A stretch of 64,000 nucleotides of DNA. It comes from Anaerococcus prevotii DSM 20548 (lineage in GTDB: Bacteria > Bacillota > Clostridia > Tissierellales > Peptoniphilaceae). The position numbers and the translations under genes are program-made. The stretch is from positions 1 to 64,000 of the forward strand of contig NC_013164.1 in the NCBI RefSeq assembly GCF_000024105.1. The letters run 5' to 3'. Below the pieces are notes generated by a model. That model had not been told where the DNA came from. It made no database searches and saw only the letters and a list, made by a program, of their open reading frames with translations. Position 1 is the stretch's first letter. Each line of letters opens with the position of its first letter. Shown here piece after piece: positions 1 through 64,000 of the stretch.

Positions 1-43
1 GAATTAAAGTTTAAAAAATAAGAAAAATTAGAGGAGATGAAAA

Positions 44-214
44 ATGAATTATTTTAGTAAAATTAAAAATGATAAAAATGGAAGAGGTATTACTCCATTT
101 AATGTTTGCAAACTTATGTGTGTGCACACATGTAGATATAGTTGTACTGCAAAAAATGCAGCAAAACATCCAAGATTTGGACGTAAGAGCTTAAGTAATA
201 AAAATGACAAATAA
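44..214 (+). CDS. CXXX-repeat RiPP precursor peptide (56 aa)
   Basis: This 56-residue peptide is too short for ordinary gene calling but starts with ATG behind a GAGGAG ribosome site at 31-36. Residues 22-34 read CKLMCVHTCRYSC, four cysteines spaced exactly four apart, which is the hallmark of CXXX-repeat targets of radical SAM maturases. A basic tail follows (HPRFGRKSLSNKNDK). The stop codon overlaps the start of the maturase gene by 11 bases, so the two are translationally coupled. By family knowledge the cysteines would be crosslinked as thioethers (sactipeptide or ranthipeptide). The crosslink type is inferred, not visible. Leader and core boundaries are uncertain. Confidence 0.8.
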   Translation: MNYFSKIKNDKNGRGITPFNVCKLMCVHTCRYSCTAKNAAKHPRFGRKSLSNKNDK

Positions 215-2390
215 TACTTCATATAGAGTAGGAAAAGAATTTGATATTTGGAAAGATGGCGTAGCTCAGACATTAACTTTTATTGTAACTGAAGATTGCA
301 ATCTGAGATGTAGTTATTGTTATATTACACATAAATCTTCAAATAAAAAAATGTCATTTGATGTAGCGAAGAAATTTATTGATTATGTACTATCAGAAGA
401 AATGATAAGACCCAAAGGAGTTATATTAGATTTTATAGGTGGAGAGCCACTGCTTGAAATAAAATTAATAGATCAAATATGTGATTACTTTAAACGAAAA
501 GCATATTTACTAAAGGATGAACGGTATTGGGATTATAGGATTAATATAACGACAAATGGGATTAATTATGCTAGTAAAGAGGTACAAGATTTTATAAAGA
601 AAAATCAAGGAAAACTTGAAATTGCAATTACGTTAGATGGGACAAAAGAAAAACATGATATGCACAGAGTTTTCCAAAATGGGAAAGGTTCCTATGATGA
701 AATAATAAAGAACATAGAACTGTACAAAAATCAATTTCAAGCATCTACCAAAGTTACTTTTTCAAGTAAAGATTTAAAATATTTAAAAGATAGCATAATT
801 CATTTATGGGAATTAGGAATATCTGATGTAGCAGCAAATGTTGTATTTGAAGAGGTTTGGCAAGATGGAGATGATAAAATTTTTGAAGACCAGTTAATTG
901 AATTGGCAGACTATATTCTGGAAAATAAGCTATTTGATAAATATTCTTGTACTTTGTTTGATGAATCTGTAGGTTTTCCAAATAGTAAAGAAATATTAGA
1001 AACAGCTTCATGTGGTGCTGGGAAGATGATAGCAGTTGGTCCTGATGGATCATTGTATCCATGTATGAGATATAAAGATTATTCACTTAACAATAAAAAA
1101 GAAGTTGTAATAGGTGATGTAAAGAATGGTATAGATTTTGATAAAATAAGACCTTATTATCTATTAAATACGAAGCTTCAATCTGATGAGGAGTGTCTTA
1201 ACTGCAGGATTGCAAGCGGATGCACTTCATGTTTTGGTCATAATTATGATTCTGCAGATAGTAACACAAATTTTCAAAAGGCAAAGTATATTTGTAAAAT
1301 GCATAAAGCAAGAGTAAGAGCAAATAACTACTACTTTGCAGAACTACATAATAGGTATGGAATTGAAAGAGAGATTAATAACGAAGAAAGAGATAAACTG
1401 TATTTTTTGTTGTCTAATTCGACTGTAAAAACTTGTGCTAGTAGTGAAAATAGAAGTGATTCTTCTATTATGTCTAATGAAACTATAAAACAAGGGTTAG
1501 AATATGCTAAAAATAATTTTCTAAGACCAGTATTCATACATAGTAATTATGGACTCAATTTAAATTTCAAAGAGATAGACTTAAAAGGATATAATATTTT
1601 TCACTATTGCTCAATAAGAAATCAAGATAGTATAAGAAAAATAACTAATAACTATATCCTTACTATTGAATATCCTGATGATGAAGAGTTTATAAGAAAT
1701 ATGAAATTAGAAGAAAATATAATACTAAATATATCGTCTAAATGTTTAAGTGATATGGAGACTTTTATAACAAAATTATTCAATAAGACTAACAGGATTA
1801 ATCTAAATATATTAGATTTCGATAAACAATTTGATTTTATCCTATATGAAAAACAACTAAAGAGTATTTCTGATTATATTTATTATGAGTATGTGAATAA
1901 AGGAATAATTAAAGAACTAAATGTAATAACTGATGAATTGTTTATGAAAGAAAAAGAATTATGTGATAGTGGATTAAATTCTTATACCCTTGCAAGTAAC
2001 GAAAAGTTTTATGTTTGTCCAGAATTTTATTTTAAGTTTCCTTTGGATTATATAGGAAGCTTAGAAGATGGAATAAAAGAGAATTATAATAGACATTTAT
2101 TCACTGAGGAATATTCTCCACTTTGTAATAAATGTAGTATTTGTCATTGTAATTCTTGTAGTTTCGAAAATTATATAAATACAAATGAAGTTAATATACC
2201 GTCTAAAAACTCATGTGTAAAATCTAGTATTGAATATAGAGTATCTTATGAATTACAGAAAAAACTGGCGAAATTAATGGAGTTTGATAGACATATAAAA
2301 CCATTAAATTATTTAGATCCATTTATTGATGTTTTAGAAAAAAATCCTGTAAATGGAATTTTAAACAAAAAATACTTGGAGGATAGCTAA
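204..2390 (+). CDS. radical SAM/SPASM maturase for CXXX-repeat peptide, two-part protein
   Basis: This 728-residue enzyme should install thioether crosslinks in the upstream precursor. The radical SAM cluster ligands are C32-x3-C36-x2-C39 (EDCNLRCSYCY). A SPASM-like domain follows at about residues 269-366 (CGAG, YPCMRY, CLNCRIASGCTSC, YICKMH). The second half, about 400-728, has its own cysteine-rich end (FYVCPEF, then LCNKCSICHCNSC near 640-652). That half resembles the separate 'CXXX repeat peptide maturase' protein of other systems, so this looks like a fusion of two normally distinct proteins (from memory of the families). The start overlaps the precursor stop. The following gene encodes a CXXX-system accessory protein, which supports the assignment. 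Confidence 0.8.
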   Translation: MTNNTSYRVGKEFDIWKDGVAQTLTFIVTEDCNLRCSYCYITHKSSNKKMSFDVAKKFIDYVLSEEMIRPKGVILDFIGGEPLLEIKLIDQICDYFKRKAYLLKDERYWDYRINITTNGINYASKEVQDFIKKNQGKLEIAITLDGTKEKHDMHRVFQNGKGSYDEIIKNIELYKNQFQASTKVTFSSKDLKYLKDSIIHLWELGISDVAANVVFEEVWQDGDDKIFEDQLIELADYILENKLFDKYSCTLFDESVGFPNSKEILETASCGAGKMIAVGPDGSLYPCMRYKDYSLNNKKEVVIGDVKNGIDFDKIRPYYLLNTKLQSDEECLNCRIASGCTSCFGHNYDSADSNTNFQKAKYICKMHKARVRANNYYFAELHNRYGIEREINNEERDKLYFLLSNSTVKTCASSENRSDSSIMSNETIKQGLEYAKNNFLRPVFIHSNYGLNLNFKEIDLKGYNIFHYCSIRNQDSIRKITNNYILTIEYPDDEEFIRNMKLEENIILNISSKCLSDMETFITKLFNKTNRINLNILDFDKQFDFILYEKQLKSISDYIYYEYVNKGIIKELNVITDELFMKEKELCDSGLNSYTLASNEKFYVCPEFYFKFPLDYIGSLEDGIKENYNRHLFTEEYSPLCNKCSICHCNSCSFENYINTNEVNIPSKNSCVKSSIEYRVSYELQKKLAKLMEFDRHIKPLNYLDPFIDVLEKNPVNGILNKKYLEDS

Positions 2391-2391
2391 G

Positions 2392-2657
2392 TTGAAAGAA
2401 GTTGGAACATTAACACAGGAAGAATGTAGTAATATAGAAGAGCTTCTTGAAAAGAAAATAGCATTAGAAAACCTGTTGAAAATTTTATCTGAAAGTCAAG
2501 AAATTTATAAAAAGTAGATAGAGATTATAAAAACATAGTAGAAGAATATGAAAAATGGTGGAGAGATACATCCGATAAATATATTTGGGAAAGTACTGAA
2601 AATTCTTTTTGGTCAATTGATTTTAAATCTAGGAAAGTATATTTAGTAGATGAATAA
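2392..2657 (+). pseudogene. CXXX repeat peptide modification accessory protein, split by a frameshift
   Basis: A TTG start behind GGAGG gives KEVGTLTQEECSNIEELLEK and continues to a TAG at about 2516. The reading resumes in another frame as EEYEKWWRDTSDKYIWES and ends in SRKVYLVDE at 2657. Joined, these match my memory of the small 'CXXX repeat peptide modification system' family (conserved VGxLTxEE start and a WW...WES...W.I.F end). Adding one A to the AAAAA run near 2511 restores one open frame of about 88 residues. The frameshift may be a homopolymer sequencing error, phase variation or true decay; the intact neighbours make decay less likely. The end overlaps the ABC transporter start. 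Confidence 0.65.
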
Positions 2658-4287
2658 TATGTTTGATTGGCGTGAACACAAAAAAATAATTGATAAATTT
2701 ATATTGCCACAGAAAAAGAAAATTATATATTTAATAATAATCATACTATTAGGAATAATTGCAAGTATGGCGATTCCTTATATATTTGGGAAAATTATTG
2801 ATTTAATAGTAATAAAAGATTTGCAATTAGTTTCAAAGTTTATTCTTATAAGTCTATTTTTAAATATATTTCAAAGTTTAAGCGGTATTTTAGAGGAATG
2901 GATAGGCAATATATTATCAGTGGATTGTTCGAACAGTATAAAAGAAGCAATGTTTTCTAAAATATTAGATACAAGATATGAATTTTTAAATTCGTATGGA
3001 GAAGGAGAACTTGTAAGTAGAGTAGAAAATACAGGTGATAAAATAGTCAGTTTCTATATAGATTTTTTTTCAAGCATTATAATGATTTTGTTTAGCATTA
3101 TTATATCTGCCTATATTATGATTAGGATATCATTAAAATTATTTGTAATTGCGATTATATTACTTCCATTGACTTACGGAATTAACTACATATTTAAAAG
3201 TACTATTATTAGTAAACAAAGAGACTATATAGCAAAATTAGATGTATATTCTGATTATCTAATAGATACGATTTCAAACTTAACTGGAATAAAACTAAAT
3301 AATCTGGAAAAAACATTTAAAGAAAATTATAAAGAAAAGCTTCAGGATTTAAAAAATGTATCTATGTCGAATATGAAAATAAATATGACCGTAACGAGTT
3401 TACAAGATTTGATAACTATTATTTTAAGTTCTCTAATATTATTCATTTCAGCAAAATTAATAATATTAGGAAATTTGACATTGGGAAATATAGTTGCTTT
3501 TAGTAGTTATATGGAAAAGTTACATTCGTCAATTAAAAACATTGGTGATTTAAACTTATCTTTTAATGAAGTTATTGTAGATTTAGAAAGATATAGGAAA
3601 ATTATGGATCATGACAGTGAAAAGAAAACTGATGGAAAGAAATTATCAAAAGTAACTAGTCTTAAATTTAAAAATGTTTCGTTCAAATATGATGATGAAT
3701 ACATATTGAAAAATTTTTCATTTGAAATATCGAAGCCTGGATTATACGGAATAGTTGGAGAAAACGGATCAGGTAAAACAACAATTTTTAATCTAATTAG
3801 TAAACTTTATACCGATTATGAAGGTGAAATCTTAATAAATGACATCGAAATAAGTGATATTAAAGATGAAGATTTAAGAAAAGAAGTCTTGTCTATAGAG
3901 AGTAAACCATTTATATTACGTGAAAACCTAAATTCTAATATTACATTATTAGAGAAAAATAAGGTAGATGAACCAAATTTAGAAAAAATAATTAGATTTC
4001 TAGGATTAGAAAGAATTAAAAATTATAGTACTAAAAATTTGAAAGATACTTTGTCAAAAGGAGAACAAGAAAAAATACAGTTAGCGCGACTGTTGATTAG
4101 CAAAAAATCTTTGATTTTATTAGATGAAGTTTTATCTGGATTAGATAAAGAAATGAAGGAAAAAGTAATTTCTAAAATAAAAGAAAGAAGTAAGAATAGT
4201 ATCCTAATAATAATTTCACATGAACATGAAATACAAAGAATATGTGATGATATATTTTTAGTGGCAGGTAAAAAAGAAAATTATTAA
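2650..4287 (+). CDS. ABC transporter, permease fused to ATPase (RiPP exporter)
   Basis: This 545-residue half-transporter has about five or six hydrophobic segments in residues 20-300, then a nucleotide-binding domain. Walker A is GENGSGKTT near residue 371, the signature is LSKGEQ near 468, and Walker B is LILLDEV, followed by an H-loop (IIISHEHE). There is no N-terminal peptidase C39 domain, so it is unlikely to cleave a leader itself. It directly follows the CXXX peptide genes (start overlapping the accessory gene) and probably exports that peptide. With the similar protein at 7250 it could instead form a heterodimer. An alternative start lies nine bases downstream. Confidence 0.85.
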   Translation: MNNMFDWREHKKIIDKFILPQKKKIIYLIIIILLGIIASMAIPYIFGKIIDLIVIKDLQLVSKFILISLFLNIFQSLSGILEEWIGNILSVDCSNSIKEAMFSKILDTRYEFLNSYGEGELVSRVENTGDKIVSFYIDFFSSIIMILFSIIISAYIMIRISLKLFVIAIILLPLTYGINYIFKSTIISKQRDYIAKLDVYSDYLIDTISNLTGIKLNNLEKTFKENYKEKLQDLKNVSMSNMKINMTVTSLQDLITIILSSLILFISAKLIILGNLTLGNIVAFSSYMEKLHSSIKNIGDLNLSFNEVIVDLERYRKIMDHDSEKKTDGKKLSKVTSLKFKNVSFKYDDEYILKNFSFEISKPGLYGIVGENGSGKTTIFNLISKLYTDYEGEILINDIEISDIKDEDLRKEVLSIESKPFILRENLNSNITLLEKNKVDEPNLEKIIRFLGLERIKNYSTKNLKDTLSKGEQEKIQLARLLISKKSLILLDEVLSGLDKEMKEKVISKIKERSKNSILIIISHEHEIQRICDDIFLVAGKKENY

Positions 4288-4334
4288 AAATTATGTTTTT
4301 AGGAAGTTTATGAATATAAAAAAGTAAAAATATG

Positions 4335-4410
4335 CACAAAAGTTAGCTGAAATAAACTTCTAACTGGTCTAAAATTAAATTATAAGAAAAGTAGTATGAA
4401 TGTTGTAGAT
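4335..4410 (+). promoter_or_regulatory. upstream element shared with 11071-11145, GTTAG/CTAAC dyad
   Basis: The segment beginning CACAAAAGTTAGCTGAAA recurs at 11071 with about 43 of the first 48 bases identical, then a looser match for another 25 bases. It contains the dyad AGTTAG-(13 bases)-CTAACT. Here it stands before the lanthipeptide synthetase genes. The second copy stands before the phospholipase/RiPP operon. A shared operator or 5' leader structure is inferred. Confidence 0.45.
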
Positions 4411-4426
4411 ATAGAGTATAAATGTT

Positions 4427-4630
4427 GTGATATTTCAGAAGTTCTACATTAGAATATTTGGAGAAGCTATTTTTATATATACACAAAACAGAACAATAAA
4501 AGAATTACTTAATATACATTTTAAATATTATATATTTAATTTTATACTGATAATAATAGCATTATTTACATATCTTATATTAAAAAAAGAAAAAATATGT
4601 AGTTATATAAATTTATTTTTGGAGGGCTGA
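4427..4630 (+). CDS. small membrane protein of unknown function before LanKC
   Basis: This GTG-started frame of 67 residues has one strong hydrophobic segment (FNFILIIIALFTYLILKK) and ends two bases before the LanKC start. No good ribosome site precedes the GTG. It may be the 3' remnant of a longer membrane protein rather than an intact gene. A second tiny frame at 4396-4452 (18 residues, MNVVDIEYKCCDISEVLH) overlaps its start. I recognise no family. Its position in the operon hints at an accessory or immunity role, but that is speculation. Confidence 0.35.
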   Translation: MIFQKFYIRIFGEAIFIYTQNRTIKELLNIHFKYYIFNFILIIIALFTYLILKKEKICSYINLFLEG

Positions 4631-4631
4631 T

Positions 4632-7214
4632 ATGGATTTTAGGTATATGGGATATTTGAAACCGGATAATAAATTTTATGAAGATAGCAATAATTTATCA
4701 AAACAATATCAAATAAATAGTAATATTTTAAAAAATTATGAAATTATTACCGATAACGAACATTGGACAATGTGTATGTATAAGAATGATAAACTTCCAA
4801 CACAAGGATGGAAAATTCATATATCTACTAAATATGAAGATGCACAAAGTATTTTGAATGAAGTTTCAAATTTTCTATGGAAAAAAGAAATTTCTTTTAA
4901 GTATGTAAAAAGAGAAGACTTGTTATTTTTAAAAAATTCTAAGTATGGAGATCGCTCTTCTTCTGGTAAATTTATTACGATTTATCCGCACAATGAGAAG
5001 GAATTTATTGATCTTTTAGATTCATTGGATTGTATTGTAAAAAGATTTGAGAATGGGCCCTACATATTAAGCGACAAAAGATGGAAAGATGGAAATGTTT
5101 TTTTCAGATATGGAGGTTTTGAAAAGATAATAAAAGAGATTAAAGGTAAGGAATTATATTGTATAAGAAATACAGAGGGTGAATTGATAGAAGATGTGAG
5201 AAAACCATACTATATACTTCCAGATTTCGTTAAAGAACCTAAAGAAGTGTTAGAAATGGAAAAAAATGTAAATCAAAAAGATGAAGGAGAGAATAAATTC
5301 GATAAATTTAAGATAACTAATGCTTTACATTTCAGCAATGGTGGGGGTGTTTATGAAGCATTGCAAAAATCAACTGGTCTTAAAGTTGTTATAAAGGAAG
5401 CTAGACCAGAAGCTGGATTAGATGCTAATTATAGAGATGCAGTGTATAGGTTAAAAAAGGAAGATTATGTTTTAAGAAAATTAAAATTTTCAAAGTATAC
5501 GCCAGATTATATTGATTTTTTTAAAGCCTGGGAAAATTATTTTTTAGTTGAACAATTTGTGGAAGGAGGTCAATTAACTAGCTGGATTTCAAAAAATTAT
5601 CCTTTTTCATATGATTCATCAAATACATATAAATATTTGGATTCCGCAAAAAAAATTATTAAAAATATTATAAATGGTTTATCTGAAATTCATAAACAAG
5701 GTATTGGATTTGGAGATTTACAACCATCAAATATTTTGATCAGTAAAGAACTTGATGTTAAATTTATAGATTTTGAAACATCAAGTAACTTATTAGAAAA
5801 CTTAAAGCCTTCACTAATGACACCTGGATTTGTAGATGGAAGAACTACTAATGTAAAAGAAAGTGATTGGTTTGGTGCAATTCAGCTTATTAAGTATATA
5901 TTTTTACCAATTGGACCTGTTGATTTATTGGATGATAAATTAAGAAATAATCACTATGAATATATTGGAAAATTATATGGTGAAGACATAAAGAAGTTTG
6001 TTTTAGATATGACAAATAAGTGTATAGAAAGTTGTCAATTTGAATCAAAAGAATTAATAACTGTTTTAAAATATGATAGTCAAATGAAAACTAATAATAA
6101 ATTTAGTGATGAAAAAGTTTTAGGTATAGTATCGAAACTGGCTAATGGAATTAAATATGACATTTCTAATTCAGAAGGTATTTTTTCTCATGGAGATATC
6201 AGAGTCTATATTCATAAAATGGGAAAGTATAATATATTAACTGGAGCATATGGAGTAATAAATTCATTATATTCAGCAAATAAAATAGATGAAACATGCA
6301 TGGAATGGGTTAAGTCAAATTGCGATTTTTCTGAGTATGATGAGTGGGGACTTTTTACTGGAAGAACAGGGATAGCGTCAGTGCTGTTTAAATTGGGATT
6401 TATAGAAGAATTTGAACAAACTGTTGATGAGTTAAAGTCGTATATTTATAACAAATTAGATACCTTTAATGATATTTCAATTTTATCTGGATTATCAGGA
6501 ATGGGGTTGTTTTTATTAAGTTATTATCATAAGGCACCATTAGAGCGTAGAGAAGAAATAATGGATGTCCTAAATAATATTGTTTCTAAAATTAAAAATT
6601 TATTTGAATTAGATATCGAACTTACTTCATATGATTTAGATTTCGTACCTATGGGATTTTTTGAAGGATGGTCGGGTGTTGCATATTTTGTAATTAAATT
6701 ATATAAAGTTACGAAGGATAAAGAATTAGAAAAGCTAGCAAATAGAATGATAAAGAAAGAATTAAAGAACTGCATGGAAAATCCATTGGATAAGTCACTA
6801 AATATAAGTGATGGTAAACGACTGTTACCATATATATTAGGGGGTAGTGCTGGAATTATATATACTTTAGATGAATATAAAAATATATTTGACGAAGAGT
6901 TTGAGGTTTATAAAAATAAGATTTTAAAGGTGATAAATAGTAGATGTTTTTATGGAGTTGGATTATTCAGAGGCGCTATCGGTTTAGCTACGCTTTTACC
7001 TTATATTGATGATTTAAATATACGAAATAAATATAGAGATATATGTTTAGAAAAGTTGAATTTATTTTTGGTAGATGAAGATGATAAGATCTTTACACCA
7101 GGAGATTTTTCATATAGGTTATCTTCTGATTTGTTTTCTGGAAGTGCAGGTATTATTGCTGTTTTATTAGATCTCATTAATAAAGAGAAAATATCATGGT
7201 TACCTATAGTTTGA
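4632..7214 (+). CDS. class III lanthipeptide synthetase LanKC
   Basis: This 860-residue protein has the three-domain plan of LanKC enzymes: a phospho-Ser/Thr lyase region (about 1-220), a Ser/Thr kinase domain (about 225-490) and a LanC-like cyclase (about 495-860). Kinase signs are the glycine loop NGGGVYEA, the lysine in VVIKEARP, the catalytic loop GFGDLQPSNIL and the metal-binding IDFE. The cyclase has LanC repeats (GLSGMGLFLL, GFFEGWSGVAY, FRGAIGLATL, FSGSAGIIAV) but lacks the Cys and Cys-His zinc ligands. This separates class III LanKC from class IV LanL. It should phosphorylate, eliminate and cyclize Ser/Thr and Cys in the five precursors at 9060-9920. A GGAGGG ribosome site precedes the ATG. 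Confidence 0.9.
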   Translation: MDFRYMGYLKPDNKFYEDSNNLSKQYQINSNILKNYEIITDNEHWTMCMYKNDKLPTQGWKIHISTKYEDAQSILNEVSNFLWKKEISFKYVKREDLLFLKNSKYGDRSSSGKFITIYPHNEKEFIDLLDSLDCIVKRFENGPYILSDKRWKDGNVFFRYGGFEKIIKEIKGKELYCIRNTEGELIEDVRKPYYILPDFVKEPKEVLEMEKNVNQKDEGENKFDKFKITNALHFSNGGGVYEALQKSTGLKVVIKEARPEAGLDANYRDAVYRLKKEDYVLRKLKFSKYTPDYIDFFKAWENYFLVEQFVEGGQLTSWISKNYPFSYDSSNTYKYLDSAKKIIKNIINGLSEIHKQGIGFGDLQPSNILISKELDVKFIDFETSSNLLENLKPSLMTPGFVDGRTTNVKESDWFGAIQLIKYIFLPIGPVDLLDDKLRNNHYEYIGKLYGEDIKKFVLDMTNKCIESCQFESKELITVLKYDSQMKTNNKFSDEKVLGIVSKLANGIKYDISNSEGIFSHGDIRVYIHKMGKYNILTGAYGVINSLYSANKIDETCMEWVKSNCDFSEYDEWGLFTGRTGIASVLFKLGFIEEFEQTVDELKSYIYNKLDTFNDISILSGLSGMGLFLLSYYHKAPLERREEIMDVLNNIVSKIKNLFELDIELTSYDLDFVPMGFFEGWSGVAYFVIKLYKVTKDKELEKLANRMIKKELKNCMENPLDKSLNISDGKRLLPYILGGSAGIIYTLDEYKNIFDEEFEVYKNKILKVINSRCFYGVGLFRGAIGLATLLPYIDDLNIRNKYRDICLEKLNLFLVDEDDKIFTPGDFSYRLSSDLFSGSAGIIAVLLDLINKEKISWLPIV

Positions 7215-7249
7215 AATTAATAAGTAGTTAATTTTACTAAGGATGAAAT

Positions 7250-8866
7250 ATGATTAAAACTTTCAAAAGGATTATTAAGCCGTTTTTAACAAAATTTATT
7301 ATACTTTCTATAATAATAATAATATCTAATACATCAATTATTCTAGTTCCATATTATAATGGCAAATTTATTGATTCTTTAGTTACTTTAGAAAGTATAG
7401 ATAATATTAAAAAATATGCTTTTTTAGTGATAGCTTTTTCACTTTTAAATGCAATTACGGCAATTTCAAGTGAATATATACAATTAACTTTATCCGAACA
7501 AATTAAATTTATAAATAAGTTTAATATAATAGATAAATTAAGGAAAATACCTTTTTTAAAATTCAAAGAATTTGATCCAGTATATTTATATCAAAGAATA
7601 GAACAGGATAGTGCAACTATTGTTGATTTTGTCTTACAAAACATTGTTTTAATATTTATTTATGGAGTTAAACTAATAGTAGTATTCTATATTTTATTAA
7701 AAATAAATGTTTATATTGCTGGATTTGTAGGTATATTAATGCCTATATATTTATTTGTATATTCAAAATTTAGAGAGCCATTAAGAAATAAAAGTTTTAT
7801 TGTTAGAGAGACTCAAAATGAATACTATAAAGATATGAATCAGCAATTGGAGTATATGTATGTAATTAAGTTAAATGCTAAATATAATGATGAAAATACG
7901 TTTTTGAGAAAATCATTTAATAGATTTATTGGTGTATATAAAGAATATGCAAGGATGCTAATGATTTTTAATTTTTCTCAAGGTGGCATTTCTTTTATAT
8001 TTCAAACACTAACATTAGTTTTAGGTGGATACTATGTTATAAATAAGGATATGACTATAGGAGAATTAGCCGTAATTGGAAATTATTATGGGATAATTGA
8101 ATCCATTATAAAATATTACTACACATTGGGGAAAGATTATCAAAATTTCATAGTTGCAAATAAAAGAAATTCTGAATTACTAAAAATATCTAATGATGAG
8201 ATTGGGAACATAAAAATCAATGTTATAACACATTTATCAGCAAATCTAACATATAAATATAACGAAAAAAAAATAGTATTGGATAAAAAAGAAATAGAAT
8301 TGTCATTAGGAGATATATTGTTAATAAGGGGAGAGAATGGCAAGGGGAAAACTACTATAATTCAATTAATTAATGGAATATTGCGAGGTAAGGATGTAGA
8401 TATAAGATATAATGATATAGATATTGATAAGATAAATTTAGAATATATGAGAGAAAAGGCAATTTCAAATGTTCCCCAAGACATTACTATTAAAAATATA
8501 TCTGTACTTGAATTTTTGGAAGTAAATATGGAAAATATGAATAATGATTTTGATAATATAAAGAAAAAACTTTTATATAAAGGATCTGATGAAGATAGAT
8601 ACATGATAGATTTTTTGTTGGAAAATTTACACAAGAGTATTAGCGAATTATCTGGTGGTGATAAGCAGTTTCTATATATATTAAAAGAATTATCTCAAGA
8701 TAAAAGTATGTTAGTTTTAGATGAACCCTCTTCTAATTTAGATTACATGAGAATTGAGTGGTTGAAAAAATATATTAATAATGTTAGAGATAAAAAAATA
8801 ATAATTATTATAACACATGATGATAGATTGAATTTTAGCAATAGTAAAATATTAAATTTAGATTAA
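7250..8866 (+). CDS. ABC transporter, permease fused to ATPase (lanthipeptide exporter)
   Basis: This 538-residue half-transporter has hydrophobic segments across about 15-290 and an ATPase domain with GENGKGKTT (near 360), LSGGDKQ (near 467) and MLVLDEPSSNLD, then ITHDD. It lacks a peptidase domain. It lies between the LanKC gene and the precursor genes and is the expected LanT-like exporter. No protease gene for leader removal is evident in the locus. It is similar in size and layout to the protein at 2650, so a heterodimer of the two is possible. Confidence 0.85.
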   Translation: MIKTFKRIIKPFLTKFIILSIIIIISNTSIILVPYYNGKFIDSLVTLESIDNIKKYAFLVIAFSLLNAITAISSEYIQLTLSEQIKFINKFNIIDKLRKIPFLKFKEFDPVYLYQRIEQDSATIVDFVLQNIVLIFIYGVKLIVVFYILLKINVYIAGFVGILMPIYLFVYSKFREPLRNKSFIVRETQNEYYKDMNQQLEYMYVIKLNAKYNDENTFLRKSFNRFIGVYKEYARMLMIFNFSQGGISFIFQTLTLVLGGYYVINKDMTIGELAVIGNYYGIIESIIKYYYTLGKDYQNFIVANKRNSELLKISNDEIGNIKINVITHLSANLTYKYNEKKIVLDKKEIELSLGDILLIRGENGKGKTTIIQLINGILRGKDVDIRYNDIDIDKINLEYMREKAISNVPQDITIKNISVLEFLEVNMENMNNDFDNIKKKLLYKGSDEDRYMIDFLLENLHKSISELSGGDKQFLYILKELSQDKSMLVLDEPSSNLDYMRIEWLKKYINNVRDKKIIIIITHDDRLNFSNSKILNLD

Positions 8867-9059
8867 TGGGACCAAATATAAGAAATTATTCTTAATTAAA
8901 TTTAATTATATATAATACTATGAGAATAATATAGTTATAGGATTAATTGCCAAAGAATCTAAAGCTTTAAAAATTTACTTGTATTATATCTTTATATCTT
9001 AAATTAAGAGTATATAATTTTTTTAGCTTAGATATAAGTTTTATGAAAGGAGGTATGTT
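8867..9059. other. A+T-rich intergenic region before the lanthipeptide precursors
   Basis: No convincing gene lies here. A weak dyad (ATTATTCT/AGAATAAT, about 8885-8931) could be a terminator for the exporter gene. A TATAAT at 9013-9018 may serve a precursor promoter, but its -35 match is poor. A GAAAGGAGG ribosome site at about 9045-9053 serves the TTG start at 9060. Confidence 0.3.
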
Positions 9060-9203
9060 TTGAATAAAATATTATCATTGCAAAAATTAATAGTGGATGA
9101 TTTATTCAATAGTGAAGATAACGATTTATCAACTGTTAGTATATCTTGCAAAAAAGAAAGTACTGTCAGTATATTTATTTGTGTAAGACCACCAAAGGAG
9201 TAA
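9060..9203 (+). CDS. class III lanthipeptide precursor A1 (47 aa)
   Basis: A TTG start behind GAAAGGAGG gives a 47-residue peptide. The leader carries ILSLQKL, matching the LxLQ recognition motif of class III precursors such as LabA. The core holds two ring motifs: S24-x2-S27-x2-C30 and S34-x2-S37-x3-C41, followed by a charged tail VRPPKE. Ser-xx-Ser-x(2-3)-Cys is the pattern that LanKC enzymes convert to labionin or lanthionine. It is the most divergent of the five precursors in the leader, and the only one with a tail after the last cysteine. Confidence 0.85.
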   Translation: MNKILSLQKLIVDDLFNSEDNDLSTVSISCKKESTVSIFICVRPPKE

Positions 9204-9217
9204 TAGGAGGTTATATT

Positions 9218-9355
9218 TTGAGAAATTTATTAATAAAGAGCATACTAAAATTACAAGAGATTGAAGTATATGATGATGTACATGTACAACCAAATTCAAC
9301 ATTGAGTGTACTTGGCTGTGAAACTCAAAGTACCACAAGCTATTTCTTTTGCTAA
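9218..9355 (+). CDS. class III lanthipeptide precursor A2 (45 aa)
   Basis: A TTG start follows AGGAGG. The 45-residue peptide has ILKLQEI in the leader and a core of S27-x2-S30-x3-C34 and S38-x2-S41-x3-C45, ending at the final cysteine as in labyrinthopeptins. Both rings have the longer spacing, unlike the other four precursors. It lies 14 bases after A1, so the two are probably cotranscribed. A longer frame reading in from 9146 overlaps A1 and is not needed. Confidence 0.82.
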   Translation: MRNLLIKSILKLQEIEVYDDVHVQPNSTLSVLGCETQSTTSYFFC

Positions 9356-9423
9356 TAAGATTAAGAGGCTATTACAGTTAATAAACTGTTATGTAGTGAA
9401 AGAACAAGAAAGGAGGTTTAATT

Positions 9424-9546
9424 ATGACAAATGATATTTTAAATTTACAAAGAATGCAACCCAGAGAAGATATAACAGTAATGGCTGCATCAACTTATAG
9501 TACGAACTGTAAAAACTCAAGCGGCGTAAGTCTATTTATTTGCTAA
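9424..9546 (+). CDS. class III lanthipeptide precursor A3 (40 aa)
   Basis: An ATG start with AAGGAGG gives a 40-residue peptide with leader MTNDILNLQRM (LxLQ motif) and core ASTYSTNCKNSSGVSLFIC. The rings are S23-x2-S26-x2-C29 and S33-x2-S36-x3-C40. It is the first of three near-identical tandem copies. A small hairpin (ACAGTT/AACTGT) lies in the 68-base gap after A2. Confidence 0.88.
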   Translation: MTNDILNLQRMQPREDITVMAASTYSTNCKNSSGVSLFIC

Positions 9547-9610
9547 TATTAGTAAGTATAAATTATTTTCACGTATGATAAAAACGCTATAAAATAAGGA
9601 GATATTAATT

Positions 9611-9733
9611 ATGACAAATGATATTTTAAATTTACAAAAAATGCAACCTAGAGAAGATATAACAGTAATGGCTGCATCAACTTTTAGTACAAACTGTAAA
9701 AACTCAAGCGGCATAAGTCTATTTGTTTGCTAA
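9611..9733 (+). CDS. class III lanthipeptide precursor A4 (40 aa)
   Basis: This is a near copy of A3 with R10K, Y25F, V35I and I39V. Leader motif LNLQ and the ring motifs S23-S26-C29 and S33-S36-C40 are unchanged. All core substitutions are conservative and fall between the ring-forming residues, which suggests selection on the ring scaffold. The start is exactly 187 bases after that of A3. AAGGAG precedes the ATG. Confidence 0.88.
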   Translation: MTNDILNLQKMQPREDITVMAASTFSTNCKNSSGISLFVC

Positions 9734-9797
9734 TATTAGTAAATATAAATTATTTTCACGTATGATAAAAACGTTATAAAATAAGGAGATATTAATT

Positions 9798-9920
9798 ATG
9801 ACAAATGATATTTTAAATTTACAAAAAATGCAACCTAGGGAAGATATAGCAGTAATGGCTGCATCAACTTATAGTACAAACTGTAAAAACTCAAGCGGTG
9901 TAAGCCTTTTTATCTGCTAA
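9798..9920 (+). CDS. class III lanthipeptide precursor A5 (40 aa)
   Basis: This is the third tandem copy, again 187 bases after the previous start. The core is identical to A3 at the protein level (ASTYSTNCKNSSGVSLFIC). The leader differs by R10K and T18A. Two precursors with the same core but separate genes suggest gene dosage rather than new chemistry for this pair. A terminator-like hairpin follows. Confidence 0.88.
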   Translation: MTNDILNLQKMQPREDIAVMAASTYSTNCKNSSGVSLFIC

Positions 9921-9937
9921 TATAGAATATTTTTAAA

Positions 9938-9978
9938 ATTACATATCATTAAATTAGTATTAATATTTGATATGTAAT
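9938..9978 (+). terminator. hairpin after the precursor genes
   Basis: The arms ATTACATATCA and TGATATGTAAT form a perfect 11-bp stem with a 19-base loop. No long U tract follows, so termination or 3' stabilisation are both possible. Confidence 0.5.
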
Positions 9979-10010
9979 CGGATAAATAAAAATGATGGTA
10001 CCTTATGAAC

Positions 10011-10247
10011 TGACCCCTAAAAGTTAGACCAAAAAACTAACTAAAGGAGGTCAGTTTTTTAATGGCAAAATATAGCACAGAATTCAAAATGAAAGTAGTA
10101 AAATAATATTTAGAATCCAGTATCTCATATAAATCTTTATCAGTTAAATATTGCATACCTTCAGAAATCGTAGTAATAAACAGGGTAAATGCATACTAGT
10201 CACAAGGCTATAAAGGACTAAAAGTAAAGAGAAAAAATACACAATAG
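10011..10247 (+). mobile_element. remnant of an IS3-family element, left end and decayed orfA
   Basis: TGACCCCTAAAAGTTAGACC at 10012 looks like a terminal repeat of IS150-like elements. It is followed by AAGGAGG and a frame starting MAKYSTEFKMKVVK, the usual start of an IS3-family OrfA (helix-turn-helix). The frame then has in-frame stops (after VVK and after VNAY) but continues recognisably to about 10247. OrfB and the right end are missing here. Confidence 0.7.
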
Positions 10248-10531
10248 AGAAATGTTATCTATAGCAAATAAGACGTACCAATTACATGAATCAAAAATAT
10301 CATTAAATAATCAAAATATTTAATGGATTGTGGTTATTTTGATTATTCTTATGACTTTAGTAAATGTAATCGTTAAAATAATATTTCTTGTGAAACTTTA
10401 TGAAAACATGATAAAATAATTTTATTGATTGAATTTAACATTTAGAGTACTTAATTTTAGAATACTTAATTTATAATTAATTGCAAAATAATTTTTGAAA
10501 AGGTTACAAGTTTAATTACTTATATCCTATG
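10248..10531. other. non-coding stretch with one hairpin
   Basis: No supported gene. AATAATCAAAAT (about 10305) and TTTTGATTATT (about 10336) form a strong dyad, possibly a terminator. Confidence 0.3.
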
Positions 10532-10862
10532 ATCTTTCCACTTCCTTCCCATAATAATTTTCATAGTTTTTCCTATACTGAACAAGGTCTGAAAATTGCT
10601 CTTTAATCAAAGAATGCTCTTGCATAAGGGTGTTCTTTTTTCTTGAAATTGTTAATATTTCTTTTGTGTTTGGTAGTTTTTTATAGTTTTCTAAAATTTC
10701 TTTAGCAGCTATTTTGTATACGGAAAGCTCACTATAATATTCTTCTGCAAATTACTTGTCTTCAGGATTTTTCTTATGGTATTTATAGATCTCATGATAT
10801 TTATTTATAATATTTAAATTTTTTCATATCTTGTTACAGATTTTTTTATTTCGGTTTATACA
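10532..10862 (-). pseudogene. decayed 3' end of a mobA relaxase gene
   Basis: Read on the minus strand this is a degraded copy of the last ~330 bases of the intact relaxase gene at 19005-20336. Long stretches match, for example around CATAGTTTTTCCTATACTGA. Deletions and an in-frame stop break it. It covers the C-terminal coiled region only, not the catalytic motif. Together with the intact copy it flanks the whole 11-18.5 kb RiPP locus, as expected if that locus arrived with, or recombined into, a mobilizable element. Confidence 0.75.
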
Positions 10863-11070
10863 TCAAAATAAGAACAAAAATATCAAGCTAACTAAGATAA
10901 AGACATGCTTAACATGAGATTGAAGTAAAGAGCAATTTCTAAAATAAAAGGCAAAATTTAAAATAGTATTGTAGTAATATTTTTTTATGAACAAGGAATT
11001 CAAAGAATAAGCGACGAAGGATTTTCAATGACTAAAAATTATATAGCAAAGGTAATAATTAAATAATATT

Positions 11071-11145
11071 CACAAAAGTTAGCTGAAATAAATTTCTAAC
11101 TACTATAAAATTAAATTAGAAATAAGGTAGTAAAAGCGTTAGTAG
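11071..11145 (+). promoter_or_regulatory. upstream element shared with 4335-4410
   Basis: This is the second copy of the CACAAAAGTTAGCTGAAA element with AGTTAG/CTAACT arms, sitting 18-90 bases before the phospholipase gene. The rest of the preceding gap (10863-11070) shows no supported gene. Confidence 0.45.
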
Positions 11146-11162
11146 CATAAAGGAGATATGTA

Positions 11163-11732
11163 ATGAAAGAAAAATTTAAAAAAATATTTTTAGGGTTAAT
11201 TTTTGTACTGGCTATTTGTGTACTTATTTTTCCTAATAATAATGTAGCTGCATCCGATGGAGAAAATTTGAGCTATAGTGAAATTGAAAAAATAGGAGAT
11301 GAAGTTAAGGAATACATCATTGTAGATAATGGTAGGTTATATTTTGATTATCAAAATGCACAAAATAATAACGAAAGTCCAGAAGTTATAGAACAAGGCT
11401 TATTGTTAGAATCAATTAGTTCAAATTATGCAGGATTTAATACTGAAGGTTACAGTACACGTTCAATAGGGTTACCAATATGGGGGAACTATTGTGGACC
11501 AGGTTATGGCGGAAAGGATTCAGATGAACCAGTTACTGATGTACTAGATGAAGGTTGTAGAAGACACGATCAATGCTACAAGTGGTCTCCAACTCTTAGA
11601 AAGAATTGTAAATGTAATAAAGACTTAGTAGATTATATTGATGCACATAAAAGCGAAATGTCAGGAACAATGGCTAAAGTTGCTTGGGCAATCAGAACAT
11701 ACTTTAATACAGTAGGTCAAATAGGATGCTAA
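11163..11732 (+). CDS. secreted phospholipase A2-like protein
   Basis: This 189-residue protein begins with a signal peptide (KKIFLGLIFVLAICVLIF, about residues 6-24, cleavage near AAS at 30-32). The C-terminal half carries the phospholipase A2 signature: a calcium-loop-like NYCGPGYGG followed by DEGCRRHDQCY, with the catalytic His-Asp pair and disulfide cysteines, and CKCNK further on. The family hydrolyses the sn-2 ester of phospholipids. The stretch at 33-100 may be a propeptide. It opens a RiPP operon and overlaps the next gene by seven bases. Its role there (membrane-active toxin, helper of the peptide, or unrelated) is unknown. AAGGAG precedes the ATG. Confidence 0.8.
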   Translation: MKEKFKKIFLGLIFVLAICVLIFPNNNVAASDGENLSYSEIEKIGDEVKEYIIVDNGRLYFDYQNAQNNNESPEVIEQGLLLESISSNYAGFNTEGYSTRSIGLPIWGNYCGPGYGGKDSDEPVTDVLDEGCRRHDQCYKWSPTLRKNCKCNKDLVDYIDAHKSEMSGTMAKVAWAIRTYFNTVGQIGC

Positions 11733-11989
11733 AAAATATAGAAAAATACACATTTATACTCGGCATAATAATATTTGTTATTTCATATATTCTTCCTGTA
11801 GATTTATTAAATAAATTTACAGAATTGAAACCTTTAGGTATAAGCACGATTTTTATATGTCCTATACTTGGGATAATTGGCTTGATATCTTCCATAAAAA
11901 GAAAATCTATACTATTTGTTTTTTTGAACTTGCTATTGGTATTATCTTTTCCAATTACTATGTTCATTGGAAATTTACTTTTCAAATAG
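11726..11989 (+). CDS. small membrane protein (possible immunity protein)
   Basis: This 87-residue protein has about three hydrophobic segments (FILGIIIFVISYILPV, TIFICPILGIIGLI, ILFVFLNLLLVLSF). I recognise no family. It overlaps the phospholipase gene by seven bases, so the two are translationally coupled. Small membrane proteins coupled to toxin genes are often immunity proteins; that role is inferred from context only. Confidence 0.6.
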   Translation: MLKNIEKYTFILGIIIFVISYILPVDLLNKFTELKPLGISTIFICPILGIIGLISSIKRKSILFVFLNLLLVLSFPITMFIGNLLFK

Positions 11990-12001
11990 CTGGTATAAAA
12001 A

Positions 12002-12430
12002 GTGAAGAACAGAAAAATAATTAAAAGCATATATGTAGTAGTTATTGTTTTAGCAATATTTAAACTTTTCAAATTAAATATTAGTAACTATGAGCAATTT
12101 TATCAATTATCTAATTATGAAATAGCTTCTAAACAATTAAATAAAATAAATTGGCAAGATATTAAAGGTAAAGACGGAATATATTTATTGACATCTAAAA
12201 ATTGTCCATATTGCTTACGTTATATAAGTAACGGAGTAGGTTTAGTAAAAGAAAATAGAGAACTTAATCTATCTGAAAATATTGTAGACTTAGATATAAA
12301 TGAATATTTTAATAATACCAAACTCAATGAAATTTTAGATGAGTATGGTGTTGATACTATACCTTGTATAGTGGTCATAAAGAATAATGAGATAAGAATA
12401 ATAAATTTTGAAGATATTCAAAATTATTAA
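12002..12430 (+). CDS. membrane-anchored thioredoxin-like protein
   Basis: This 142-residue protein starts with GTG. An N-terminal anchor (IYVVVIVLAIFKLF) is followed by a thioredoxin-type fold with the redox motif NCPYC near residue 67 and a cis-proline loop DTIPCIVVI near 120. It resembles bacteriocin accessory thioredoxins. Outside the membrane it could make or keep disulfides in the phospholipase (at least eight cysteines in the mature part) or act on the cysteine-rich peptide encoded next. Confidence 0.7.
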   Translation: MKNRKIIKSIYVVVIVLAIFKLFKLNISNYEQFYQLSNYEIASKQLNKINWQDIKGKDGIYLLTSKNCPYCLRYISNGVGLVKENRELNLSENIVDLDINEYFNNTKLNEILDEYGVDTIPCIVVIKNNEIRIINFEDIQNY

Positions 12431-12552
12431 ATATAAGTATTTAAATATGAATAATCATAATTAACAAAATTCACATAGTAGGAAATGGGTAGGGGTGGGA
12501 ATCAGTTTAGATATTATATGGAGTCAGGATTAGAACAAGTAGGAGGAAGAGA

Positions 12553-12705
12553 ATGTTTGAAAAGATAAATTTAGGTAACAATGAAAAAATGAACTCATCA
12601 GAAAGTTGGCAACCTTGCATGTGGTGTGACTATCCAGAAGATACGTGTGCTGATTTAGGGTGTATTTTTTGCGATGGAAACAAAGATGATATCATAGGAA
12701 ACTAA
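12553..12705 (+). CDS. five-cysteine radical SAM RiPP precursor (50 aa)
   Basis: This 50-residue peptide has a strong GGAGGAAG ribosome site. The C-terminal half is CMWCDYPEDTCADLGCIFC plus an acidic tail, with cysteines at 22, 25, 32, 37 and 40 and no other cysteine. A radical SAM/SPASM enzyme gene follows 90 bases later, and ABC transporters follow that. This is the usual layout of sactipeptide or ranthipeptide loci. I know no precursor family with this spacing. An overlapping 27-codon frame at 12485-12568 is probably chance. Confidence 0.75.
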   Translation: MFEKINLGNNEKMNSSESWQPCMWCDYPEDTCADLGCIFCDGNKDDIIGN

Positions 12706-12795
12706 GTAACTAAATAGAATTATAGTAAATCTAGCAGTATGTAAATAACATATTCTGGCTCCATATTATATTACTATGTATAGAAGGAGGAATGG

Positions 12796-14139
12796 ATGAT
12801 TACATCAGGTTTTATAAAACTCAAACATAATAACAACAAATACATTTTTGATTATGATAATGTGTCAATAATACGAATTGATGACAAAGTAGAAAAATTT
12901 TTAAATTTAATGCAGAAGTATGAATGGGAAGAATTAGAAAATAAATCATCTATGTATATGACTAAACAGGAATATAGAAAATTAATAGAATCTATGAAAT
13001 CTATGGGTTTTTTAAGAGAAGCAGAATTTGAAGGTAAACAACACTATGATTCTAGCAATAAAATTTCATCGATAACATTGATGCTTATTCAAGGCTGTAA
13101 CTTAGCATGCAAGTATTGTTTTGGTGATGAAGGTAGATATAATCACACTGGATTTATGGATTCAGACACAGCTAAACAATCAATAGATTTTTTAATTGAA
13201 AATACAAATAGTGATAAACTTAATATTATATTTTTTGGTGGAGAACCGTTATTAAGATTTGATCTGATTAAAGAAATAGTAAATTATTGTAAAATCAAAG
13301 AATCAACCAATAAATTAAAATTTTATTTTAGTATGACAACTAATGGTACATTGTTAAATAAAGAAGTAAATGAATTCATCATTGAAAATAAAATTAATAC
13401 AATGATTAGTATAGATGGAGACTTAAACGATAATAGTGATAGGGTTTATCAAAATGGCAATCAAGCATACAATGACATTATAGAAAATACTTTATACTTA
13501 AGAAATAAAGGCTTACTATCGGCTAGAGCTACCATTACTCCTAGAAATTTAGATATGGTTAGAGTTTTTGAGCATTTAAATACCTTGAACTTTAAGAATA
13601 TACCAATATCTGCCGCTGACAATTCTTTAGGAACACTTGAATATAAGAGGTATATTGATGAAAATATAAATCTTATCAATCAATTTAAAGATTATATTAA
13701 AAATGGAGAAATAGATAAAGCTAAGAAAGTAAAAATTCTATTCAGGGCATTAAAGCAAATACATTTTAGCAAAAAACAAAATTACCCTTGTGGTGCTGCT
13801 TTTAACTCAGTGGCTATTGATATTGATGGAAATATATATCCTTGTCATAGGTTTGTATCGTATGATCATTATAATATAGGTAATGTATATTCAAATTGTA
13901 TGCAGACTTCTAATTTCATAAAAAAAATCTTTAATGATAATAGCAAGCTTACTGAATGTAGTAGCTGCTTTGCTAAACATTTCTGTAGGTGTGGCTGCCC
14001 TTACGAAAATTATGAAAACACAGGTATTTTAAATAGACCTTCCAGTAGACAGTGCTATTTAAATAAAGTTATATTTATGAAATTATTATACTTATATATA
14101 GATTTAAGTGATTCTGAGATAAAGGCGTTATTTGAGTAG
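12796..14139 (+). CDS. radical SAM/SPASM peptide maturase
   Basis: This 447-residue enzyme has an N-terminal winged-helix region (about 1-85) like the RiPP recognition element of peptide-modifying radical SAM proteins. The radical SAM cluster site is C101-x3-C105-x2-C108 (GCNLACKYC). A SPASM domain with auxiliary clusters follows (YPCGAAF near 331, YPCHRF, then CSSCFAKHFCRCGC near 388 and QCYLN). The layout matches thioether-forming maturases such as SCIFF and sactipeptide enzymes. The substrate is most likely the five-cysteine peptide at 12553. GGAGG precedes the ATG. Confidence 0.85.
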   Translation: MITSGFIKLKHNNNKYIFDYDNVSIIRIDDKVEKFLNLMQKYEWEELENKSSMYMTKQEYRKLIESMKSMGFLREAEFEGKQHYDSSNKISSITLMLIQGCNLACKYCFGDEGRYNHTGFMDSDTAKQSIDFLIENTNSDKLNIIFFGGEPLLRFDLIKEIVNYCKIKESTNKLKFYFSMTTNGTLLNKEVNEFIIENKINTMISIDGDLNDNSDRVYQNGNQAYNDIIENTLYLRNKGLLSARATITPRNLDMVRVFEHLNTLNFKNIPISAADNSLGTLEYKRYIDENINLINQFKDYIKNGEIDKAKKVKILFRALKQIHFSKKQNYPCGAAFNSVAIDIDGNIYPCHRFVSYDHYNIGNVYSNCMQTSNFIKKIFNDNSKLTECSSCFAKHFCRCGCPYENYENTGILNRPSSRQCYLNKVIFMKLLYLYIDLSDSEIKALFE

Positions 14140-14148
14140 GTGATTAGT

Positions 14149-14823
14149 GTGGAAAAAATAATTAAAATAAAAAATCTTTATAAGAGTTATGGTAAAGGTT
14201 CAGTAAAAAATGAAGTTCTTAAAGATATAGATTTAAATATTAATGAAGGTGAATTTGTTTCTATAATGGGAAAATCTGGATCTGGAAAGTCTACACTTTT
14301 AAATATAATAGCTACTATAGAAAAACCGGATAAAGGTCAGATAGAAATTGATGGAAACAATATAGAGAAACTTAGTTTAAAAAAGGCAAATGACTTTAGA
14401 AGAAAATATTTAGGTTTTATTTTTCAAGATTTTAAATTAATTGAATCTATGAATGTTAAAGAAAATATTGCAGTTCCACTATTATTAAAAAACGAAAAGC
14501 CTAATACTATAAATCAAAAAATAGACAATATCTTAAAAAAATTAAATATAGAATACTTAAAAGATAAAAACTCTTATGAAATATCTGGTGGAGAAAAACA
14601 AAGAGTTGCTTGTGCAAGAGCACTTATAGGTAATCCTAAGATTATACTGGCCGATGAGCCAACGGGGGCTTTAGATTCTAACTCTGCTGAAAATTTGATG
14701 AATCTTATAAAAGATATAAATAAAAAATTTAATACTACAGTGCTTTTAGTTACTCATGATAAAAATGTAGCCGAGTATGGAGATAGAATTATAACAATAA
14801 AAGATGGAGAAATAGAGGGATAA
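14149..14823 (+). CDS. ABC transporter ATPase, BceA/MacB type
   Basis: This ATPase of about 224 residues has GKSGSGKSTL (Walker A), ISGGEKQR (signature) and ILADEPTGALDS (Walker B), the pattern of the LolD/MacB/BceA group. I prefer the GTG at 14149, which has AGGTGA five bases upstream, over the GTG at 14140. The next gene encodes its permease two bases on. BceAB pairs protect cells against antimicrobial peptides, so self-immunity to the RiPP is the likely role. Confidence 0.85.
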   Translation: MEKIIKIKNLYKSYGKGSVKNEVLKDIDLNINEGEFVSIMGKSGSGKSTLLNIIATIEKPDKGQIEIDGNNIEKLSLKKANDFRRKYLGFIFQDFKLIESMNVKENIAVPLLLKNEKPNTINQKIDNILKKLNIEYLKDKNSYEISGGEKQRVACARALIGNPKIILADEPTGALDSNSAENLMNLIKDINKKFNTTVLLVTHDKNVAEYGDRIITIKDGEIEG

Positions 14824-14824
14824 G

Positions 14825-16915
14825 ATGAGAATAAGAATATCTAATTTAAGTCTAAAAGATAAAGTAGATAAATATAAGACTTATTTCATATCAATTATTG
14901 TTTGTGCGACTTTATTTTTTTCATTTCTTTCTATAGCTGATTCTAAAAGTGTGATAATGTCAAATGATTTATATGATTTTTCATATTTTGAAACAATAAT
15001 AAGGTGGTTAATATATATAGCATCAGCAGGGATATTTTTGATATTAAATTTCGTAAATGGAAATATTTATAAAATTAGAATTAAAAGCATATCAGTATTA
15101 AATATTATGGGAGCAAAAAGATCTACCTTGGCTAAAATACTTGCTATGGAGATGCTACCTATTTATTGTATAGGTGTTTTAATTGGAATTTGTGTAGGTC
15201 AAATCACTTCTCAATTTATAAATGCTTTTATAGCAAATGCAATTTTAGAAAAATATTCCATAAATTTAGTATTTTATGCTAGTACCCTTCTTAGAACTAT
15301 TATTTATTTTGCTTTGATATTTCTTATAACAAATCTTTTTAATGCTTTTAAGATAATTAAAAAGAAACCAATAGATTTAATAAATGATGGGAAAAATATT
15401 AATAAAAAGACTGTATCAAAAACTAAGTTAATAATATCAAGCCTCATCTTCATTATCTGCTTAGTATATATATCATATAATATATACACTTATTTTAATT
15501 TAGATAGAGACTTTACAGGTCCAATACCAAATTACGAAAGCAATAAAGTTCAAGCTAGTCTTTTAATAGCGTCTATACTACTTATGTATTCATTTTTCTA
15601 TACTATTATTTATTTTTTAGATAAGAAACGTAAAAATGAAAGCATATATCAAAAAGATAAGCTCCTCGTATCATCTAATATTCAAATGAATATATTTGAA
15701 AATGTTAGGTTATTAGTAACTATAGTTATATTCTTGGTTATTTCTATTTTGGCTTTTTCATTGCCTAGAATCATGTCTACGATTGGGGAAGAGAATTATC
15801 ATAACAGGATGAAAAATGATATATATGTTCTCACTGATTTTTATGTCCTGGACAGTCAAAAAGATGTTATAGAGAATGATTATTCTTTTATTGAAAATTT
15901 AGTAGAAGAGAAGGGGGCAAATTTAGAAGGAAGCGTAGAACTTAAATATTTTTATCCAAGAAAAGAAGATTTTAAACCTTATAGTAAGAAGAATAATAGA
16001 TATGATGAATCTCGTTTAGCTATATCTTTAAGTCAATACAATGAATTAAGGAAAATGCAAAACTTAGATGAAATAGAACTTAAAGACAATGAATTTGCCT
16101 ACCAATTAGCAAATACTGAAGACATAGACCAGTACAAAGATAACTTGATAAAAAATAGAAAATTAAAATTAGATACAGTAGAGCTAGTTGGTAAAGGACA
16201 AGGACTTGATTATGTTTACACTGAAAATCTAGGAACTTATATTTATGGTGGTATAAACAAGGATTTGTTAATCTTTCCAGATAAAGTAACAGAAAATCTC
16301 GATCTTGCAAAAATTAACTTTGTTGGCAATACTGATGGAGGGTTAGATTATAAAAGTGCAAAAGAATTAGAAAATGAAATAGAAACGACTGTTAATAAAC
16401 AGTTTACAAATTTGGAAGATAAATATAAAGATGAGTTAGAAAAAGAAAATTCAGAAGGATTTTTACAAGTTATTAGGCTTGATGAAATAGAAAAAGTGGA
16501 CACTAAATTTATGTCACTTTTGACTTTAGTATTGGGAACATATATTGGATTTATATTTACAATCATTGTAATGACAATTCTATTAATACAGTCCCTGATA
16601 AATACCAAAAACTCACTAGAAAACTATAAAATGTTAGAAATTCTTGGTTTAGATAAGAATAGGGTTTTAAGTATAAATAACAAAATCACACGCTCTTTCT
16701 CAATGATACCACTTATTATTTCTATTTTTATAATAGTATCTATACTAATATCTATCTACATTCGATTTAAAAATAGGATTAAGCTTTTTATTGGATTAGA
16801 TAACTATATTTACTCGCTTTTAATAAGTATTTGTCTTGTATTAGTTTTCATAGTTCTATATATTTTTATTATAATTAGAGAAAATAAGAAGCTAGTAAAT
16901 CAAAAAATGAGATAA
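14825..16915 (+). CDS. FtsX-type permease, BceB-like
   Basis: This 696-residue permease has about ten hydrophobic segments. A large soluble loop of roughly 230 residues (about 320-550) lies between the seventh and eighth. That layout and length are typical of BceB, whose extracellular loop senses lipid-II-binding peptides. No BceRS two-component genes are in the window, so any sensing would need to act through another regulator or be purely protective. It is cotranscribed with the ATPase gene. Confidence 0.82.
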   Translation: MRIRISNLSLKDKVDKYKTYFISIIVCATLFFSFLSIADSKSVIMSNDLYDFSYFETIIRWLIYIASAGIFLILNFVNGNIYKIRIKSISVLNIMGAKRSTLAKILAMEMLPIYCIGVLIGICVGQITSQFINAFIANAILEKYSINLVFYASTLLRTIIYFALIFLITNLFNAFKIIKKKPIDLINDGKNINKKTVSKTKLIISSLIFIICLVYISYNIYTYFNLDRDFTGPIPNYESNKVQASLLIASILLMYSFFYTIIYFLDKKRKNESIYQKDKLLVSSNIQMNIFENVRLLVTIVIFLVISILAFSLPRIMSTIGEENYHNRMKNDIYVLTDFYVLDSQKDVIENDYSFIENLVEEKGANLEGSVELKYFYPRKEDFKPYSKKNNRYDESRLAISLSQYNELRKMQNLDEIELKDNEFAYQLANTEDIDQYKDNLIKNRKLKLDTVELVGKGQGLDYVYTENLGTYIYGGINKDLLIFPDKVTENLDLAKINFVGNTDGGLDYKSAKELENEIETTVNKQFTNLEDKYKDELEKENSEGFLQVIRLDEIEKVDTKFMSLLTLVLGTYIGFIFTIIVMTILLIQSLINTKNSLENYKMLEILGLDKNRVLSINNKITRSFSMIPLIISIFIIVSILISIYIRFKNRIKLFIGLDNYIYSLLISICLVLVFIVLYIFIIIRENKKLVNQKMR

Positions 16916-16923
16916 GTAAGGAG

Positions 16924-18546
16924 ATGAATATGTTTATAAAATTCAATGATAAACAAATGAATTTGAAAAGTAGAGAAATAGTTGCCTTAATTGTCTCTAC
17001 TTGCATATTCATCTTATCTAATATTTTAGCAATATATGTTCCTAGCATTTTAGGTAAAATTATAGACATAATTACATCAACCAATAAATCTAATAGTGTA
17101 AGAGACTATGTATTTATATTTGCTATAATTTCTTTGCTAATAATATTATTACAATATATATCTTCAAAAATATTAAATGAATTAAATAAGAAGATTAATA
17201 TTAGAATGTGTACATATGTGTTTAGCAAAATAAGAAAAATGAATCTTATATATTGGTTTAAAGAATCTAAAGGCGAAATCATAACAATTATTAGTAATGA
17301 TATATATAATATTACTGATTTCATAACAAATTCTATACCTAACTTATTTAGTTTAATAATATCAACTATACTGATTTTTATATACATAATGAGATCTAGT
17401 TTGTGGATAGCATTTATAATTTTTTTACTAAATATTGTATTGGTAGTAATACAATATATGATGTCTAGAGTCGTTAAAATCAAATCTAGAGATGTAAGAA
17501 ATTTAAATGCAGAAGTAAATTCAAAAGTACAAGCTTGTATAAATAATGTAGAAAATTTACTTCTTAAAGATTATTTGAAAAGCTCTAGCGAAAATTATAA
17601 TAGAAGTAATAAAAAGTTATTCATTGCAAATAACAATTTAATGGATTTGATTTTAAGATCGTCTACTTTAAATCTTTTGGCAAGTTTGTGTAGTATTTTT
17701 ATTATTATAGCGATTGGGGGACACTTAGCAAATACTGGAAATATTTCGACTGGAAGACTAGTAACTTTAATTTTATACTCTCAAAAGATTTTTTCACCTA
17801 TAACTAACATAACAAAAATACTTATGAAATTTAATACGATTTTACCAAAGAAAACAAAAATAGATCAATTATTAGATAATCAAGATATGATTGAAGATTT
17901 TACTAACTTTGACCAATTATTGGAGCATAAATTAAACTTTAAAACAATTATTGCTAATGATTTAGAGACCGGATATTTAGATGATAATATTAAAATAGAG
18001 AATTTAAGTATCGATTTTACAAAAAGTAATGTCATTGGTATTATAGGTGATAACGGAGTTGGTAAAACCACTATTATAAAGTTAATAAGAAAGCTTTTAC
18101 CTATAAAAAAAGGAAAAATAAAAATAGATAATACTCCACTTGAAGATATTGGTATTGGTGAATTAAGTCGAAATATCCAAATTATGCCTCAGACTGATTC
18201 TTTAAATCAATACGATATTAAATATATAAAATCCAAGTTACAAGAACATTATTTAAATGTAGATATAGAGATGTTTATAGGTGATATTTCAAAAATTTTT
18301 AAATCGTCAGATAAGTATGAATATAATATAAATTCAAAAGGAGAATTGCAAAAATTGTCATTTTTAAATACAATTTTTAAAGATGCAAAACTATATATTT
18401 TAGATGAGCCTTCAGCATCCATTGATTTAAAAAGTGAAAAGTATATGTCTAAGATTATTAAAGCATTATCTAAAGATAAAAAATTTATCATTATTACACA
18501 TAGACCAGAGTTGTTAAATATATGTGATTATATAATTAACTTGTGA
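16924..18546 (+). CDS. ABC transporter, permease fused to ATPase (RiPP exporter)
   Basis: This 540-residue half-transporter has hydrophobic segments across about 15-300 and an ATPase domain with GDNGVGKTT (near 378), NSKGELQKLS in place of the LSGGQ signature, and LYILDEPSASIDLKS. The signature is degenerate, which could reduce ATPase activity or indicate a heteromeric partner. It lies nine bases after the BceB-like gene with GGAG before the ATG. It probably exports the modified peptide. Confidence 0.82.
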   Translation: MNMFIKFNDKQMNLKSREIVALIVSTCIFILSNILAIYVPSILGKIIDIITSTNKSNSVRDYVFIFAIISLLIILLQYISSKILNELNKKINIRMCTYVFSKIRKMNLIYWFKESKGEIITIISNDIYNITDFITNSIPNLFSLIISTILIFIYIMRSSLWIAFIIFLLNIVLVVIQYMMSRVVKIKSRDVRNLNAEVNSKVQACINNVENLLLKDYLKSSSENYNRSNKKLFIANNNLMDLILRSSTLNLLASLCSIFIIIAIGGHLANTGNISTGRLVTLILYSQKIFSPITNITKILMKFNTILPKKTKIDQLLDNQDMIEDFTNFDQLLEHKLNFKTIIANDLETGYLDDNIKIENLSIDFTKSNVIGIIGDNGVGKTTIIKLIRKLLPIKKGKIKIDNTPLEDIGIGELSRNIQIMPQTDSLNQYDIKYIKSKLQEHYLNVDIEMFIGDISKIFKSSDKYEYNINSKGELQKLSFLNTIFKDAKLYILDEPSASIDLKSEKYMSKIIKALSKDKKFIIITHRPELLNICDYIINL

Positions 18547-19004
18547 GATAAAAAATATCAGTCATAGAGTGAAGTTTTAATTTATATATTACATATATAA
18601 TATCATAATGGTTAGAAAATATTCTCTTACTAAAGGAACATCTTTAGTACATTTTTTAAAATATTCTATTTAATTATCTGTTATAATATATTTTCAAAAA
18701 GTACACAATACTGTTAAATTTTAGTAACTACATAAAACGAGAGATTCTAGTTGAAATTTTACCATAAAATTAATATAAACTCTAAGTAAAATCTAATACA
18801 GTAATGGATTTTTTAGAAGTTAATTTGAAAAAATATAAATCAAATATGATAAAGTGGACACGGAAGAGAAAAGAATTTTAAGGCTTTGAGTAAAAAACAT
18901 GCAGAACTTTCTGTGGTGCAAGCATAACATTGACTAGATATCTTTGAGATTCTTTTAGAGAAATCGAAAATAGTAATAATTCATAAGATCAAGAAGTGAA
19001 GATG
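18547..19004. other. non-coding junction between RiPP locus and mobilization genes
   Basis: No supported gene in 458 bases. Small coding-like scraps (for example KALSKKHAELSVVQA near 18890) look like decayed mobile-element sequence and have frame breaks. Confidence 0.3.
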
Positions 19005-20336
19005 TTATCTCTCCACTTCTTTCCCATAGTAATTTTCATAGTTTTTCCTATACTGAACAAGGTCAGAAAATTGTTCTTTATTCAAAGAATACTTTTGCAT
19101 AAGGGTATTCTTTTTTTCTTGTAATTCATCAAGTTTAGATAGTATTTCTTTTGTGTTTGGTAGCTTTTTATAGTTAACTAAAATTTCTTTAGCGGCTATT
19201 TTATAGACGGAAAGTTCACTATAATACTCATCTGCAAATTGTTTATCATCAGTATTTTTCTTATGGTATTTATAGATTTCACGATAATTATTTATAGTAT
19301 TTATATTTTCCATATCTTGAGACAAACTCTTCATTTCAGTTTCAATTTTCTTTATTTTATCTAACAAGTCTTGTCTATCATCAGCAGATTTTTTGATTAG
19401 ATCATCGAGCTGGGTAATTGAATTAATTCCTTGTTCTCTTAATTTAATTATTGAATCAGCCATTGTTTTGATATTGTGTTTTCTTGCCCAAACTTCGTAA
19501 CCTTTAGAGGATTGAGCTTTTTCATTAGTAGATATATCAATAACATTTCCTACTCGTTTTTTAATAGGATTAGCTTTATTTTTAATTGCTAAATCCATTC
19601 TTTCTTTGATTTTTTCCTCAGTATAATCTTCTCCGATAGTCTTCGATCTTGTAAATCTTTGCTTATCTTTATGACGAAAAGCAATGTGTTTACCAAACTT
19701 AATTTCATAATCAAGAGCTTTCATATTTTCTAAAAACTCTTCCCAAGATTTAGATTTATTAATCATTCTATCTATATCAAATTGTAGTTTAGATTTCCAA
19801 GAATTTCCTTTCTTGTTTTGGTCATATTCGTACCACGATTTACCCGCAGTTTTATATTTTCTTTTGTAAGCTTCATAATATTCATCAATGACTGAAAGCT
19901 TATTTTCATTACATAATTCGTCACTTTGATACCTAATTTTATGGTAAGTTTTTTTGTTGGATTGATAGCATTTGCCAGTCTTGTAATTGACATTATTAAA
20001 AATAATATGGTTGTGGATATGCCCTCTATCTATATGTGTTGCAAGAACAAATTCATAATCTTCTTTTAAAATTTTCTTGCATAATTCCATTCCAATTTCG
20101 TGAGCTTTTATAGGATCAACCTCTCCTGGTAGAAAAGATTGAATTAAATGTCTAGCCAAAACTGTACCTTTAGTATCATTGTCTTCTCGTGTTCTCATAA
20201 ATTGAATATGAGCAGTAGATGGATGACATTTGAATGAAGATACTAAGATTTTTTCATCAGTTTTTTCACTCTTAGTTATATAATCTATTGCTAAATTTAG
20301 AGTCGATTTTATAGGATGTATTTTTGTAATTGCCAT
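19005..20336 (-). CDS. mobA: MobA/VirD2-type relaxase (MOB-P)
   Basis: This 443-residue relaxase nicks oriT and starts transfer of mobilizable DNA. The N-terminal catalytic domain (about 1-250) has the HIDRGHIHNHIIFN three-histidine motif near residue 107. The C-terminal third is charged and coiled. I place the start at MAITKIHPIKS because that start is typical of the family and GGTGAT lies just upstream. mobC ends next to it on the same strand. A degraded copy of its 3' end lies at 10532-10862. No type IV secretion genes are in the window, so it would need a helper. Confidence 0.9.
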   Translation of the reverse strand: MAITKIHPIKSTLNLAIDYITKSEKTDEKILVSSFKCHPSTAHIQFMRTREDNDTKGTVLARHLIQSFLPGEVDPIKAHEIGMELCKKILKEDYEFVLATHIDRGHIHNHIIFNNVNYKTGKCYQSNKKTYHKIRYQSDELCNENKLSVIDEYYEAYKRKYKTAGKSWYEYDQNKKGNSWKSKLQFDIDRMINKSKSWEEFLENMKALDYEIKFGKHIAFRHKDKQRFTRSKTIGEDYTEEKIKERMDLAIKNKANPIKKRVGNVIDISTNEKAQSSKGYEVWARKHNIKTMADSIIKLREQGINSITQLDDLIKKSADDRQDLLDKIKKIETEMKSLSQDMENINTINNYREIYKYHKKNTDDKQFADEYYSELSVYKIAAKEILVNYKKLPNTKEILSKLDELQEKKNTLMQKYSLNKEQFSDLVQYRKNYENYYGKEVER

Positions 20337-20337
20337 A

Positions 20338-20694
20338 CTAATCACCAGAACTTTCTTTTGATTTATTAAGAAGTAGGGAATGGATCTGCCATATTTCTTT
20401 TGATAATTTTTCTATCTGATTATTCATAGATTCAATTTCATTTTTGTAAATAACACCAGTTGTATTAGTAGCTTTTGCAATCTGGTTTATATTATTTGTT
20501 GCATTTGAAAGTAGCCATTGTAGGTTTCTAAATGGTTCTAAATCTACTACATAAATCTCTTTTTCTAATACACATTTTCTAAGAAAGTGAGACATAGTTT
20601 TGCAATTAGCAAGTTTCATTTTCTTTTCAAAAACTTCTTTTTCTTCTTTAGTAAGTTTTATTTCTATTCTTTCATTTCTAAATCTATTTGCCAT
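20338..20694 (-). CDS. mobC: MobC-type mobilization protein
   Basis: This 118-residue protein starts at MANRFRNERIEIKL with a good GGAG site just upstream; the longer frame to 20769 would read through the presumed oriT. It has a ribbon-helix-helix-like start (RIEIKLTKEEKEVFEKK) and the central SHFLRKCVLE of MobC relaxosome proteins, then a coiled end (NQIEKLSKEIWQIHSLL). MobC helps open oriT for the relaxase encoded next. Confidence 0.88.
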   Translation of the reverse strand: MANRFRNERIEIKLTKEEKEVFEKKMKLANCKTMSHFLRKCVLEKEIYVVDLEPFRNLQWLLSNATNNINQIAKATNTTGVIYKNEIESMNNQIEKLSKEIWQIHSLLLNKSKESSGD

Positions 20695-20719
20695 TTTACT
20701 CTCCTTTATAAAATATTTC

Positions 20720-20825
20720 GGGGTCTTAGGGCTCTCCCTAACAAGGTAAAAATTAAAAAAATGGAGCATTCCGTAAAGGTCTGCTCCATTAATTTTTTCG
20801 TAAGTGTCCGTACACTTACTGTGCT
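20720..20825. other. candidate oriT of the mobA/mobC module
   Basis: Immediately upstream of mobC are three perfect dyads: TTAGGG-CTCT-CCCTAA (20726-20741), AATGGAGCA/TGCTCCATT (20760-20790) and GTAAGTGT-CCGT-ACACTTAC (20800-20819). Dense hairpins next to mobC are typical of oriT. I cannot place the nick from sequence alone. Confidence 0.55.
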
Positions 20826-21066
20826 TGCTATTAAAGTTATAAGCGTTAAGCGTTTATTCAGTTTTATTAATTATACCGCATTTATTGAAGTTAATAAACA
20901 ATATAAGATAAACTTCAAGGAATATTCTAAAAATTACTTTTAAATAAGGATTTTTATAAGTATAATGAAATAGTGTAAATATTAAGGAAATCATATTCTA
21001 AGTTCTTGAATTTCGTATTTACTAAATTTGGATCTAATTATTTTTATTTTGAGGGAGGGGTAATCT

Positions 21067-21438
21067 ATTCTACACAGGGAATTTGCAGAGGAAAATTATT
21101 TAGAAGCTATATATATTTTATCTTTGGAAAAAGAGGAAGTAAGAAATATGGATCTTGCTAATTACTTAGAATATAAAAGACCTACTGTTACAAGAATGCT
21201 AAAAAAACTTGAAAATAAAGGGCTGATTATTTATGGTGAAGATAAAATAATTCGTTTAACAGAGGAGTCAAAAATATTTTGCGAAAAAATGTATACAAGG
21301 CATAAATATTTGACGGACGTATTTATAAGACTTGGAATAGATGCAAAAAATGCTGAAGACGAAGCTTGTCTTATAGAGCATGTTATTTCTGATGAAACTT
21401 TTGAAAAATTAAAAAAACATTTCGATTATAATTTATAG
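21067..21438 (+). CDS. DtxR-family metal-dependent regulator, probable ATT start
   Basis: The frame reads LHREFAEENYLEAIYIL, then a winged helix (LANYLEYKRPTVTRMLKKLENKGLI), then the metal-binding/dimerization region with CLIEHVISDE, over 123 residues. This is the short DtxR/MntR type. No ATG, GTG or TTG precedes LHREF; an in-frame TAA is at 21061. GGAGGGG at 21053-21059 is perfectly placed for an ATT start at 21067. A TTG at 21124 would delete the first helix. It heads the metallophore operon, as EqbA does in equibactin loci, and probably represses it when metal is plentiful. Confidence 0.75.
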   Translation: MLHREFAEENYLEAIYILSLEKEEVRNMDLANYLEYKRPTVTRMLKKLENKGLIIYGEDKIIRLTEESKIFCEKMYTRHKYLTDVFIRLGIDAKNAEDEACLIEHVISDETFEKLKKHFDYNL

Positions 21439-21440
21439 TA

Positions 21441-21490
21441 AATAGCATAGATGACTCGCATAATGAGATGTCTATGCTATTTTTATTTTT
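21441..21490 (+). terminator. terminator after the DtxR-type regulator
   Basis: AATAGCATAGA and TCTATGCTAT form a long stem that continues inward as CTC/GAG, followed by TTTTATTTTT. Confidence 0.8.
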
Positions 21491-21522
21491 AAAATTATAT
21501 TTTTAAAAACATCTCAAAGCTA

Positions 21523-21581
21523 TTGATAAAAGCTATCAAATGGTATATAATAATTTTGAGTTAGCCAATACTAACAGAAAA
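21523..21581 (+). promoter_or_regulatory. metallophore operon promoter with dyad operator
   Basis: TTGATA (21523-21528) and TATAAT (21546-21551) are 17 bases apart, a near-consensus vegetative promoter. Just downstream, 21554-21581, is a perfect 28-base dyad: TTTT, GTTAG, a 6-base centre, CTAAC, AAAA, with two-base gaps between the blocks. A second short dyad TTGATA-AAAGC-TATCAA covers the -35. The position over the transcription start suits repression by the DtxR-type protein encoded upstream. Confidence 0.65.
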
Positions 21582-21600
21582 TAAATAAAAAGGTGAATTT

Positions 21601-22353
21601 ATGTCAAAAAACTTTGAAATACTAAGTAAAGAAATTAATGAAAATAATATAATAGCAAATCTTTTTATATTCCCGTTTGCAGGTGGTGGAGTGTCTGCCT
21701 TTAGAAAATGGAAAGATGAGTTTGAAGATATAAAATTACTTGTTGCCCAGTATCCAGGAAGAGAAAACAGGTTTTCTGAAAAGGCTATAAGTGACATTAA
21801 TATCTTAGTGGATAATTTATTTGAAGATATGAAAGAAAATTTTAATTTTAGAAAACCTTATTATTTATTTGGACACAGTATGGGAACAAAAATAGTTTAT
21901 GAACTTGCATTAAGAATTAAAAATTCGGATTACATAAATCCAAGAGGAATAATAATATCAGGAGGACGAGCACCATTATATAAAGAACCTCATCCAATTT
22001 ATCATCTTGATGATGACGGATTTATAGAAGGCTTAAGAAGATATGAAGGAACACCAAAAGAAATTTTAGACAATAAGGATTTAATTTCTATTTTCTTGCC
22101 AACACTTAGGGCAGATTTTGTAATAGATGAAGACTATCAAGACACAAAATTTGAGAAATTAGAATCACCTATACTAGGTCTTATGGGAGATAAAGATCAA
22201 GAAATGAATTTAGATGAACTTATAAAATGGCAAGATTATACCACAAAAGAATTCACTTATAGATATATCGATGGCAAGCATATGTTTGTCAATACATCTC
22301 CTGAAAGTGTCATTGAAGAGATAAAAGAGTTTATAAAAGTAAATGAAAATTGA
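21601..22353 (+). CDS. type II thioesterase of the metallophore pathway
   Basis: This 250-residue alpha/beta hydrolase has FPFAGGG near the start, the nucleophile motif GHSMG near residue 93 and a C-terminal catalytic DGKHMF. It matches the editing thioesterases of siderophore pathways (YbtT, PchC, EqbB type), which clear misloaded groups from carrier domains. AAAGGTGA precedes the ATG. It overlaps the PPTase gene by 11 bases. Confidence 0.88.
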   Translation: MSKNFEILSKEINENNIIANLFIFPFAGGGVSAFRKWKDEFEDIKLLVAQYPGRENRFSEKAISDINILVDNLFEDMKENFNFRKPYYLFGHSMGTKIVYELALRIKNSDYINPRGIIISGGRAPLYKEPHPIYHLDDDGFIEGLRRYEGTPKEILDNKDLISIFLPTLRADFVIDEDYQDTKFEKLESPILGLMGDKDQEMNLDELIKWQDYTTKEFTYRYIDGKHMFVNTSPESVIEEIKEFIKVNEN

Positions 22354-23035
22354 AGAATATGAAATAAGAAAAATTAATGATTTTCTTACTTTAGAAGATT
22401 TAAAAGATAAATTAGCTAGTAATAATTTAATACTAATTAAGGCTTATACAGATAAATTATTAGAAGAAAAATTACTTCCTTATTTAACTAAAGAGGAGAT
22501 AATAAAATCAGAAGATTATAAATCAGAGATAGCAAAAATTAATTATCTAGCATCAAGGGCAATACTTAATTTGACCTTAAAAGGTTTACTCGAAAAAGGA
22601 ATTAATGATTTAAGAGTCAAGAGGGATAAAAACAATAAGCCTTATGTAGAAAACACTCTAGGATTAAAGTTTAACATATCCCATACAGAAGACTTGGTCT
22701 TGTTAGCTTTTTCTAAAATAGAAGTAGGAATAGATGTTGAAAAAATAAATTATCAATTTGAGTTTAAGGATATATTAGAAAATTGTTTTACTAAAGATGA
22801 AATTATAAATATAGATAATAACATAATCAGTTTCTATAGATATTGGACTGCAAAAGAAGCCTATCTTAAATGTGATGGTATTGGTCTTGTAAGGAATTTA
22901 AAAGAGATTGAAATAATTTCTTTTGGAAATGAATTTATAGAAATTAATGATAGTAAAAGGAATACAATAAGTAGATTAAAGTCATTAAACTATGATGACA
23001 AATATTTCGGGGCAATATGCTTGGAGGAAAATTAA
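22343..23035 (+). CDS. 4'-phosphopantetheinyl transferase, Sfp type
   Basis: This 230-residue enzyme attaches the phosphopantetheine arm to the carrier domains of the two NRPS proteins. Family motifs are FNISHTED, VGIDVEKI (magnesium-binding) and WTAKEAYLKCDG. It lies in the operon with overlaps on both sides; its stop overlaps the next start by one base (TAATG). A dedicated Sfp enzyme is also found in the equibactin locus. Confidence 0.9.
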   Translation: MKIEEYEIRKINDFLTLEDLKDKLASNNLILIKAYTDKLLEEKLLPYLTKEEIIKSEDYKSEIAKINYLASRAILNLTLKGLLEKGINDLRVKRDKNNKPYVENTLGLKFNISHTEDLVLLAFSKIEVGIDVEKINYQFEFKDILENCFTKDEIINIDNNIISFYRYWTAKEAYLKCDGIGLVRNLKEIEIISFGNEFIEINDSKRNTISRLKSLNYDDKYFGAICLEEN

Positions 23036-24621
23036 TGAACATTGAATTAAAAGAAAAATTAGAAAAAATTTATGATGAACAAGTATGGCCGCATATGACC
23101 TTAGGAGAATTTATTGAAGATTGTGCTAAAAAATATGGGGATAAAATTGCCTTAGTAGATGGAGATGTTGAACTTTCATATCAAGAATTAAATAGAAAAG
23201 CTTGCCAATATGCCAATGGTTTATTGAAAGCTGGATTTAAAAAGGGAGATAGAATCGTTCTTCAACTTCCTAATTGCCATGAATTTGTTATTATCCTTTT
23301 TGCCATGTTTAAGATTGGTTTGATTCCTGTATTATCCCTTCCAGCTCACAGGAAAAATGAAATAAAGGGAATATTAGAAAAATCAGGGGCAATAGCATAT
23401 ATAGCTAAGGGTAAATATCTTGGATTTTCATATGTGGATATGATTAGAGAAGTAAGAGAAGAATTAAACATAGATTTTAAAGTTTATATTCTTGGGGATA
23501 ATCAAGGATATAAAAATTTTTACAATCTCAATGATAAAGATTATATATATCAACATATAGATGTTGACTATAAAGAAATAGGATTATTACTTTTATCGGG
23601 TGGTACAACTGGGATACCAAAATTGATACCAAGGAGACACTGCGATTATATCTATGTAGCAAAAGAAACTGCAAAGAGATGTAAAATGGATCAAGACAGT
23701 ATTTATCTAGCCTCTCTTCCTATTGCTCACAACTTTCCTTTATGTTGCCCAGGGATATTAGGAACATTTTTTATAGGCGGCAAAGTTGTTTTATGCCCAG
23801 TAACAAGCCCAGATGAAATCTTGCCTTTAATTGAGGAAGAGGAGGTTACGATAACGGGATTAGTTCCTGCTATGGCAAATATATGTATAGATTTTATAAA
23901 GGTAGATGATTATGACATATCATCATTAAAGGTTCTTCAAGTTGGAGGTTCGGTTTTAGAAGAAAAGCTTGCAGAAAAAATAGAAAGAGAATTTGGGTGT
24001 AAATTACAACAAATTTTCGGAATAGCTGAAGGTCTGATTATGACAACTTCTTTAGATGATGATAGTAAAACTATATTTACAACTCAAGGTAAACCTATAA
24101 GTGAGTTTGATGAATTGTTAATAGTTGATGAAGATGGAGAAGAAGTCAAAGATGAAGATTACGGAGAACTTATAGTTAGAGGCTCTTACACAATTTATGG
24201 CTATTATAAGCTCCCAGAAGTAAATAAAAGATGTATAGACAAAGATTTATATTTCAAAACTGGAGATAAGGCAAGGAAACTAAAAGATGGGAATTATCAG
24301 GTAGTTGGAAGAATTTCAGAAACAATAAATAGGGCTGGAGAAAAAATCACCCCTTCTGAAATTGAAGATATTTTACTATCTAATGAAAATATAGGAGATG
24401 TTCAAGTTGTAGGAGTGCCTGATGAACTTTTGGGAGAAAAAATAGGAGTATTCATATTAAAAGATGAGAAGGACGAACTCTCATTAGAAGATATCAGGAC
24501 ATTTCTAGCAAATAAGAATGTAGCGGAATTTAAATTGCCAGATTCTATAAAATATATAGATTCATGGCCGCTAACTGCTTTGGGAAAAATTGATAGAAAT
24601 AAATTAAAAAGAATAGAGTGA
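23035..24621 (+). CDS. aryl-acid (salicyl)-AMP ligase, YbtE/EntE family
   Basis: This 528-residue stand-alone adenylation enzyme activates an aryl acid and loads it on the ArCP domain of the next protein. Motifs: LSGGTTGIPKLIPR (A3), LPIAHNFPLCCPG, and the end PLTALGKIDRNKL (A10). In the AHNFPLCCPG stretch, Cys replaces the Ser found in dihydroxybenzoate enzymes, which points to salicylate (family knowledge; moderate certainty). The start at 23035 has GGAGG well spaced; the ATG 18 bases upstream does not. No salicylate synthase gene is nearby. Confidence 0.88.
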   Translation: MNIELKEKLEKIYDEQVWPHMTLGEFIEDCAKKYGDKIALVDGDVELSYQELNRKACQYANGLLKAGFKKGDRIVLQLPNCHEFVIILFAMFKIGLIPVLSLPAHRKNEIKGILEKSGAIAYIAKGKYLGFSYVDMIREVREELNIDFKVYILGDNQGYKNFYNLNDKDYIYQHIDVDYKEIGLLLLSGGTTGIPKLIPRRHCDYIYVAKETAKRCKMDQDSIYLASLPIAHNFPLCCPGILGTFFIGGKVVLCPVTSPDEILPLIEEEEVTITGLVPAMANICIDFIKVDDYDISSLKVLQVGGSVLEEKLAEKIEREFGCKLQQIFGIAEGLIMTTSLDDDSKTIFTTQGKPISEFDELLIVDEDGEEVKDEDYGELIVRGSYTIYGYYKLPEVNKRCIDKDLYFKTGDKARKLKDGNYQVVGRISETINRAGEKITPSEIEDILLSNENIGDVQVVGVPDELLGEKIGVFILKDEKDELSLEDIRTFLANKNVAEFKLPDSIKYIDSWPLTALGKIDRNKLKRIE

Positions 24622-24633
24622 AAGGAGCAGAAC

Positions 24634-27600
24634 ATGGAATTTGATGCGAGAAAAGAAATTAAACTAATAATTGAAAAATGGTTAAAAGATACCTTGAAGA
24701 AATCAGACATAAAAGAAAATGACAATTTAATAGAAAAAGGCTTAAGTTCCATGCAAGTAATGCAACTTTCAGGAATTCTTAAAAAAGAAGGACTTAGAAT
24801 ATCCTTCGCAAAGCTCATTGAGAAGCCTACACTTAATTCATGGTTTGACCTAGTAGCTAATTCAAAAATTATTAAGAAACATTCAAAAGATAATAAGAAA
24901 TCAAATGATGGCAAAGATTCATTCAATCTTACAGATGTTCAATATTCTTATTTTATAGGCAGAAGTTATGATCAAACTCTAGGTGGAGTGGGTTGTCATG
25001 CCTATATTGAAATAGATGGAAAAGATATAGATTATAAAAGATTGAATGATGCATGGAATAAACTTCAATATAGACATCCAATGCTCAGAGCAAGATTCAC
25101 AGAAGATGGAAAACAAGAAATATTAGATAAACCTTTTAGCGAAGAAATTGAAGTTTTTGACTTGTCTAATTTAGATGAAGAAGAAACCAAAATTAGACTA
25201 GATAAAATACGAGAAAATTTATCTCATAGAAAACTTAGAGTAGAAATGGGAGAAGTCGCAGGATTAAAACTTGCGAATCTATCACAAAATAGAAACAAAA
25301 TTTTCTTTGATTTAGATTTGTTAGTTGCTGATGTAATGAGTTTGAGCCTTATTTTAAAAGAATTAGGAGAATTGTATTTAGGAAAAGAATTAGACAATCT
25401 AAACAGTTATACTTTTAAAGACTATATAAATAATCTTGAAGTAGACTCTGAAATTTATAAAAAAGACCAAGAGTTTTGGAAAGAAAAAATAGACTCATTT
25501 GAAATAGAAAGACCTAATTTACCATTAAGAAAAGATCCTGAACAAATCAAAGAAACAAGATTTACTAGAAGAAAACGAGTTATTGAAAAAGATAAGTGGA
25601 GCAAAATAAAAGAGCTTGCAGCAAGCTATAAATCTACGCCATCAATGGTTTTATTAACTGCATATGATTTAATTCTAGAAAGATGGACTAACCAAGATAA
25701 GTTTTTTATAAACTTACCATTATTTAATAGAGATCTTTCAAACGAAAACATGAAAGATATGGTGGCAGACTTTACAAATATCTTATTAGTAGAGCATGAA
25801 AGAAAAAATTATACTTCTTTCCTAGAAACCTTGAATAGAATAAGCAAAACCTTTATAGACAATGTTAGCCATTCATCTTATAGTGGAGTACAAGTTCAAA
25901 GGGATATATCAAAATCACAGGGTACAAGCCTTAATGTAGCACCTGTAGTTTTTGCGTGCAACATAGACTATCCACTAGAAACTGAAATTTCAAGGAAAGC
26001 TTTGGGCAAAATTACATATATGGTTTCACAAACTCCAGGAGTATGGTTAGATTTCCAATCTTATATAAAAGATGGAGATTTAGTATTGTGCTGGGATAGT
26101 GTAGATGAACTTTTCCCTGAAAAAATGTTAGATGATATGTTAAATTCTTTAGAAAAACAACTTTTAAGACTAACAGAAAAAGAAAATTGGGAAAGCAAAT
26201 TTGATGTGCTATCAGAAAATCAAAAACTAGCAAGAGAAAAAGAGCTTCAATCAATTCTTCCATTAAACTTTCCTGATGAAAGATTATATGACGGATTTAT
26301 AAAAAATGTAAAAGAAAATCCAGAAAAAATTGCAATTATAGATTCAGAAACTAAAGAAGAAATATCCTATATGGACTTATATGAAAAATCCTTAAAAATA
26401 GCTGGATTTTTAAAGGAAAATGGAATAAAAAAGGGAGAATATGTAGGTATTACTCTTCCAAGATCAAGCAAACAAATTTATGCTATATTTGGAATACTTT
26501 TTTCTGGAGCGGCATATGTTGCTGTTGGGATAAATCAACCTAGCGAAAGACGAACTAAAATATACGAACAAATTGGCATAAAGTTTGTCATAAGTGACAA
26601 TAAAACAATAGAAAATTGCAAACTAGATACAGGAGAAGTTTCTTTAATTGACTTAGACAAAGCTATAGACAAATCCTTAGGTCTTGATAATCCTATAAAA
26701 GTAAGTCCTTTTGACTCAGCCTATATAATAATGACATCAGGTACTACAGGAGTGCCAAAGGGTGTTGAGATCATGCACACAAGTGCCATTAATACTATTA
26801 ATGATTTAAATGAAAAATATTCTATTAATTCAAATGATACGTTACTTATGGTGTCAGCAATAGACTTTGACTTATCAGTATATGATATTTTTGCAATACT
26901 TGGTGTAGGTGGAACTCTAATAACAACTAATGAAGATAATTATCGTAATCCTGATGAATGGATTAGAATTATTGAAAAATTTAAGGTAAGTGTGTGGGAC
27001 TCTGTACCTATACTTTTTGACATGCTCGTAACTATGGCAGAGGGTGAAAAGAAAAACTTACCACTTAGAATTGTTATGTTATCAGGAGATTGGATATCAA
27101 AAGACTTACCAGGAAGATTTTACAAGTTAAGCGAAAAAGAAAATTCCATTGTTGTAGCTATGGGCGGTGCAACAGAAGCATCTATATGGTCAAATTATTT
27201 AAATGCACCAAGAGAAATACCAAAAGATTGGATATCAATTCCATATGGAAGACCACTTAAAAACCAAGTCTATAGAGTAGTAGATGAATTAGGTAGAATA
27301 TGCCCTAATTATGTTAAGGGAGAACTTTTAATTGGTGGGGTAGGTGTCGCTAAATGTTATCATGGAGATGAAGACCTAACTAATAATAAGTATTTTGAAG
27401 AAGATGGGATTAGGTGGTATAGAACTGGAGATAATGGAAGATTTTGGAATGATGGTACTATTGAATTTCTTGGAAGAAAAGACACTCAAGTAAAAATTAA
27501 AGGTCATAGAATTGAACTTGGGGAAATCGAAGATGCTATAAGTAAATTTGATGGTGTTAAAAAAGTAGTAGTTGATTTTATAGAAAAAGTAAACAGCAAA

Positions 27601-29127
27601 AATCTAGTAGCCTTTGTAAAAATTGACAAGGATTCTGATAACTTTAATATTAATAAATGTTTAGAAAAAATAGACACTTCTTTTATTGAGGAAGTAGAAG
27701 AAATCTGTTATGAGGATATAGAGGCACAAAATGAAAAAATAAATAATCTGGTTGCCAAAACTATTATAAATGTCTTTAAAAGCTTTGAACTTGATTTAGT
27801 AAATAATAGCTACTCAATTGTTGATATTTATAATAAAATTAAGGATTCAAAAAGAAATAGATTTATAATTGAAAATTGGATAAATAAACTTTTATCTTTA
27901 AAATATTTAGAATTTAAGAATGAAAAATATTCATTAAGAGAAGATGAGATTTTCATAAATGAAGATAGTTGCAATAATGAAATAGGCAATTATTTAAAGG
28001 ATTTAGAATTGGAGCTTATAAAGATTTTGTCGGGAGAAAATGATCCTATAGAAGCCTTTTATTCAGATTCAAATAAATCCTATATGTCAAAATTTGCAGA
28101 AGAACTTTTAGGATATAAAGAATCAATTAATAGCATTATAAATTCAATAAAGGCTTATGCAAGATTAAATAATAAGAAAAATATAAAAATCTTAGAATAT
28201 GGAACTAGAAATAGCGAACTAACTACTACTATTTTTAAAGAGATTGAAGAATTTGTTAGTGATTATATTTATGTTGATAGTTCTATCTACTTTAGAAATA
28301 ATCTATCTGACTTGGAGAGTGATAGTAAATATAAATATGTTTGCATAAATGATAACTTAGGAACTTCTTTAGATGAAGATGATTTTGATATTGTTATAGC
28401 TATAAACTCGATTCACAGAAGTAATGACAAAAAGACTCTTATAGAAGAAATGCTAAAAGCGTTGAAAGTCAAAGGACTTATTATTGGTAATGAATTAAAA
28501 AATAATAACCTACTACCTATAATTACAGCAGATATAATAAATGAGCAGCCATTTAACGAAGTAAGACCAGCTGATTTTGACAATTATGATTGTGAAGTCC
28601 TCTATATAAACAGTGAAAAAAGGACAGAATGCTCTAATTTTATAACTTTTACAATAGCTAACTTAAAAGAAAACAAGTATACCTTTGAAAAATTAAGAAG
28701 TTATTTATCACATGAAATACCAAGCTATATGATTCCTACTAATTTCTATCAAGTAGATGAAGTTCCATTAAATAAAAATGGAAAAGTTGATAGGAAGAAA
28801 TTGAAAAATAAAATTATTAAGAATCAAACAAAAAATATGGATTATAGTAAAAAGATTGTGTATCCAAGCACTGATTTAGAAAAAAAGATGTTAAGAGTTT
28901 GGGTTAAATGCTTGGGAAATAAAAATATTAGTGTTTATGATAACTTCTTTTCTTTAGGAGGAGATTCGTTAATTGGATCTAGAATAATCAATGAATTAAA
29001 GAAAGATAGTATTAATATATCTGTTGCAGAACTTTATGAATTTGAAACGATATCTGAATGTGCTAAATATATAACAAATAGAGATAATGGGCAAAAAAAT
29101 CCAGTTGAGGTTGGTGAGATTGAATGA
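24634..29127 (+). CDS. NRPS, ArCP-Cy-A(degenerate MT/E)-PCP, PchE/HMWP2-like
   Basis: This 1497-residue enzyme builds the first thiazoline. An aryl carrier domain with GLSSMQ (S39) starts it. A heterocyclization domain (about 88-520) has DLLVAD in place of the condensation motif, and SQTPGVWLD. The adenylation domain has TSGTTGVPKG (near 694), FDLSVYDIF, GGATEAS, YRTGD and GRKDTQVKIKGHRIELGE (near 945). A methyltransferase-like insert at about 1000-1300 lacks the glycine-rich SAM loop (ILEYGTRNSEL near 1184), as in the epimerizing insert of PchE. NKNGKVDRKK is A10, and GGDSLIGS near 1445 is the PCP serine. Cysteine is the expected substrate (inferred). Confidence 0.9.
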   Translation: MEFDARKEIKLIIEKWLKDTLKKSDIKENDNLIEKGLSSMQVMQLSGILKKEGLRISFAKLIEKPTLNSWFDLVANSKIIKKHSKDNKKSNDGKDSFNLTDVQYSYFIGRSYDQTLGGVGCHAYIEIDGKDIDYKRLNDAWNKLQYRHPMLRARFTEDGKQEILDKPFSEEIEVFDLSNLDEEETKIRLDKIRENLSHRKLRVEMGEVAGLKLANLSQNRNKIFFDLDLLVADVMSLSLILKELGELYLGKELDNLNSYTFKDYINNLEVDSEIYKKDQEFWKEKIDSFEIERPNLPLRKDPEQIKETRFTRRKRVIEKDKWSKIKELAASYKSTPSMVLLTAYDLILERWTNQDKFFINLPLFNRDLSNENMKDMVADFTNILLVEHERKNYTSFLETLNRISKTFIDNVSHSSYSGVQVQRDISKSQGTSLNVAPVVFACNIDYPLETEISRKALGKITYMVSQTPGVWLDFQSYIKDGDLVLCWDSVDELFPEKMLDDMLNSLEKQLLRLTEKENWESKFDVLSENQKLAREKELQSILPLNFPDERLYDGFIKNVKENPEKIAIIDSETKEEISYMDLYEKSLKIAGFLKENGIKKGEYVGITLPRSSKQIYAIFGILFSGAAYVAVGINQPSERRTKIYEQIGIKFVISDNKTIENCKLDTGEVSLIDLDKAIDKSLGLDNPIKVSPFDSAYIIMTSGTTGVPKGVEIMHTSAINTINDLNEKYSINSNDTLLMVSAIDFDLSVYDIFAILGVGGTLITTNEDNYRNPDEWIRIIEKFKVSVWDSVPILFDMLVTMAEGEKKNLPLRIVMLSGDWISKDLPGRFYKLSEKENSIVVAMGGATEASIWSNYLNAPREIPKDWISIPYGRPLKNQVYRVVDELGRICPNYVKGELLIGGVGVAKCYHGDEDLTNNKYFEEDGIRWYRTGDNGRFWNDGTIEFLGRKDTQVKIKGHRIELGEIEDAISKFDGVKKVVVDFIEKVNSKNLVAFVKIDKDSDNFNINKCLEKIDTSFIEEVEEICYEDIEAQNEKINNLVAKTIINVFKSFELDLVNNSYSIVDIYNKIKDSKRNRFIIENWINKLLSLKYLEFKNEKYSLREDEIFINEDSCNNEIGNYLKDLELELIKILSGENDPIEAFYSDSNKSYMSKFAEELLGYKESINSIINSIKAYARLNNKKNIKILEYGTRNSELTTTIFKEIEEFVSDYIYVDSSIYFRNNLSDLESDSKYKYVCINDNLGTSLDEDDFDIVIAINSIHRSNDKKTLIEEMLKALKVKGLIIGNELKNNNLLPIITADIINEQPFNEVRPADFDNYDCEVLYINSEKRTECSNFITFTIANLKENKYTFEKLRSYLSHEIPSYMIPTNFYQVDEVPLNKNGKVDRKKLKNKIIKNQTKNMDYSKKIVYPSTDLEKKMLRVWVKCLGNKNISVYDNFFSLGGDSLIGSRIINELKKDSINISVAELYEFETISECAKYITNRDNGQKNPVEVGEIE

Positions 29128-31295
29128 GCAAAATTAAAGTTATTGTTTGTGGGACAAAATTTGGACAATTTTATATAGAAGCATTGCATAGATACGATAC
29201 TGGATTTAAATTGTCTGGCATTCTGTCTAATGGTAGTAACCAAAGTAAGGTTTGTTCAGATAAATATAATGTACCATTATATACAAATATTTCAGATATT
29301 CCTAAAGATATAAAGTTGGCTTTTGTAATTATTAGAAGCGATGTAATGGGAGGTTCAGGTACAGATGTAATAATTGAATTGTTAAAGAGAGGTATAAATG
29401 TTGTTGCAGAGCAACCTTTACATGTAAAAGATATACAAAAGTGTGTAAAAGAAGCATTAAAAAACAATGTACTCTTTAGAATTGCCAATATTTATAAAAA
29501 TATGGAGACTATAAAATTATACAAAGAAAAAATAATAGAATTTATCCCTGATAGTGAAATTACAAACATAGAAGTAACTGTATCAAATCAAATAGTTTTT
29601 TCTTTAATAGAAGTATTGGAGGAAATATTCGGGGACGAATTAATGCTATTAAATTCTGATGAAATAAAACCAAATATGGATGACTCATCACTCATATGTA
29701 GGATAGGCTCTAAGCTATTATTACTAAAAATTTTAAATAGGGTAGATGCTTTTGATCCAGATAATACTATGCCTTATATGTTAAATATTAAAACATTTAC
29801 AAATTATGGAACATTAGAGTTATATGAATTATTTGGACCCATAATATGGAAACCAATGGTAAAGGTGGCTCATAATTATTTCACAGCAAAAGAGGTAAAT
29901 GTGACATTGCAGACCAATGTATGTTATATGGAAGAACTTTACTCAAATAACTCTTTTGAAGAAATATTTTCTAAATATTGGATTAACTCAATTAAATCTA
30001 CAATAATCAACATAAAACAAGATTTTTCTAAAGGTGAGTATTTAAGTAAACAAGATAAACATTGTTACCAAAGAATGGTTGAAAATGGAGTTAAATGGAA
30101 TGCAATTGGAAATATTATAGGATATCCTCATTTATCATTAATAAAAAGAGAAGATTCCAATATAACCTCACGTATAATAAAAACGTTTAATGTAGAAAGA
30201 GCGACTAACACTGGTGACATAAGTATTAAATTAAAGGAATGTAGTTTTCAAGAGATTAAACTTCAAAAAAGGATATTAGATATTGCTTGTCTTGAATCTG
30301 TTTATTATAACTTGTTTAAGATTAATAATTTTATAATTAATGAAGAAATAAAGATATCTAACATTTTTAAAATAATTGGAGGAGATTTAAAAAGAGAAAG
30401 AGTATTAAAAAGATGGCTTAAAATTCTTGAAAAAGAGAAATATATAGTGATATCGGAGGAATATATTAAATTCATAGTAAATATTAATGAAGATAAAATG
30501 TTATATAACTGGAAAAGAGCAAAAAAATTTTTAATACCACATTTTACTGATGAAGTTGTAGTCGATTATTATATGGATCATAGTAGAGAATTCATTAATA
30601 TATTATCTGGAAATTTAAATCCTATGTTATTATTATTCCCTAATGGAGATGATAAAATAGCCGTTGAATTTTATAGACAAAATTCGATGGAAAAAATCTT
30701 GGCAAAAGAGATATCAAAGCATATTTGTGATTATGTAAAAAAAGCTAAAAGAAAGATACGTATATTAGAGATTGGAGCTGGAACTGGAGCTACGAGTGAG
30801 TATATATTTTCTAATAGCGATTTAACAAACAATAATTGCGAGTATATTTTTTCGGATGTAAGTCAATATTTTTTGAATAATGCTAAAAGAAAATATGCGT
30901 ATGAATATATAAAATTCAAAAAAATAGATTTCAATAAAAGCTTTATGGAACAAAAAATCTTTAATAATAGTTTTGATATTGTTATTTCAGCTGGAGCCTT
31001 AAATAATTCTATTGACACAAAAGTTGTTGTCGAAAATATTTTTAATTTAGTAAAGAGTGGAGGGCTAATTTTAATAACAGAACCAGTAGGAGAGCATTAT
31101 GAGATTGCTTTATCTCAGTCTTTTCTGATGAATATTCCAATAGATGAAAGGTATGAATCGAATATCACATTCCTTAATTTGAATCAGTGGGTGGATTTAC
31201 TTTCTCAAACAGGATTTATCACAAACTATTGGCCTGATGAGACTAATCCTTTGTCAGGATTAAATAAATATTTATTTATGGTAAGAAAGGAGTAA
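29124..31295 (+). CDS. thiazolinyl imide reductase fused to methyltransferase
   Basis: The N-terminal ~350 of 723 residues resemble PchG/YbtU reductases: a nucleotide-binding start KVIVCGTKFGQFYIEAL, VIIRSDVMGGSGTD, and VVAEQPLH, which match the Gfo/Idh/MocA-like fold of that family. These reduce a thiazoline to a thiazolidine using NADPH. The C-terminal ~300 residues are a SAM-dependent methyltransferase with an intact ILEIGAGTGATSEYIF loop near 547 and GGLILITEP. In pyochelin and yersiniabactin this methyltransferase sits inside an NRPS adenylation domain. Here it is on the reductase, apparently acting in trans. It overlaps the previous gene by four bases. Confidence 0.82.
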   Translation: MSKIKVIVCGTKFGQFYIEALHRYDTGFKLSGILSNGSNQSKVCSDKYNVPLYTNISDIPKDIKLAFVIIRSDVMGGSGTDVIIELLKRGINVVAEQPLHVKDIQKCVKEALKNNVLFRIANIYKNMETIKLYKEKIIEFIPDSEITNIEVTVSNQIVFSLIEVLEEIFGDELMLLNSDEIKPNMDDSSLICRIGSKLLLLKILNRVDAFDPDNTMPYMLNIKTFTNYGTLELYELFGPIIWKPMVKVAHNYFTAKEVNVTLQTNVCYMEELYSNNSFEEIFSKYWINSIKSTIINIKQDFSKGEYLSKQDKHCYQRMVENGVKWNAIGNIIGYPHLSLIKREDSNITSRIIKTFNVERATNTGDISIKLKECSFQEIKLQKRILDIACLESVYYNLFKINNFIINEEIKISNIFKIIGGDLKRERVLKRWLKILEKEKYIVISEEYIKFIVNINEDKMLYNWKRAKKFLIPHFTDEVVVDYYMDHSREFINILSGNLNPMLLLFPNGDDKIAVEFYRQNSMEKILAKEISKHICDYVKKAKRKIRILEIGAGTGATSEYIFSNSDLTNNNCEYIFSDVSQYFLNNAKRKYAYEYIKFKKIDFNKSFMEQKIFNNSFDIVISAGALNNSIDTKVVVENIFNLVKSGGLILITEPVGEHYEIALSQSFLMNIPIDERYESNITFLNLNQWVDLLSQTGFITNYWPDETNPLSGLNKYLFMVRKE

Positions 31296-31298
31296 ATT

Positions 31299-34064
31299 GT
31301 GAGCAATATTGAACATAATAACTTGTCAGAATTAATTAGTAAGCTAAGAAATGAAGGAATATATTTGTTTGAAGAAAATGGTAAGTTAAAGTATAAATCA
31401 AATATTCATCATTTGAATAAACAAGTATTGAATTTACTGTCTAAAAACAAAGAAAGAATATTGCAAATTCTAAATATGGAGAATAAAATTTCTAGTTTAG
31501 TAAAATCACAATATGAAAATAGTTTTCCGCTTACAGAGATTCAATTAGCATACATTATGGGAAAGGGAGATTTTTATAAATATGGTAACACATCTTGTCA
31601 TGTTTATATAGAGGTGGTTTATCCAAAATTAGATAGGAAAAAAGTTGAAAAGATTTGGGGAGATTTGGTTTTTAGACATGAAATGTTAAGAGTAGTGTTT
31701 GATTCATTGAACTACACACAAAAAATAACTAAAAATGCACATTTTACCTTATTTGATAACTGCAATGAAAACGAATCATATGTTATTAAAAATTTATCTC
31801 ATAAAATTTATAAGAATGAAAAATATCCATTGTTTGACATAGCTTTATTACAGATAGGTGATCAATCAAAGTTAATTTTATCATTTGATATGATGATAGC
31901 GGATTGGAGAAGCATTTGGATATTAATTGAAGAATTTGAAACTTTATATTTTACAACAAAATCTTTATCAAAAATAGAATATTCATTTAAAGATTACGTA
32001 AATTCAGAAATTATTAGAAAGCAATTGCCAAAATATTATACCGATAAAAACTATTGGATAGAAAAAATTGATGAATTATATTTAACTCCTGAAATTGAGA
32101 AACTTAGCTTGGAAACCGTCGAAAATAACGTAAGATTCACGAGGTATAAACATTCAATTGATAAAGAAAAATGGGAAAAAATTAAACTTAATGGACAAAA
32201 GTTTGGAATAACAGCTTCTTGTACTCTATTAACTATATATTCTTTAGTAATTTCACAGTATAGCACTAACAAGAAATTTGCAATAAATTGTACAGTTATG
32301 GATAGAGATAAATATGGCAAAACAACGGAAAACCTAGTAGGGGATTTTACTAATATTATGTTATTAGGTGTTGATTTTAGTAAAATAAATAGTTTTAAAG
32401 ATTACTCAAAGTCGATACAAAATAACCTTGTCAGTGATTTAGAACATTCTTCTTTTTCAGGGATAGATGTATTGAGAGAAATAAGAAGGAATGGAAAGTA
32501 CAGAAATAATATATATCCTTACGTTTTTACTAGTAGCATAGGTACTAACAGCAATAAAGGATTGACAATTGGTAAATATAACGGCAACTGTATTTCTCAA
32601 ACACCTCAAGTATTTATAGATTGCCAAGTTACTGATTTTGATGGGAAATTATATATTAATTGGGATGTTAGAGATAATATATTTAAAAAGAATCTTCTTG
32701 AAGAAATGTTCAATTTATTTATCAACATAATAGAAGATCTTTTAGAAGAGGAAAACTGGGGTAAGTCTTATAATACTAAAAATTCTATCAATTTAAAGGA
32801 CTCAGAAACAATAAATAAAGAAAATTATAATAACCTAGAGAACTTTGAAAAGAAGCTTGATATAGAAGCTGATATTCTATGTGAAGAATCTAGATTAATG
32901 AAGAAGATTTTAAAAGAAATTTGGTCTGATTTATTGGTAAAAAATATTGAAGAAACAGCAGACCTATTTATTAATGGTGCAGATTCTCTACTAATAGCTC
33001 AAGCATCTTCTAAATTTTTAAATGAGTTGATATCAAAAGATATAGACAATATATCTTTTGATATAGTTATGAAAGCCATGTTGAGTAACTCTTCAATAAA
33101 TGAAATTGTAGAATATATAATTGAACGAGTGAATTTTAAGGAACAGACAGAAACGGAGGAAGTGCAATATAGTAAAAATAATATAGGGAAAGTTGAATTT
33201 TTAAGAAAAGGAAATTCAAGAGATTTGATTATTATTGTTCACTCAGGACTAGGAAGTGTAGATAGAATTAATCATTTTACTGATGAAATATTTAATTTGT
33301 CTAATCAAGATATATTAACAATAGAAATTGGAAATAAAGATAAATTTTTAACTTTAGATAATACTAATCTATATAAGTTATTAGGAGAAGAGTATTGTAA
33401 ATTAATAAATAATTATAGATATGAAAGTATCCATCTTATTGGGCATTGCATAGGTGGAATGATATCTTGTGAATTAGCTCGAGAACTATTAAAAACAGGG
33501 TTCAACGTGGATAAACTATCAGTAATTGATTCAATTTTTTCAACAAATTTAAACTATAAAGAAATAATAGAGGAGTTGTTATTTCTAAAAATGTTAGGAA
33601 TAAATTTTCATGACATTTCATGTGTTAATTTTAAAGAATCTGAATTAAAGATATATATTGATTTTAACACACATAATAGCGAGAATTTTTTAATTAATAA
33701 GAAAATAGAACGTGCTTTAAAATCGCTTCAAAAAATAAGTCAAGAAGAAAGATTTGAAAAATATTTTAATTTAGATATAAAAAAGAACACAGAATTCTTT
33801 AAAATGTTCGAAATATTTAAAAAGTTTTCGCTGACATCTGCAAACAATATATCACCAATATTAACTGATATTGATTTATATTTAGCTGAGGATGAAAATG
33901 AGATTATTCCCAAAAAAAGAGAAGATATTATTAGGTTTTGGAATGATATATGTGTAGGAGAATTTAATGTTATTAACATAAGAGGAAATCATATTTCTTG
34001 TATAGAAAATAAAGAAAACGCGGTAGATTTAGCAAAGATGGTTTGTGGAGTTAAAAATGCTTGA
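31299..34064 (+). CDS. NRPS, docking-Cy-PCP-TE without an adenylation domain
   Basis: This 921-residue protein should add and cyclize the second cysteine, then release the product. Residues 8-58 resemble a TubC-type docking domain (LRNEGIYLFEENGKLKYK). A heterocyclization domain (about 70-490) has DMMIAD and SQTPQVFID. A PCP follows (NGADSLLIAQ, serine near 561). The thioesterase (about 625-915) has GHCIGG near 714, so its nucleophile is Cys instead of Ser, and a late NHISCIE histidine. No adenylation domain is present; the PCP must be charged by the partner NRPS, as in yersiniabactin synthesis. GTG start behind AAGGAG. Confidence 0.87.
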   Translation: MSNIEHNNLSELISKLRNEGIYLFEENGKLKYKSNIHHLNKQVLNLLSKNKERILQILNMENKISSLVKSQYENSFPLTEIQLAYIMGKGDFYKYGNTSCHVYIEVVYPKLDRKKVEKIWGDLVFRHEMLRVVFDSLNYTQKITKNAHFTLFDNCNENESYVIKNLSHKIYKNEKYPLFDIALLQIGDQSKLILSFDMMIADWRSIWILIEEFETLYFTTKSLSKIEYSFKDYVNSEIIRKQLPKYYTDKNYWIEKIDELYLTPEIEKLSLETVENNVRFTRYKHSIDKEKWEKIKLNGQKFGITASCTLLTIYSLVISQYSTNKKFAINCTVMDRDKYGKTTENLVGDFTNIMLLGVDFSKINSFKDYSKSIQNNLVSDLEHSSFSGIDVLREIRRNGKYRNNIYPYVFTSSIGTNSNKGLTIGKYNGNCISQTPQVFIDCQVTDFDGKLYINWDVRDNIFKKNLLEEMFNLFINIIEDLLEEENWGKSYNTKNSINLKDSETINKENYNNLENFEKKLDIEADILCEESRLMKKILKEIWSDLLVKNIEETADLFINGADSLLIAQASSKFLNELISKDIDNISFDIVMKAMLSNSSINEIVEYIIERVNFKEQTETEEVQYSKNNIGKVEFLRKGNSRDLIIIVHSGLGSVDRINHFTDEIFNLSNQDILTIEIGNKDKFLTLDNTNLYKLLGEEYCKLINNYRYESIHLIGHCIGGMISCELARELLKTGFNVDKLSVIDSIFSTNLNYKEIIEELLFLKMLGINFHDISCVNFKESELKIYIDFNTHNSENFLINKKIERALKSLQKISQEERFEKYFNLDIKKNTEFFKMFEIFKKFSLTSANNISPILTDIDLYLAEDENEIIPKKREDIIRFWNDICVGEFNVINIRGNHISCIENKENAVDLAKMVCGVKNA

Positions 34065-35001
34065 ATTGAAAGTATTTAGAAATAGAATAGCAAACAAAAT
34101 ATTTGAATTAGTTTTAACATTATTAATTGTGAGCGCTTTGTCATTTGTTTTAATGAAATTATCTCCCGTCGATCCAGCTACTGCATATGCTAAAAGACAT
34201 ATCGGAAGTCCATCACCTGAGCAAATTGAAGAAGTAAGATTAAGATTTGGTTTTGATAAACCTCTATATGAACAATATTTTAACTGGATCAAAAATCTTT
34301 TTTCTCTAGACTTAGGACAGTCTTTAAGTAATGGCAAACCAGTCTGGGATAATATAATGTTGGCTTTGCCAAAAACTTTATCTGTTGTTTTCTTTTCCGC
34401 AATATTACAGGTAGTTTTAGTATTATCTTTGGGATGCATTACTTTCTTATGGAAGAGCAAGATAATCAATAAGCTTACAAATCTCTTATGCCTTATTGGT
34501 GTTTCAATTCCTAGCTTTTATATTGCTATTATCTTACTTGATATATTTGCAGTAAAGTGGGATTTGCTATCAGTAGCAGGTAATATTGGCATTACAAACT
34601 ATCTACTTCCTGCAATAACTTTAGGGATATTTGGGGCTTCTTTTTATTATCCACTATTTAAAGATGCTTTAGACAAAGAGAATGGTGAATATTATATTAT
34701 GTTTTTTAGAGCAAATGGTCTAAAGGAAATTACTTTGTTCGTGAAACATATATTGCCAAACTCGATAGTAAAGTTAATTCCAAATTTCTTCCAGAGTATT
34801 GGACTTATGATTGCAAATGTGGCAATAGTTGAGGGAGTTTTTTCTATTCCAGGATTTGGGTATTTGATTGTAAATTCTGTAATAAATCGTGATGCAACGA
34901 TGATTCATGGGTTGGTTTTCTTTTTAGCATTATTTATTGCACTTGCTAATATAATATCAGATTTGATAAACGATCTTTTGATAAAGGAAAGGGGAGATTA
35001 A
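34057..35001 (+). CDS. NikB/DppB-type ABC importer permease
   Basis: This 314-residue permease has about six hydrophobic segments and the family start and loop features (KLSPVDPATAY, RLRFGFDKPLYEQYFNWI, and the EAA-like loop near FRANGLKEITLF). The nickel/peptide importer family moves metals, metal chelates and peptides. I prefer ATG 34057 (TGGAG seven bases upstream), which overlaps the NRPS stop by eight bases. Coupling to the metallophore genes suggests uptake of the metal-metallophore complex. Confidence 0.85.
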   Translation: MLELKVFRNRIANKIFELVLTLLIVSALSFVLMKLSPVDPATAYAKRHIGSPSPEQIEEVRLRFGFDKPLYEQYFNWIKNLFSLDLGQSLSNGKPVWDNIMLALPKTLSVVFFSAILQVVLVLSLGCITFLWKSKIINKLTNLLCLIGVSIPSFYIAIILLDIFAVKWDLLSVAGNIGITNYLLPAITLGIFGASFYYPLFKDALDKENGEYYIMFFRANGLKEITLFVKHILPNSIVKLIPNFFQSIGLMIANVAIVEGVFSIPGFGYLIVNSVINRDATMIHGLVFFLALFIALANIISDLINDLLIKERGD

Positions 35002-35777
35002 TGAAAATAAACAAAAGGACATTATTTCCTTTCCTAGTGATTTTATTTATATTTCTTGGAAGTTTTTTTGCCCCTAATGATCCCCTAGAAGTTAATCTTC
35101 CCCTTAGATTTGGAAATCCAAGTTCTAAGTATCTTTTGGGAAATGATAGCATGGGCAGGTGCGTTTTATCGAGAATACTGTTCGGGGGGAAAACTACATT
35201 ATTTATGGTTATGACGGCATCAATTATTGTTTTTACTTTAGGTTTGTTTTTAGGAACACTAACGTCAAAAGTTACCATGAAAAAGAATGTAATAGTAGAT
35301 TCGATTATTAATGCTGTAACGGCTATACCACCAATTGCTTATTTAATCATATTTATAGCATCTTGGGGAAATGGAATAAAAACTACATTAATCGCTTTGG
35401 TTGTTTCATATATATTGAGATTTTTAAGACTTGTTAGAACTCAAATAAATATTGAATATGATAAAGCTTATTGCACTTGTATGATTTCACTTGGTGCTTC
35501 AAAGACTAGGTTGGTTCTAGTTCATATACTACCAAATATATTATTAGATTTAGTTCATTATATTTGTTTGTCCTGTGCGGATATGATTTTAGCAATTACT
35601 GGTTTTTCATTTATAGGAATTGGACTTGGAGAAAATGTTGTGGAGTGGGGTTCTATGATTTTAGAAGCGAGAGATTCAATATTTATTAAGCCAGAACTCA
35701 TAATTTACCCTATTTTTGCAGTTTTTATTACTACAATGTCTTTTAATATTATTGCAAAAGAAGCGAATAGAAGGTGA
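35001..35777 (+). CDS. NikC/DppC-type ABC importer permease
   Basis: This 258-residue permease has about five hydrophobic segments and the usual LLGNDSMGRCVLSRILFGG (LGTDxxGRDxxSR-like) stretch, with a permease loop near CMISLGASKTRLVLVHILPN. It pairs with the permease encoded just upstream, sharing one base with its stop codon. The length is shorter than most NikC proteins at the N-terminus. Confidence 0.85.
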   Translation: MKINKRTLFPFLVILFIFLGSFFAPNDPLEVNLPLRFGNPSSKYLLGNDSMGRCVLSRILFGGKTTLFMVMTASIIVFTLGLFLGTLTSKVTMKKNVIVDSIINAVTAIPPIAYLIIFIASWGNGIKTTLIALVVSYILRFLRLVRTQINIEYDKAYCTCMISLGASKTRLVLVHILPNILLDLVHYICLSCADMILAITGFSFIGIGLGENVVEWGSMILEARDSIFIKPELIIYPIFAVFITTMSFNIIAKEANRR

Positions 35778-35781
35778 AGAT

Positions 35782-36564
35782 ATGATTTTGGTTAATCAAT
35801 TACAAGTTACAGATAAAAAAGGAAACAATCTTTTAAATAATATTTCTCTTAGAATTCCTATGGGAAAAATTATTGGTCTCACTGGACCCAGTGGTGCTGG
35901 GAAGACTACATTAGTAAACACAATACTTGGGATTTTATCAGAGGATTTAAAAGTAAGTTCTGGAACTATTACTATAGATGATTTCGATATATTGGAAAAA
36001 GATAATATCAATAGCAACAATAGAAACATCGCTTTTATTCCTCAACTTCCCATGATTTCTTTTGACAAAAGAAAAAAGATAAAAAGTCAAATGGTTGAAA
36101 TATATATTGCTAATCTTAATATAAATAAATCAGAAGCATTAAGTATAGCAAAAGATAAGCTCAAAAGCGTCAATCTTGAATATGAAAGAGTTTTAGATTC
36201 ATATCCCACTGAACTCTCTGGAGGCATGATTCAGCGTGTGATTTTAGCGATATCTATGGGACTAAATACTGATTATATAATTGCTGATGAACCAACATCA
36301 GCCTTAGATAATTATAACTCATCATTATTTTTTGAATTGATTAAAGCAAATTTCAAAGGGAAAGGGATTTTATTAATAACACACGATGCCGAAATTCTTA
36401 AAAAATATAGCGACTGCATCTATGTGATAGAAAATGGGTGTGTTATAGAAAAGGGGAGTAGTGAAGATATATTTGAAAGCCCTAAAGAAGAATGGACAAG
36501 AAAATTTGTTATCTGTAGTCAGAAAATATTAGATTCTGGAGGTGAATGGAAATGGACGAAATAG
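35782..36564 (+). CDS. NikD/DppD-type ABC importer ATPase
   Basis: This 260-residue ATPase has GPSGAGKTTL, an LSGGMIQR signature and YIIADEPTSALD, typical of nickel/peptide importer ATPases. The ATG at 35782 (GAAGGTGAAG upstream) is preferred to an earlier in-frame start that overlaps the permease gene deeply. It forms the ATPase pair with the next protein. Confidence 0.87.
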   Translation: MILVNQLQVTDKKGNNLLNNISLRIPMGKIIGLTGPSGAGKTTLVNTILGILSEDLKVSSGTITIDDFDILEKDNINSNNRNIAFIPQLPMISFDKRKKIKSQMVEIYIANLNINKSEALSIAKDKLKSVNLEYERVLDSYPTELSGGMIQRVILAISMGLNTDYIIADEPTSALDNYNSSLFFELIKANFKGKGILLITHDAEILKKYSDCIYVIENGCVIEKGSSEDIFESPKEEWTRKFVICSQKILDSGGEWKWTK

Positions 36565-37256
36565 CTATGAGTAATGTTAGCCTTTCTTTTGAAACAGTAA
36601 AAGGGACATTTAAAGCTCTAGATCAAATTTCCTTTTCACTAAAAAGGGGAGATAACTTAAGTTTAATTGGTGAAAGTGGATCTGGTAAAAGCACCATTGC
36701 AAAAGCATTAATAGGATTAGAAAGAATAGATGAAGGATCTATACTCTATGATTCTGTAGATATCTCAAAATTAAAATTAAAAAAAATAAGGAAATATAGA
36801 AAAAATATCCAGTCTGTTTTCCAGGATACATCTGGTACTTTAAATCCTGGTATAAGCACTTTTAAAAATTTGGAAGAAGGGCTTATTAATTTAACAAACT
36901 TGTCGAAAAAGGAAAGAAAGGAAAAAGTGTTATTATTTTGCGAGGATTTACATTTAAAAAAGGAAATATTAGATGTGCCCGTTCACCAACTATCTGGAGG
37001 CGAGCAAAGAAGATTGTCGCTCATAAGAGCCCTTATGGTTAATCCTGATTTTTTAATACTAGATGAGGTTACGGCTGGGCTTGACTTACTGACGATTGAA
37101 AAAGTATTAAACTTACTTTTTTATTATCAATCTAAGCATAGTATTTCTTATATTTTTATCACTCATGATATAAATCAAGCAAAACAGATTTCAGATTATA
37201 TCATAGAAATAAAGAAAGGAAAAATATTTAGAGAAGGAAAATTGCAAAGGAGATAG
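36552..37256 (+). CDS. NikE/DppF-type ABC importer ATPase
   Basis: This 234-residue ATPase has GESGSGKSTIAKAL, QSVFQDTSGTLNPG, LSGGEQRR and FLILDEVTAGLD. The ATG at 36552 is eight bases after GGAGGT; the ATG at 36546 is too close to it. It overlaps the previous gene by 13 bases. Both ATPases together should drive the two permeases above. Confidence 0.87.
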   Translation: MDEIAMSNVSLSFETVKGTFKALDQISFSLKRGDNLSLIGESGSGKSTIAKALIGLERIDEGSILYDSVDISKLKLKKIRKYRKNIQSVFQDTSGTLNPGISTFKNLEEGLINLTNLSKKERKEKVLLFCEDLHLKKEILDVPVHQLSGGEQRRLSLIRALMVNPDFLILDEVTAGLDLLTIEKVLNLLFYYQSKHSISYIFITHDINQAKQISDYIIEIKKGKIFREGKLQRR

Positions 37257-37258
37257 AA

Positions 37259-38902
37259 ATGATCAAACTTAGAAAAAATATGATGGTTTTATTGGCACTT
37301 GTATTTAGTTTTTCAATTTTACTAGGAGGTTGCCAAAAGAATCAAGAAAAAGCACAAGAAAATTCAAATGTAGCAAGTGAGAACACAAAAGATGAAAGCA
37401 AGAAGGTTTTAACCTTATGTACTGCTAAAGAACTGACAAACCTTACGACTTTAACAATGAATAAGGAAAATAATATGGCTTGTGGTTTAATTTACGAAAC
37501 CCTAGTAGCTTATGAAAACGGTGAAATTGTACCAAAACTTGCTGAAAGCTTTGAATATAAAGATGATGGCAAAACTTTAGTCTTTAAATTAAAGGACGGG
37601 GTAAAGTTTTCAGATGGTGAAGATTTTAATGCTGATGCAGTAAAAAAGATATTAGATTTTGATAAGTCTAACCCTAATTTTGCAGGCATAAGGGCTGTTG
37701 CAGAGATAAAATCAACAGAAGTTATTGATGATAATACGATTGCTGTTCACTATGAAAATCCGTCTAAATTTTATATAAATGGCTTTTGTTTCCAAAATGT
37801 ATTGGGGATGCCATCTCCAAAGTCATTTACTGAGGGAAACTTTGAGAAATTTAACAAAAATATAGGAACAGGTCCTTATGTATATGAAGAATTTAAATCT
37901 GGAGAATATACAAAATTTGTTAGAAATGAAAATTATCATGGGGAAAAACCTTATTATGATGAAGTTATTGTCAAATATATTCCCGATGCTTCCTCAAGAC
38001 TTCAAGCCTTAAATAAGGGGGAAATAGATTTAATTTATGGAGCAGATTTAATAAATTATGATGACTTCAAAAAAGGTTCTGAAATTAAGGATGTTACTGG
38101 AGAAGTCAACAAAAATAGGACTTTGACTAAGAATCTAATTTTAAATCCAAGTAAAAAAGAATTAGAAGATTTAAGAGTTCGCCAAGCAATTAATTATGCA
38201 ATTAACAAAAAAGACATTGTCGACAGTTTAACATACTCATATGAAGATGTAGCTGAAACTTTATTCCCTAAAGATGTAGCTTATTGTGATGCAAATTATC
38301 CAACTAATTATAGTTATGCTCCTGAAAAGGCAAATAGCTTGCTAGATGAAGCGGGTTGGAAACTCAATAAAGATACAGGAATTAGAGAAAAGGACGGAAG
38401 TCCATTAAAGCTTCAATATGTTTACTGGTCAGATTTAGTACTTGCTAAGGAAACTGCACTTGCAATAAAGACACAATTAAAAGAAGTAGGTATAGATGTT
38501 GACCTAGTTGAAAAAGATCAAATGTCATGGTGGACAGATGGTATAAAGGGAGAATTCCATTTGACAACCTGGAATACAGAGGGTTCTTATACTGAACCTC
38601 ATAAGTTCTTACAAGAATCAATCACCGAAATGGATCCACATTTGATGCCGTTAAAAGCACTTTCTGATTCAAACATATATATTGATGCAATAAAGAAAGC
38701 TTCCACTTCTACAAATGAAGGGGAGATTAAAGATAATATACAAAAAGCTATAGTATATTCAAACGAAAACGCTATGGATTTGCCTCTTTCTTATTCAAAA
38801 GAAATGATTTTGTATAGAAATGACAAAATTGGTGGATATGACTTTACAAGTACACCTCAATTTTTCAATATTTACAGTGTAAAAGCTAAGACAAGTAAAT
38901 AA
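37259..38902 (+). CDS. substrate-binding lipoprotein, NikA/OppA family
   Basis: This 547-residue extracellular receptor begins with a lipoprotein signal (MMVLLALVFSFSILLGGC; lipobox LLGGC, lipidated Cys at about 25), then an acidic and polar linker. The body is a family 5 solute-binding protein (YETLVAYENGEIVPKLAES, DGVKFSDGEDFNADAV, VRQAINYAINKKDIV). By position it captures the metal-loaded metallophore, or directly a metal, for the importer encoded upstream. It is the last gene before a strong hairpin. Confidence 0.88.
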   Translation: MIKLRKNMMVLLALVFSFSILLGGCQKNQEKAQENSNVASENTKDESKKVLTLCTAKELTNLTTLTMNKENNMACGLIYETLVAYENGEIVPKLAESFEYKDDGKTLVFKLKDGVKFSDGEDFNADAVKKILDFDKSNPNFAGIRAVAEIKSTEVIDDNTIAVHYENPSKFYINGFCFQNVLGMPSPKSFTEGNFEKFNKNIGTGPYVYEEFKSGEYTKFVRNENYHGEKPYYDEVIVKYIPDASSRLQALNKGEIDLIYGADLINYDDFKKGSEIKDVTGEVNKNRTLTKNLILNPSKKELEDLRVRQAINYAINKKDIVDSLTYSYEDVAETLFPKDVAYCDANYPTNYSYAPEKANSLLDEAGWKLNKDTGIREKDGSPLKLQYVYWSDLVLAKETALAIKTQLKEVGIDVDLVEKDQMSWWTDGIKGEFHLTTWNTEGSYTEPHKFLQESITEMDPHLMPLKALSDSNIYIDAIKKASTSTNEGEIKDNIQKAIVYSNENAMDLPLSYSKEMILYRNDKIGGYDFTSTPQFFNIYSVKAKTSK

Positions 38903-38919
38903 GTTATAATATTTATGTA

Positions 38920-38954
38920 AGTCTCTTTAGAAATATTTCATTTCTAAAGAGACT
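38920..38954 (+). terminator. perfect 15-bp hairpin after the binding-protein gene
   Basis: AGTCTCTTTAGAAAT and ATTTCTAAAGAGACT flank a five-base loop. No U tract follows, so partial termination or 3' end protection of the abundant binding-protein mRNA are both possible. Confidence 0.65.
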
Positions 38955-38977
38955 ATATTATAAAGGAAACATTAGCA

Positions 38978-39646
38978 ATGAATAATATCGATATTATATT
39001 TTTACATGGCTCAATGCATGGAGCGTGGTGTTGGAATAATTTTGTTAATTACTTAAATGTTAAAGGACATAGAACATTTGCAATAGATTTTAAATGGGAA
39101 AATAGCAAAGAGATAGAAATAAAAGATTATATTGATATTTTAGACAGTACAGTAAAAAAATGTAATAACAAAGTTGTTTTGGTAGCCCATTCTATGGGAA
39201 GTTTAGTTGCTTTAAATTACGCGAAATTTAATTCAAATAAAGTCTATAAAATTATATTGATTTCACCTTTACCTATAAAAAATGTTTTAACATCAATGAT
39301 GTTTATAGGGATAAAAATGCTTACAAAGTCGAGAGAAAACCTATTTTTTTCAGAAAATAGGGTAGATAATAAAGAATATTATATTAATAAACTGAGGAAA
39401 GATCCAATTAAAGCACAAATACAAGTTTTAAAAGGGTTTAAAACAAACAAAAGCATTACAAACATACCCTCACTGGTTTTAACATCTTGGAATGATAATT
39501 GTGTACCAGTTAAATTTTCAATTAGGACAGGGAAAAAATTAAAAAGTAAAATTATAGTTTTAAATGATATTTGTCATGATATGATGCTTGACAACGATTG
39601 GGAAATTGTGGCGAAAGAAATTTATGATTTTTTAATGACAAATTAA
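38978..39646 (+). CDS. alpha/beta hydrolase
   Basis: This 222-residue protein has the oxyanion-region LHGSMHGAWCW, the nucleophile motif AHSMGS near residue 72, a late Asp (SWNDNCVP) and His (ICHDMM). It resembles small esterases. In a siderophore operon it could hydrolyse the imported chelate or an ester intermediate, but there is no direct evidence. It follows a terminator-like hairpin and is followed 12 bases later by the ABC pair. Confidence 0.75.
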   Translation: MNNIDIIFLHGSMHGAWCWNNFVNYLNVKGHRTFAIDFKWENSKEIEIKDYIDILDSTVKKCNNKVVLVAHSMGSLVALNYAKFNSNKVYKIILISPLPIKNVLTSMMFIGIKMLTKSRENLFFSENRVDNKEYYINKLRKDPIKAQIQVLKGFKTNKSITNIPSLVLTSWNDNCVPVKFSIRTGKKLKSKIIVLNDICHDMMLDNDWEIVAKEIYDFLMTN

Positions 39647-39658
39647 GGAAGGGGTTTT

Positions 39659-41380
39659 ATGGAATTAATAAAACATTATGTAAGAAAAAGAAAAGGCTCA
39701 TATTTTATGTCAATCTTACTGGCAATAATTGGAGTAGTGGCTGGGCTTTTTTCCTATATTTTTATGGCGAAAATTATTGTGAATTTGATTAATGGCATAA
39801 GGGATATGAGCTTATACACTCCACTTTGCATAAGTATTTTAATAACATTTGTTATTAAAGAAGTGGCAGCTGGAATATCCACAAGAATTTCTCATACAGC
39901 AACCTTTAATTCATTAGGAGAAATTAGAAATGATATTTCCAAAAAATTATTTAAGATGCCATTGGGAGATGTATTATCAAGAACATCTGGAGAATTAAAA
40001 AATATTATAGTTGAGCAAGTTGATTCTATGGAAACTTCACTTGCCCACTTAGTGCCAGAATTTACGGCAAATTTAGTAGGACCTGTTCTATTATTTATTT
40101 ATATGTTTACCTTAGATTGGCGATTGACCTTGCTATCACTAATTCCATTTGTGGTGGGAATGGCTACTATGATGTCTGTTATGAATGCTCATTATAAGGA
40201 AATGTTTGGAAAGTCAGTTGCCATTGGTCAACATATGAATAATTCGATTGTTGAGTATATAAATGGGATAGAAGTAATAAAGACCTTTAATCAAAGCGAA
40301 TCATCTTATAAAAAATATGCTGATGCAGTTTATGATAATGCAAGTTTTTATTATAACTGGATGGGTGAATCTATGAATAAGGTTGCCATAGGTAGATTAC
40401 TTTCTCCTATGGGAATTATTACAATCATACCCTTTGGGATTTTATTTTATATAAAGGGAAGTATTGATTTAGGAAATTTAATTACCTTAATCGTCTTATC
40501 CTTTGCTACAGTTTCCAGTATTTTAAAAATCATGAACTATATGGACGATATGTCAAGAATATCAACTATAACTTCTGAAATAGGAAAGATTTTAGATTCA
40601 AGACAGTTAGAAAATATTGACAAGGGAGAAAAAATGGAATCCTATAATATAGAACTTCAAGACGTAGACTTTTCTTACGATGGAAAAAATAAGGTTATAG
40701 ATAATCTTTCTATGGAAATAAAAGAATCTAATGTTTCAGCCCTCGTTGGTCCTTCTGGGTCAGGTAAGTCCACAATAGCAAAACTTATTGCTGGATTTTG
40801 GAATGTAGATAAGGGATCTATTAAAATTGGCGGAGTAGAAACAAAAGATGTGTCGCTCGAAAACTTGTCTTCACTTATTTCTTTTGTATCCCAAGACAAT
40901 TTCCTCTTTGATATGACTATAAAGGAAAATATTAGGCTTGGAAATAAGAATGCCTCTGACGAAGAAATTATAGATGTATGTAAAAAATCTGCCTGCCATG
41001 ATTTTATTATGAATCTATCTAATGGTTATGATACAAGAGTTGGAGAAGGTGGAGGTCATCTATCTGGAGGAGAAAGACAAAGAATATCTATTGCTCGTGC
41101 CATGCTAAAAAATGCACCAATCGTAATTTTAGATGAAGCAACTTCTTATATAGATCCCGAAAATGAAGCTCTCATACAAAATGCCTTGGCAAATCTAGTT
41201 AAGGGTAAAACTTTAATCATAATCGCTCATAGGCTAAAGACAATTGTTGATGCAGATAGAATATTTGTTATTAAAGATGGCAAATTAAATTCTTATGGTA
41301 CTCATGAAGAACTATTAAAGTCATCAGAACTTTATAAGGAAATGTATGCTGCAAATTTAAGGGGTGATGAAAATGCTTAA
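39659..41380 (+). CDS. ABC half-transporter, YbtP/IrtA-like
   Basis: This 573-residue protein has about six membrane segments (residues 15-310), then an ATPase domain: GPSGSGKSTIAKL, LSGGERQR, IVILDEATSYIDPE and IIAHRLKT. It has exporter-type architecture, but the closest functional parallel is the YbtPQ pair that imports iron-yersiniabactin in other bacteria (inferred from context). It overlaps the partner gene by eight bases, so a heterodimer is expected. Export of the free metallophore is the alternative. Confidence 0.85.
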   Translation: MELIKHYVRKRKGSYFMSILLAIIGVVAGLFSYIFMAKIIVNLINGIRDMSLYTPLCISILITFVIKEVAAGISTRISHTATFNSLGEIRNDISKKLFKMPLGDVLSRTSGELKNIIVEQVDSMETSLAHLVPEFTANLVGPVLLFIYMFTLDWRLTLLSLIPFVVGMATMMSVMNAHYKEMFGKSVAIGQHMNNSIVEYINGIEVIKTFNQSESSYKKYADAVYDNASFYYNWMGESMNKVAIGRLLSPMGIITIIPFGILFYIKGSIDLGNLITLIVLSFATVSSILKIMNYMDDMSRISTITSEIGKILDSRQLENIDKGEKMESYNIELQDVDFSYDGKNKVIDNLSMEIKESNVSALVGPSGSGKSTIAKLIAGFWNVDKGSIKIGGVETKDVSLENLSSLISFVSQDNFLFDMTIKENIRLGNKNASDEEIIDVCKKSACHDFIMNLSNGYDTRVGEGGGHLSGGERQRISIARAMLKNAPIVILDEATSYIDPENEALIQNALANLVKGKTLIIIAHRLKTIVDADRIFVIKDGKLNSYGTHEELLKSSELYKEMYAANLRGDENA

Positions 41381-43109
41381 TGTGTTTAAAAAGATATGGA
41401 ATTTTTCAAAAGAAGAACAGGTATATATTAAGAAATCTATTCTCGCTGGATTTTTGCACGCAGTATTTAATGCCCTTGAATTTGGTGCAATTTACTATAT
41501 GCTAGTAAATATATTTTCTAAAACTTTAGACTATAAGGCTATCTTTGTTTGTCTTGGAATATTAGTTATATCCCTTGTTGGAAAGATAATGACACAAAAA
41601 TCATCACAAATGGCACAAACACACGCTGGATATTTTATGGCAGCTCATAAGAGGATAGAAATAGGAGAAAAAATAAAAAGAGTTCCTATGGGTTTCTTTT
41701 CAAGCTTTTCACTAGGAAGATTAACTACTATTGCTACATCTTCACTTTCCCAAGCAGAAATGTGGGTGCCTATGCTTTTGGTTCTTGTACTTGGTGGAGT
41801 TTTAAATACTCTAGTCTTTGTCCTTGGAACTTTAATTTTTAACGTAAAGGTAGGACTGGTTGCTGTAGCAGGTGTAATAGTATTCTTTATAGTTACATCA
41901 ATGATGGAGAAAAAATCATCAGCTAATGCAGACAAGATGACAGAAACACAAACAAGACTTACAAAAGAAGTATTAGCAACTTTACAAGGTATGCAGGTTA
42001 TAAAATCCTATAATCTTGGTGGAGAAAATAACAGGGCTTTAAGAAAGTCTATAAAAGATACATCAAATATACTTTTAGATTTAGAAATATCTGTAGCACC
42101 ATACACAGTAATTCAAAGAATTGTAATGGGAATAACAACAGTGGCTATGGTCTATTTATCATTAAAATTAAATTTATCTGGTGAACTTCCACTTGCTGAA
42201 ACAATTCTTATGATTATGGCATCCTTTATTATCTTTGAAGGCTTAATCGGAGCAGGATCAAACATGGCAATCCTAAGAGCATGCGAAAATGCCATAGATT
42301 CTGTAGGTTTTATCGACTCTATGCCTGATATGAGAAAAGGAAGTATTACAGAGCCTATAAAAAATCATGATATAGTCTTTAAAAATGTCAGCTTTTCTTA
42401 TGATGATAGACCAATTTTAAAAAATGTATCAGCAGAGATAAAAGAAAATACTATGACTGCCATAGTTGGTCCATCTGGATCTGGTAAAACAACATTTTGT
42501 AATCTAATAGCGAGATTTTGGGATGTAAATTCTGGTGAAATTTTAATCGGAGGAAAGAATATTAAGGACTATAAGATAGAAAACTTAATGAATTCTATTT
42601 CCATGGTATTTCAAGATGTATATCTATTTGAGGATACAATTGAAAATAATATAAAATTTGGAAAACAAAATGCAAGTCATGAAGAAGTAGTTCAAGCTGC
42701 AAAGAAGGCAAGGTGCCATGAATTTATAGAAGCTTTACCAGAAGGATATGACACTATTATCGGAGAAGGTGGAGCAAGTCTATCGGGTGGAGAAAAACAA
42801 AGGATCTCCATAGCTAGAGCCATGCTAAAAGATGCGGACATCATAATCTTTGATGAAGCCACAGCAAGTATAGATCCAGAAAATGAAGATAAGCTTAAAG
42901 AAGCAATAGAATCATTAACAAAAAACAAAACAGTAATTATGATTGCCCACAGACTAAAGACAATTAGAAATGCTGACCAGATTTTAGTCTTAAAAGATGG
43001 AGAAATAGTAGAACGTGGAAATCACGAAGAACTGATTAAAAATAATGGACTTTATTCTGACCTTATAAATGCAAAAGCTAAGGCGGAATCATGGAAATTA
43101 AATAATTGA
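41373..43109 (+). CDS. ABC half-transporter, YbtQ/IrtB-like
   Basis: This 578-residue partner has membrane segments in about 15-300 and an ATPase domain with GPSGSGKTTFCNL, LSGGEKQR, IIIFDEATASIDPE and MIAHRLKT. I prefer ATG 41373, about six bases after AGGGGTG, to earlier in-frame starts. It ends the metallophore operon; a terminator follows. Confidence 0.87.
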   Translation: MLNVFKKIWNFSKEEQVYIKKSILAGFLHAVFNALEFGAIYYMLVNIFSKTLDYKAIFVCLGILVISLVGKIMTQKSSQMAQTHAGYFMAAHKRIEIGEKIKRVPMGFFSSFSLGRLTTIATSSLSQAEMWVPMLLVLVLGGVLNTLVFVLGTLIFNVKVGLVAVAGVIVFFIVTSMMEKKSSANADKMTETQTRLTKEVLATLQGMQVIKSYNLGGENNRALRKSIKDTSNILLDLEISVAPYTVIQRIVMGITTVAMVYLSLKLNLSGELPLAETILMIMASFIIFEGLIGAGSNMAILRACENAIDSVGFIDSMPDMRKGSITEPIKNHDIVFKNVSFSYDDRPILKNVSAEIKENTMTAIVGPSGSGKTTFCNLIARFWDVNSGEILIGGKNIKDYKIENLMNSISMVFQDVYLFEDTIENNIKFGKQNASHEEVVQAAKKARCHEFIEALPEGYDTIIGEGGASLSGGEKQRISIARAMLKDADIIIFDEATASIDPENEDKLKEAIESLTKNKTVIMIAHRLKTIRNADQILVLKDGEIVERGNHEELIKNNGLYSDLINAKAKAESWKLNN

Positions 43110-43152
43110 TAGAAAGAAATATTAAAGTCTTTGAACAGGAAAATTTAGATTA

Positions 43153-43190
43153 GAGGATTTATGTCTAGTAGCATAAGTCCTCATTTTTTT
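43153..43190 (+). terminator. terminator ending the metallophore operon
   Basis: GAGGATTTATG and CATAAGTCCTC form an 11-bp stem with an 8-base loop, followed by ATTTTTTT. Confidence 0.88.
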
Positions 43191-43418
43191 ATGCTTAAAT
43201 TAATCATTGAAACTCAAAAATATTATAGAAAAATAAAAATTCTGGTTACCAAAGAGGGCAAATTTCACTTTATAAGGTGAGGGGTATTTTGTCATCTTTC
43301 TATAAAATCAAAATACTTTAAAGTGTGAATATTTTTGAAATTGATTATGTGAGATTAGTATATTTCAAATTCATTCCACTTACCAAGTTAAAAAAAACAA
43401 CTTACATAGGAGGTAAAA
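43191..43418. other. non-coding sequence upstream of the recombinase module
   Basis: No gene seen. GGTTACCAAAGAGGG with TTTCACTTTATAAGGTGA at about 43245-43290 resembles the GGTTACCAAGAAAGG and ATTACCAAGAGGG sequences at 56300-56440, before the second recombinase. Confidence 0.4.
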
Positions 43419-43556
43419 ATGCAAGCAATAAAGATTTATAGCATGAGAGTTGCTATGTTATGTAGGCTTTATGATCTTAAATTAATTAATGAGAAGGAAT
43501 ATACAAAAATTAAGAACAGGTTAGAAAATGATTATAAGAAGAGAGATAGAAAGTAG
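43419..43556 (+). CDS. small conserved-looking protein before the serine recombinase
   Basis: This 45-residue frame follows AGGAGG. It reads AIKIYSMRVAMLCRLYDLKL then a charged, lysine-rich end. Small SHOCT-like proteins of this look often precede serine recombinase genes of clostridial mobile elements (from memory). The function is unknown; a role in excision control is possible. Confidence 0.6.
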   Translation: MQAIKIYSMRVAMLCRLYDLKLINEKEYTKIKNRLENDYKKRDRK

Positions 43557-43611
43557 TTAATCTTGTGATATAATAACACTGTAGAAAGATACAAAATGGG
43601 AAGGAGGTAAA

Positions 43612-45432
43612 ATGAATACTAAAGTAAAATTAATAAAAGCTTCAAATTTAGGAGCAAGAAATAGAAATGCACTACATTTAGATTTAAAACGTGTTGCAGC
43701 GTATTGTAGAGTAAGTACAGATAGTAAAGACCAACTTGAATCATATAAATCGCAAGTTGATTATTACACAAATCTAATAAAAAATAATAAGAACTGGACT
43801 TTGGCTGGTATATATGCAGATGAAGCAACAACAGGAACAACTGCAACTAAAAGAGCAGATTTCATGAGGCTAATAAGTGATTGCCAAAATGGAGATATAG
43901 ACATGATAATTACTAAATCTATATCAAGATTTGCTAGAAATACATTAGATACCTTAAAGTATGTAAGGCTTCTAAAGGAAAATAATGTTGGTGTAGTATT
44001 TGAAGAAGAAAATATAGATACTTTGACAATGGATGGAGAGTTACTATTAACAATATTAAGTTCAGTAGCTCAACAAGAAGTAGAAAATACCTCAGCCCAT
44101 GTGAAAAAAGGACTGAAAATGAAAATGGAAAAAGGGGAACTTATTGGTTTTCAAGGTTGCCTTGGATACGACTATGACCCTATAACAAAAAGTATCTCTA
44201 TAAATGAAGAAGAAGCCAAAATTGTTAGATATATCTTTAAAAGATATTTAGAAGGCAATGGTGGTTCGGTCATTGGTAGGGAACTAGAAGAACAAGGATA
44301 TCTCACCCCTAGAGGTAAAACAAAATGGTCTGATACTACAGTGTTAGGGGTAATTAAGAATGAAAAGTATATTGGCGATATACTAATGGGAAAAACTTTT
44401 ACAGTTGATCCAATAACAAAAAGAAGACTAGCAAATTTTGGAGAATCTGATAAATACCATATTGAAAATCATCACGAGGCAATTATATCAAAAGAAGATT
44501 TTGAGAAGGCTCAGGAGATTAGACTCAGGAGAGCACAAAATAGAAACACCATTGCTAATAAGGATAGAAAAAGAGAGAAACTATCAAGGCAATATGCTTT
44601 TTCAAGTATGCTTGAATGTGGATTTTGTGGTGAAATACTTTCAAGAAGAACATGGCACACTAGTTCAATTTATAAAAAAATTAACTGGCAATGTGTAAAG
44701 TCAACTAAAAAAGGTAAAAAATATTGCCCTCATTCAAAAGGAATACAAGAAGCAGCAATAGAAAAAGCATTTGTTGAAAGCTATAGGCAATTATGCCATG
44801 CAGATTCAACAATAATAGATGACTTTTTAAAGATTGTTGAAGAAGAAATAAATGATGAGACTTTGGTCAAAGATTTGAAAAAGTTAGAAAATCAATTAAA
44901 TAGAATCATTAGTCAAGAAAGAAAGTTAGTTGATCTTCATTTAGAAGATAGTATAGACGAAGAAGTTTATGCCAAAAAGTATAAAAAACTTACAAAACAA
45001 AAAGAAGAATTACTTGATGAAAAGAAAACACTGGAACTAACGATAAAAGATGAAGACTCTATTAAAGAAAGATTAAAGCAATTTAAAAAGGTCTTAGAAA
45101 ATAGAGAAATTATAGAGGAATTTAACAGAACAGTATTTGAAAGCATAGTTGATAAAGTTGTGGTGGGTAGAATTGACAAAGACGGAACAGTTCATCCATA
45201 TGACTTAACATTCTATTTCAAAACAGGAGTTAAAGATAGTCAAGATTCTAATAACTTTAAAGACAAAAGAAAAAATGCCAAAGACAATGACATTAATAAA
45301 TTGTGTTCCTACAAGAATGACGAGGATAAAAAATTATGTTCCCAATCAAAAGACAACGCATGTGGAGACGGTAGCTCTGTTGTCCAAACTAAACACAGAA
45401 CATCATTTAGATATAGAAATAGGGGAAGATGA
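43612..45432 (+). CDS. large serine recombinase (integrase)
   Basis: This 606-residue recombinase integrates and excises a mobile element. The catalytic domain has YCRVSTDS (nucleophile serine near residue 36), ITKSISRFARNTLDTL and the RxxxxR region. A recombinase domain follows (GFLGYDYDP-like, then ILKNEKYIGD-type VIKNEKYIGDILMG), and a zinc ribbon (ECGFCGEILSRR, CVKS, KYCPHSKG) and coiled region near 420-480. The last ~50 residues are read through the attachment site into rlmD DNA in another frame, so the true ancestral end is unclear. GGAGG precedes the ATG. Confidence 0.9.
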   Translation: MNTKVKLIKASNLGARNRNALHLDLKRVAAYCRVSTDSKDQLESYKSQVDYYTNLIKNNKNWTLAGIYADEATTGTTATKRADFMRLISDCQNGDIDMIITKSISRFARNTLDTLKYVRLLKENNVGVVFEEENIDTLTMDGELLLTILSSVAQQEVENTSAHVKKGLKMKMEKGELIGFQGCLGYDYDPITKSISINEEEAKIVRYIFKRYLEGNGGSVIGRELEEQGYLTPRGKTKWSDTTVLGVIKNEKYIGDILMGKTFTVDPITKRRLANFGESDKYHIENHHEAIISKEDFEKAQEIRLRRAQNRNTIANKDRKREKLSRQYAFSSMLECGFCGEILSRRTWHTSSIYKKINWQCVKSTKKGKKYCPHSKGIQEAAIEKAFVESYRQLCHADSTIIDDFLKIVEEEINDETLVKDLKKLENQLNRIISQERKLVDLHLEDSIDEEVYAKKYKKLTKQKEELLDEKKTLELTIKDEDSIKERLKQFKKVLENREIIEEFNRTVFESIVDKVVVGRIDKDGTVHPYDLTFYFKTGVKDSQDSNNFKDKRKNAKDNDINKLCSYKNDEDKKLCSQSKDNACGDGSSVVQTKHRTSFRYRNRGR

Positions 45433-45670
45433 ATTATCTGAAATTGACTTTTCAAAAGACGCAACTTATGGAGAAATTAAAAAGTATGTGTTAGATAAAT
45501 ACGGACTAAAAGTTTCAAGCCTATATATCGCACAAGTAAAAAGGAAACATGGTCTAATAGAGAGAGAAAATTATAATTTTAGTAAGAAAGAAAATCAAAG
45601 AGTGCCAAATTGCCCAGAAGAAAAAGAAAAAGCAATCGAAGATGCTTTAGAGCATTTTGGAATGATTTAA
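45359..45670 (+). pseudogene. rlmD: 3' end of rlmD (rRNA uracil methyltransferase), integration scar 1
   Basis: The frame HVETVALLSKL, then LKVSSLYIAQVKRKHGLIE and a DALEHFGMI end, matches the C-terminal tail of Bacillota RlmD/RumA-type 23S rRNA uracil methyltransferases (from memory). The gene body is absent. It joins recombinase DNA directly, as expected at the right end of an element that inserted into rlmD. The junction GAGACGGTAGC recurs at the second scar. The recombinase gene overlaps it by 74 bases. Confidence 0.7.
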
Positions 45671-45847
45671 ATAATATCTAAGATTGAAAATTTTAAAATT
45701 AAGACTTAAAAACTTTAAGATTAAAAAGATATGTACTTCTTATATAACCTAAGAAGATTAATTGAAAATCAGGGGAACGATGATGGTAAAATAAAAAATT
45801 TTAACAACTAAAGAAGAATTAGGCATTATTGCCAAAGAGGTTTTTAT

Positions 45848-46015
45848 GAAGTTAAAAATACTGAAAAAGACTTGTTAGAATTGAAAATTTTAGATCATTG
45901 TGCAGGGTTTCGTGTCATAATAGTGATAGAGGCAAATAGTTATGTAAATATAAAGAGTTCAAGACTTCTACCAAAGTTTAAAACTCAAAAAATAAATAGT
46001 TGGTGTGCTGCTTAG
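45848..46015 (+). pseudogene. methyltransferase fragment cut at SAM motif I (copy A of 115-bp element)
   Basis: The frame EVKNTEKDLLELKILDHCAG looks like the region up to the SAM-binding motif of a DNA or RNA methyltransferase. Exactly at the motif glycine the sequence switches to a tail (GFRVIIVIEANSY ... INSWCAA, stop) that is shared nearly base for base with 61839-61949. No start or upstream part is intact. The DNA between 45671 and 45847 is A+T-rich with no supported gene. Confidence 0.6.
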
Positions 46016-46035
46016 AGTAAACATTTTGATAATGT
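45905..46035 (+). repeat. 115-bp methyltransferase-interrupting element, copy A
   Basis: It starts GGGTTTCGTGTCATAATAG and ends CTGCTTAGAGTA; it differs from copy B (61839-61953) at one base. A downstream hairpin, ACATT/AATGT here and CCATT/AATGG in copy B, shows compensating changes. Confidence 0.75.
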
Positions 46036-46977
46036 GGATGCGAAACAAAAAGAGATAATCAGACTTCGTAAAAAATTGAAACAGGTTGAAATGGAGAATG
46101 ATATTTTAAAGCAAGCTGCACTACTGTTAGGCAAAAAATAGACCTCATTATCTCGAACCGAGATAAATATAACATTAGTGCAATGTGTAGACTACTTGGG
46201 GTCACAAGAAGTTTAGTCTATTATCATTTGAACAAAGAAAAAGATGTGAAATTAGATGAAGATGAAAAACTAATAGAAGAAATAAAAGAAATATTCAGAA
46301 GAAGTAGAAACAACTATGGAACACGCAAAATAAAAAAAGAACTAGGGAAAATTGGATATAAAATATCGAGAAGAAAAATAGGCCGAATAATGAAGAAAAA
46401 TGGCCTAGTCTCAAACTATACAGTAGCACAATATAAAGTAATAAGATCCAAATGCAACGAAGAAGACATCCCTAACCTTTTAAATAGATAATTTGACAAT
46501 AGAGACTATTTAGAAGCAATAGTAAGCAACCTAACATATGTAAGAGTAGGAAAAACATGGAATTATATATGTTTAATAATAGACTTAAACAGCCGTGAAA
46601 TAATAGGATACTCATCAGGTAAAAACAAAGATGCAAATCTAGTAGCAGAAGCATTTTACTCAATAAGGCATCCACTAAATCGTATAAAAATATTTCACAC
46701 AGATAGAGGAAGAGAATTTAAAAATATAAAAATAGAAGAAATATTAAATGTATTTGGGATAAAAAGATCGCTAAGTAAAAAAGGAAGCCCATATGATAAC
46801 GCAGTAAGCGAAGCAGTCAATAAAGTAATGATGACAGAATTCATATATCAGGAGAACTTTACTAATTTCCAAGAACTTAATCTAAAATTAGCAGAATACG
46901 TATATTGGTATAATAACCTAAGAATTCATGGATCTTTAGGATATAAAACACCAGTAGAATATAGAAAAGCAGAATAA
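46022..46977 (+). mobile_element. IS3-family transposase pseudo-element
   Basis: The first frame (to 46141) is the OrfA end: a leucine-zipper-like [20 protein letters not shown]. OrfB begins by a -1 shift on the GGCAAAAAATAG stretch and continues as DLIISNRDKYNISAMCRLLGV. It has the DDE integrase core: IIDLNSREIIGYS, HTDRGREF and the KKGSPYDNAVSEA region, ending YKTPVEYRKAE. A TAA at 46489-46491 (after LLNR) interrupts OrfB in frame. The start of OrfA is missing, replaced by copy A of the repeat element, so this is inactive. Confidence 0.85.
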
Positions 46978-46980
46978 AAA

Positions 46981-47114
46981 GCTCTGGAAGTTTCATAAAT
47001 TAAATAAAATATATGAACAGACTGTCAAGGGCAAATTTCAACTAAATTTGGGCGAAGCCTTTACCCTTGATTGTCTGAGAATATATTTTATAATCTAAAG
47101 AAACTTTCAAGCTT
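46981..47114. repeat. 134-base imperfect inverted repeat
   Basis: Arms match in blocks: GAAGTTTC/GAAACTTTC, ATAAAATATAT/ATATATTTTAT, CAGAC/GTCTG, CAAGGG/CCCTTG. It could be a MITE-like element or a long structured RNA. The following 47115-47375 contains only scraps, such as KKATRALADNRKLSKLTPAK ending at 47306. Confidence 0.6.
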
Positions 47115-47375
47115 GATAATGTTCGGTTATAAATTGTCTAAAAAAGGGTTGCCATTCCATGTATTTGGGTTCATTAGAAGAATGCCGAGCAATGGGTAAC
47201 ATGACGCTGATGTGTTTATACACAAAAAAGCTACACGTGCGTTGGCTGACAACAGGAAGCTAAGTAAATTAACACCAGCTAAAATGTTTGACGCTATTAA
47301 TAAATGACAAGTATATGAAATTGGTTTTACCTAGTTTAAAAAAGAAATTATAATGAAAATATGGAGGCTAAGAAT

Positions 47376-47855
<480 letters not shown>

Positions 47856-47863
47856 TTACAGTC

Positions 47864-48251
47864 GATATGTTCCTACAAACGAGAGCCAATCTTTGATATG
47901 TTTCCATCTACGAGCGTGGATATGTTCCCCATAACCATAGGGGTTGAGACGGTAGCACTTTTGTCCAAACTTGATGTCGATAAGCATATAAATATTGAAA
48001 TTGAGCTAGATGAGCTTGATTTGACAAGTGCTGAAAGTAAGGCAACATATGCTCAAATCAAAGAATATGTTTGGAATAAATTTGAATTAAAAGTTTCGAC
48101 ATTATATATTGCACAGATAAAAAAGAAATGTGGAATAGAATTACGAGAACATTACAACAAGTCTAAAAAGGAGAAACAAATTATTCCACAGTGTACTCCT
48201 GAAAAAGAAGAAGCCATCATGGATGCCTTGAGACACTTCAAAATGATTTGA
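47864..48251 (+). pseudogene. rlmD: 3' end of rlmD, integration scar 2 with tripled att-like motif
   Basis: The frame VETVALLSKLDVDKHINIE, LDLTSAESKATYAQIKEYV and VSTLYIAQIKKKCGIE to DALRHFKMI is a second RlmD/RumA tail, about 60% like the first. Upstream in frame are three repeats of GATATGTTCC or near (47864, 47895, 47919), encoding DMFP-like residues found just before HVETV in intact RlmD. This suggests successive insertions at the same site. The following 48252-48404 contains a short membrane-like scrap (FITFLLGIGTAIIPFLQGI). Confidence 0.7.
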
Positions 48252-48404
48252 TAGAAAAGAATAGCAGCATACGACTTTCTGCATTTATTACATTCCTACT
48301 TGGTATAGGAACAGCTATTATTCCTTTCTTGCAAGGTATCAATTAGAAAATAGACTCAATATAAAGATTGATAGGATCATTTTTATATTAAAAGGAGTGT
48401 TGAA

Positions 48405-48649
48405 ATGCTTGATAAAAGCAATAAAAAATTTTGGGATAAATTTGCTAAGCTATATGCTCCTTGCATGAAAAAAACAAAGGAGTATATGATAGAGTTTGCG
48501 AATACATTCGTCCTCATTTGAATAAAGACATGGAGGTGCTTGAATTTGCTTGTGGGTTTCGTGTTATAATTATGACAAGGGCAGATAGTAACGATGAATA
48601 CAGGATTTTAGCGTCTCTACAAAAAAATAAAATTGAAAAAGTAGGTTAA
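48405..48649 (+). pseudogene. SAM methyltransferase fragment, frameshifted and cut at motif I (copy C)
   Basis: The start MLDKSNKKFWDKFAKLYAPC follows AAGGAG. A run of seven A near 48467 breaks the frame; one more A would restore KKNKGVYDRVCEYI, NKDMEVLEFACG, the usual N-terminus of a class I methyltransferase. At the motif glycine it switches to GFRVIIMTRADSNDEYRI and soon stops. The junction GTGGGTTTCGTGT is the same as in copies A and B, though the rest of this tail has diverged. Confidence 0.65.
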
Positions 48650-48653
48650 TAAA

Positions 48654-49430
48654 ATGGAAAAATACGTAAAGTTTAATCAGAATAGATGGAACAATGTTTC
48701 AAGGAAAAAAGGAAATCCCTATACGGTTCCATTGACAAGTGAAGAGTATAAAGAAGCAATAGAAAATGAATTAAGTGTAGGGTTAACTGTTGGTAAGACA
48801 GTTCCTACTGAGTGGTTTGAAAAAGCTAAAGGAAAAAAATTGCTAGGATTGGCTTGTGGAGGCGGGCAACAAGGACCAATTTTTGCAGGAAAAGGCTATG
48901 AAACTACAATAATGGATTTTTCTGAAGAACAATTGACGAAAGATAGATTAGTAGCTGAACGAGAAAATATTCAAATTGATACTGTTCATGCAGATATGAC
49001 TAAACTTTTTCCTTTTGAGGATGAAAGTTTTGATATCATTTTTTGTCCTGTATCGAATGCTTACATTTCTGACTTAGAAAACATGTGGAAAGAGTCATAT
49101 AGAGTTCTAAAAAAGGGCGGACTATTGATGGTTGGTTATATGAACCCATGGATCTATATGTATGACGGTGATGATGTTTGGGATTCCCCAGATAAAGAAC
49201 TATTGCTGAAATATTCCTTACCTTATGATTCAAGTGAACTAGAAAAACAAGGAAATATTGAAATCAATCCAGAATACGGTTATGAGTTTAGTCATACACT
49301 AGAATCACAAATCGGAGGTCAGTTAAAGGTTGGCTTTGCTATGATCGATTTTTATGAATCAAAGGATAATAGAAACAGATTATCAAAATATGGAAGTGAT
49401 TATTTAGCAAATTTGTGCATAAAACTATAA
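48654..49430 (+). CDS. class I SAM-dependent methyltransferase
   Basis: This 258-residue protein has motif I LLGLACGGGQQGPIFA (near residue 63), the acidic ribose-binding IMDFSEEQL, and post-motif HADMTKLFPFEDESFDIIFC and GGLLMVGYMNP. It resembles small-molecule methyltransferases of the Methyltransf_11 type; the substrate is unknown. It starts five bases after the truncated methyltransferase, and unlike its neighbours it is intact through motif I. Confidence 0.8.
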   Translation: MEKYVKFNQNRWNNVSRKKGNPYTVPLTSEEYKEAIENELSVGLTVGKTVPTEWFEKAKGKKLLGLACGGGQQGPIFAGKGYETTIMDFSEEQLTKDRLVAERENIQIDTVHADMTKLFPFEDESFDIIFCPVSNAYISDLENMWKESYRVLKKGGLLMVGYMNPWIYMYDGDDVWDSPDKELLLKYSLPYDSSELEKQGNIEINPEYGYEFSHTLESQIGGQLKVGFAMIDFYESKDNRNRLSKYGSDYLANLCIKL

Positions 49431-49474
49431 ACATAAAATAAATATCCACGGTAATCCTCCTGAACTAGAATTTA

Positions 49475-49678
49475 TATGACCATGAAAGTATTGGATTTGC
49501 TTATGATGTACCAGGTGGAGTAAGATCTTTCTTATCTTATAAATTCGATATTACAAAGCATAAGAATTACAAGTTATTGGAAGATTATGATGAGAGAAAT
49601 GTTTTTGATATTGAAAAGTATGTTACACGAAAGGGTAAAGCTAAGATAAATGGTAATACAGTGATAACCAGATTGTAA
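49475..49678 (+). pseudogene. fragment of an unrecognised gene
   Basis: An open stretch without a start codon reads YDHESIGFAYDVPGGVRSFL then KLLEDYDERNVFDIEKYV and ends NTVITRL. It looks like the 3' end of a real gene but I cannot name it. Confidence 0.4.
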
Positions 49679-49758
49679 TATTTACTGTAAGAGTCTACAC
49701 ATGCGAGGGACTATATTATATAATAGAACTAGAGAAATTAGAATTTGTGTAGGAGAAA

Positions 49759-50292
49759 ATGATGGATAAATTAAGAAAAGAAATTGCAATTCAGCAGAAA
49801 AAAGGATTACCATTTATCATGGCATCGGTGATTATATGGCTTCTGATAGTACTTGTGTCAATTTTAGATATCAATATGAATATGAAAAATTTATTGGTGT
49901 TTTGCTGTTCATGCCCATTATTACCGCTGTCTTGGCTAATTGGTAAACTTATAAAGGTGGATATCTTTTCAAAACAAAATCCACTTGGACAATTAGGCTT
50001 CATTTTCACCTTAAATCAAATGGTTTATTTATTAATCGTTATGTGGGTGTTTAGTGCGGTTCCGGAAAAGATGATTATGGTATACGCTATGGTGTTTGGA
50101 GCACATTTATTTCCATATTCATGGTTGTATCAATCAAAGGGATATACAGTTGCTGCAATTTCCATTCCGATGATTTCTTTGATTTTAGGATGTGCATTAA
50201 ACGGCACAACGGTTGCTGTTGCGGCATGTATTATTGAGATAGTATTTGCTTGTGTATTACATATGGAATTAAAGAAAATGGGAGATAACTAA
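49759..50292 (+). CDS. membrane protein, DUF7010-like
   Basis: This 177-residue protein has about five or six hydrophobic segments (PFIMASVIIWLLIVLVSIL, LVFCCSCPLLPLSWLIG, QMVYLLIVMWVFSAV, and others). It resembles small DUF7010-type membrane proteins. GGAG precedes the start; an alternative ATG is three bases downstream. Function unknown, probably cargo. Confidence 0.65.
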   Translation: MMDKLRKEIAIQQKKGLPFIMASVIIWLLIVLVSILDINMNMKNLLVFCCSCPLLPLSWLIGKLIKVDIFSKQNPLGQLGFIFTLNQMVYLLIVMWVFSAVPEKMIMVYAMVFGAHLFPYSWLYQSKGYTVAAISIPMISLILGCALNGTTVAVAACIIEIVFACVLHMELKKMGDN

Positions 50293-50512
50293 AACAAATC
50301 CCAGTTTGTCGAGCCAAATAATTAAATAGAAACGCAAGAGATGATAGATAATTAAACTCTATCGTCTTTTTTTATACTCAAAATTAGGAGATTAAAATGG
50401 TAAGGATAAGAAGTCTAACTTAAAACAATTTAATATATAAGACAGTTAGCGATTGAAATATAAGTTCAGTCCCTTTTTTAATTGAAATTTATAAATTAAG
50501 GAGAAGAAATTA

Positions 50513-50670
50513 ATGGATAGAGAAATGATAAATATTAATGAAATTAAGTTAAGGAAGCTAAATTTTCAGAATTTGAAAAGGATGGAGAAAGTGTTCAAGT
50601 AGCAAATTTTGCTCTTGTTAAAAAATATGGAACAAATGGAGAAAGAATAATAAATAGAAAATCATTATAG
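50513..50670 (+). pseudogene. frameshifted small gene, possibly SSB-like
   Basis: The start MDREMININEIKLR follows GGAG; the frame then shifts by one, near AGGAAG at 50550, to EAKFSEFEKDGESVQVANFA and LVKKYGTNGER. The second part resembles the start of a short single-strand-binding-like fold; this is a weak resemblance. Homopolymer error or decay are both possible. Confidence 0.35.
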
Positions 50671-50772
50671 AAACATAAATGATATTTCAAAAGACATAAA
50701 ATTTTAATAGTGAAACTTTGAAAGGGATAGCAGAAATGTTATCTCTTTTTTAATACAAGAAAGGAAATTAAT

Positions 50773-51063
50773 ATGAAAAAATTAGAACAAATAAGACAAG
50801 AGTCAAAAGAAATAAAAGATAAAATTGATAATACACAAGAAAGATTAAGGCAACTAAAAAATCAAGAAAAGAAGATATTAAAACAAGACATAGTGAAAAT
50901 AAGAAAAGAAAGAACTCATAGGCTCATAACAAGAGGAGCAATCTTAGAAAGCCTTATAGAAAATGCAGAAGAACTAACAGATGAAGAAATAAAAATCCTA
51001 CTAGAAGAAGCAACAAAGACAAAAGAATTTAAAGAAACACTAAAAATAATCAGAGAAAATTAA
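50773..51063 (+). CDS. relaxase accessory protein, DUF3847 family
   Basis: This 96-residue protein is a coiled coil at first (EIKDKIDNTQERLRQLKNQE) and then has RKERTHRLITRGAILESLI, the conserved core of DUF3847. Such proteins regularly precede MobA/MobL relaxase genes and probably help process oriT, which lies just downstream. Confidence 0.8.
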   Translation: MKKLEQIRQESKEIKDKIDNTQERLRQLKNQEKKILKQDIVKIRKERTHRLITRGAILESLIENAEELTDEEIKILLEEATKTKEFKETLKIIREN

Positions 51064-51085
51064 GTAAAATAAAATAATCAAATCT

Positions 51086-51240
51086 CCCTTAGATTTTCTA
51101 AGGGCGCAATTATACACCCTAAAGGGTGCTTGCGTGCCTTTAGAGCCAAACCCTTGCAGGGAGCAAAACCATTCGCTTTTTAAAAGTCAAGGGTAAATAA
51201 ACTCGCTAAGGCTCGCCCTTGACTTTTAAAATTTGAAATG
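51086..51240. other. oriT of the MOBQ relaxase module
   Basis: A perfect hairpin CCCTTAGA-TTT-TCTAAGGG (51086-51104) abuts AGGGCGCAATTA (51101-51112). On the minus strand that reads TAATTGCGCCCT, 11 of 12 bases of the RSF1010/pIP501-type nick consensus TAAGTGCGCCCT. Further hairpins follow: CACCCTAAAGGGTG and TAAAAGTCAAGGG/CCCTTGACTTTTA. The relaxase gene starts at 51398. A terminator-like AAGCCGAC/GTCGGCTTTTTT lies at about 51252-51301. Confidence 0.8.
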
Positions 51241-51397
51241 AACAAAACAATTAAGCCGACATACTGAAACAACAAAAATTAATTCAGTAGTCGGCTTTTT
51301 TAATTCTATCATTTCAAAACGCTCGTTCACAAAGTGGATATAAAAATCTATTAAGCCTCCACCTAAAACAACAAAAAAAGAAAGGAAGTGATAAAAA

Positions 51398-53032
51398 ATG
51401 GCAGACAGTTTTCATTTTTCAGTAAACATAATATCAAGAGGAAAAGGAAAAAGTGCAGTAGCAAGTGCAGCATATATAAGTGGAGAAAAAATAAAAAATG
51501 AATGGGACGGAGTAACCCATGACTACACCAAAAAACAAGGAGTAATTAGCAAAGAAATATTTTTACCAGATCACGCACCAGAAGAATATAAAGACCGAAA
51601 AACCTTGTGGAACTCGGTAGAACTATTTGAGAAAAACTCTAATGCCCAACTTGCAAGAAACTTCATCATATCCCTACCAAAAGAGTTAAGCATAGAAGAA
51701 AATAAAAAGATGATAGAAGAATATGTTCAAAACAATTTTGTAAAAGAGGGAATGATAGTAGACCTAGCAATTCATGATGAAAGTAGAGAGGGAAATCAAA
51801 ACATTCATGCTCATATAATGACCATAGTAAGACCAATAAATGAAGATGGAACATGGGGGCAAAAAAGTAAAAAAGAATATATTCTAGATGAAAAAGGAGA
51901 AAAAGTATTAAACAAAAATGGAAAACCAAAGACAAGAAAAGTAGAACTAACAACCTGGAATGATAAGGGCAATGTAGAAAAATGGAGAGAAAATTTTTCA
52001 GACCTTTGCAATGAATATCTAGCAAAAAATAATATAGAAAAAAGAGTAGACCATAGGAGTTTTAAAAGACAAGGCATAAAACAAATACCAACAATACATC
52101 TAGGAGCAAGTGCTAGTGCAATGGAAAGAAAAGGAATAAGAACAGAAAAAGGAGATATAAATCGTGAAATAAAAAAACAGAATGAACTATTAAAAAATAT
52201 AGGCAATGAAATAAAGAAAATAACATCCTGGCTAGCAGGCTTCAAATATAAGCTAAAAGAATCATATAGGGAATATAAAGACCAAAGTAAAAAGCAAATA
52301 GAAAATGAATCAGGACTCTTTAACCTCTATGAATATTTAAGCTTCTATCAAGAAATGCAAGAAAATAATAGAGCTGAATTATCATTTTATGGGAAAAGAA
52401 ACAAAGCAATCTATGATCTAAAAAGATATGCAAGTGGAATAAATTATCTAAGAGAAAATAAAATAAAAACCATATCAGACTTACAAGGGCATATAAGCGC
52501 CCTAAGAAGTAAAAACTCTGAAATATATAAGACCATAAAAGAAAATAGTCAAAAGATAGAAGACCTTAACAAATGTTTAGCCTATGCAAAGACTGTAAGA
52601 AAAACAAAAGCAACCTACCAAGAATATGAAAGCAAGAAAATATTCAAAGAAAGCTTCTACAAGAATAATCAAAAGGAAATAGACCAATATATAAGGGCAA
52701 GAACCTTAATTGAAAAAATTAGTGGAAAGAAAAATTTAAGAGAAAAAGAATGGTTAGGAGAAATTAAAAACTTAGAAGATGAAATCAGTAAATTAAATAC
52801 AGAGTCAGAAAAAATAAGGGAAAGATACAAGGAAATAAATCATATTAAATATGCAGTAGAAGTAGTCAATGAAGAATATGGTATCGACTTATCAATAGAA
52901 ATTGACAAGGCAATCAAGAGAGGAGAAAAAGAAAGTATCATAAAAAAGATAAAAGAGTATAAGCAAGATAGTGATAACTTTAATAAAAAAAGACAAATGA
53001 CCAAAGACTATTACAAAAATCAAGAAAGATAA
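51398..53032 (+). CDS. MobA/MobL relaxase (MOBQ)
   Basis: This 544-residue relaxase has the MOBQ start FHFSVNIISRGKGKSAVASA (AAYISGEK following), the metal-binding motif NIHAHIM near residue 134, and the catalytic tyrosine region near AAYISG. The C-terminal half is coiled and charged, without a clear helicase domain. It nicks the oriT just upstream. AGGAAGTGA precedes the ATG. It is unrelated in family to the MOB-P relaxase at 19005, so the window contains at least two mobilization systems. Confidence 0.9.
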   Translation: MADSFHFSVNIISRGKGKSAVASAAYISGEKIKNEWDGVTHDYTKKQGVISKEIFLPDHAPEEYKDRKTLWNSVELFEKNSNAQLARNFIISLPKELSIEENKKMIEEYVQNNFVKEGMIVDLAIHDESREGNQNIHAHIMTIVRPINEDGTWGQKSKKEYILDEKGEKVLNKNGKPKTRKVELTTWNDKGNVEKWRENFSDLCNEYLAKNNIEKRVDHRSFKRQGIKQIPTIHLGASASAMERKGIRTEKGDINREIKKQNELLKNIGNEIKKITSWLAGFKYKLKESYREYKDQSKKQIENESGLFNLYEYLSFYQEMQENNRAELSFYGKRNKAIYDLKRYASGINYLRENKIKTISDLQGHISALRSKNSEIYKTIKENSQKIEDLNKCLAYAKTVRKTKATYQEYESKKIFKESFYKNNQKEIDQYIRARTLIEKISGKKNLREKEWLGEIKNLEDEISKLNTESEKIRERYKEINHIKYAVEVVNEEYGIDLSIEIDKAIKRGEKESIIKKIKEYKQDSDNFNKKRQMTKDYYKNQER

Positions 53033-53105
53033 GACCTGGTAAAAATATCTTATCCAAGCTATAATATGACCAAACAACTAAAGGCAGATCTAGGAGGTAA
53101 TAGAG

Positions 53106-53279
53106 ATGAATAAAAGGCAAGAGCTAATAGATGAACTCATAAAAGCAAATGAAGATGGAACATACAAAACATATAAAAGCACAGAAGAAATAAAAGCGAT
53201 GAACAATGAAGAAGTGCAGATTATATATTCCAACATGAAAAATTATCTATCAGACAAAAGAACACACACAAACTACTAA
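53106..53279 (+). CDS. small protein of the mobile-element backbone
   Basis: This 57-residue protein (MNKRQELIDELIKANEDG start) follows AGGAGG, 73 bases after the relaxase gene. It is charged and probably helical. I do not recognise it. Confidence 0.6.
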   Translation: MNKRQELIDELIKANEDGTYKTYKSTEEIKAMNNEEVQIIYSNMKNYLSDKRTHTNY

Positions 53280-53280
53280 A

Positions 53281-53333
53281 GGTGGAAAGGTATTGTAAGC
53301 TATTTAAAAGTATAAAAGGTACAAATACCTAAG
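53281..53333 (+). repeat. hairpin motif shared with 56170-56221
   Basis: GGTGGAAAGG leads into a stem (AGGTATT/AATACCT) with AAAAGGTACAAA before the right arm. The related copy after the replication gene has AGGCACT/AGTATGCC in the same place. Confidence 0.4.
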
Positions 53334-53393
53334 AAATATATAAAAACATCAAAATAAAGCATTCCACCACCAACAACCAAATAAAAACAATCA

Positions 53394-53436
53394 AAGGGAA
53401 GTATAGAAAAATTAAAGCCTATACTTCCCTTTTTTT
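53394..53436 (+). terminator. terminator, copy 1 of a duplicated segment
   Basis: AAGGGAAGTATAG and CTATACTTCCCTT with a ten-base loop and a T run. An almost identical copy lies at 54728-54770. Confidence 0.85.
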
Positions 53437-53460
53437 AATTCAAACAAAGGAGATAAAATA

Positions 53461-53575
53461 TGATAAACGAAGAAATAAGCAAAGAAGCAGGTCAATTAGC
53501 AAAAGCTATAATATCGAAAGCATAAAGAGCAATATGAGAAGTCTGGCAGAGAAGAAAAATAGTATAAACATGTGA
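53461..53575 (+). pseudogene. joined fragments of a PcfB-like gene and an AbiEii-like gene
   Basis: The first 20 codons (MINEEISKEAGQLAKAII) match the start of the PcfB-like gene at 54794, then stop. From about 53513, in another frame, IESIKSNMRSLAEKKNSINM follows. This is nearly identical to the AbiEii remnant at 59688-59759. A recombination joined the two and carried the AraC cassette that follows. Confidence 0.7.
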
Positions 53576-53653
53576 TGCTATAATATTTGTATTAGCATTA
53601 TCGGGTATAATTTAATAAATCCTTGTACAATTTAAATGAAAGGTGGTAGAAAT

Positions 53654-54502
53654 ATGGATATAATGAAATCTTTTAACTTAGCAATAGACTATATTGAAGA
53701 TAACTTAACTGATGAACTTGATGAAAAAGAAATAACACGGATAACAGGATATTCATTTCCAATGTTTTCAAGAATATTTTCAATCGTATCAGGATATTCA
53801 TTATCTGAATATATAAGATTAAGAAAGATGACAAATGCTGCAATTGATTTAAAAAATTCAGATAAAAGAATTATAGATATTGCAATAAAATATGGTTATA
53901 ATTCTCAGGATTCTTTTGCTTTAGCTTTTAAAAGTTTTCACAAGCTAACTCCAGGTCAAGTAAAAAAAGGAGAAAAGTATCAATATTTCTCAAGAATCTA
54001 CTTTTCAATTTCAGTTCAAGGAGGAAATCAAATGGATATTAAGATTGAGAAAAAGAAAGCGTTTAAAGTAGCTGGTATTAAATCAGATGTAACTAAAAGT
54101 TCAAATTTCCCAAAAGTTTGGGATAGATTGGTTGAAAAAGTACCAAGAGAAAAATTTGAAGAGTTTGGTAGTGGTCAAATCTTTGGCGTAGGATATGACT
54201 ATATAATGGATGAAGAAGATTCATTTATATATTTAGCTGGTTTTGATTTAACGGATGAAGTAAAAGCTAAAGAGTTAGGTTTGGATACGCTTAGCATTCC
54301 TGAAAAAGAGTATGCTATTGTAAGCTTACAAGGACCTATACCAAAGTGTATTCACGAAGGATGGAAGTATATTATTTCATATTTCTTCCCTAAAGAAGGA
54401 TATAGACATGATGAAAGTCCTGATTTTGAAGTATATGGAGATGGAGACCCTAATTCAGAAGATTATAAAATGGAATTATGGGTTCCTATAGTAAAAGAGT
54501 AA
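53654..54502 (+). CDS. AraC-family regulator with GyrI-like effector domain
   Basis: This 282-residue protein has an AraC DNA-binding domain (residues 1-105: ITGYSFPMFSRIFSIVSGYS, IAIKYGYNSQDSFALAFKSF) and a C-terminal GyrI/BmrR-like ligand domain (about 125-282, ending WVPIVKE). Such proteins sense amphipathic or cationic compounds and activate resistance genes. The ATG at 53654 has AAAGGTGG eight bases upstream. It is intact, whereas the ~95% identical copy at 59838 is truncated. The shared upstream DNA includes an AbiEii gene scrap. Confidence 0.87.
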   Translation: MDIMKSFNLAIDYIEDNLTDELDEKEITRITGYSFPMFSRIFSIVSGYSLSEYIRLRKMTNAAIDLKNSDKRIIDIAIKYGYNSQDSFALAFKSFHKLTPGQVKKGEKYQYFSRIYFSISVQGGNQMDIKIEKKKAFKVAGIKSDVTKSSNFPKVWDRLVEKVPREKFEEFGSGQIFGVGYDYIMDEEDSFIYLAGFDLTDEVKAKELGLDTLSIPEKEYAIVSLQGPIPKCIHEGWKYIISYFFPKEGYRHDESPDFEVYGDGDPNSEDYKMELWVPIVKE

Positions 54503-54519
54503 TTTAAATTTGTTTAACG

Positions 54520-54547
54520 GCATCTATCAAATGGTAGGTGCTTTTTT
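54520..54547 (+). terminator. terminator after the AraC-type gene
   Basis: GCATCTA and TAGGTGC flank an eight-base loop and are followed by TTTTTT. Confidence 0.75.
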
Positions 54548-54586
54548 GATTGCTATTAGTAAAAATAGGAATGAGTAAAAAGTCCT

Positions 54587-54718
54587 ATGAAACTTGACCT
54601 AACAACGGGAGAAGCAACAATACCAAGGGAAATAGAATACATCTATCCATGTATCTTTAGAAAAGAAGATATAAAAACATTTAAAATAAGCATTCCACCA
54701 TCAAGAACAATAAAATAA
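54587..54718 (+). CDS. small protein of the mobile-element backbone, possibly partial
   Basis: This 43-residue frame reads MKLDLTTGEATIPREIEYIY then IFRKEDIKTFKISIPP. It has the look of a conserved small element protein, but no good ribosome site precedes it. Its last third overlaps the duplicated segment also found at 53330-53390. Confidence 0.45.
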   Translation: MKLDLTTGEATIPREIEYIYPCIFRKEDIKTFKISIPPSRTIK

Positions 54719-54727
54719 AAACAAGCA

Positions 54728-54770
54728 AAGGGAAGTATAGAAAAATTAAAGACTATACTTCCCTTTTTTT
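54728..54770 (+). terminator. terminator, copy 2 of a duplicated segment
   Basis: The same stem as at 53394 (AAGGGAAGTATAG/CTATACTTCCCTT) with a T run. Confidence 0.85.
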
Positions 54771-54793
54771 AATTCAAACAAAGGAGAGAAAAC

Positions 54794-55180
54794 ATGATAA
54801 ACGAAGAAATAAGCAAAGAAGCAGGTCAAGCAGCACAAACCATAATATCATACACAATAAAGGCAGCAAAAGAATCAATCAACTTAGAAAAAGAAATAAG
54901 AAAAAAGATGAAAGATACTTTAGAAAAAGCAAATGGAAACCTCAAAAGTCTTATGGGCGATGAAATGAAAATAAAAGACCTATATAAAAAAGGACAACTA
55001 GAAAATATAAGCATAGATCAAAGCGACCTCAAAGACTTAAAAAAAGAACTAAACAAACTTGGAGTAAGTTTTTCAGTAATGAAAAACAAAGAAAGCCAAA
55101 ACTATGAAGTATTCTTCCAAGCCAAAGACATAAAAGTAATGGAATATGCCTTTAAGCAAGTCATAGCCAAGGAAAAATAA
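54794..55180 (+). CDS. PcfB-like (DUF3801) conjugation-associated protein
   Basis: This 128-residue protein (MINEEISKEAGQAAQTIIS start; MKIKDLYKKGQLENISIDQ core; GVSFSVMKNKESQNYEVFFQ) matches the DUF3801/PcfB family of conjugative elements. In another frame the DNA continues to 55323 as a lysine-rich tail (ILKQIKKYKDLSNKKDKTK, ending DMTREI) usual for the family. One extra A in the GAAAAATAA stretch near 55172 would join them, so the stop may be a frameshift artefact or mutation. A homolog runs off the window at 63697. Confidence 0.78.
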   Translation: MINEEISKEAGQAAQTIISYTIKAAKESINLEKEIRKKMKDTLEKANGNLKSLMGDEMKIKDLYKKGQLENISIDQSDLKDLKKELNKLGVSFSVMKNKESQNYEVFFQAKDIKVMEYAFKQVIAKEK

Positions 55181-55369
55181 AAAAAGAAAAAGAAAGTATT
55201 CTAAAACAAATAAAGAAATACAAAGACCTATCCAATAAAAAGGATAAGACAAAAGAGAAAGTCAAAAGGAAAGTAAAAGAAAAAGTAAAACCAAACAAAA
55301 AAGACATGACCAGAGAAATCTAAGGGAGTAACGGAAAGTTACACCCTTAAATAACCACAATAACAAGAC

Positions 55370-55406
55370 TTCCGAAAATCGGAAATTAAGAATTTCGATT
55401 ATCGAA
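55370..55406. repeat. iteron-like palindromes before the replication gene
   Basis: TTCCGAAAATCGGAA (55370) and TTCGATTATCGAA (55394) are about 23 bases apart in register. They match, on the other strand, the iterons inside the RepA-like gene at 62495-62577. Probably an initiator-binding site. Confidence 0.6.
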
Positions 55407-55425
55407 AATCAAGAAAGGAACAGAT

Positions 55426-56160
55426 ATGGCAGCAAACAAAAGATATTATTGGATAAAACTAAAAGAAGAATTTTTCACAGACAAGAGGATAAAAAGATTG
55501 AGGAGAATATCGGGAGGAGATACCTACACGATAATCTACCTCAAACTTTTACTACTAAGCCTAAAAGATGAGGGCAAACTCTATTATGACGGAGTAGAAA
55601 GTGATTTTATAAAAGAGTTAGCACTAACCATAGATGAAACAGACGATGATGTAATGGTTACAGTTAATTACTTAATCAATCAAGGCTTATTAGAAGTTGT
55701 AACAGAAAATGATGAATACTATTTAACTGAAATACCAAACTTAATCGGATCAGAAACAGCCTGGGCAGAGAAAAAAAGAAGATACAGACAAAATAAACAG
55801 AAGACATTGTCCTTAATGAGTCCAACCCATGTCCGACAAGAGATAGAGATAGAGAAAGATATAGAGATAGATAAAGAGAGAGAGGGAGAGATAGAAAAAG
55901 ATAAAAAGTCCACCCCCATCTTTTATGGAGAATTCAAAAATGTAAGGCTAAGCAAAGAAGAATATAAAAACCTTAAAGAAAAATTAAACTCACACACAGA
56001 AATAATGATAAATAAACTATCAAGATACATGGAAAGCAGTGGTAAGACCTATCAAAACCACTATGTGACAATCTTAAAATGGTATGAAGAAGATAAAGAT
56101 AAACTAACACAGAAAGGTTTAAATAAAAAAATGAACTATGATTTAGGAGAATCTTTATAG
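55426..56160 (+). CDS. replication protein, phage replisome organizer/DnaD-like
   Basis: This 244-residue protein begins with a winged-helix replisome organizer domain (RYYWIKLKEEFFTDKRIKRL, about 1-115). A very charged linker follows (EIEIEKDIEIDKEREGEIEK). The C-terminal 75 residues resemble the end of the RepA-like protein at 62107, down to a shared final MNYDxGESL. It probably binds the iteron-like palindromes just upstream. AAGGAAC precedes the ATG. Confidence 0.8.
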   Translation: MAANKRYYWIKLKEEFFTDKRIKRLRRISGGDTYTIIYLKLLLLSLKDEGKLYYDGVESDFIKELALTIDETDDDVMVTVNYLINQGLLEVVTENDEYYLTEIPNLIGSETAWAEKKRRYRQNKQKTLSLMSPTHVRQEIEIEKDIEIDKEREGEIEKDKKSTPIFYGEFKNVRLSKEEYKNLKEKLNSHTEIMINKLSRYMESSGKTYQNHYVTILKWYEEDKDKLTQKGLNKKMNYDLGESL

Positions 56161-56846
56161 GTAAAAAGAGGTGGAAAGGCACTATTAAAGACTTTAAGTC
56201 TAAAAAGGTACAAAGTATGCCAGAGATAATAAAAATGTAAATATGACACTTAAAAGGCGATTAGAATAAATTAAAGGAAATGTTAGAAGACTTTTAGATG
56301 ACAATTACCAAGAGGGTCTAATTTTCACTGTTACTTATGCAGTGAGAATTGGACCTTTTTACATAAGCAAATTCTATTTCAAAATTGGTTACCAAGAAAG
56401 GCTTTTTTTCACTGTTAAGTATAAGAGGGTAATTTAAAGAATTTTGTTACATCAAGATAATTATTTTCTGATCGACAAATTTTAAAAAGATTAATAACTC
56501 TCGATAAATTTTGAACCTTAATAATTGAATAGACCAAGACAAGACGTTAATTATTTTTGGAGCGTAATAACCTAGCCGCCAAGATCTTTCTGCTGAATAA
56601 TTCGGCAAAACAAGTACTGCTAAGCAAAAAGAAAGTGAGCGATAAGTAAGAGTTTGAATATAGGGAGGGATACCCTATCCGCTATGAAGAAAATGAGGAT
56701 AATGATACTTCTAAGGTTGAAGCCGGCTCATCCGGAATAGAGGCGGAGGTGAGATTCCTATGTTGCTAATCCAAAGCACTTGTCAATGTCGTAAAACTTA
56801 ATTAAACAAATAATTATTAGATATAAAACTTTAGAGGAGGTATATA
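56161..56846. other. long intergenic region before the second recombinase
   Basis: It holds a hairpin motif like that at 53281 (56170-56221), a strong terminator, a GGTTACCAAGAAAGG sequence at about 56390 like that near 43245, and an open stretch without start (56650-56769, GYPIRYEENEDNDTSKVEAG, ending RFLCC) that looks like the 3' end of a lost gene. Confidence 0.45.
56315..56360 (+). terminator. terminator after the replication gene
   Basis: GGTCTAATTTTCACTG and CAGTGAGAATTGGACC form a 16-bp stem with a nine-base loop and a short T run. Confidence 0.8.
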
Positions 56847-57008
56847 TTGGACAATGACTGGAATGGATTGGCTGATTTAATAGCAAATCTGATTGCAAAA
56901 TATGCTGGTGCTTTAGATTTAGATAATCTGCCCGATCCAACGCCAGCAAAAAATCAAGAGATGAAAAATAGTTTTGACATGGCAAAAACACAAATTGAGA
57001 CGGACTAA
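56847..57008 (+). CDS. small protein before the second serine recombinase
   Basis: This 53-residue frame starts with TTG behind GAGGAGG. It reads MDNDWNGLADLIANLIAKYA, then DLDNLPDPTP, and an acidic end. Its place before a recombinase gene parallels the small gene at 43419. Function unknown; a recombination accessory is possible. Confidence 0.6.
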   Translation: MDNDWNGLADLIANLIAKYAGALDLDNLPDPTPAKNQEMKNSFDMAKTQIETD

Positions 57009-57105
57009 TAAAAGTGTTATAATATACTTGAAATGATAGTCCAAACTTAAATTCAAAAATCAAAGTTTATATATGATATAGAAAAATTATAATGAGGTTA
57101 ATGCT

Positions 57106-58782
57106 ATGTTAAAAGAAAAAATAAAAGTATACCTCTATACACGAGTATCTACGTCAATACAGATAGAAGGGTATTCGTTAGAGGCACAAAAATCACGAAT
57201 GAAAGCTTTTGCTATTTACAACGATTACGAAATTGTCGGAGAGTATGAAGATGCCGGAAAGTCTGGCAAGTCTATTGAAGGTAGAAAACAGTTCAATCGA
57301 ATGATGGAAGATATAAAATCTGGAAAAGATGGAGTATCTTTTGTTCTTGTGTTTAAGTTATCAAGATTTGCAAGAAATGCAGCTGATGTTCTTTCTACAC
57401 TTCAGATAATGCAGGATTATGGAGTTAATCTTATCTGTGTTGAAGATGGCATTGATTCATCTAAAGATGCCGGGAAACTAATGATTTCTGTTTTATCAGC
57501 TGTGGCTGAAATAGAAAGAGAAAACATACGTATTCAAACAATGGAAGGTCGCATTCAAAAAGCAAGGGAAGGAAAATGGAATGGTGGCTTTGCTCCGTAT
57601 GGATATAAACTTGAAGACGGCAAGCTGTTTATAAATGAGGAAGAGGCAGTTGCCATAAGAACGATTTTCGACCAGTATGTAAATACTACGATAGGAGCCA
57701 ATGGGCTATCTAAATACTTAGAGAATCATGGAATTAGAAAAATCCCAAGACAGAATGGTAAGAATCCTTTGTTTGATGCAGGTCTTATAAGAAAGATATT
57801 AAAGAATCCTGTATATAATGGGAAAATAGCATTTGGAAGAAGAACTTTAGAAAAAGTTCATGGTACAAGAAATGAATATAAGCAGGTTGAACAAGATGAG
57901 TATCTAATATCTGAAGGGATACATGAAGCTATAGTTTCCGATGAAGTTTGGCAAGCTGCTCAGGTTAAGCTAAAATCTCAAGCAAAGAAATATGAACATG
58001 TGAATAAAGGAAAAGATACACGCACACACTTACTTTCTGGAATTGTAAAATGCCCGATATGTGGAGTGGGAATGTTTGGAAACAAGTGTACCAAGAAAAA
58101 GAAAGATGGCACAAAGTATAAAGATTTTTATTACTATGGTTGTAAGCATAGGCAGATGATAAGAGGTCATAAGTGTACATTCAGTAAGCAAATTAGAGAA
58201 GAATTGTTAGATGATGCTGTTGCAGAGGTAATTGTCAAGATAGTAAGTAATCCGAAGTTTGCTTCTATGATGCAAGAAAAAATCAACATGAAGGTGGATA
58301 CCTCTGAAATAGAAAAAGAAATAGATAATTACCAAAAGGAATTGAGGAAGAGTCATTCTACAAAGTTTAAGCTAATTGAGGAAATAGATAATTTAGATGT
58401 TGAAGATAAGCATTACAAGAGAAGAAAACAGGATTTAGATGATAGACTTTATCGTATGTATGACAAAATAGATGAATTAGAATCATCACTAATTGATGCG
58501 AAAGCAAAGAAACAGACTATTGAAGCTGAAAAATTAACAGGAGATAACATATATAAGGTTCTGATCTATTTTGATAAACTCTATAAAGTTATGAATGATG
58601 TAGAGCGTAGACAGTTAATTACAGCTTTGATTTCTGAAATTCAAGTTTATGAAGAAAAACAACCTAACGGACAATGGCTAAAATCAATTACTTTCAAGCT
58701 CCCAATTATAGACGATGACTTGAATATAAGTTTGGACAATGATGAACAAGTTGAGGCTATAGCGTTGATACAAAAGATGTAA
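57106..58782 (+). CDS. large serine recombinase (second integrase)
   Basis: This 558-residue recombinase has the catalytic YTRVSTSIQIEGYSLEAQ (serine near 16), FKLSRFARNAADVLSTL and a recombinase domain (GGFAPYGYKL, IRKILKNPVYNGKIAFG). A zinc ribbon (VKCPICGVGMFG ... YGCKHRQ) and coiled coil follow (about 390-470). It is a different lineage from the recombinase at 43612 and presumably mobilized a separate element. GAGG precedes the ATG. Confidence 0.9.
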   Translation: MLKEKIKVYLYTRVSTSIQIEGYSLEAQKSRMKAFAIYNDYEIVGEYEDAGKSGKSIEGRKQFNRMMEDIKSGKDGVSFVLVFKLSRFARNAADVLSTLQIMQDYGVNLICVEDGIDSSKDAGKLMISVLSAVAEIERENIRIQTMEGRIQKAREGKWNGGFAPYGYKLEDGKLFINEEEAVAIRTIFDQYVNTTIGANGLSKYLENHGIRKIPRQNGKNPLFDAGLIRKILKNPVYNGKIAFGRRTLEKVHGTRNEYKQVEQDEYLISEGIHEAIVSDEVWQAAQVKLKSQAKKYEHVNKGKDTRTHLLSGIVKCPICGVGMFGNKCTKKKKDGTKYKDFYYYGCKHRQMIRGHKCTFSKQIREELLDDAVAEVIVKIVSNPKFASMMQEKINMKVDTSEIEKEIDNYQKELRKSHSTKFKLIEEIDNLDVEDKHYKRRKQDLDDRLYRMYDKIDELESSLIDAKAKKQTIEAEKLTGDNIYKVLIYFDKLYKVMNDVERRQLITALISEIQVYEEKQPNGQWLKSITFKLPIIDDDLNISLDNDEQVEAIALIQKM

Positions 58783-59047
58783 ATTTAGAAATCCTTCATT
58801 TCAAGCAATTTTATAAGCATTTTGTCTTCGATAAAGATGAAGAAGGATACGTCAAAAAGACTCAAAAAAACTTCATGGATGTAAGAGTTGTTTTGAGACT
58901 AGTATGAGGAGACACAAAGAAAAATTTAATAAGATAAACTCATTTTGTACTTTCTACAAGAGTGGCTTAAAAAGCTGCTCTTTTTTTATTGAAAGGGAGT
59001 AAGGATTCGTTACATCCTTTTCAAAATACAAAACTCTAATAGCCAAC
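58783..59047. other. intergenic region after the recombinase with a terminator
   Basis: No gene seen. GAGTGGCTT/AAGCTGCTC (58960-58980, with G-U pairs) followed by TTTTTTT is a terminator. Confidence 0.6.
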
Positions 59048-59083
59048 TTTACATATTCGCTTTTATAACATATAATAAAAGCG
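59048..59083 (+). promoter_or_regulatory. abiEi promoter with operator dyad
   Basis: TTTACA (59048-59053) and TATAAT (59071-59076) are 17 bases apart. CGCTTTTAT (59059-59067) and ATAAAAGCG (59075-59083) form a perfect dyad over the spacer and -10. AbiEi proteins repress their own promoter through inverted repeats, so this is the likely operator. Confidence 0.8.
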
Positions 59084-59103
59084 TAAACGAGAGGAGGCGG
59101 ACT

Positions 59104-59691
59104 ATGAATATACTTAAAGAATATATACAAGAAAATTTAGTAATCACCAACAAAGAAGCAGAAGAACTTGGATATACTAGGCATAATTTATCAGAATTAA
59201 CAAAAATCGGACAATTAGAAAGATTGAGACCAGGACTATATCAACTAAAAGGAAAAGTAATAGACGATTTTGTTTTAATATCATCTAATAGCAATCGAAT
59301 TATATTTTCCCATCAAACAGCCTTATACCTCCATGATCTATCAGACAGGACTCCAAATGTATTTCATATATCTGTACACCAAGGCTACAATGCAAGCCAT
59401 ATAAAAAAGAGATATAAGGATCTACAAGTTCACTATGTAAAAAAAGACTTATATGAACTTGGAAAGACAGAAATAAAATCACCACAAGGCAATCTCATAC
59501 CAGTTTATGATATTGAAAGAACGGTTTGCGATATCATAATTGACAGAGAAAAAATAGATAAGCAAATTTTCACAGAAGCAATAAAAAGATACTTTAAATC
59601 ACAAAATAAAAACCTAAGACGATTAATAAAATACGGTAGATTATTTAAAATAGAAGATGAAATTAGAAAATATATGGAGGTATTATCGTGA
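59104..59691 (+). CDS. abiEi: AbiEi-type antitoxin/repressor
   Basis: This 195-residue protein has an N-terminal winged helix (VITNKEAEELGYTRHNLSELT) and the AbiEi body (LRPGLYQLKG, HQTALYLHDLSDRTP, VYDIERTVCDIIID). It is the antitoxin of AbiE abortive-infection systems, which act on the nucleotidyltransferase toxin AbiEii and repress their own promoter. GGAGG precedes the ATG. The toxin gene overlaps its stop but is cut after 23 codons, so this antitoxin is an orphan here. Confidence 0.85.
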   Translation: MNILKEYIQENLVITNKEAEELGYTRHNLSELTKIGQLERLRPGLYQLKGKVIDDFVLISSNSNRIIFSHQTALYLHDLSDRTPNVFHISVHQGYNASHIKKRYKDLQVHYVKKDLYELGKTEIKSPQGNLIPVYDIERTVCDIIIDREKIDKQIFTEAIKRYFKSQNKNLRRLIKYGRLFKIEDEIRKYMEVLS

Positions 59692-59759
59692 TTAATATAG
59701 AGAGTATAAAGGGCAAGATAAGAAGTCTTGCAGAGAAGAAAAATAGTATAAACATGTGA
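59688..59759 (+). pseudogene. abiEii: abiEii toxin gene, first 23 codons only
   Basis: The GTG start overlaps the abiEi stop. It reads INIESIKGKIRSLAEKKNSI, as AbiEii toxins begin, then reaches ATG-TGA and gives way to the AraC cassette. The same end point occurs at 53575. Confidence 0.75.
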
Positions 59760-59837
59760 TGCTATAATATTTGTATTAGCATTATCGGGTATAATTTAAT
59801 AAATCCTTGTACAATTTAAATGAAAGGTGGTGGGAAT

Positions 59838-60440
59838 ATGGATATAATGAAATCTTTTAACTTAGCAATAGACTATATTGAAGATAACTTAGCTGATGAA
59901 CTTGATGAAAAAGAAATAACACGGATAACAGGATATTCATTTCCAATGTTTTCAAGAATATTTTCAATCATATCAGGATATTCATTATCTGAATATATAA
60001 GGTTAAGAAAGATGACAAATGCTGCAATTGATTTAAAAAATTCAGATAAAAGAATTATAGATATCGCAATAAAATATGGTTATAATTCTCAGGATTCTTT
60101 TGCCTTAGCTTTTAAAAGTTTTCATAAGCTAACTCCTGGTCAAGTAAAAAAAGGAGAAAAGTATCAATATTTCCCAAGAATCTATTTTTCAATTTCAGTT
60201 CAAGGAGGAAATCAAATGGATATTAAGATTGAGAAAAAGAAAGCGCTTAAAGTAGAAGGTGTTAAATCGGATGTAACTAAAAGTTCAAATTTCCCAAAAG
60301 TTTGGGATAGACTGGTTGAAAAAGTACCAAGAGAAAAATTTGAAGAGTTTGGTAATGGTCAAATCTTTGGCGTAGGATATGATTATATAATGGATGAAGA
60401 AGATTCATTTATATACTTAGCTGTTTTTAGACTGGATTAA
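59838..60440 (+). pseudogene. truncated copy of the AraC/GyrI-type regulator
   Basis: This copy is about 95% identical to 53654-54240, including about 100 bases upstream. After IYLAV the sequence departs from the other copy and ends in FRLD and a stop, so the last ~85 residues of the ligand domain are lost. The AraC DNA-binding domain is complete. It may still bind DNA, perhaps without ligand control. Confidence 0.85.
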
Positions 60441-60447
60441 TGAAGTT

Positions 60448-60579
60448 ATGAAAGAGATATATGTTTATGACAAGGAAACAGTTGAGATAGTTTGGAAATT
60501 ATATTACTATTCTTATGGAGTGTTACTTATTGTATGTTTACTAATTGTATTCAACAGTGATAAAATATTAAAAGAATAG
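60448..60579 (+). CDS. small single-span membrane protein, or 3' remnant
   Basis: This 43-residue frame has one hydrophobic segment (YGVLLIVCLLIVF). The reading frame is open upstream across the junction with the truncated regulator (FLDWINEVMKEIYVY), so it may be the tail of a longer lost gene. The ribosome site is poor. Confidence 0.4.
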   Translation: MKEIYVYDKETVEIVWKLYYYSYGVLLIVCLLIVFNSDKILKE

Positions 60580-60591
60580 AGGTAGTGTATA

Positions 60592-60828
60592 ATGGATATC
60601 ATAGAAGTTTTTTCTAAAAACGTTAAAAAATATCGAAATGAAATGGGTTTATCACAAGAAGCTTTTGCTGAAAAATCTGGATTCTATAGAACATATATAA
60701 GTGCATTAGAGTGTAAAAAAAGAAGCATTGCTTTGGATAATGTACAGAAAATAGCAGATGCTTTAGAGATAGAAACATATTTATTATTTGTTGAAGAACC
60801 AGAAAAAAAAGAAAGGAGGGATGTTTAA
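60592..60828 (+). CDS. XRE-family regulator, likely R-M controller
   Basis: This 78-residue helix-turn-helix protein (LSQEAFAEKSGFYRTYISAL, LDNVQKIADALE) has the size and the ERKKR-like recognition region of restriction-modification controller (C) proteins. It is two bases before the DNA methylase gene and probably controlled it. Confidence 0.8.
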   Translation: MDIIEVFSKNVKKYRNEMGLSQEAFAEKSGFYRTYISALECKKRSIALDNVQKIADALEIETYLLFVEEPEKKERRDV

Positions 60829-60830
60829 AA

Positions 60831-61949
60831 ATGAAAGGATATGAATTGCCAATAGAAATCGTTATTAGAAGACTTGGTTTTAAAAATTCTAAAAATCTTA
60901 TTTATTATAGTGAATTTAATGATTATGACTATAATCATCATATATCTAAAATTGTTCATGAGATAAAACCGTATGCAATTTATTTTATAGATGGAAACCC
61001 ATTCATTCTTTTTTTTGACAATCTTTTCGATGAAGTTTCCTTTAAAACTATCAGTAAACAAGTTTGGAATGCTCAAATTCCTGTTGCTATGCTTTGTGAT
61101 GATCAAACAGTTAAAATATATAATGGATTTTCTTTGAATTTAACATCATATTTTCTTGAGATGGCAACGGAAATCCCGTTAGACACATGTTCTGTTGCAA
61201 CGGAATTTTCCTATTTAGAAATAACAAACCCTATTTTCTGGGAAAAGTTTTCAAAAGGATTTTCAAATAATAAATTAAATAATTATTTGTTAGCTAATAT
61301 TACTTATTTGACGGAAGAGTTAAAAAACACCTATCATATAGGCTTTGCTACAAAGTTAGTGTTGAGACTCATTTTTATAAGGTTTTTGATAGATCGAGGG
61401 GTTGACCTTGCTTATGAAAATTTTTCTGCTGATATTGAGCAATCAAAGAATGAACTTATGAAATGCTTAAGGAGCAAAAGTTCAATATACAATTTATTTA
61501 AATATCTAAAATCAAAATTTAATGGAAATCTTTTCGATTTAGGTAATGAAATTGAATGCCCCGAATTAACGCAAGATGTATTTAATATGCTTGCAGATTT
61601 TTTATCTGGAACTATTTCGATGAATGATGGTCAATTGTCACTATTTGCGCTGTATGATTTTAATATTATTCCGGTAGAGTTAATAAGTAATATCTATGAG
61701 ATATTACTTGGGCGAGAAGCAAGAGCAAAAGATAATGCATTTTACACTCCTAATTTTCTTGTAGAATACATTTTGGATAAAACTACTTTAGGATTCTTAA
61801 AAGAACATAATAAATATACTATATTAGATCCTGCATGTGGGTTTCGTGTCATAATAGTGATAGAGGCAAATAGTTATGTAAATATAAGGAGTTCAAGACT
61901 TCTACCAAAGTTTAAAACTCAAAAAATAAATAGTTGGTGTGCTGCTTAG
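60831..61949 (+). pseudogene. N6-adenine DNA methylase cut at motif I (copy B)
   Basis: This 372-residue frame is the N-terminal half of a DNA methylase: a restriction-enzyme-like N-terminus, then a helical region ending NAFYTPNFLVEYILDKTTLG and YTILDPACG. DPACG should continue as SG (motif I), followed by the catalytic NPPY. Instead it switches to GFRVIIVIEANSY ... and stops. The catalytic half is absent from the window. It could be a truncated type IIG enzyme. Translation is coupled to the controller gene. Confidence 0.82.
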
Positions 61950-61975
61950 AGTATCCATTTTAATAATGGGTATTG
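61839..61975 (+). repeat. 115-bp methyltransferase-interrupting element, copy B
   Basis: It begins at the motif I glycine codon with GGGTTTCGTGTCATAATAG and ends TTAGAGTA at 61953; one base differs from copy A. The hairpin CCATTTTAATAATGG follows. Confidence 0.78.
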
Positions 61976-62106
61976 TAAATAGCATACCAATAAAACTAAG
62001 GATTCTTTAAAGAGTCTTATTTTGTGATGAAAATTTAATATGTAAATTTTAGACGATAGAAAATAAAAATTCTGTCGTTTTTTTATTTCAAAGAAAGGAG
62101 GCAGGA

Positions 62107-62880
62107 ATGAATTTTGATTATTTTTATAATAGGCAATCTGAAATGTATAACTTCATTAGGTTACCTATGGTATTGATGGAAGATGAGATTTTTGAGAGCA
62201 TTTCTATTGAAGCTAAAGTGTTGTATTCATATATGCTTAATCGAATGGGTCTTTCATATAAAAATGGCTGGATAGATGAAGATGGAAAAGTCTTTATTTA
62301 CTACACAATTGAAAGTATAAAAGATCAGTTTAAGTGTGCCAGTGAAAAAGCAAATAAATTAATAGCTGAACTTGATATTAAATCAGGAATAGGACTGATT
62401 GAAAAGAAAAGACAAGGACTGGGAAAGCCTAATAGAATTTATGTTAAAGACTTTATGAGCATATTTAATAATATGGAATTAAAAAATCAAGAAGTTCGAA
62501 AAACAAAATTCCAGAAGTTCGATAATCGAAATTCAAGAGATTCGAATATCGAAATTCAAGATTTTCGGAAATCGGAAGGTAACTATAACAATATTAATAA
62601 TAATGAGTTAAGAAAGAATGATTTTAGTAAAGGTCAAAAGCCTTATGGAATATATAAAAATATATTTTTGACTGATGAAGAATACAAGGACTTAACAAAT
62701 GAGTTAGGAAGTAGAATTAATGAATACATTGATAGATTGTCGTCATATATGAAAGCAAATAACAGAGAGTATCAAGACCACAAGGCAACGATAATCAATT
62801 GGTATCTTAATGATCAGGCAAAAAACATTAATGACAATTCAACAAGGAAAATGAATTACGATATAGGAGAGAGTTTATGA
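62107..62880 (+). CDS. RepA_N-family replication initiator
   Basis: This 257-residue protein has the RepA_N initiator start (FYNRQSEMYNFIRLPMVLM, LSYKNGWIDEDGKVFIYYT, about 1-115). The C-terminal part (about 175-257, FLTDEEYKDLTNELGSRI to MNYDIGESL) resembles the end of the protein at 55426. Between them the coding DNA contains four 23-bp iterons, as RepA_N plasmids often carry the origin inside the gene. AAAGGAGG precedes the ATG. It overlaps the DnaC-like gene by four bases. Confidence 0.85.
   Translation: MNFDYFYNRQSEMYNFIRLPMVLMEDEIFESISIEAKVLYSYMLNRMGLSYKNGWIDEDGKVFIYYTIESIKDQFKCASEKANKLIAELDIKSGIGLIEKKRQGLGKPNRIYVKDFMSIFNNMELKNQEVRKTKFQKFDNRNSRDSNIEIQDFRKSEGNYNNINNNELRKNDFSKGQKPYGIYKNIFLTDEEYKDLTNELGSRINEYIDRLSSYMKANNREYQDHKATIINWYLNDQAKNINDNSTRKMNYDIGESL
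62495..62577 (+). repeat. iteron array inside the RepA-like gene, candidate origin
   Basis: Repeat starts at 62495, 62518, 62541 and 62564, exactly 23 bases apart. Cores are TTCGAA, TTCGATAATCGAA, TTCGAATATCGAA and TTCGGAAATCGGAA. The region between the cores (ATTCAAGA) is also conserved. This fits initiator-binding iterons in an internal origin. Confidence 0.75.
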
Positions 62881-63704
62881 AGAACTTAAAAGATTTTGTA
62901 TTAAGAGAAAATGATATTGAAAGAAATGGACATATTTATTGTAAGGTATGTGGTAAAAGAGTCGATGGAGAATTACTTGACCTTGAATTTACAAAGTTTA
63001 TTCCCAGAATTAAATGTGAATGTGAAATAAAAAGAGATAAGGAAAATGCAGAAAGAGAAATATTAACGAGAATATCATCGCTAAAAAGAGATTGTTTTTC
63101 ATCTCCAAACCAACACCAATATAATTTTGAGAAATACTTAAATGAAAAAGGTCAAGCCTATAAGGTTGCCTATAATTATGCCAAAAGTTTTGAGCAAATG
63201 AAGGAAGACAATGTTGGACTTTTATTTTATGGAGATGTTGGCAGTGGAAAGACTTATCTTGCTTGTTCTATTGCAAATGAATTAATCGAAAGAAAGCAAG
63301 TTAAAGTTAAGATTATGAATTTATCTCAGGTTATAAATCAAATACAAAAATCTGCATTTAAGCTAGATTCAAATGAAATAATAAGTAACCTCTCTAATAT
63401 CCCTTTGTTAATCTTAGATGACCTTGGAATTGAAAGGGATACATCTTATGCAAGGGAGCAAGTATATAACATTATAAATTCAAGATACTTAAAGGGTAGG
63501 CCGACAATTTTTACTACAAACTTATCATTGGAAATTATTCAAAATCCAAACATTGACCTTGAGTATCAGAGAATATATTCAAGAATACTTGAAATGACAA
63601 TACCAGTTAAAGTTACGGGAGAAGATTTTAGAAGAAAAATCCATCAAGAGAAGTTAAGAAAATATAAAGAGTTACTTTTATATGGAGGTGGAATAGATGA
63701 TTAA
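62877..63704 (+). CDS. DnaC-like helicase loader ATPase
   Basis: This 275-residue AAA+ protein has an N-terminal zinc-type region (CKVCGKRVDG, KCECEIKRD), Walker A GDVGSGKTYLACSI (near 121), Walker B LLILDDLG and sensor TIFTTNLS. It should load the replicative helicase at the origin. It overlaps the RepA-like gene by four bases and the next gene by eight. Confidence 0.87.
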   Translation: MKNLKDFVLRENDIERNGHIYCKVCGKRVDGELLDLEFTKFIPRIKCECEIKRDKENAEREILTRISSLKRDCFSSPNQHQYNFEKYLNEKGQAYKVAYNYAKSFEQMKEDNVGLLFYGDVGSGKTYLACSIANELIERKQVKVKIMNLSQVINQIQKSAFKLDSNEIISNLSNIPLLILDDLGIERDTSYAREQVYNIINSRYLKGRPTIFTTNLSLEIIQNPNIDLEYQRIYSRILEMTIPVKVTGEDFRRKIHQEKLRKYKELLLYGGGIDD

Positions 63705-64000
63705 TGAAGAAGTATCTAGGTCGAGCCTTAACCTTGAAGTAAGGCTTGCAAAAGCAACAAGTAAAGCAATTCTTGATGCCTTAAAGAAAGTACACAAGCA
63801 AATAGAAGAACAAGGAGGCTTGAAAAATGTAATAAAAAATAACGGAGAAGAAGTAAAACTAAAGGATATGGTTAAAAAGGGACAGTTAGAAGAAATTAAT
63901 CTAAAAGATCCTGAGTTAAAAGAACTAAAGAAAATTTTAAATAAGCACGGAGTGAAGTTTTCTGTTATGAAAGATAAAGAAACTGGTAACCACTCTGTGT
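63697..64000 (+). CDS. PcfB-like (DUF3801) protein, runs off the window
   Basis: At least 101 residues are present (MINEEVSRSSLNLEVRLAKA start; LKDMVKKGQLEEINLKDPEL; GVKFSVMKDKETGNHSV at the end). It is clearly homologous to the protein at 54794. The start overlaps the DnaC-like stop by eight bases. Confidence 0.8.
   Translation, partial: MINEEVSRSSLNLEVRLAKATSKAILDALKKVHKQIEEQGGLKNVIKNNGEEVKLKDMVKKGQLEEINLKDPELKELKKILNKHGVKFSVMKDKETGNHSV

What the first reader, a model, noticed from the sequence alone, without database searches (positions are those of the whole stretch)
9060..9920. Five-member class III lanthipeptide precursor family with double labionin-type motifs
Five consecutive small genes each carry an LxLQ leader motif and two Ser-xx-Ser-x(2,3)-Cys motifs, next to a LanKC synthetase lacking zinc ligands. 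Four of five have one short ring (SxxSxxC) and one long ring (SxxSxxxC), while A2 has two long rings. Class III lanthipeptides are mostly described from Actinobacteria and aerobic Firmicutes; five precursors in one low-GC mobile island seems unusual.
Basis: partly seen in the sequence, partly recalled or inferred. Interest (0 to 1): 0.85.

Follow-up and report, generated by a model that had tools for sequence, protein, structure and literature searches.

The report
Swappable lanthipeptide cassette with five precursors
A plasmid of an oxygen-avoiding human-associated bacterium carries five genes for small ring-bearing peptides of a known class, and they appear to be one exchangeable cassette among several peptide-making cassettes that share the same on-switch.

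Summary
Five consecutive ORFs (9060-9920) are class III lanthipeptide precursors: all exceed the NF038159 cut-off and are the only such hits in the 2-Mb genome. LanKC (4632-7214) has lyase, kinase and cyclase domains and no zinc ligands. The 'island' is a 115,566-bp contig, very probably plasmid pAPRE01 of Anaerococcus prevotii PC1T.

As a rarity the finding fails: arrays of 6-8 precursors with a short then a long ring motif occur in other Bacillota, some on plasmids; anaerobes have smaller ones.

The setting is unusual. lanKC, its exporter and the precursors fill a ~6.5-kb stretch that a congener lacks, between two radical-SAM RiPP operons. A 22-nt element, exact at three places in the genome, precedes these three operons; its 15-nt core also precedes an adjacent two-component system. 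In relatives the same slot holds other cassettes behind the element. The 15-mer occurs in 29 of 130 family genomes (reversed control: 0). I infer a two-component-controlled RiPP regulon with exchangeable cassettes. Against: two other radical-SAM systems on the plasmid lack the element, and no expression data exist here. Ring chemistry, leader protease and activity are untested.

The parts
4335..4356 (+). 22-nt element CACAAAAGTTAGCTGAAATAAA in front of the lanthipeptide cassette; proposed regulator-dependent promoter, -10-like hexamer TAAAAT at +35
   Evidence: exact match; 0 expected by chance in the window; 3 exact copies plus one with 3 mismatches in 2 Mb, reversed control 0; -10 position
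4427..4630 (+). 67-aa ORF (GTG) between element and lanKC; hypothetical, may be non-coding
   Evidence: no Pfam match; no match among ORFs of L022-L108
4632..7214 (+). lanKC, class III lanthionine synthetase, 860 aa
   Evidence: NF038151 741.7 bits over cut-off 575; RamC_N + Pkinase + LANC_like; PDB 8sap/8sao 554 bits
7250..8866 (+). ABC exporter (ABC2), 538 aa; proposed lanthipeptide exporter
   Evidence: Pfam ABC_membrane + ABC_tran, no peptidase domain; strong relatives in some LanKC loci: L052 238 bits, L046 228, L075 172, L060 165 (only LanKC loci were compared)
9060..9203 (+). precursor A1, 47 aa, alpha-like (short+long motif, 6-residue C-terminal tail)
   Evidence: NF038159 47.7 bits; best core matches are precursors upstream of LanKC in L044 and L025
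9218..9355 (+). precursor A2, 45 aa, two long motifs; weakly beta-like
   Evidence: NF038159 46.3 bits (from 9221); best core match L025:9555, score ratio 0.54; start
9424..9546 (+). precursor A3, 40 aa, gamma-like
   Evidence: NF038159 54.1 bits; best core match L038:11852
9611..9733 (+). precursor A4, 40 aa, gamma-like
   Evidence: NF038159 57.2 bits
9798..9920 (+). precursor A5, 40 aa, gamma-like
   Evidence: NF038159 54.9 bits
10033..10833 (.). remnants on the right side of the cassette: IS3-type orfA-like remnant (by eye, from about 10062) and a fragment (about 10505-10833) that resembles part of the relaxase-like ORF at 19005
   Evidence: sequence; matches; position
4154..4430 (+). left flanking repeat: 3' end of ABC1 plus element
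   Evidence: direct repeats D2 and D3, 74-75% without gaps; 69% over 243 nt
10921..11166 (+). right flanking repeat: decayed copy of ABC1 3' end plus element (11071-11092)
44..214 (+). CXXX-repeat precursor peptide (CKLMCVHTCRYSC), 56 aa, neighbouring RiPP unit
   Evidence: no NCBIfam match
204..2390 (+). radical SAM CXXX-peptide maturase, 728 aa; constant left neighbour of the slot
   Evidence: TIGR04115 487 bits and TIGR04119 279 bits, both over cut-off; 90-95% identical in 4 congeners
2650..4287 (+). ABC exporter (ABC1), 545 aa; belongs to the CXXX unit, not to the lanthipeptide
   Evidence: behind the CXXX maturase in G023, which lacks LanKC, and in G024, G005, G017, G530, G531
11071..11092 (+). 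element copy in front of the PLA2-like/PapB operon
11163..18546 (+). next RiPP unit: PLA2-like protein (weak match, below Pfam cut-off), 50-aa Cys-rich peptide (12553-12705), PapB-family ranthipeptide maturase (12796-14139), ABC transporters
   Evidence: NF047865 359 bits over cut-off 340; Pfam

Best explanation
The five ORFs are the precursor set (one alpha-like, one beta-like, three gamma-like) of a plasmid-borne class III lanthipeptide. LanKC binds the LxLQ leader, phosphorylates and eliminates core serines and forms two labionin- or lanthionine-type rings per peptide. ABC2 exports the product, and an unclustered host protease trims the leader. lanKC, ABC2 and A1-A5 are one exchangeable cassette in a RiPP locus. 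In front of each unit stands a promoter with the block CACAAAAGTTAGCTG and a -10 box 33-35 nt from its start, probably bound by the response regulator encoded just upstream of the CXXX unit, whose own operon carries the same block. Cassettes appear to enter or leave the slot behind ABC1 by recombination in the repeats at its ends. Shown by sequence: precursors, LanKC, a filled and an empty site, the element, other cassettes in relatives. Inferred: regulation, export pairing, exchange mechanism and direction, chemistry, antibacterial role.
For: Family models and domains; five hits only in the genome. Empty site: in same-genus G023, window 13-4396 (90.6%) and 10921-20829 (96.1%) match stretches that adjoin (they overlap by about 200 nt), so 4397-10920 is missing. 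The element is exact at 4335, 11071 and 115507, with 3 mismatches at 113128 before the two-component genes; no other place in 2 Mb within 3 mismatches; reversed control 0. Genus: 13 of 31 genomes, 36 sites, control 0. By my reading, 29 of 36 precede two-component (7), CXXX (5), PLA2 (4), lanKC (1), other radical SAM or LanM (6, one a remnant) or ABC (6) operons. Family: 29 of 130 genomes, 9 of 39 genera, control 0. Best TATAAT-like hexamer at +33 or +35 in 51 of 62 distinct sites, against a mean of 5.9 (largest 13) when the downstream bases are shuffled; 13 of 20 after near-identical sites are collapsed. Of 7 loci with intact CXXX maturase and ABC1, all have the element (one with a mismatch) at the end of ABC1, and 6 have a different RiPP-type cassette behind it. 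A second LanKC (728 bits) with a 40-aa precursor stands behind the element in G530, another genus. Window, G530 and A. coli LanKC form one clade, 98/99.
Against: No expression, binding or product data. Of the 36 genus sites, 4 lie in a secY-like coding sequence, 2 precede unclear genes and 1 was not fetched. At least one family site (L208, the only one of its genus) looks accidental. Two other radical-SAM systems on the same plasmid (C1:100428, 107130) have no element within 3 mismatches. Besides LanKC, the cassette enzymes in the slot of relatives are radical SAM proteins, none of which passes the cut-off of its best model. The presumed kinase has no Pfam match. Sites in relatives share ancestry, so they are not independent. 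The -10 before LanKC is TAAAAT; LanKC starts 297 nt after the start of the element, with an unexplained 67-aa ORF between. The 190-nt gap before A1 could hold another promoter. A. coli, in the same LanKC clade, has no element within 3 mismatches in its 20.5-kb locus. G023 may have lost the cassette; direction is not known. IS and relaxase debris could mean decay.
Confidence: 0.76

Rival explanations
1. An ordinary, self-contained class III lanthipeptide cluster that happens to sit between other RiPP operons. The repeated element is residue of plasmid segment duplication, with no shared control.
For: The flanks of the cassette are homologous (ABC1 3' end plus element, 69-75%), so the element could have been copied passively. 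LanKC clusters on plasmids without such a locus exist. Two radical-SAM systems of the same plasmid lack the element.
Against: The block is conserved where its surroundings are not, precedes unrelated operons and the two-component genes, keeps a -10 box at a fixed distance (51 of 62 against 5.9 in shuffles) and recurs across genera.
Confidence: 0.18
2. The rings are simple lanthionines (or a mix), not labionins.
For: Walker 2020 states that Sx2Sx3C gives lanthionine in some class III peptides and labionin in others (PMC7268733, passage).
Against: Andalusicin, made by a Bacillus LanKC, carries a labionin (PMC10604976 and PMC11557216, passages); the solved LanKC that I take to be that enzyme matches this one at 554 bits.
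Confidence: 0.35
3. The cluster is decaying and makes nothing.
For: IS3-type and relaxase remnants beside it, near-identical duplicated precursors, a decayed ABC1 end.
Against: LanKC is full length with the conserved K255, D362, N367 and D380. All five precursors keep leader and both motifs.
Confidence: 0.07

Closest known systems
Class III lanthipeptide clusters of Staphylococcus plasmids, Niallia, Priestia (probably Walker 2020 family III 6, a lead from a passage)
   Same: LanKC, ABC exporter, several double-motif precursors of similar types, plasmid location in four loci read
   Different: There the alpha gene lies upstream of lanKC (17 of 17 upstream genes match upstream genes best), and a PadR/DUF1700/NDxxF group lies near in three plasmid loci; here all five precursors are downstream and LanKC falls in a separate clade
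Andalusicin / ThurKC system (Bacillus thuringiensis)
   Same: LanKC without zinc ligands, seven precursors, leader motif LELQL (PMC10604976, passages)
   Different: Andalusicin has one C-terminal labionin, many other dehydrated residues and a methyltransferase; the cores here have two motifs. Pfam M16_C finds one chromosomal place in A. prevotii, so paired M16B proteases are not evident
Aedoeadaptatus coli (L033) and unnamed G530 LanKC loci
   Same: nearest LanKC relatives; G530 is of the window's family by the tool's code and stands behind the same element
   Different: one precursor each with two short motifs; A. coli has no element in its locus
blp locus of Streptococcus pneumoniae; plantaricin (pln) regulon
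   Same: one regulatory system serving variable bacteriocin modules (blp: PMC4860687, passages; blp regulator details, pln and shared promoter repeats recalled)
   Different: Here the cargo are chemically different RiPP types, the response regulator is of GerE/LuxR type, and a pheromone gene was not searched for
Sactibiotic-like clusters of A. tetradius and A. prevotii pAPRE01 (Murphy 2011, PMC3132745, passages and sections 18 and 19 read)
   Same: The A. tetradius cluster (two-component genes, 728-aa and 457-aa radical SAM proteins, a further radical SAM protein with CNFSCLHC, methylase, two ABC transporters) matches the G005 locus L148. Its A. prevotii gene Apre_1837 fits the ORF at C1:100428 (CNLRCKYC and GGEPLI present)
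   Different: Those two sections mention no LanKC, shared promoter element or cassette exchange

Membership tests
Class III lanthipeptide | trifunctional LanKC: lyase, kinase, LanC-like cyclase | tested here: met
Class III lanthipeptide | cyclase without the three zinc ligands | tested here: met
   L736, F779, R780 at the positions aligned to ThurKC S726, F770, D771 (numbering offset inferred)
Class III lanthipeptide | precursor leader with LxLQ motif | tested here: met
   five of five
Class III lanthipeptide | S-x-x-S-x(2-5)-C core motif | tested here: met
   two per peptide in five of five; NF038159 over cut-off in five of five
Class III lanthipeptide | dehydrated, thioether- or labionin-ringed product | not testable with these tools
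   needs mass spectrometry
alpha/beta/gamma multi-precursor group of Bacillota (my grouping) | precursors fall into the group's subtypes | tested here: inconclusive
   A1 best matches upstream (alpha) genes, A3-A5 gamma genes; A2 only 0.54 to a beta gene and with one extra residue in the first ring
alpha/beta/gamma multi-precursor group of Bacillota (my grouping) | LanKC inside that group's clade | tested here: not met
   window LanKC groups with A. coli and G530 LanKC, 98/99
two-component-controlled multi-bacteriocin locus (blp/pln kind) | same promoter element before several peptide operons and the regulator | tested here: met
   sequence only:
two-component-controlled multi-bacteriocin locus (blp/pln kind) | variable cargo between relatives | tested here: met
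two-component-controlled multi-bacteriocin locus (blp/pln kind) | LytTR-type response regulator (feature recalled) | tested here: not met
   Response_reg + GerE
two-component-controlled multi-bacteriocin locus (blp/pln kind) | peptide pheromone (feature recalled) | not tested
   no search made

The most novel reading that the evidence does not exclude
Gram-positive anaerobic cocci of this family carry a 'RiPP cassette slot'. One GerE-type two-component system drives a family of promoters with the block CACAAAAGTTAGCTG, and behind these promoters chemically unrelated RiPP pathways (class III and class II lanthipeptides, CXXX peptides, ranthipeptide-type and perhaps epimerised peptides) are swapped in and out by recombination between promoter-bearing repeats. 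The A. prevotii lanthipeptide is a three-type (alpha, beta, gamma) peptide set that may act together as a multi-component agent.
Probability: 0.48. Interest if true: 0.72.

Novelty: new variant of a known kind. Interest (0 to 1): 0.52.

Why it matters
By itself the precursor family adds one member to a known class. The shared element and the slot matter more. They predict, from a 15-nt block, where RiPP operons lie in a little-studied part of the human microbiota, and that one regulator turns on several chemically different peptides at once. They also give a case in which exchange of whole RiPP pathways between species can be read from filled and empty sites. The conserved precursor types (17 of 17 genes upstream of lanKC match upstream genes of other loci best) make it testable whether class III lanthipeptides work as multi-component agents.

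Tried and rejected
Rejected: chance motifs; 'five precursors are unusual' (and papers); ABC1 as the lanthipeptide exporter (it belongs to the CXXX unit); the CXXX radical SAM protein as a tailoring enzyme of the lanthipeptide (among ORFs of L022-L108 only one weak 54-bit match, in L035; and it occurs at 90-95% identity in 4 congeners, none of which has a LanKC over cut-off); a phage carrier (no LanKC match in 50,697 phage records). Led nowhere: single-protein genome-contig scan; generic sigma-70 scan (67 found against 59.4 in shuffles); leader protease (Pfam M16_C 1 place, S9 4 places, all on the other contig); paper search for 'CXXX repeat' (0 papers). Literature on this cluster: 'Anaerococcus prevotii' + lanthipeptide gave 1 paper, Anaerococcus + lanthipeptide 2 papers. 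The first, PMC4289311, lists no A. prevotii lanthipeptide in its Table 3 (section 6 read); the second was seen in the listing only. The library holds open-licence papers only.

Limits of counts: the 88 loci are the window, 7 plasmid loci and the best 80 of 388 relatives. The core comparison used 16 hand-picked loci with 66 precursors, including identical tandem copies. The LanKC tree used 81 rows (ORFs of 780-950 aa only; L038 and others dropped), that used 37 chosen rows. The 62 promoter sites leave out the four secY-like sites and L186, L188 beforehand. Of 76 family sites, 74 were read; G481:C1 and G017:C1:574326 were not. Of the 39 sites outside the genus that were read, 10 precede two-component genes, 3 CXXX units (one truncated), 1 lanKC; the rest I did not sort in full.

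Full report
Identity of the window. The window is bases 1-64000 of contig C1 (115,566 bp) of a two-contig, 1,998,633-bp genome. Anaerococcus prevotii PC1T is reported as 1,998,633 bp, a chromosome plus one circular plasmid, pAPRE01 (PMC3035230, passages). I take C1 to be pAPRE01; an ORF at C1:100428 with the CNLRCKYC and GGEPLI motifs reported for the pAPRE01 gene Apre_1837 agrees. The 'mobile island' is therefore a plasmid, with a relaxase-like ORF at 19005-20345 (name by eye).

The precursors. Five ORFs lie head to tail at 9060-9920. All five pass the curated cut-off of NF038159, class III lanthipeptide, and they are the only five matches in the genome; of 391 genomes of the class, drawn evenly, no other passes the cut-off. 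Sixty simulated windows gave no ORF with the leader and two ring motifs. A3-A5 are tandem copies, 187 nt apart.

The synthetase. LanKC (860 aa) has lyase, kinase and cyclase domains, scores 742 bits to the class III model against 296 to class IV and matches solved class III synthetases over nearly its whole length. The zinc-ligand positions hold Leu, Phe and Arg. K255, D362, N367 and D380 are invariant among eight homologues.

How common is this? tblastn of LanKC matches 85 plasmid records, 23 of them over 80% or more of its length, and 388 candidate places in named genomes. Among 88 loci scanned, 32 carry double-motif precursors, 93 in all: short+long 61, long+short 15, long+long 12, short+short 5. 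Arrays of 6-8 occur in S. simulans, Alkalihalophilus, Priestia and Niallia. So neither number nor ring order is unusual. Published work agrees: class III clusters are abundant in Firmicutes (PMC8960859, passages), and a B. cereus cluster has 13 identical precursors (PMC7268733, passages).

Precursor types. Comparing cores only, genes upstream of lanKC match upstream genes of other loci best (17 of 17). Position is shared with the best out-of-locus match in 58 of 61 cases; in 2,000 within-locus shuffles of position the mean is 39.8 and the largest 53. Tandem copies are counted singly there, so the 61 are not independent. At least two precursor types are thus old and kept together. I call the upstream, tailed type alpha, the tandem type gamma and the SLGC type beta (my labels). 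A1 is alpha-like and A3-A5 gamma-like; A2 is only weakly beta-like.

The empty site. In an unnamed congener (G023) window 13-4396 and 10921-20829 match adjoining stretches at 90.6% and 96.1%; 4397-10920 is missing apart from a 300-nt relaxase-like piece that matches elsewhere. The missing piece holds lanKC, ABC2, A1-A5 and IS/relaxase debris. It is flanked by imperfect direct repeats with the 3' end of ABC1 and the element (69-75%). Hence ABC1 belongs to the CXXX unit on its left. Whether A. prevotii gained the piece or G023 lost it cannot be told. Three further congeners have the CXXX unit (90-95% with G023) and other genes in the slot.

The shared element. CACAAAAGTTAGCTGAAATAAA is exact before the CXXX unit (C1:115507), before lanKC (4335) and before the PLA2-like/PapB unit (11071), and has 3 mismatches before the two-component genes (C1:113128). 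These are the only places in the genome within 3 mismatches; the reversed pattern has none. The 15-nt block is in 13 of 31 genus genomes (36 sites) and 29 of 130 family genomes in 9 of 39 genera, reversed control 0. After the 36 genus sites I read: 7 two-component operons, 5 CXXX units, 4 PLA2 units, 1 lanKC, 6 other radical SAM or LanM units (one a truncated remnant), 6 ABC operons. Against the reading, 4 lie in a secY-like frame (by eye, beside ribosomal protein genes), 2 precede unclear genes (one transposase-like, one a 417-aa ORF) and 1 was not fetched. One of the 9 genera has only a site that looks accidental (L208). Two further radical-SAM systems of the plasmid (C1:100428, 107130) have no element. 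In 51 of 62 distinct sites the best TATAAT-like hexamer starts 33 or 35 nt after the start of the block; with the downstream bases shuffled the mean is 5.9 and the largest 13; after collapsing similar sites it is 13 of 20.

The slot. Seven loci have an intact CXXX maturase and ABC1 (window, G023, G024, G005, G017, G530, G531). At the end of ABC1 stands a copy of the element in all seven (with one mismatch in the 15-mer in G024). What follows differs each time: lanKC; the PLA2 unit directly (empty slot, G023); ABC plus PqqD-domain protein plus radical SAM (G024); two radical SAM proteins, a methyltransferase-like protein and ABC (G005); a YydG-type protein (239.5 bits, cut-off 300; G017); a RumMC-like protein (466 bits, cut-off 720; G530); paired radical SAM proteins with ABC (G531). 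None of these radical SAM proteins passes the cut-off of its best model, so their exact chemistry is open. In G530 a class III cassette follows at the next element, with lanKC (728 bits) and one 40-aa precursor. In G005 a class II cassette, LanM (993 bits over cut-off 304) with a plantaricin C-family precursor (70 bits over 29), stands behind another copy; G017 has ORFs of the same length and beginning there. Window, G530 and A. coli LanKC form one clade (98/99).

Interpretation. The simplest account is a RiPP locus under one two-component system in which whole pathways are exchanged. The response regulator has Response_reg and GerE domains. Its partner is taken as the kinase from gene order and from the published description of what appears to be the same A. 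tetradius genes as SalRK-like (PMC3132745, section 18), since Pfam gave no match. In kind this resembles the pneumococcal blp locus (PMC4860687, passages) and, from recall, the plantaricin regulon, but with chemically diverse RiPPs and another regulator family. Regulation, export, leader removal and biological role are inferred. No protease is among the cassette's ORFs, and neither exporter shows a peptidase domain in Pfam.

Verdict.

Noticed in passing
window 44-2390 and C1:113340-115464: Complete CXXX-repeat RiPP unit (56-aa peptide with CxxxCxxxCxxxC, fused TIGR04115/TIGR04119 maturase) preceded by a two-component system. TIGR04119 passes its cut-off in 3 of 196 genomes of the class.
   Followed up: partly
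window 11163-18546: PapB-type ranthipeptide unit whose operon begins with a phospholipase A2-like protein (weak Pfam match, below cut-off; signal peptide by eye).
   Followed up: partly
C1:100428-101996 and 107130-108491 (outside the window): Two more proteins with the radical SAM cysteine motif beside ABC transporters on the same plasmid; the first fits Murphy 2011's Apre_1837. Neither has the element.
   Followed up: partly
window 21601-43109: Looks like a nonribosomal peptide (siderophore-type) cluster with peptide importers and exporters, by eye only.
   Followed up: no
window 53636-54502 and 59820-60440: Two nearly identical AraC-type regulator ORFs, the second shorter; a similar beginning also in L204. 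Names by eye.
   Followed up: no
L025 (Priestia plasmid) and L022 (S. simulans plasmid): PLSDB lists 3 class III precursors in L025 where the scan finds 7, and 5 in L022 where a sixth double-motif ORF (11947-12102) is called hypothetical: small precursors are under-annotated.
   Followed up: partly
L024:6305-6985: A trypsin-like serine protease directly upstream of lanKC in Streptococcus salivarius; possible leader protease in that lineage.
   Followed up: no
L180, L181, L182, L187: The 15-nt block also occurs inside a secY-like coding sequence in four congeners, a false positive to allow for in scans.
   Followed up: yes
L003 (G074:C1:1542472-1544282): Two partial LanKC matches side by side in a genome of another family of the order; possibly a broken gene.
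   Followed up: no
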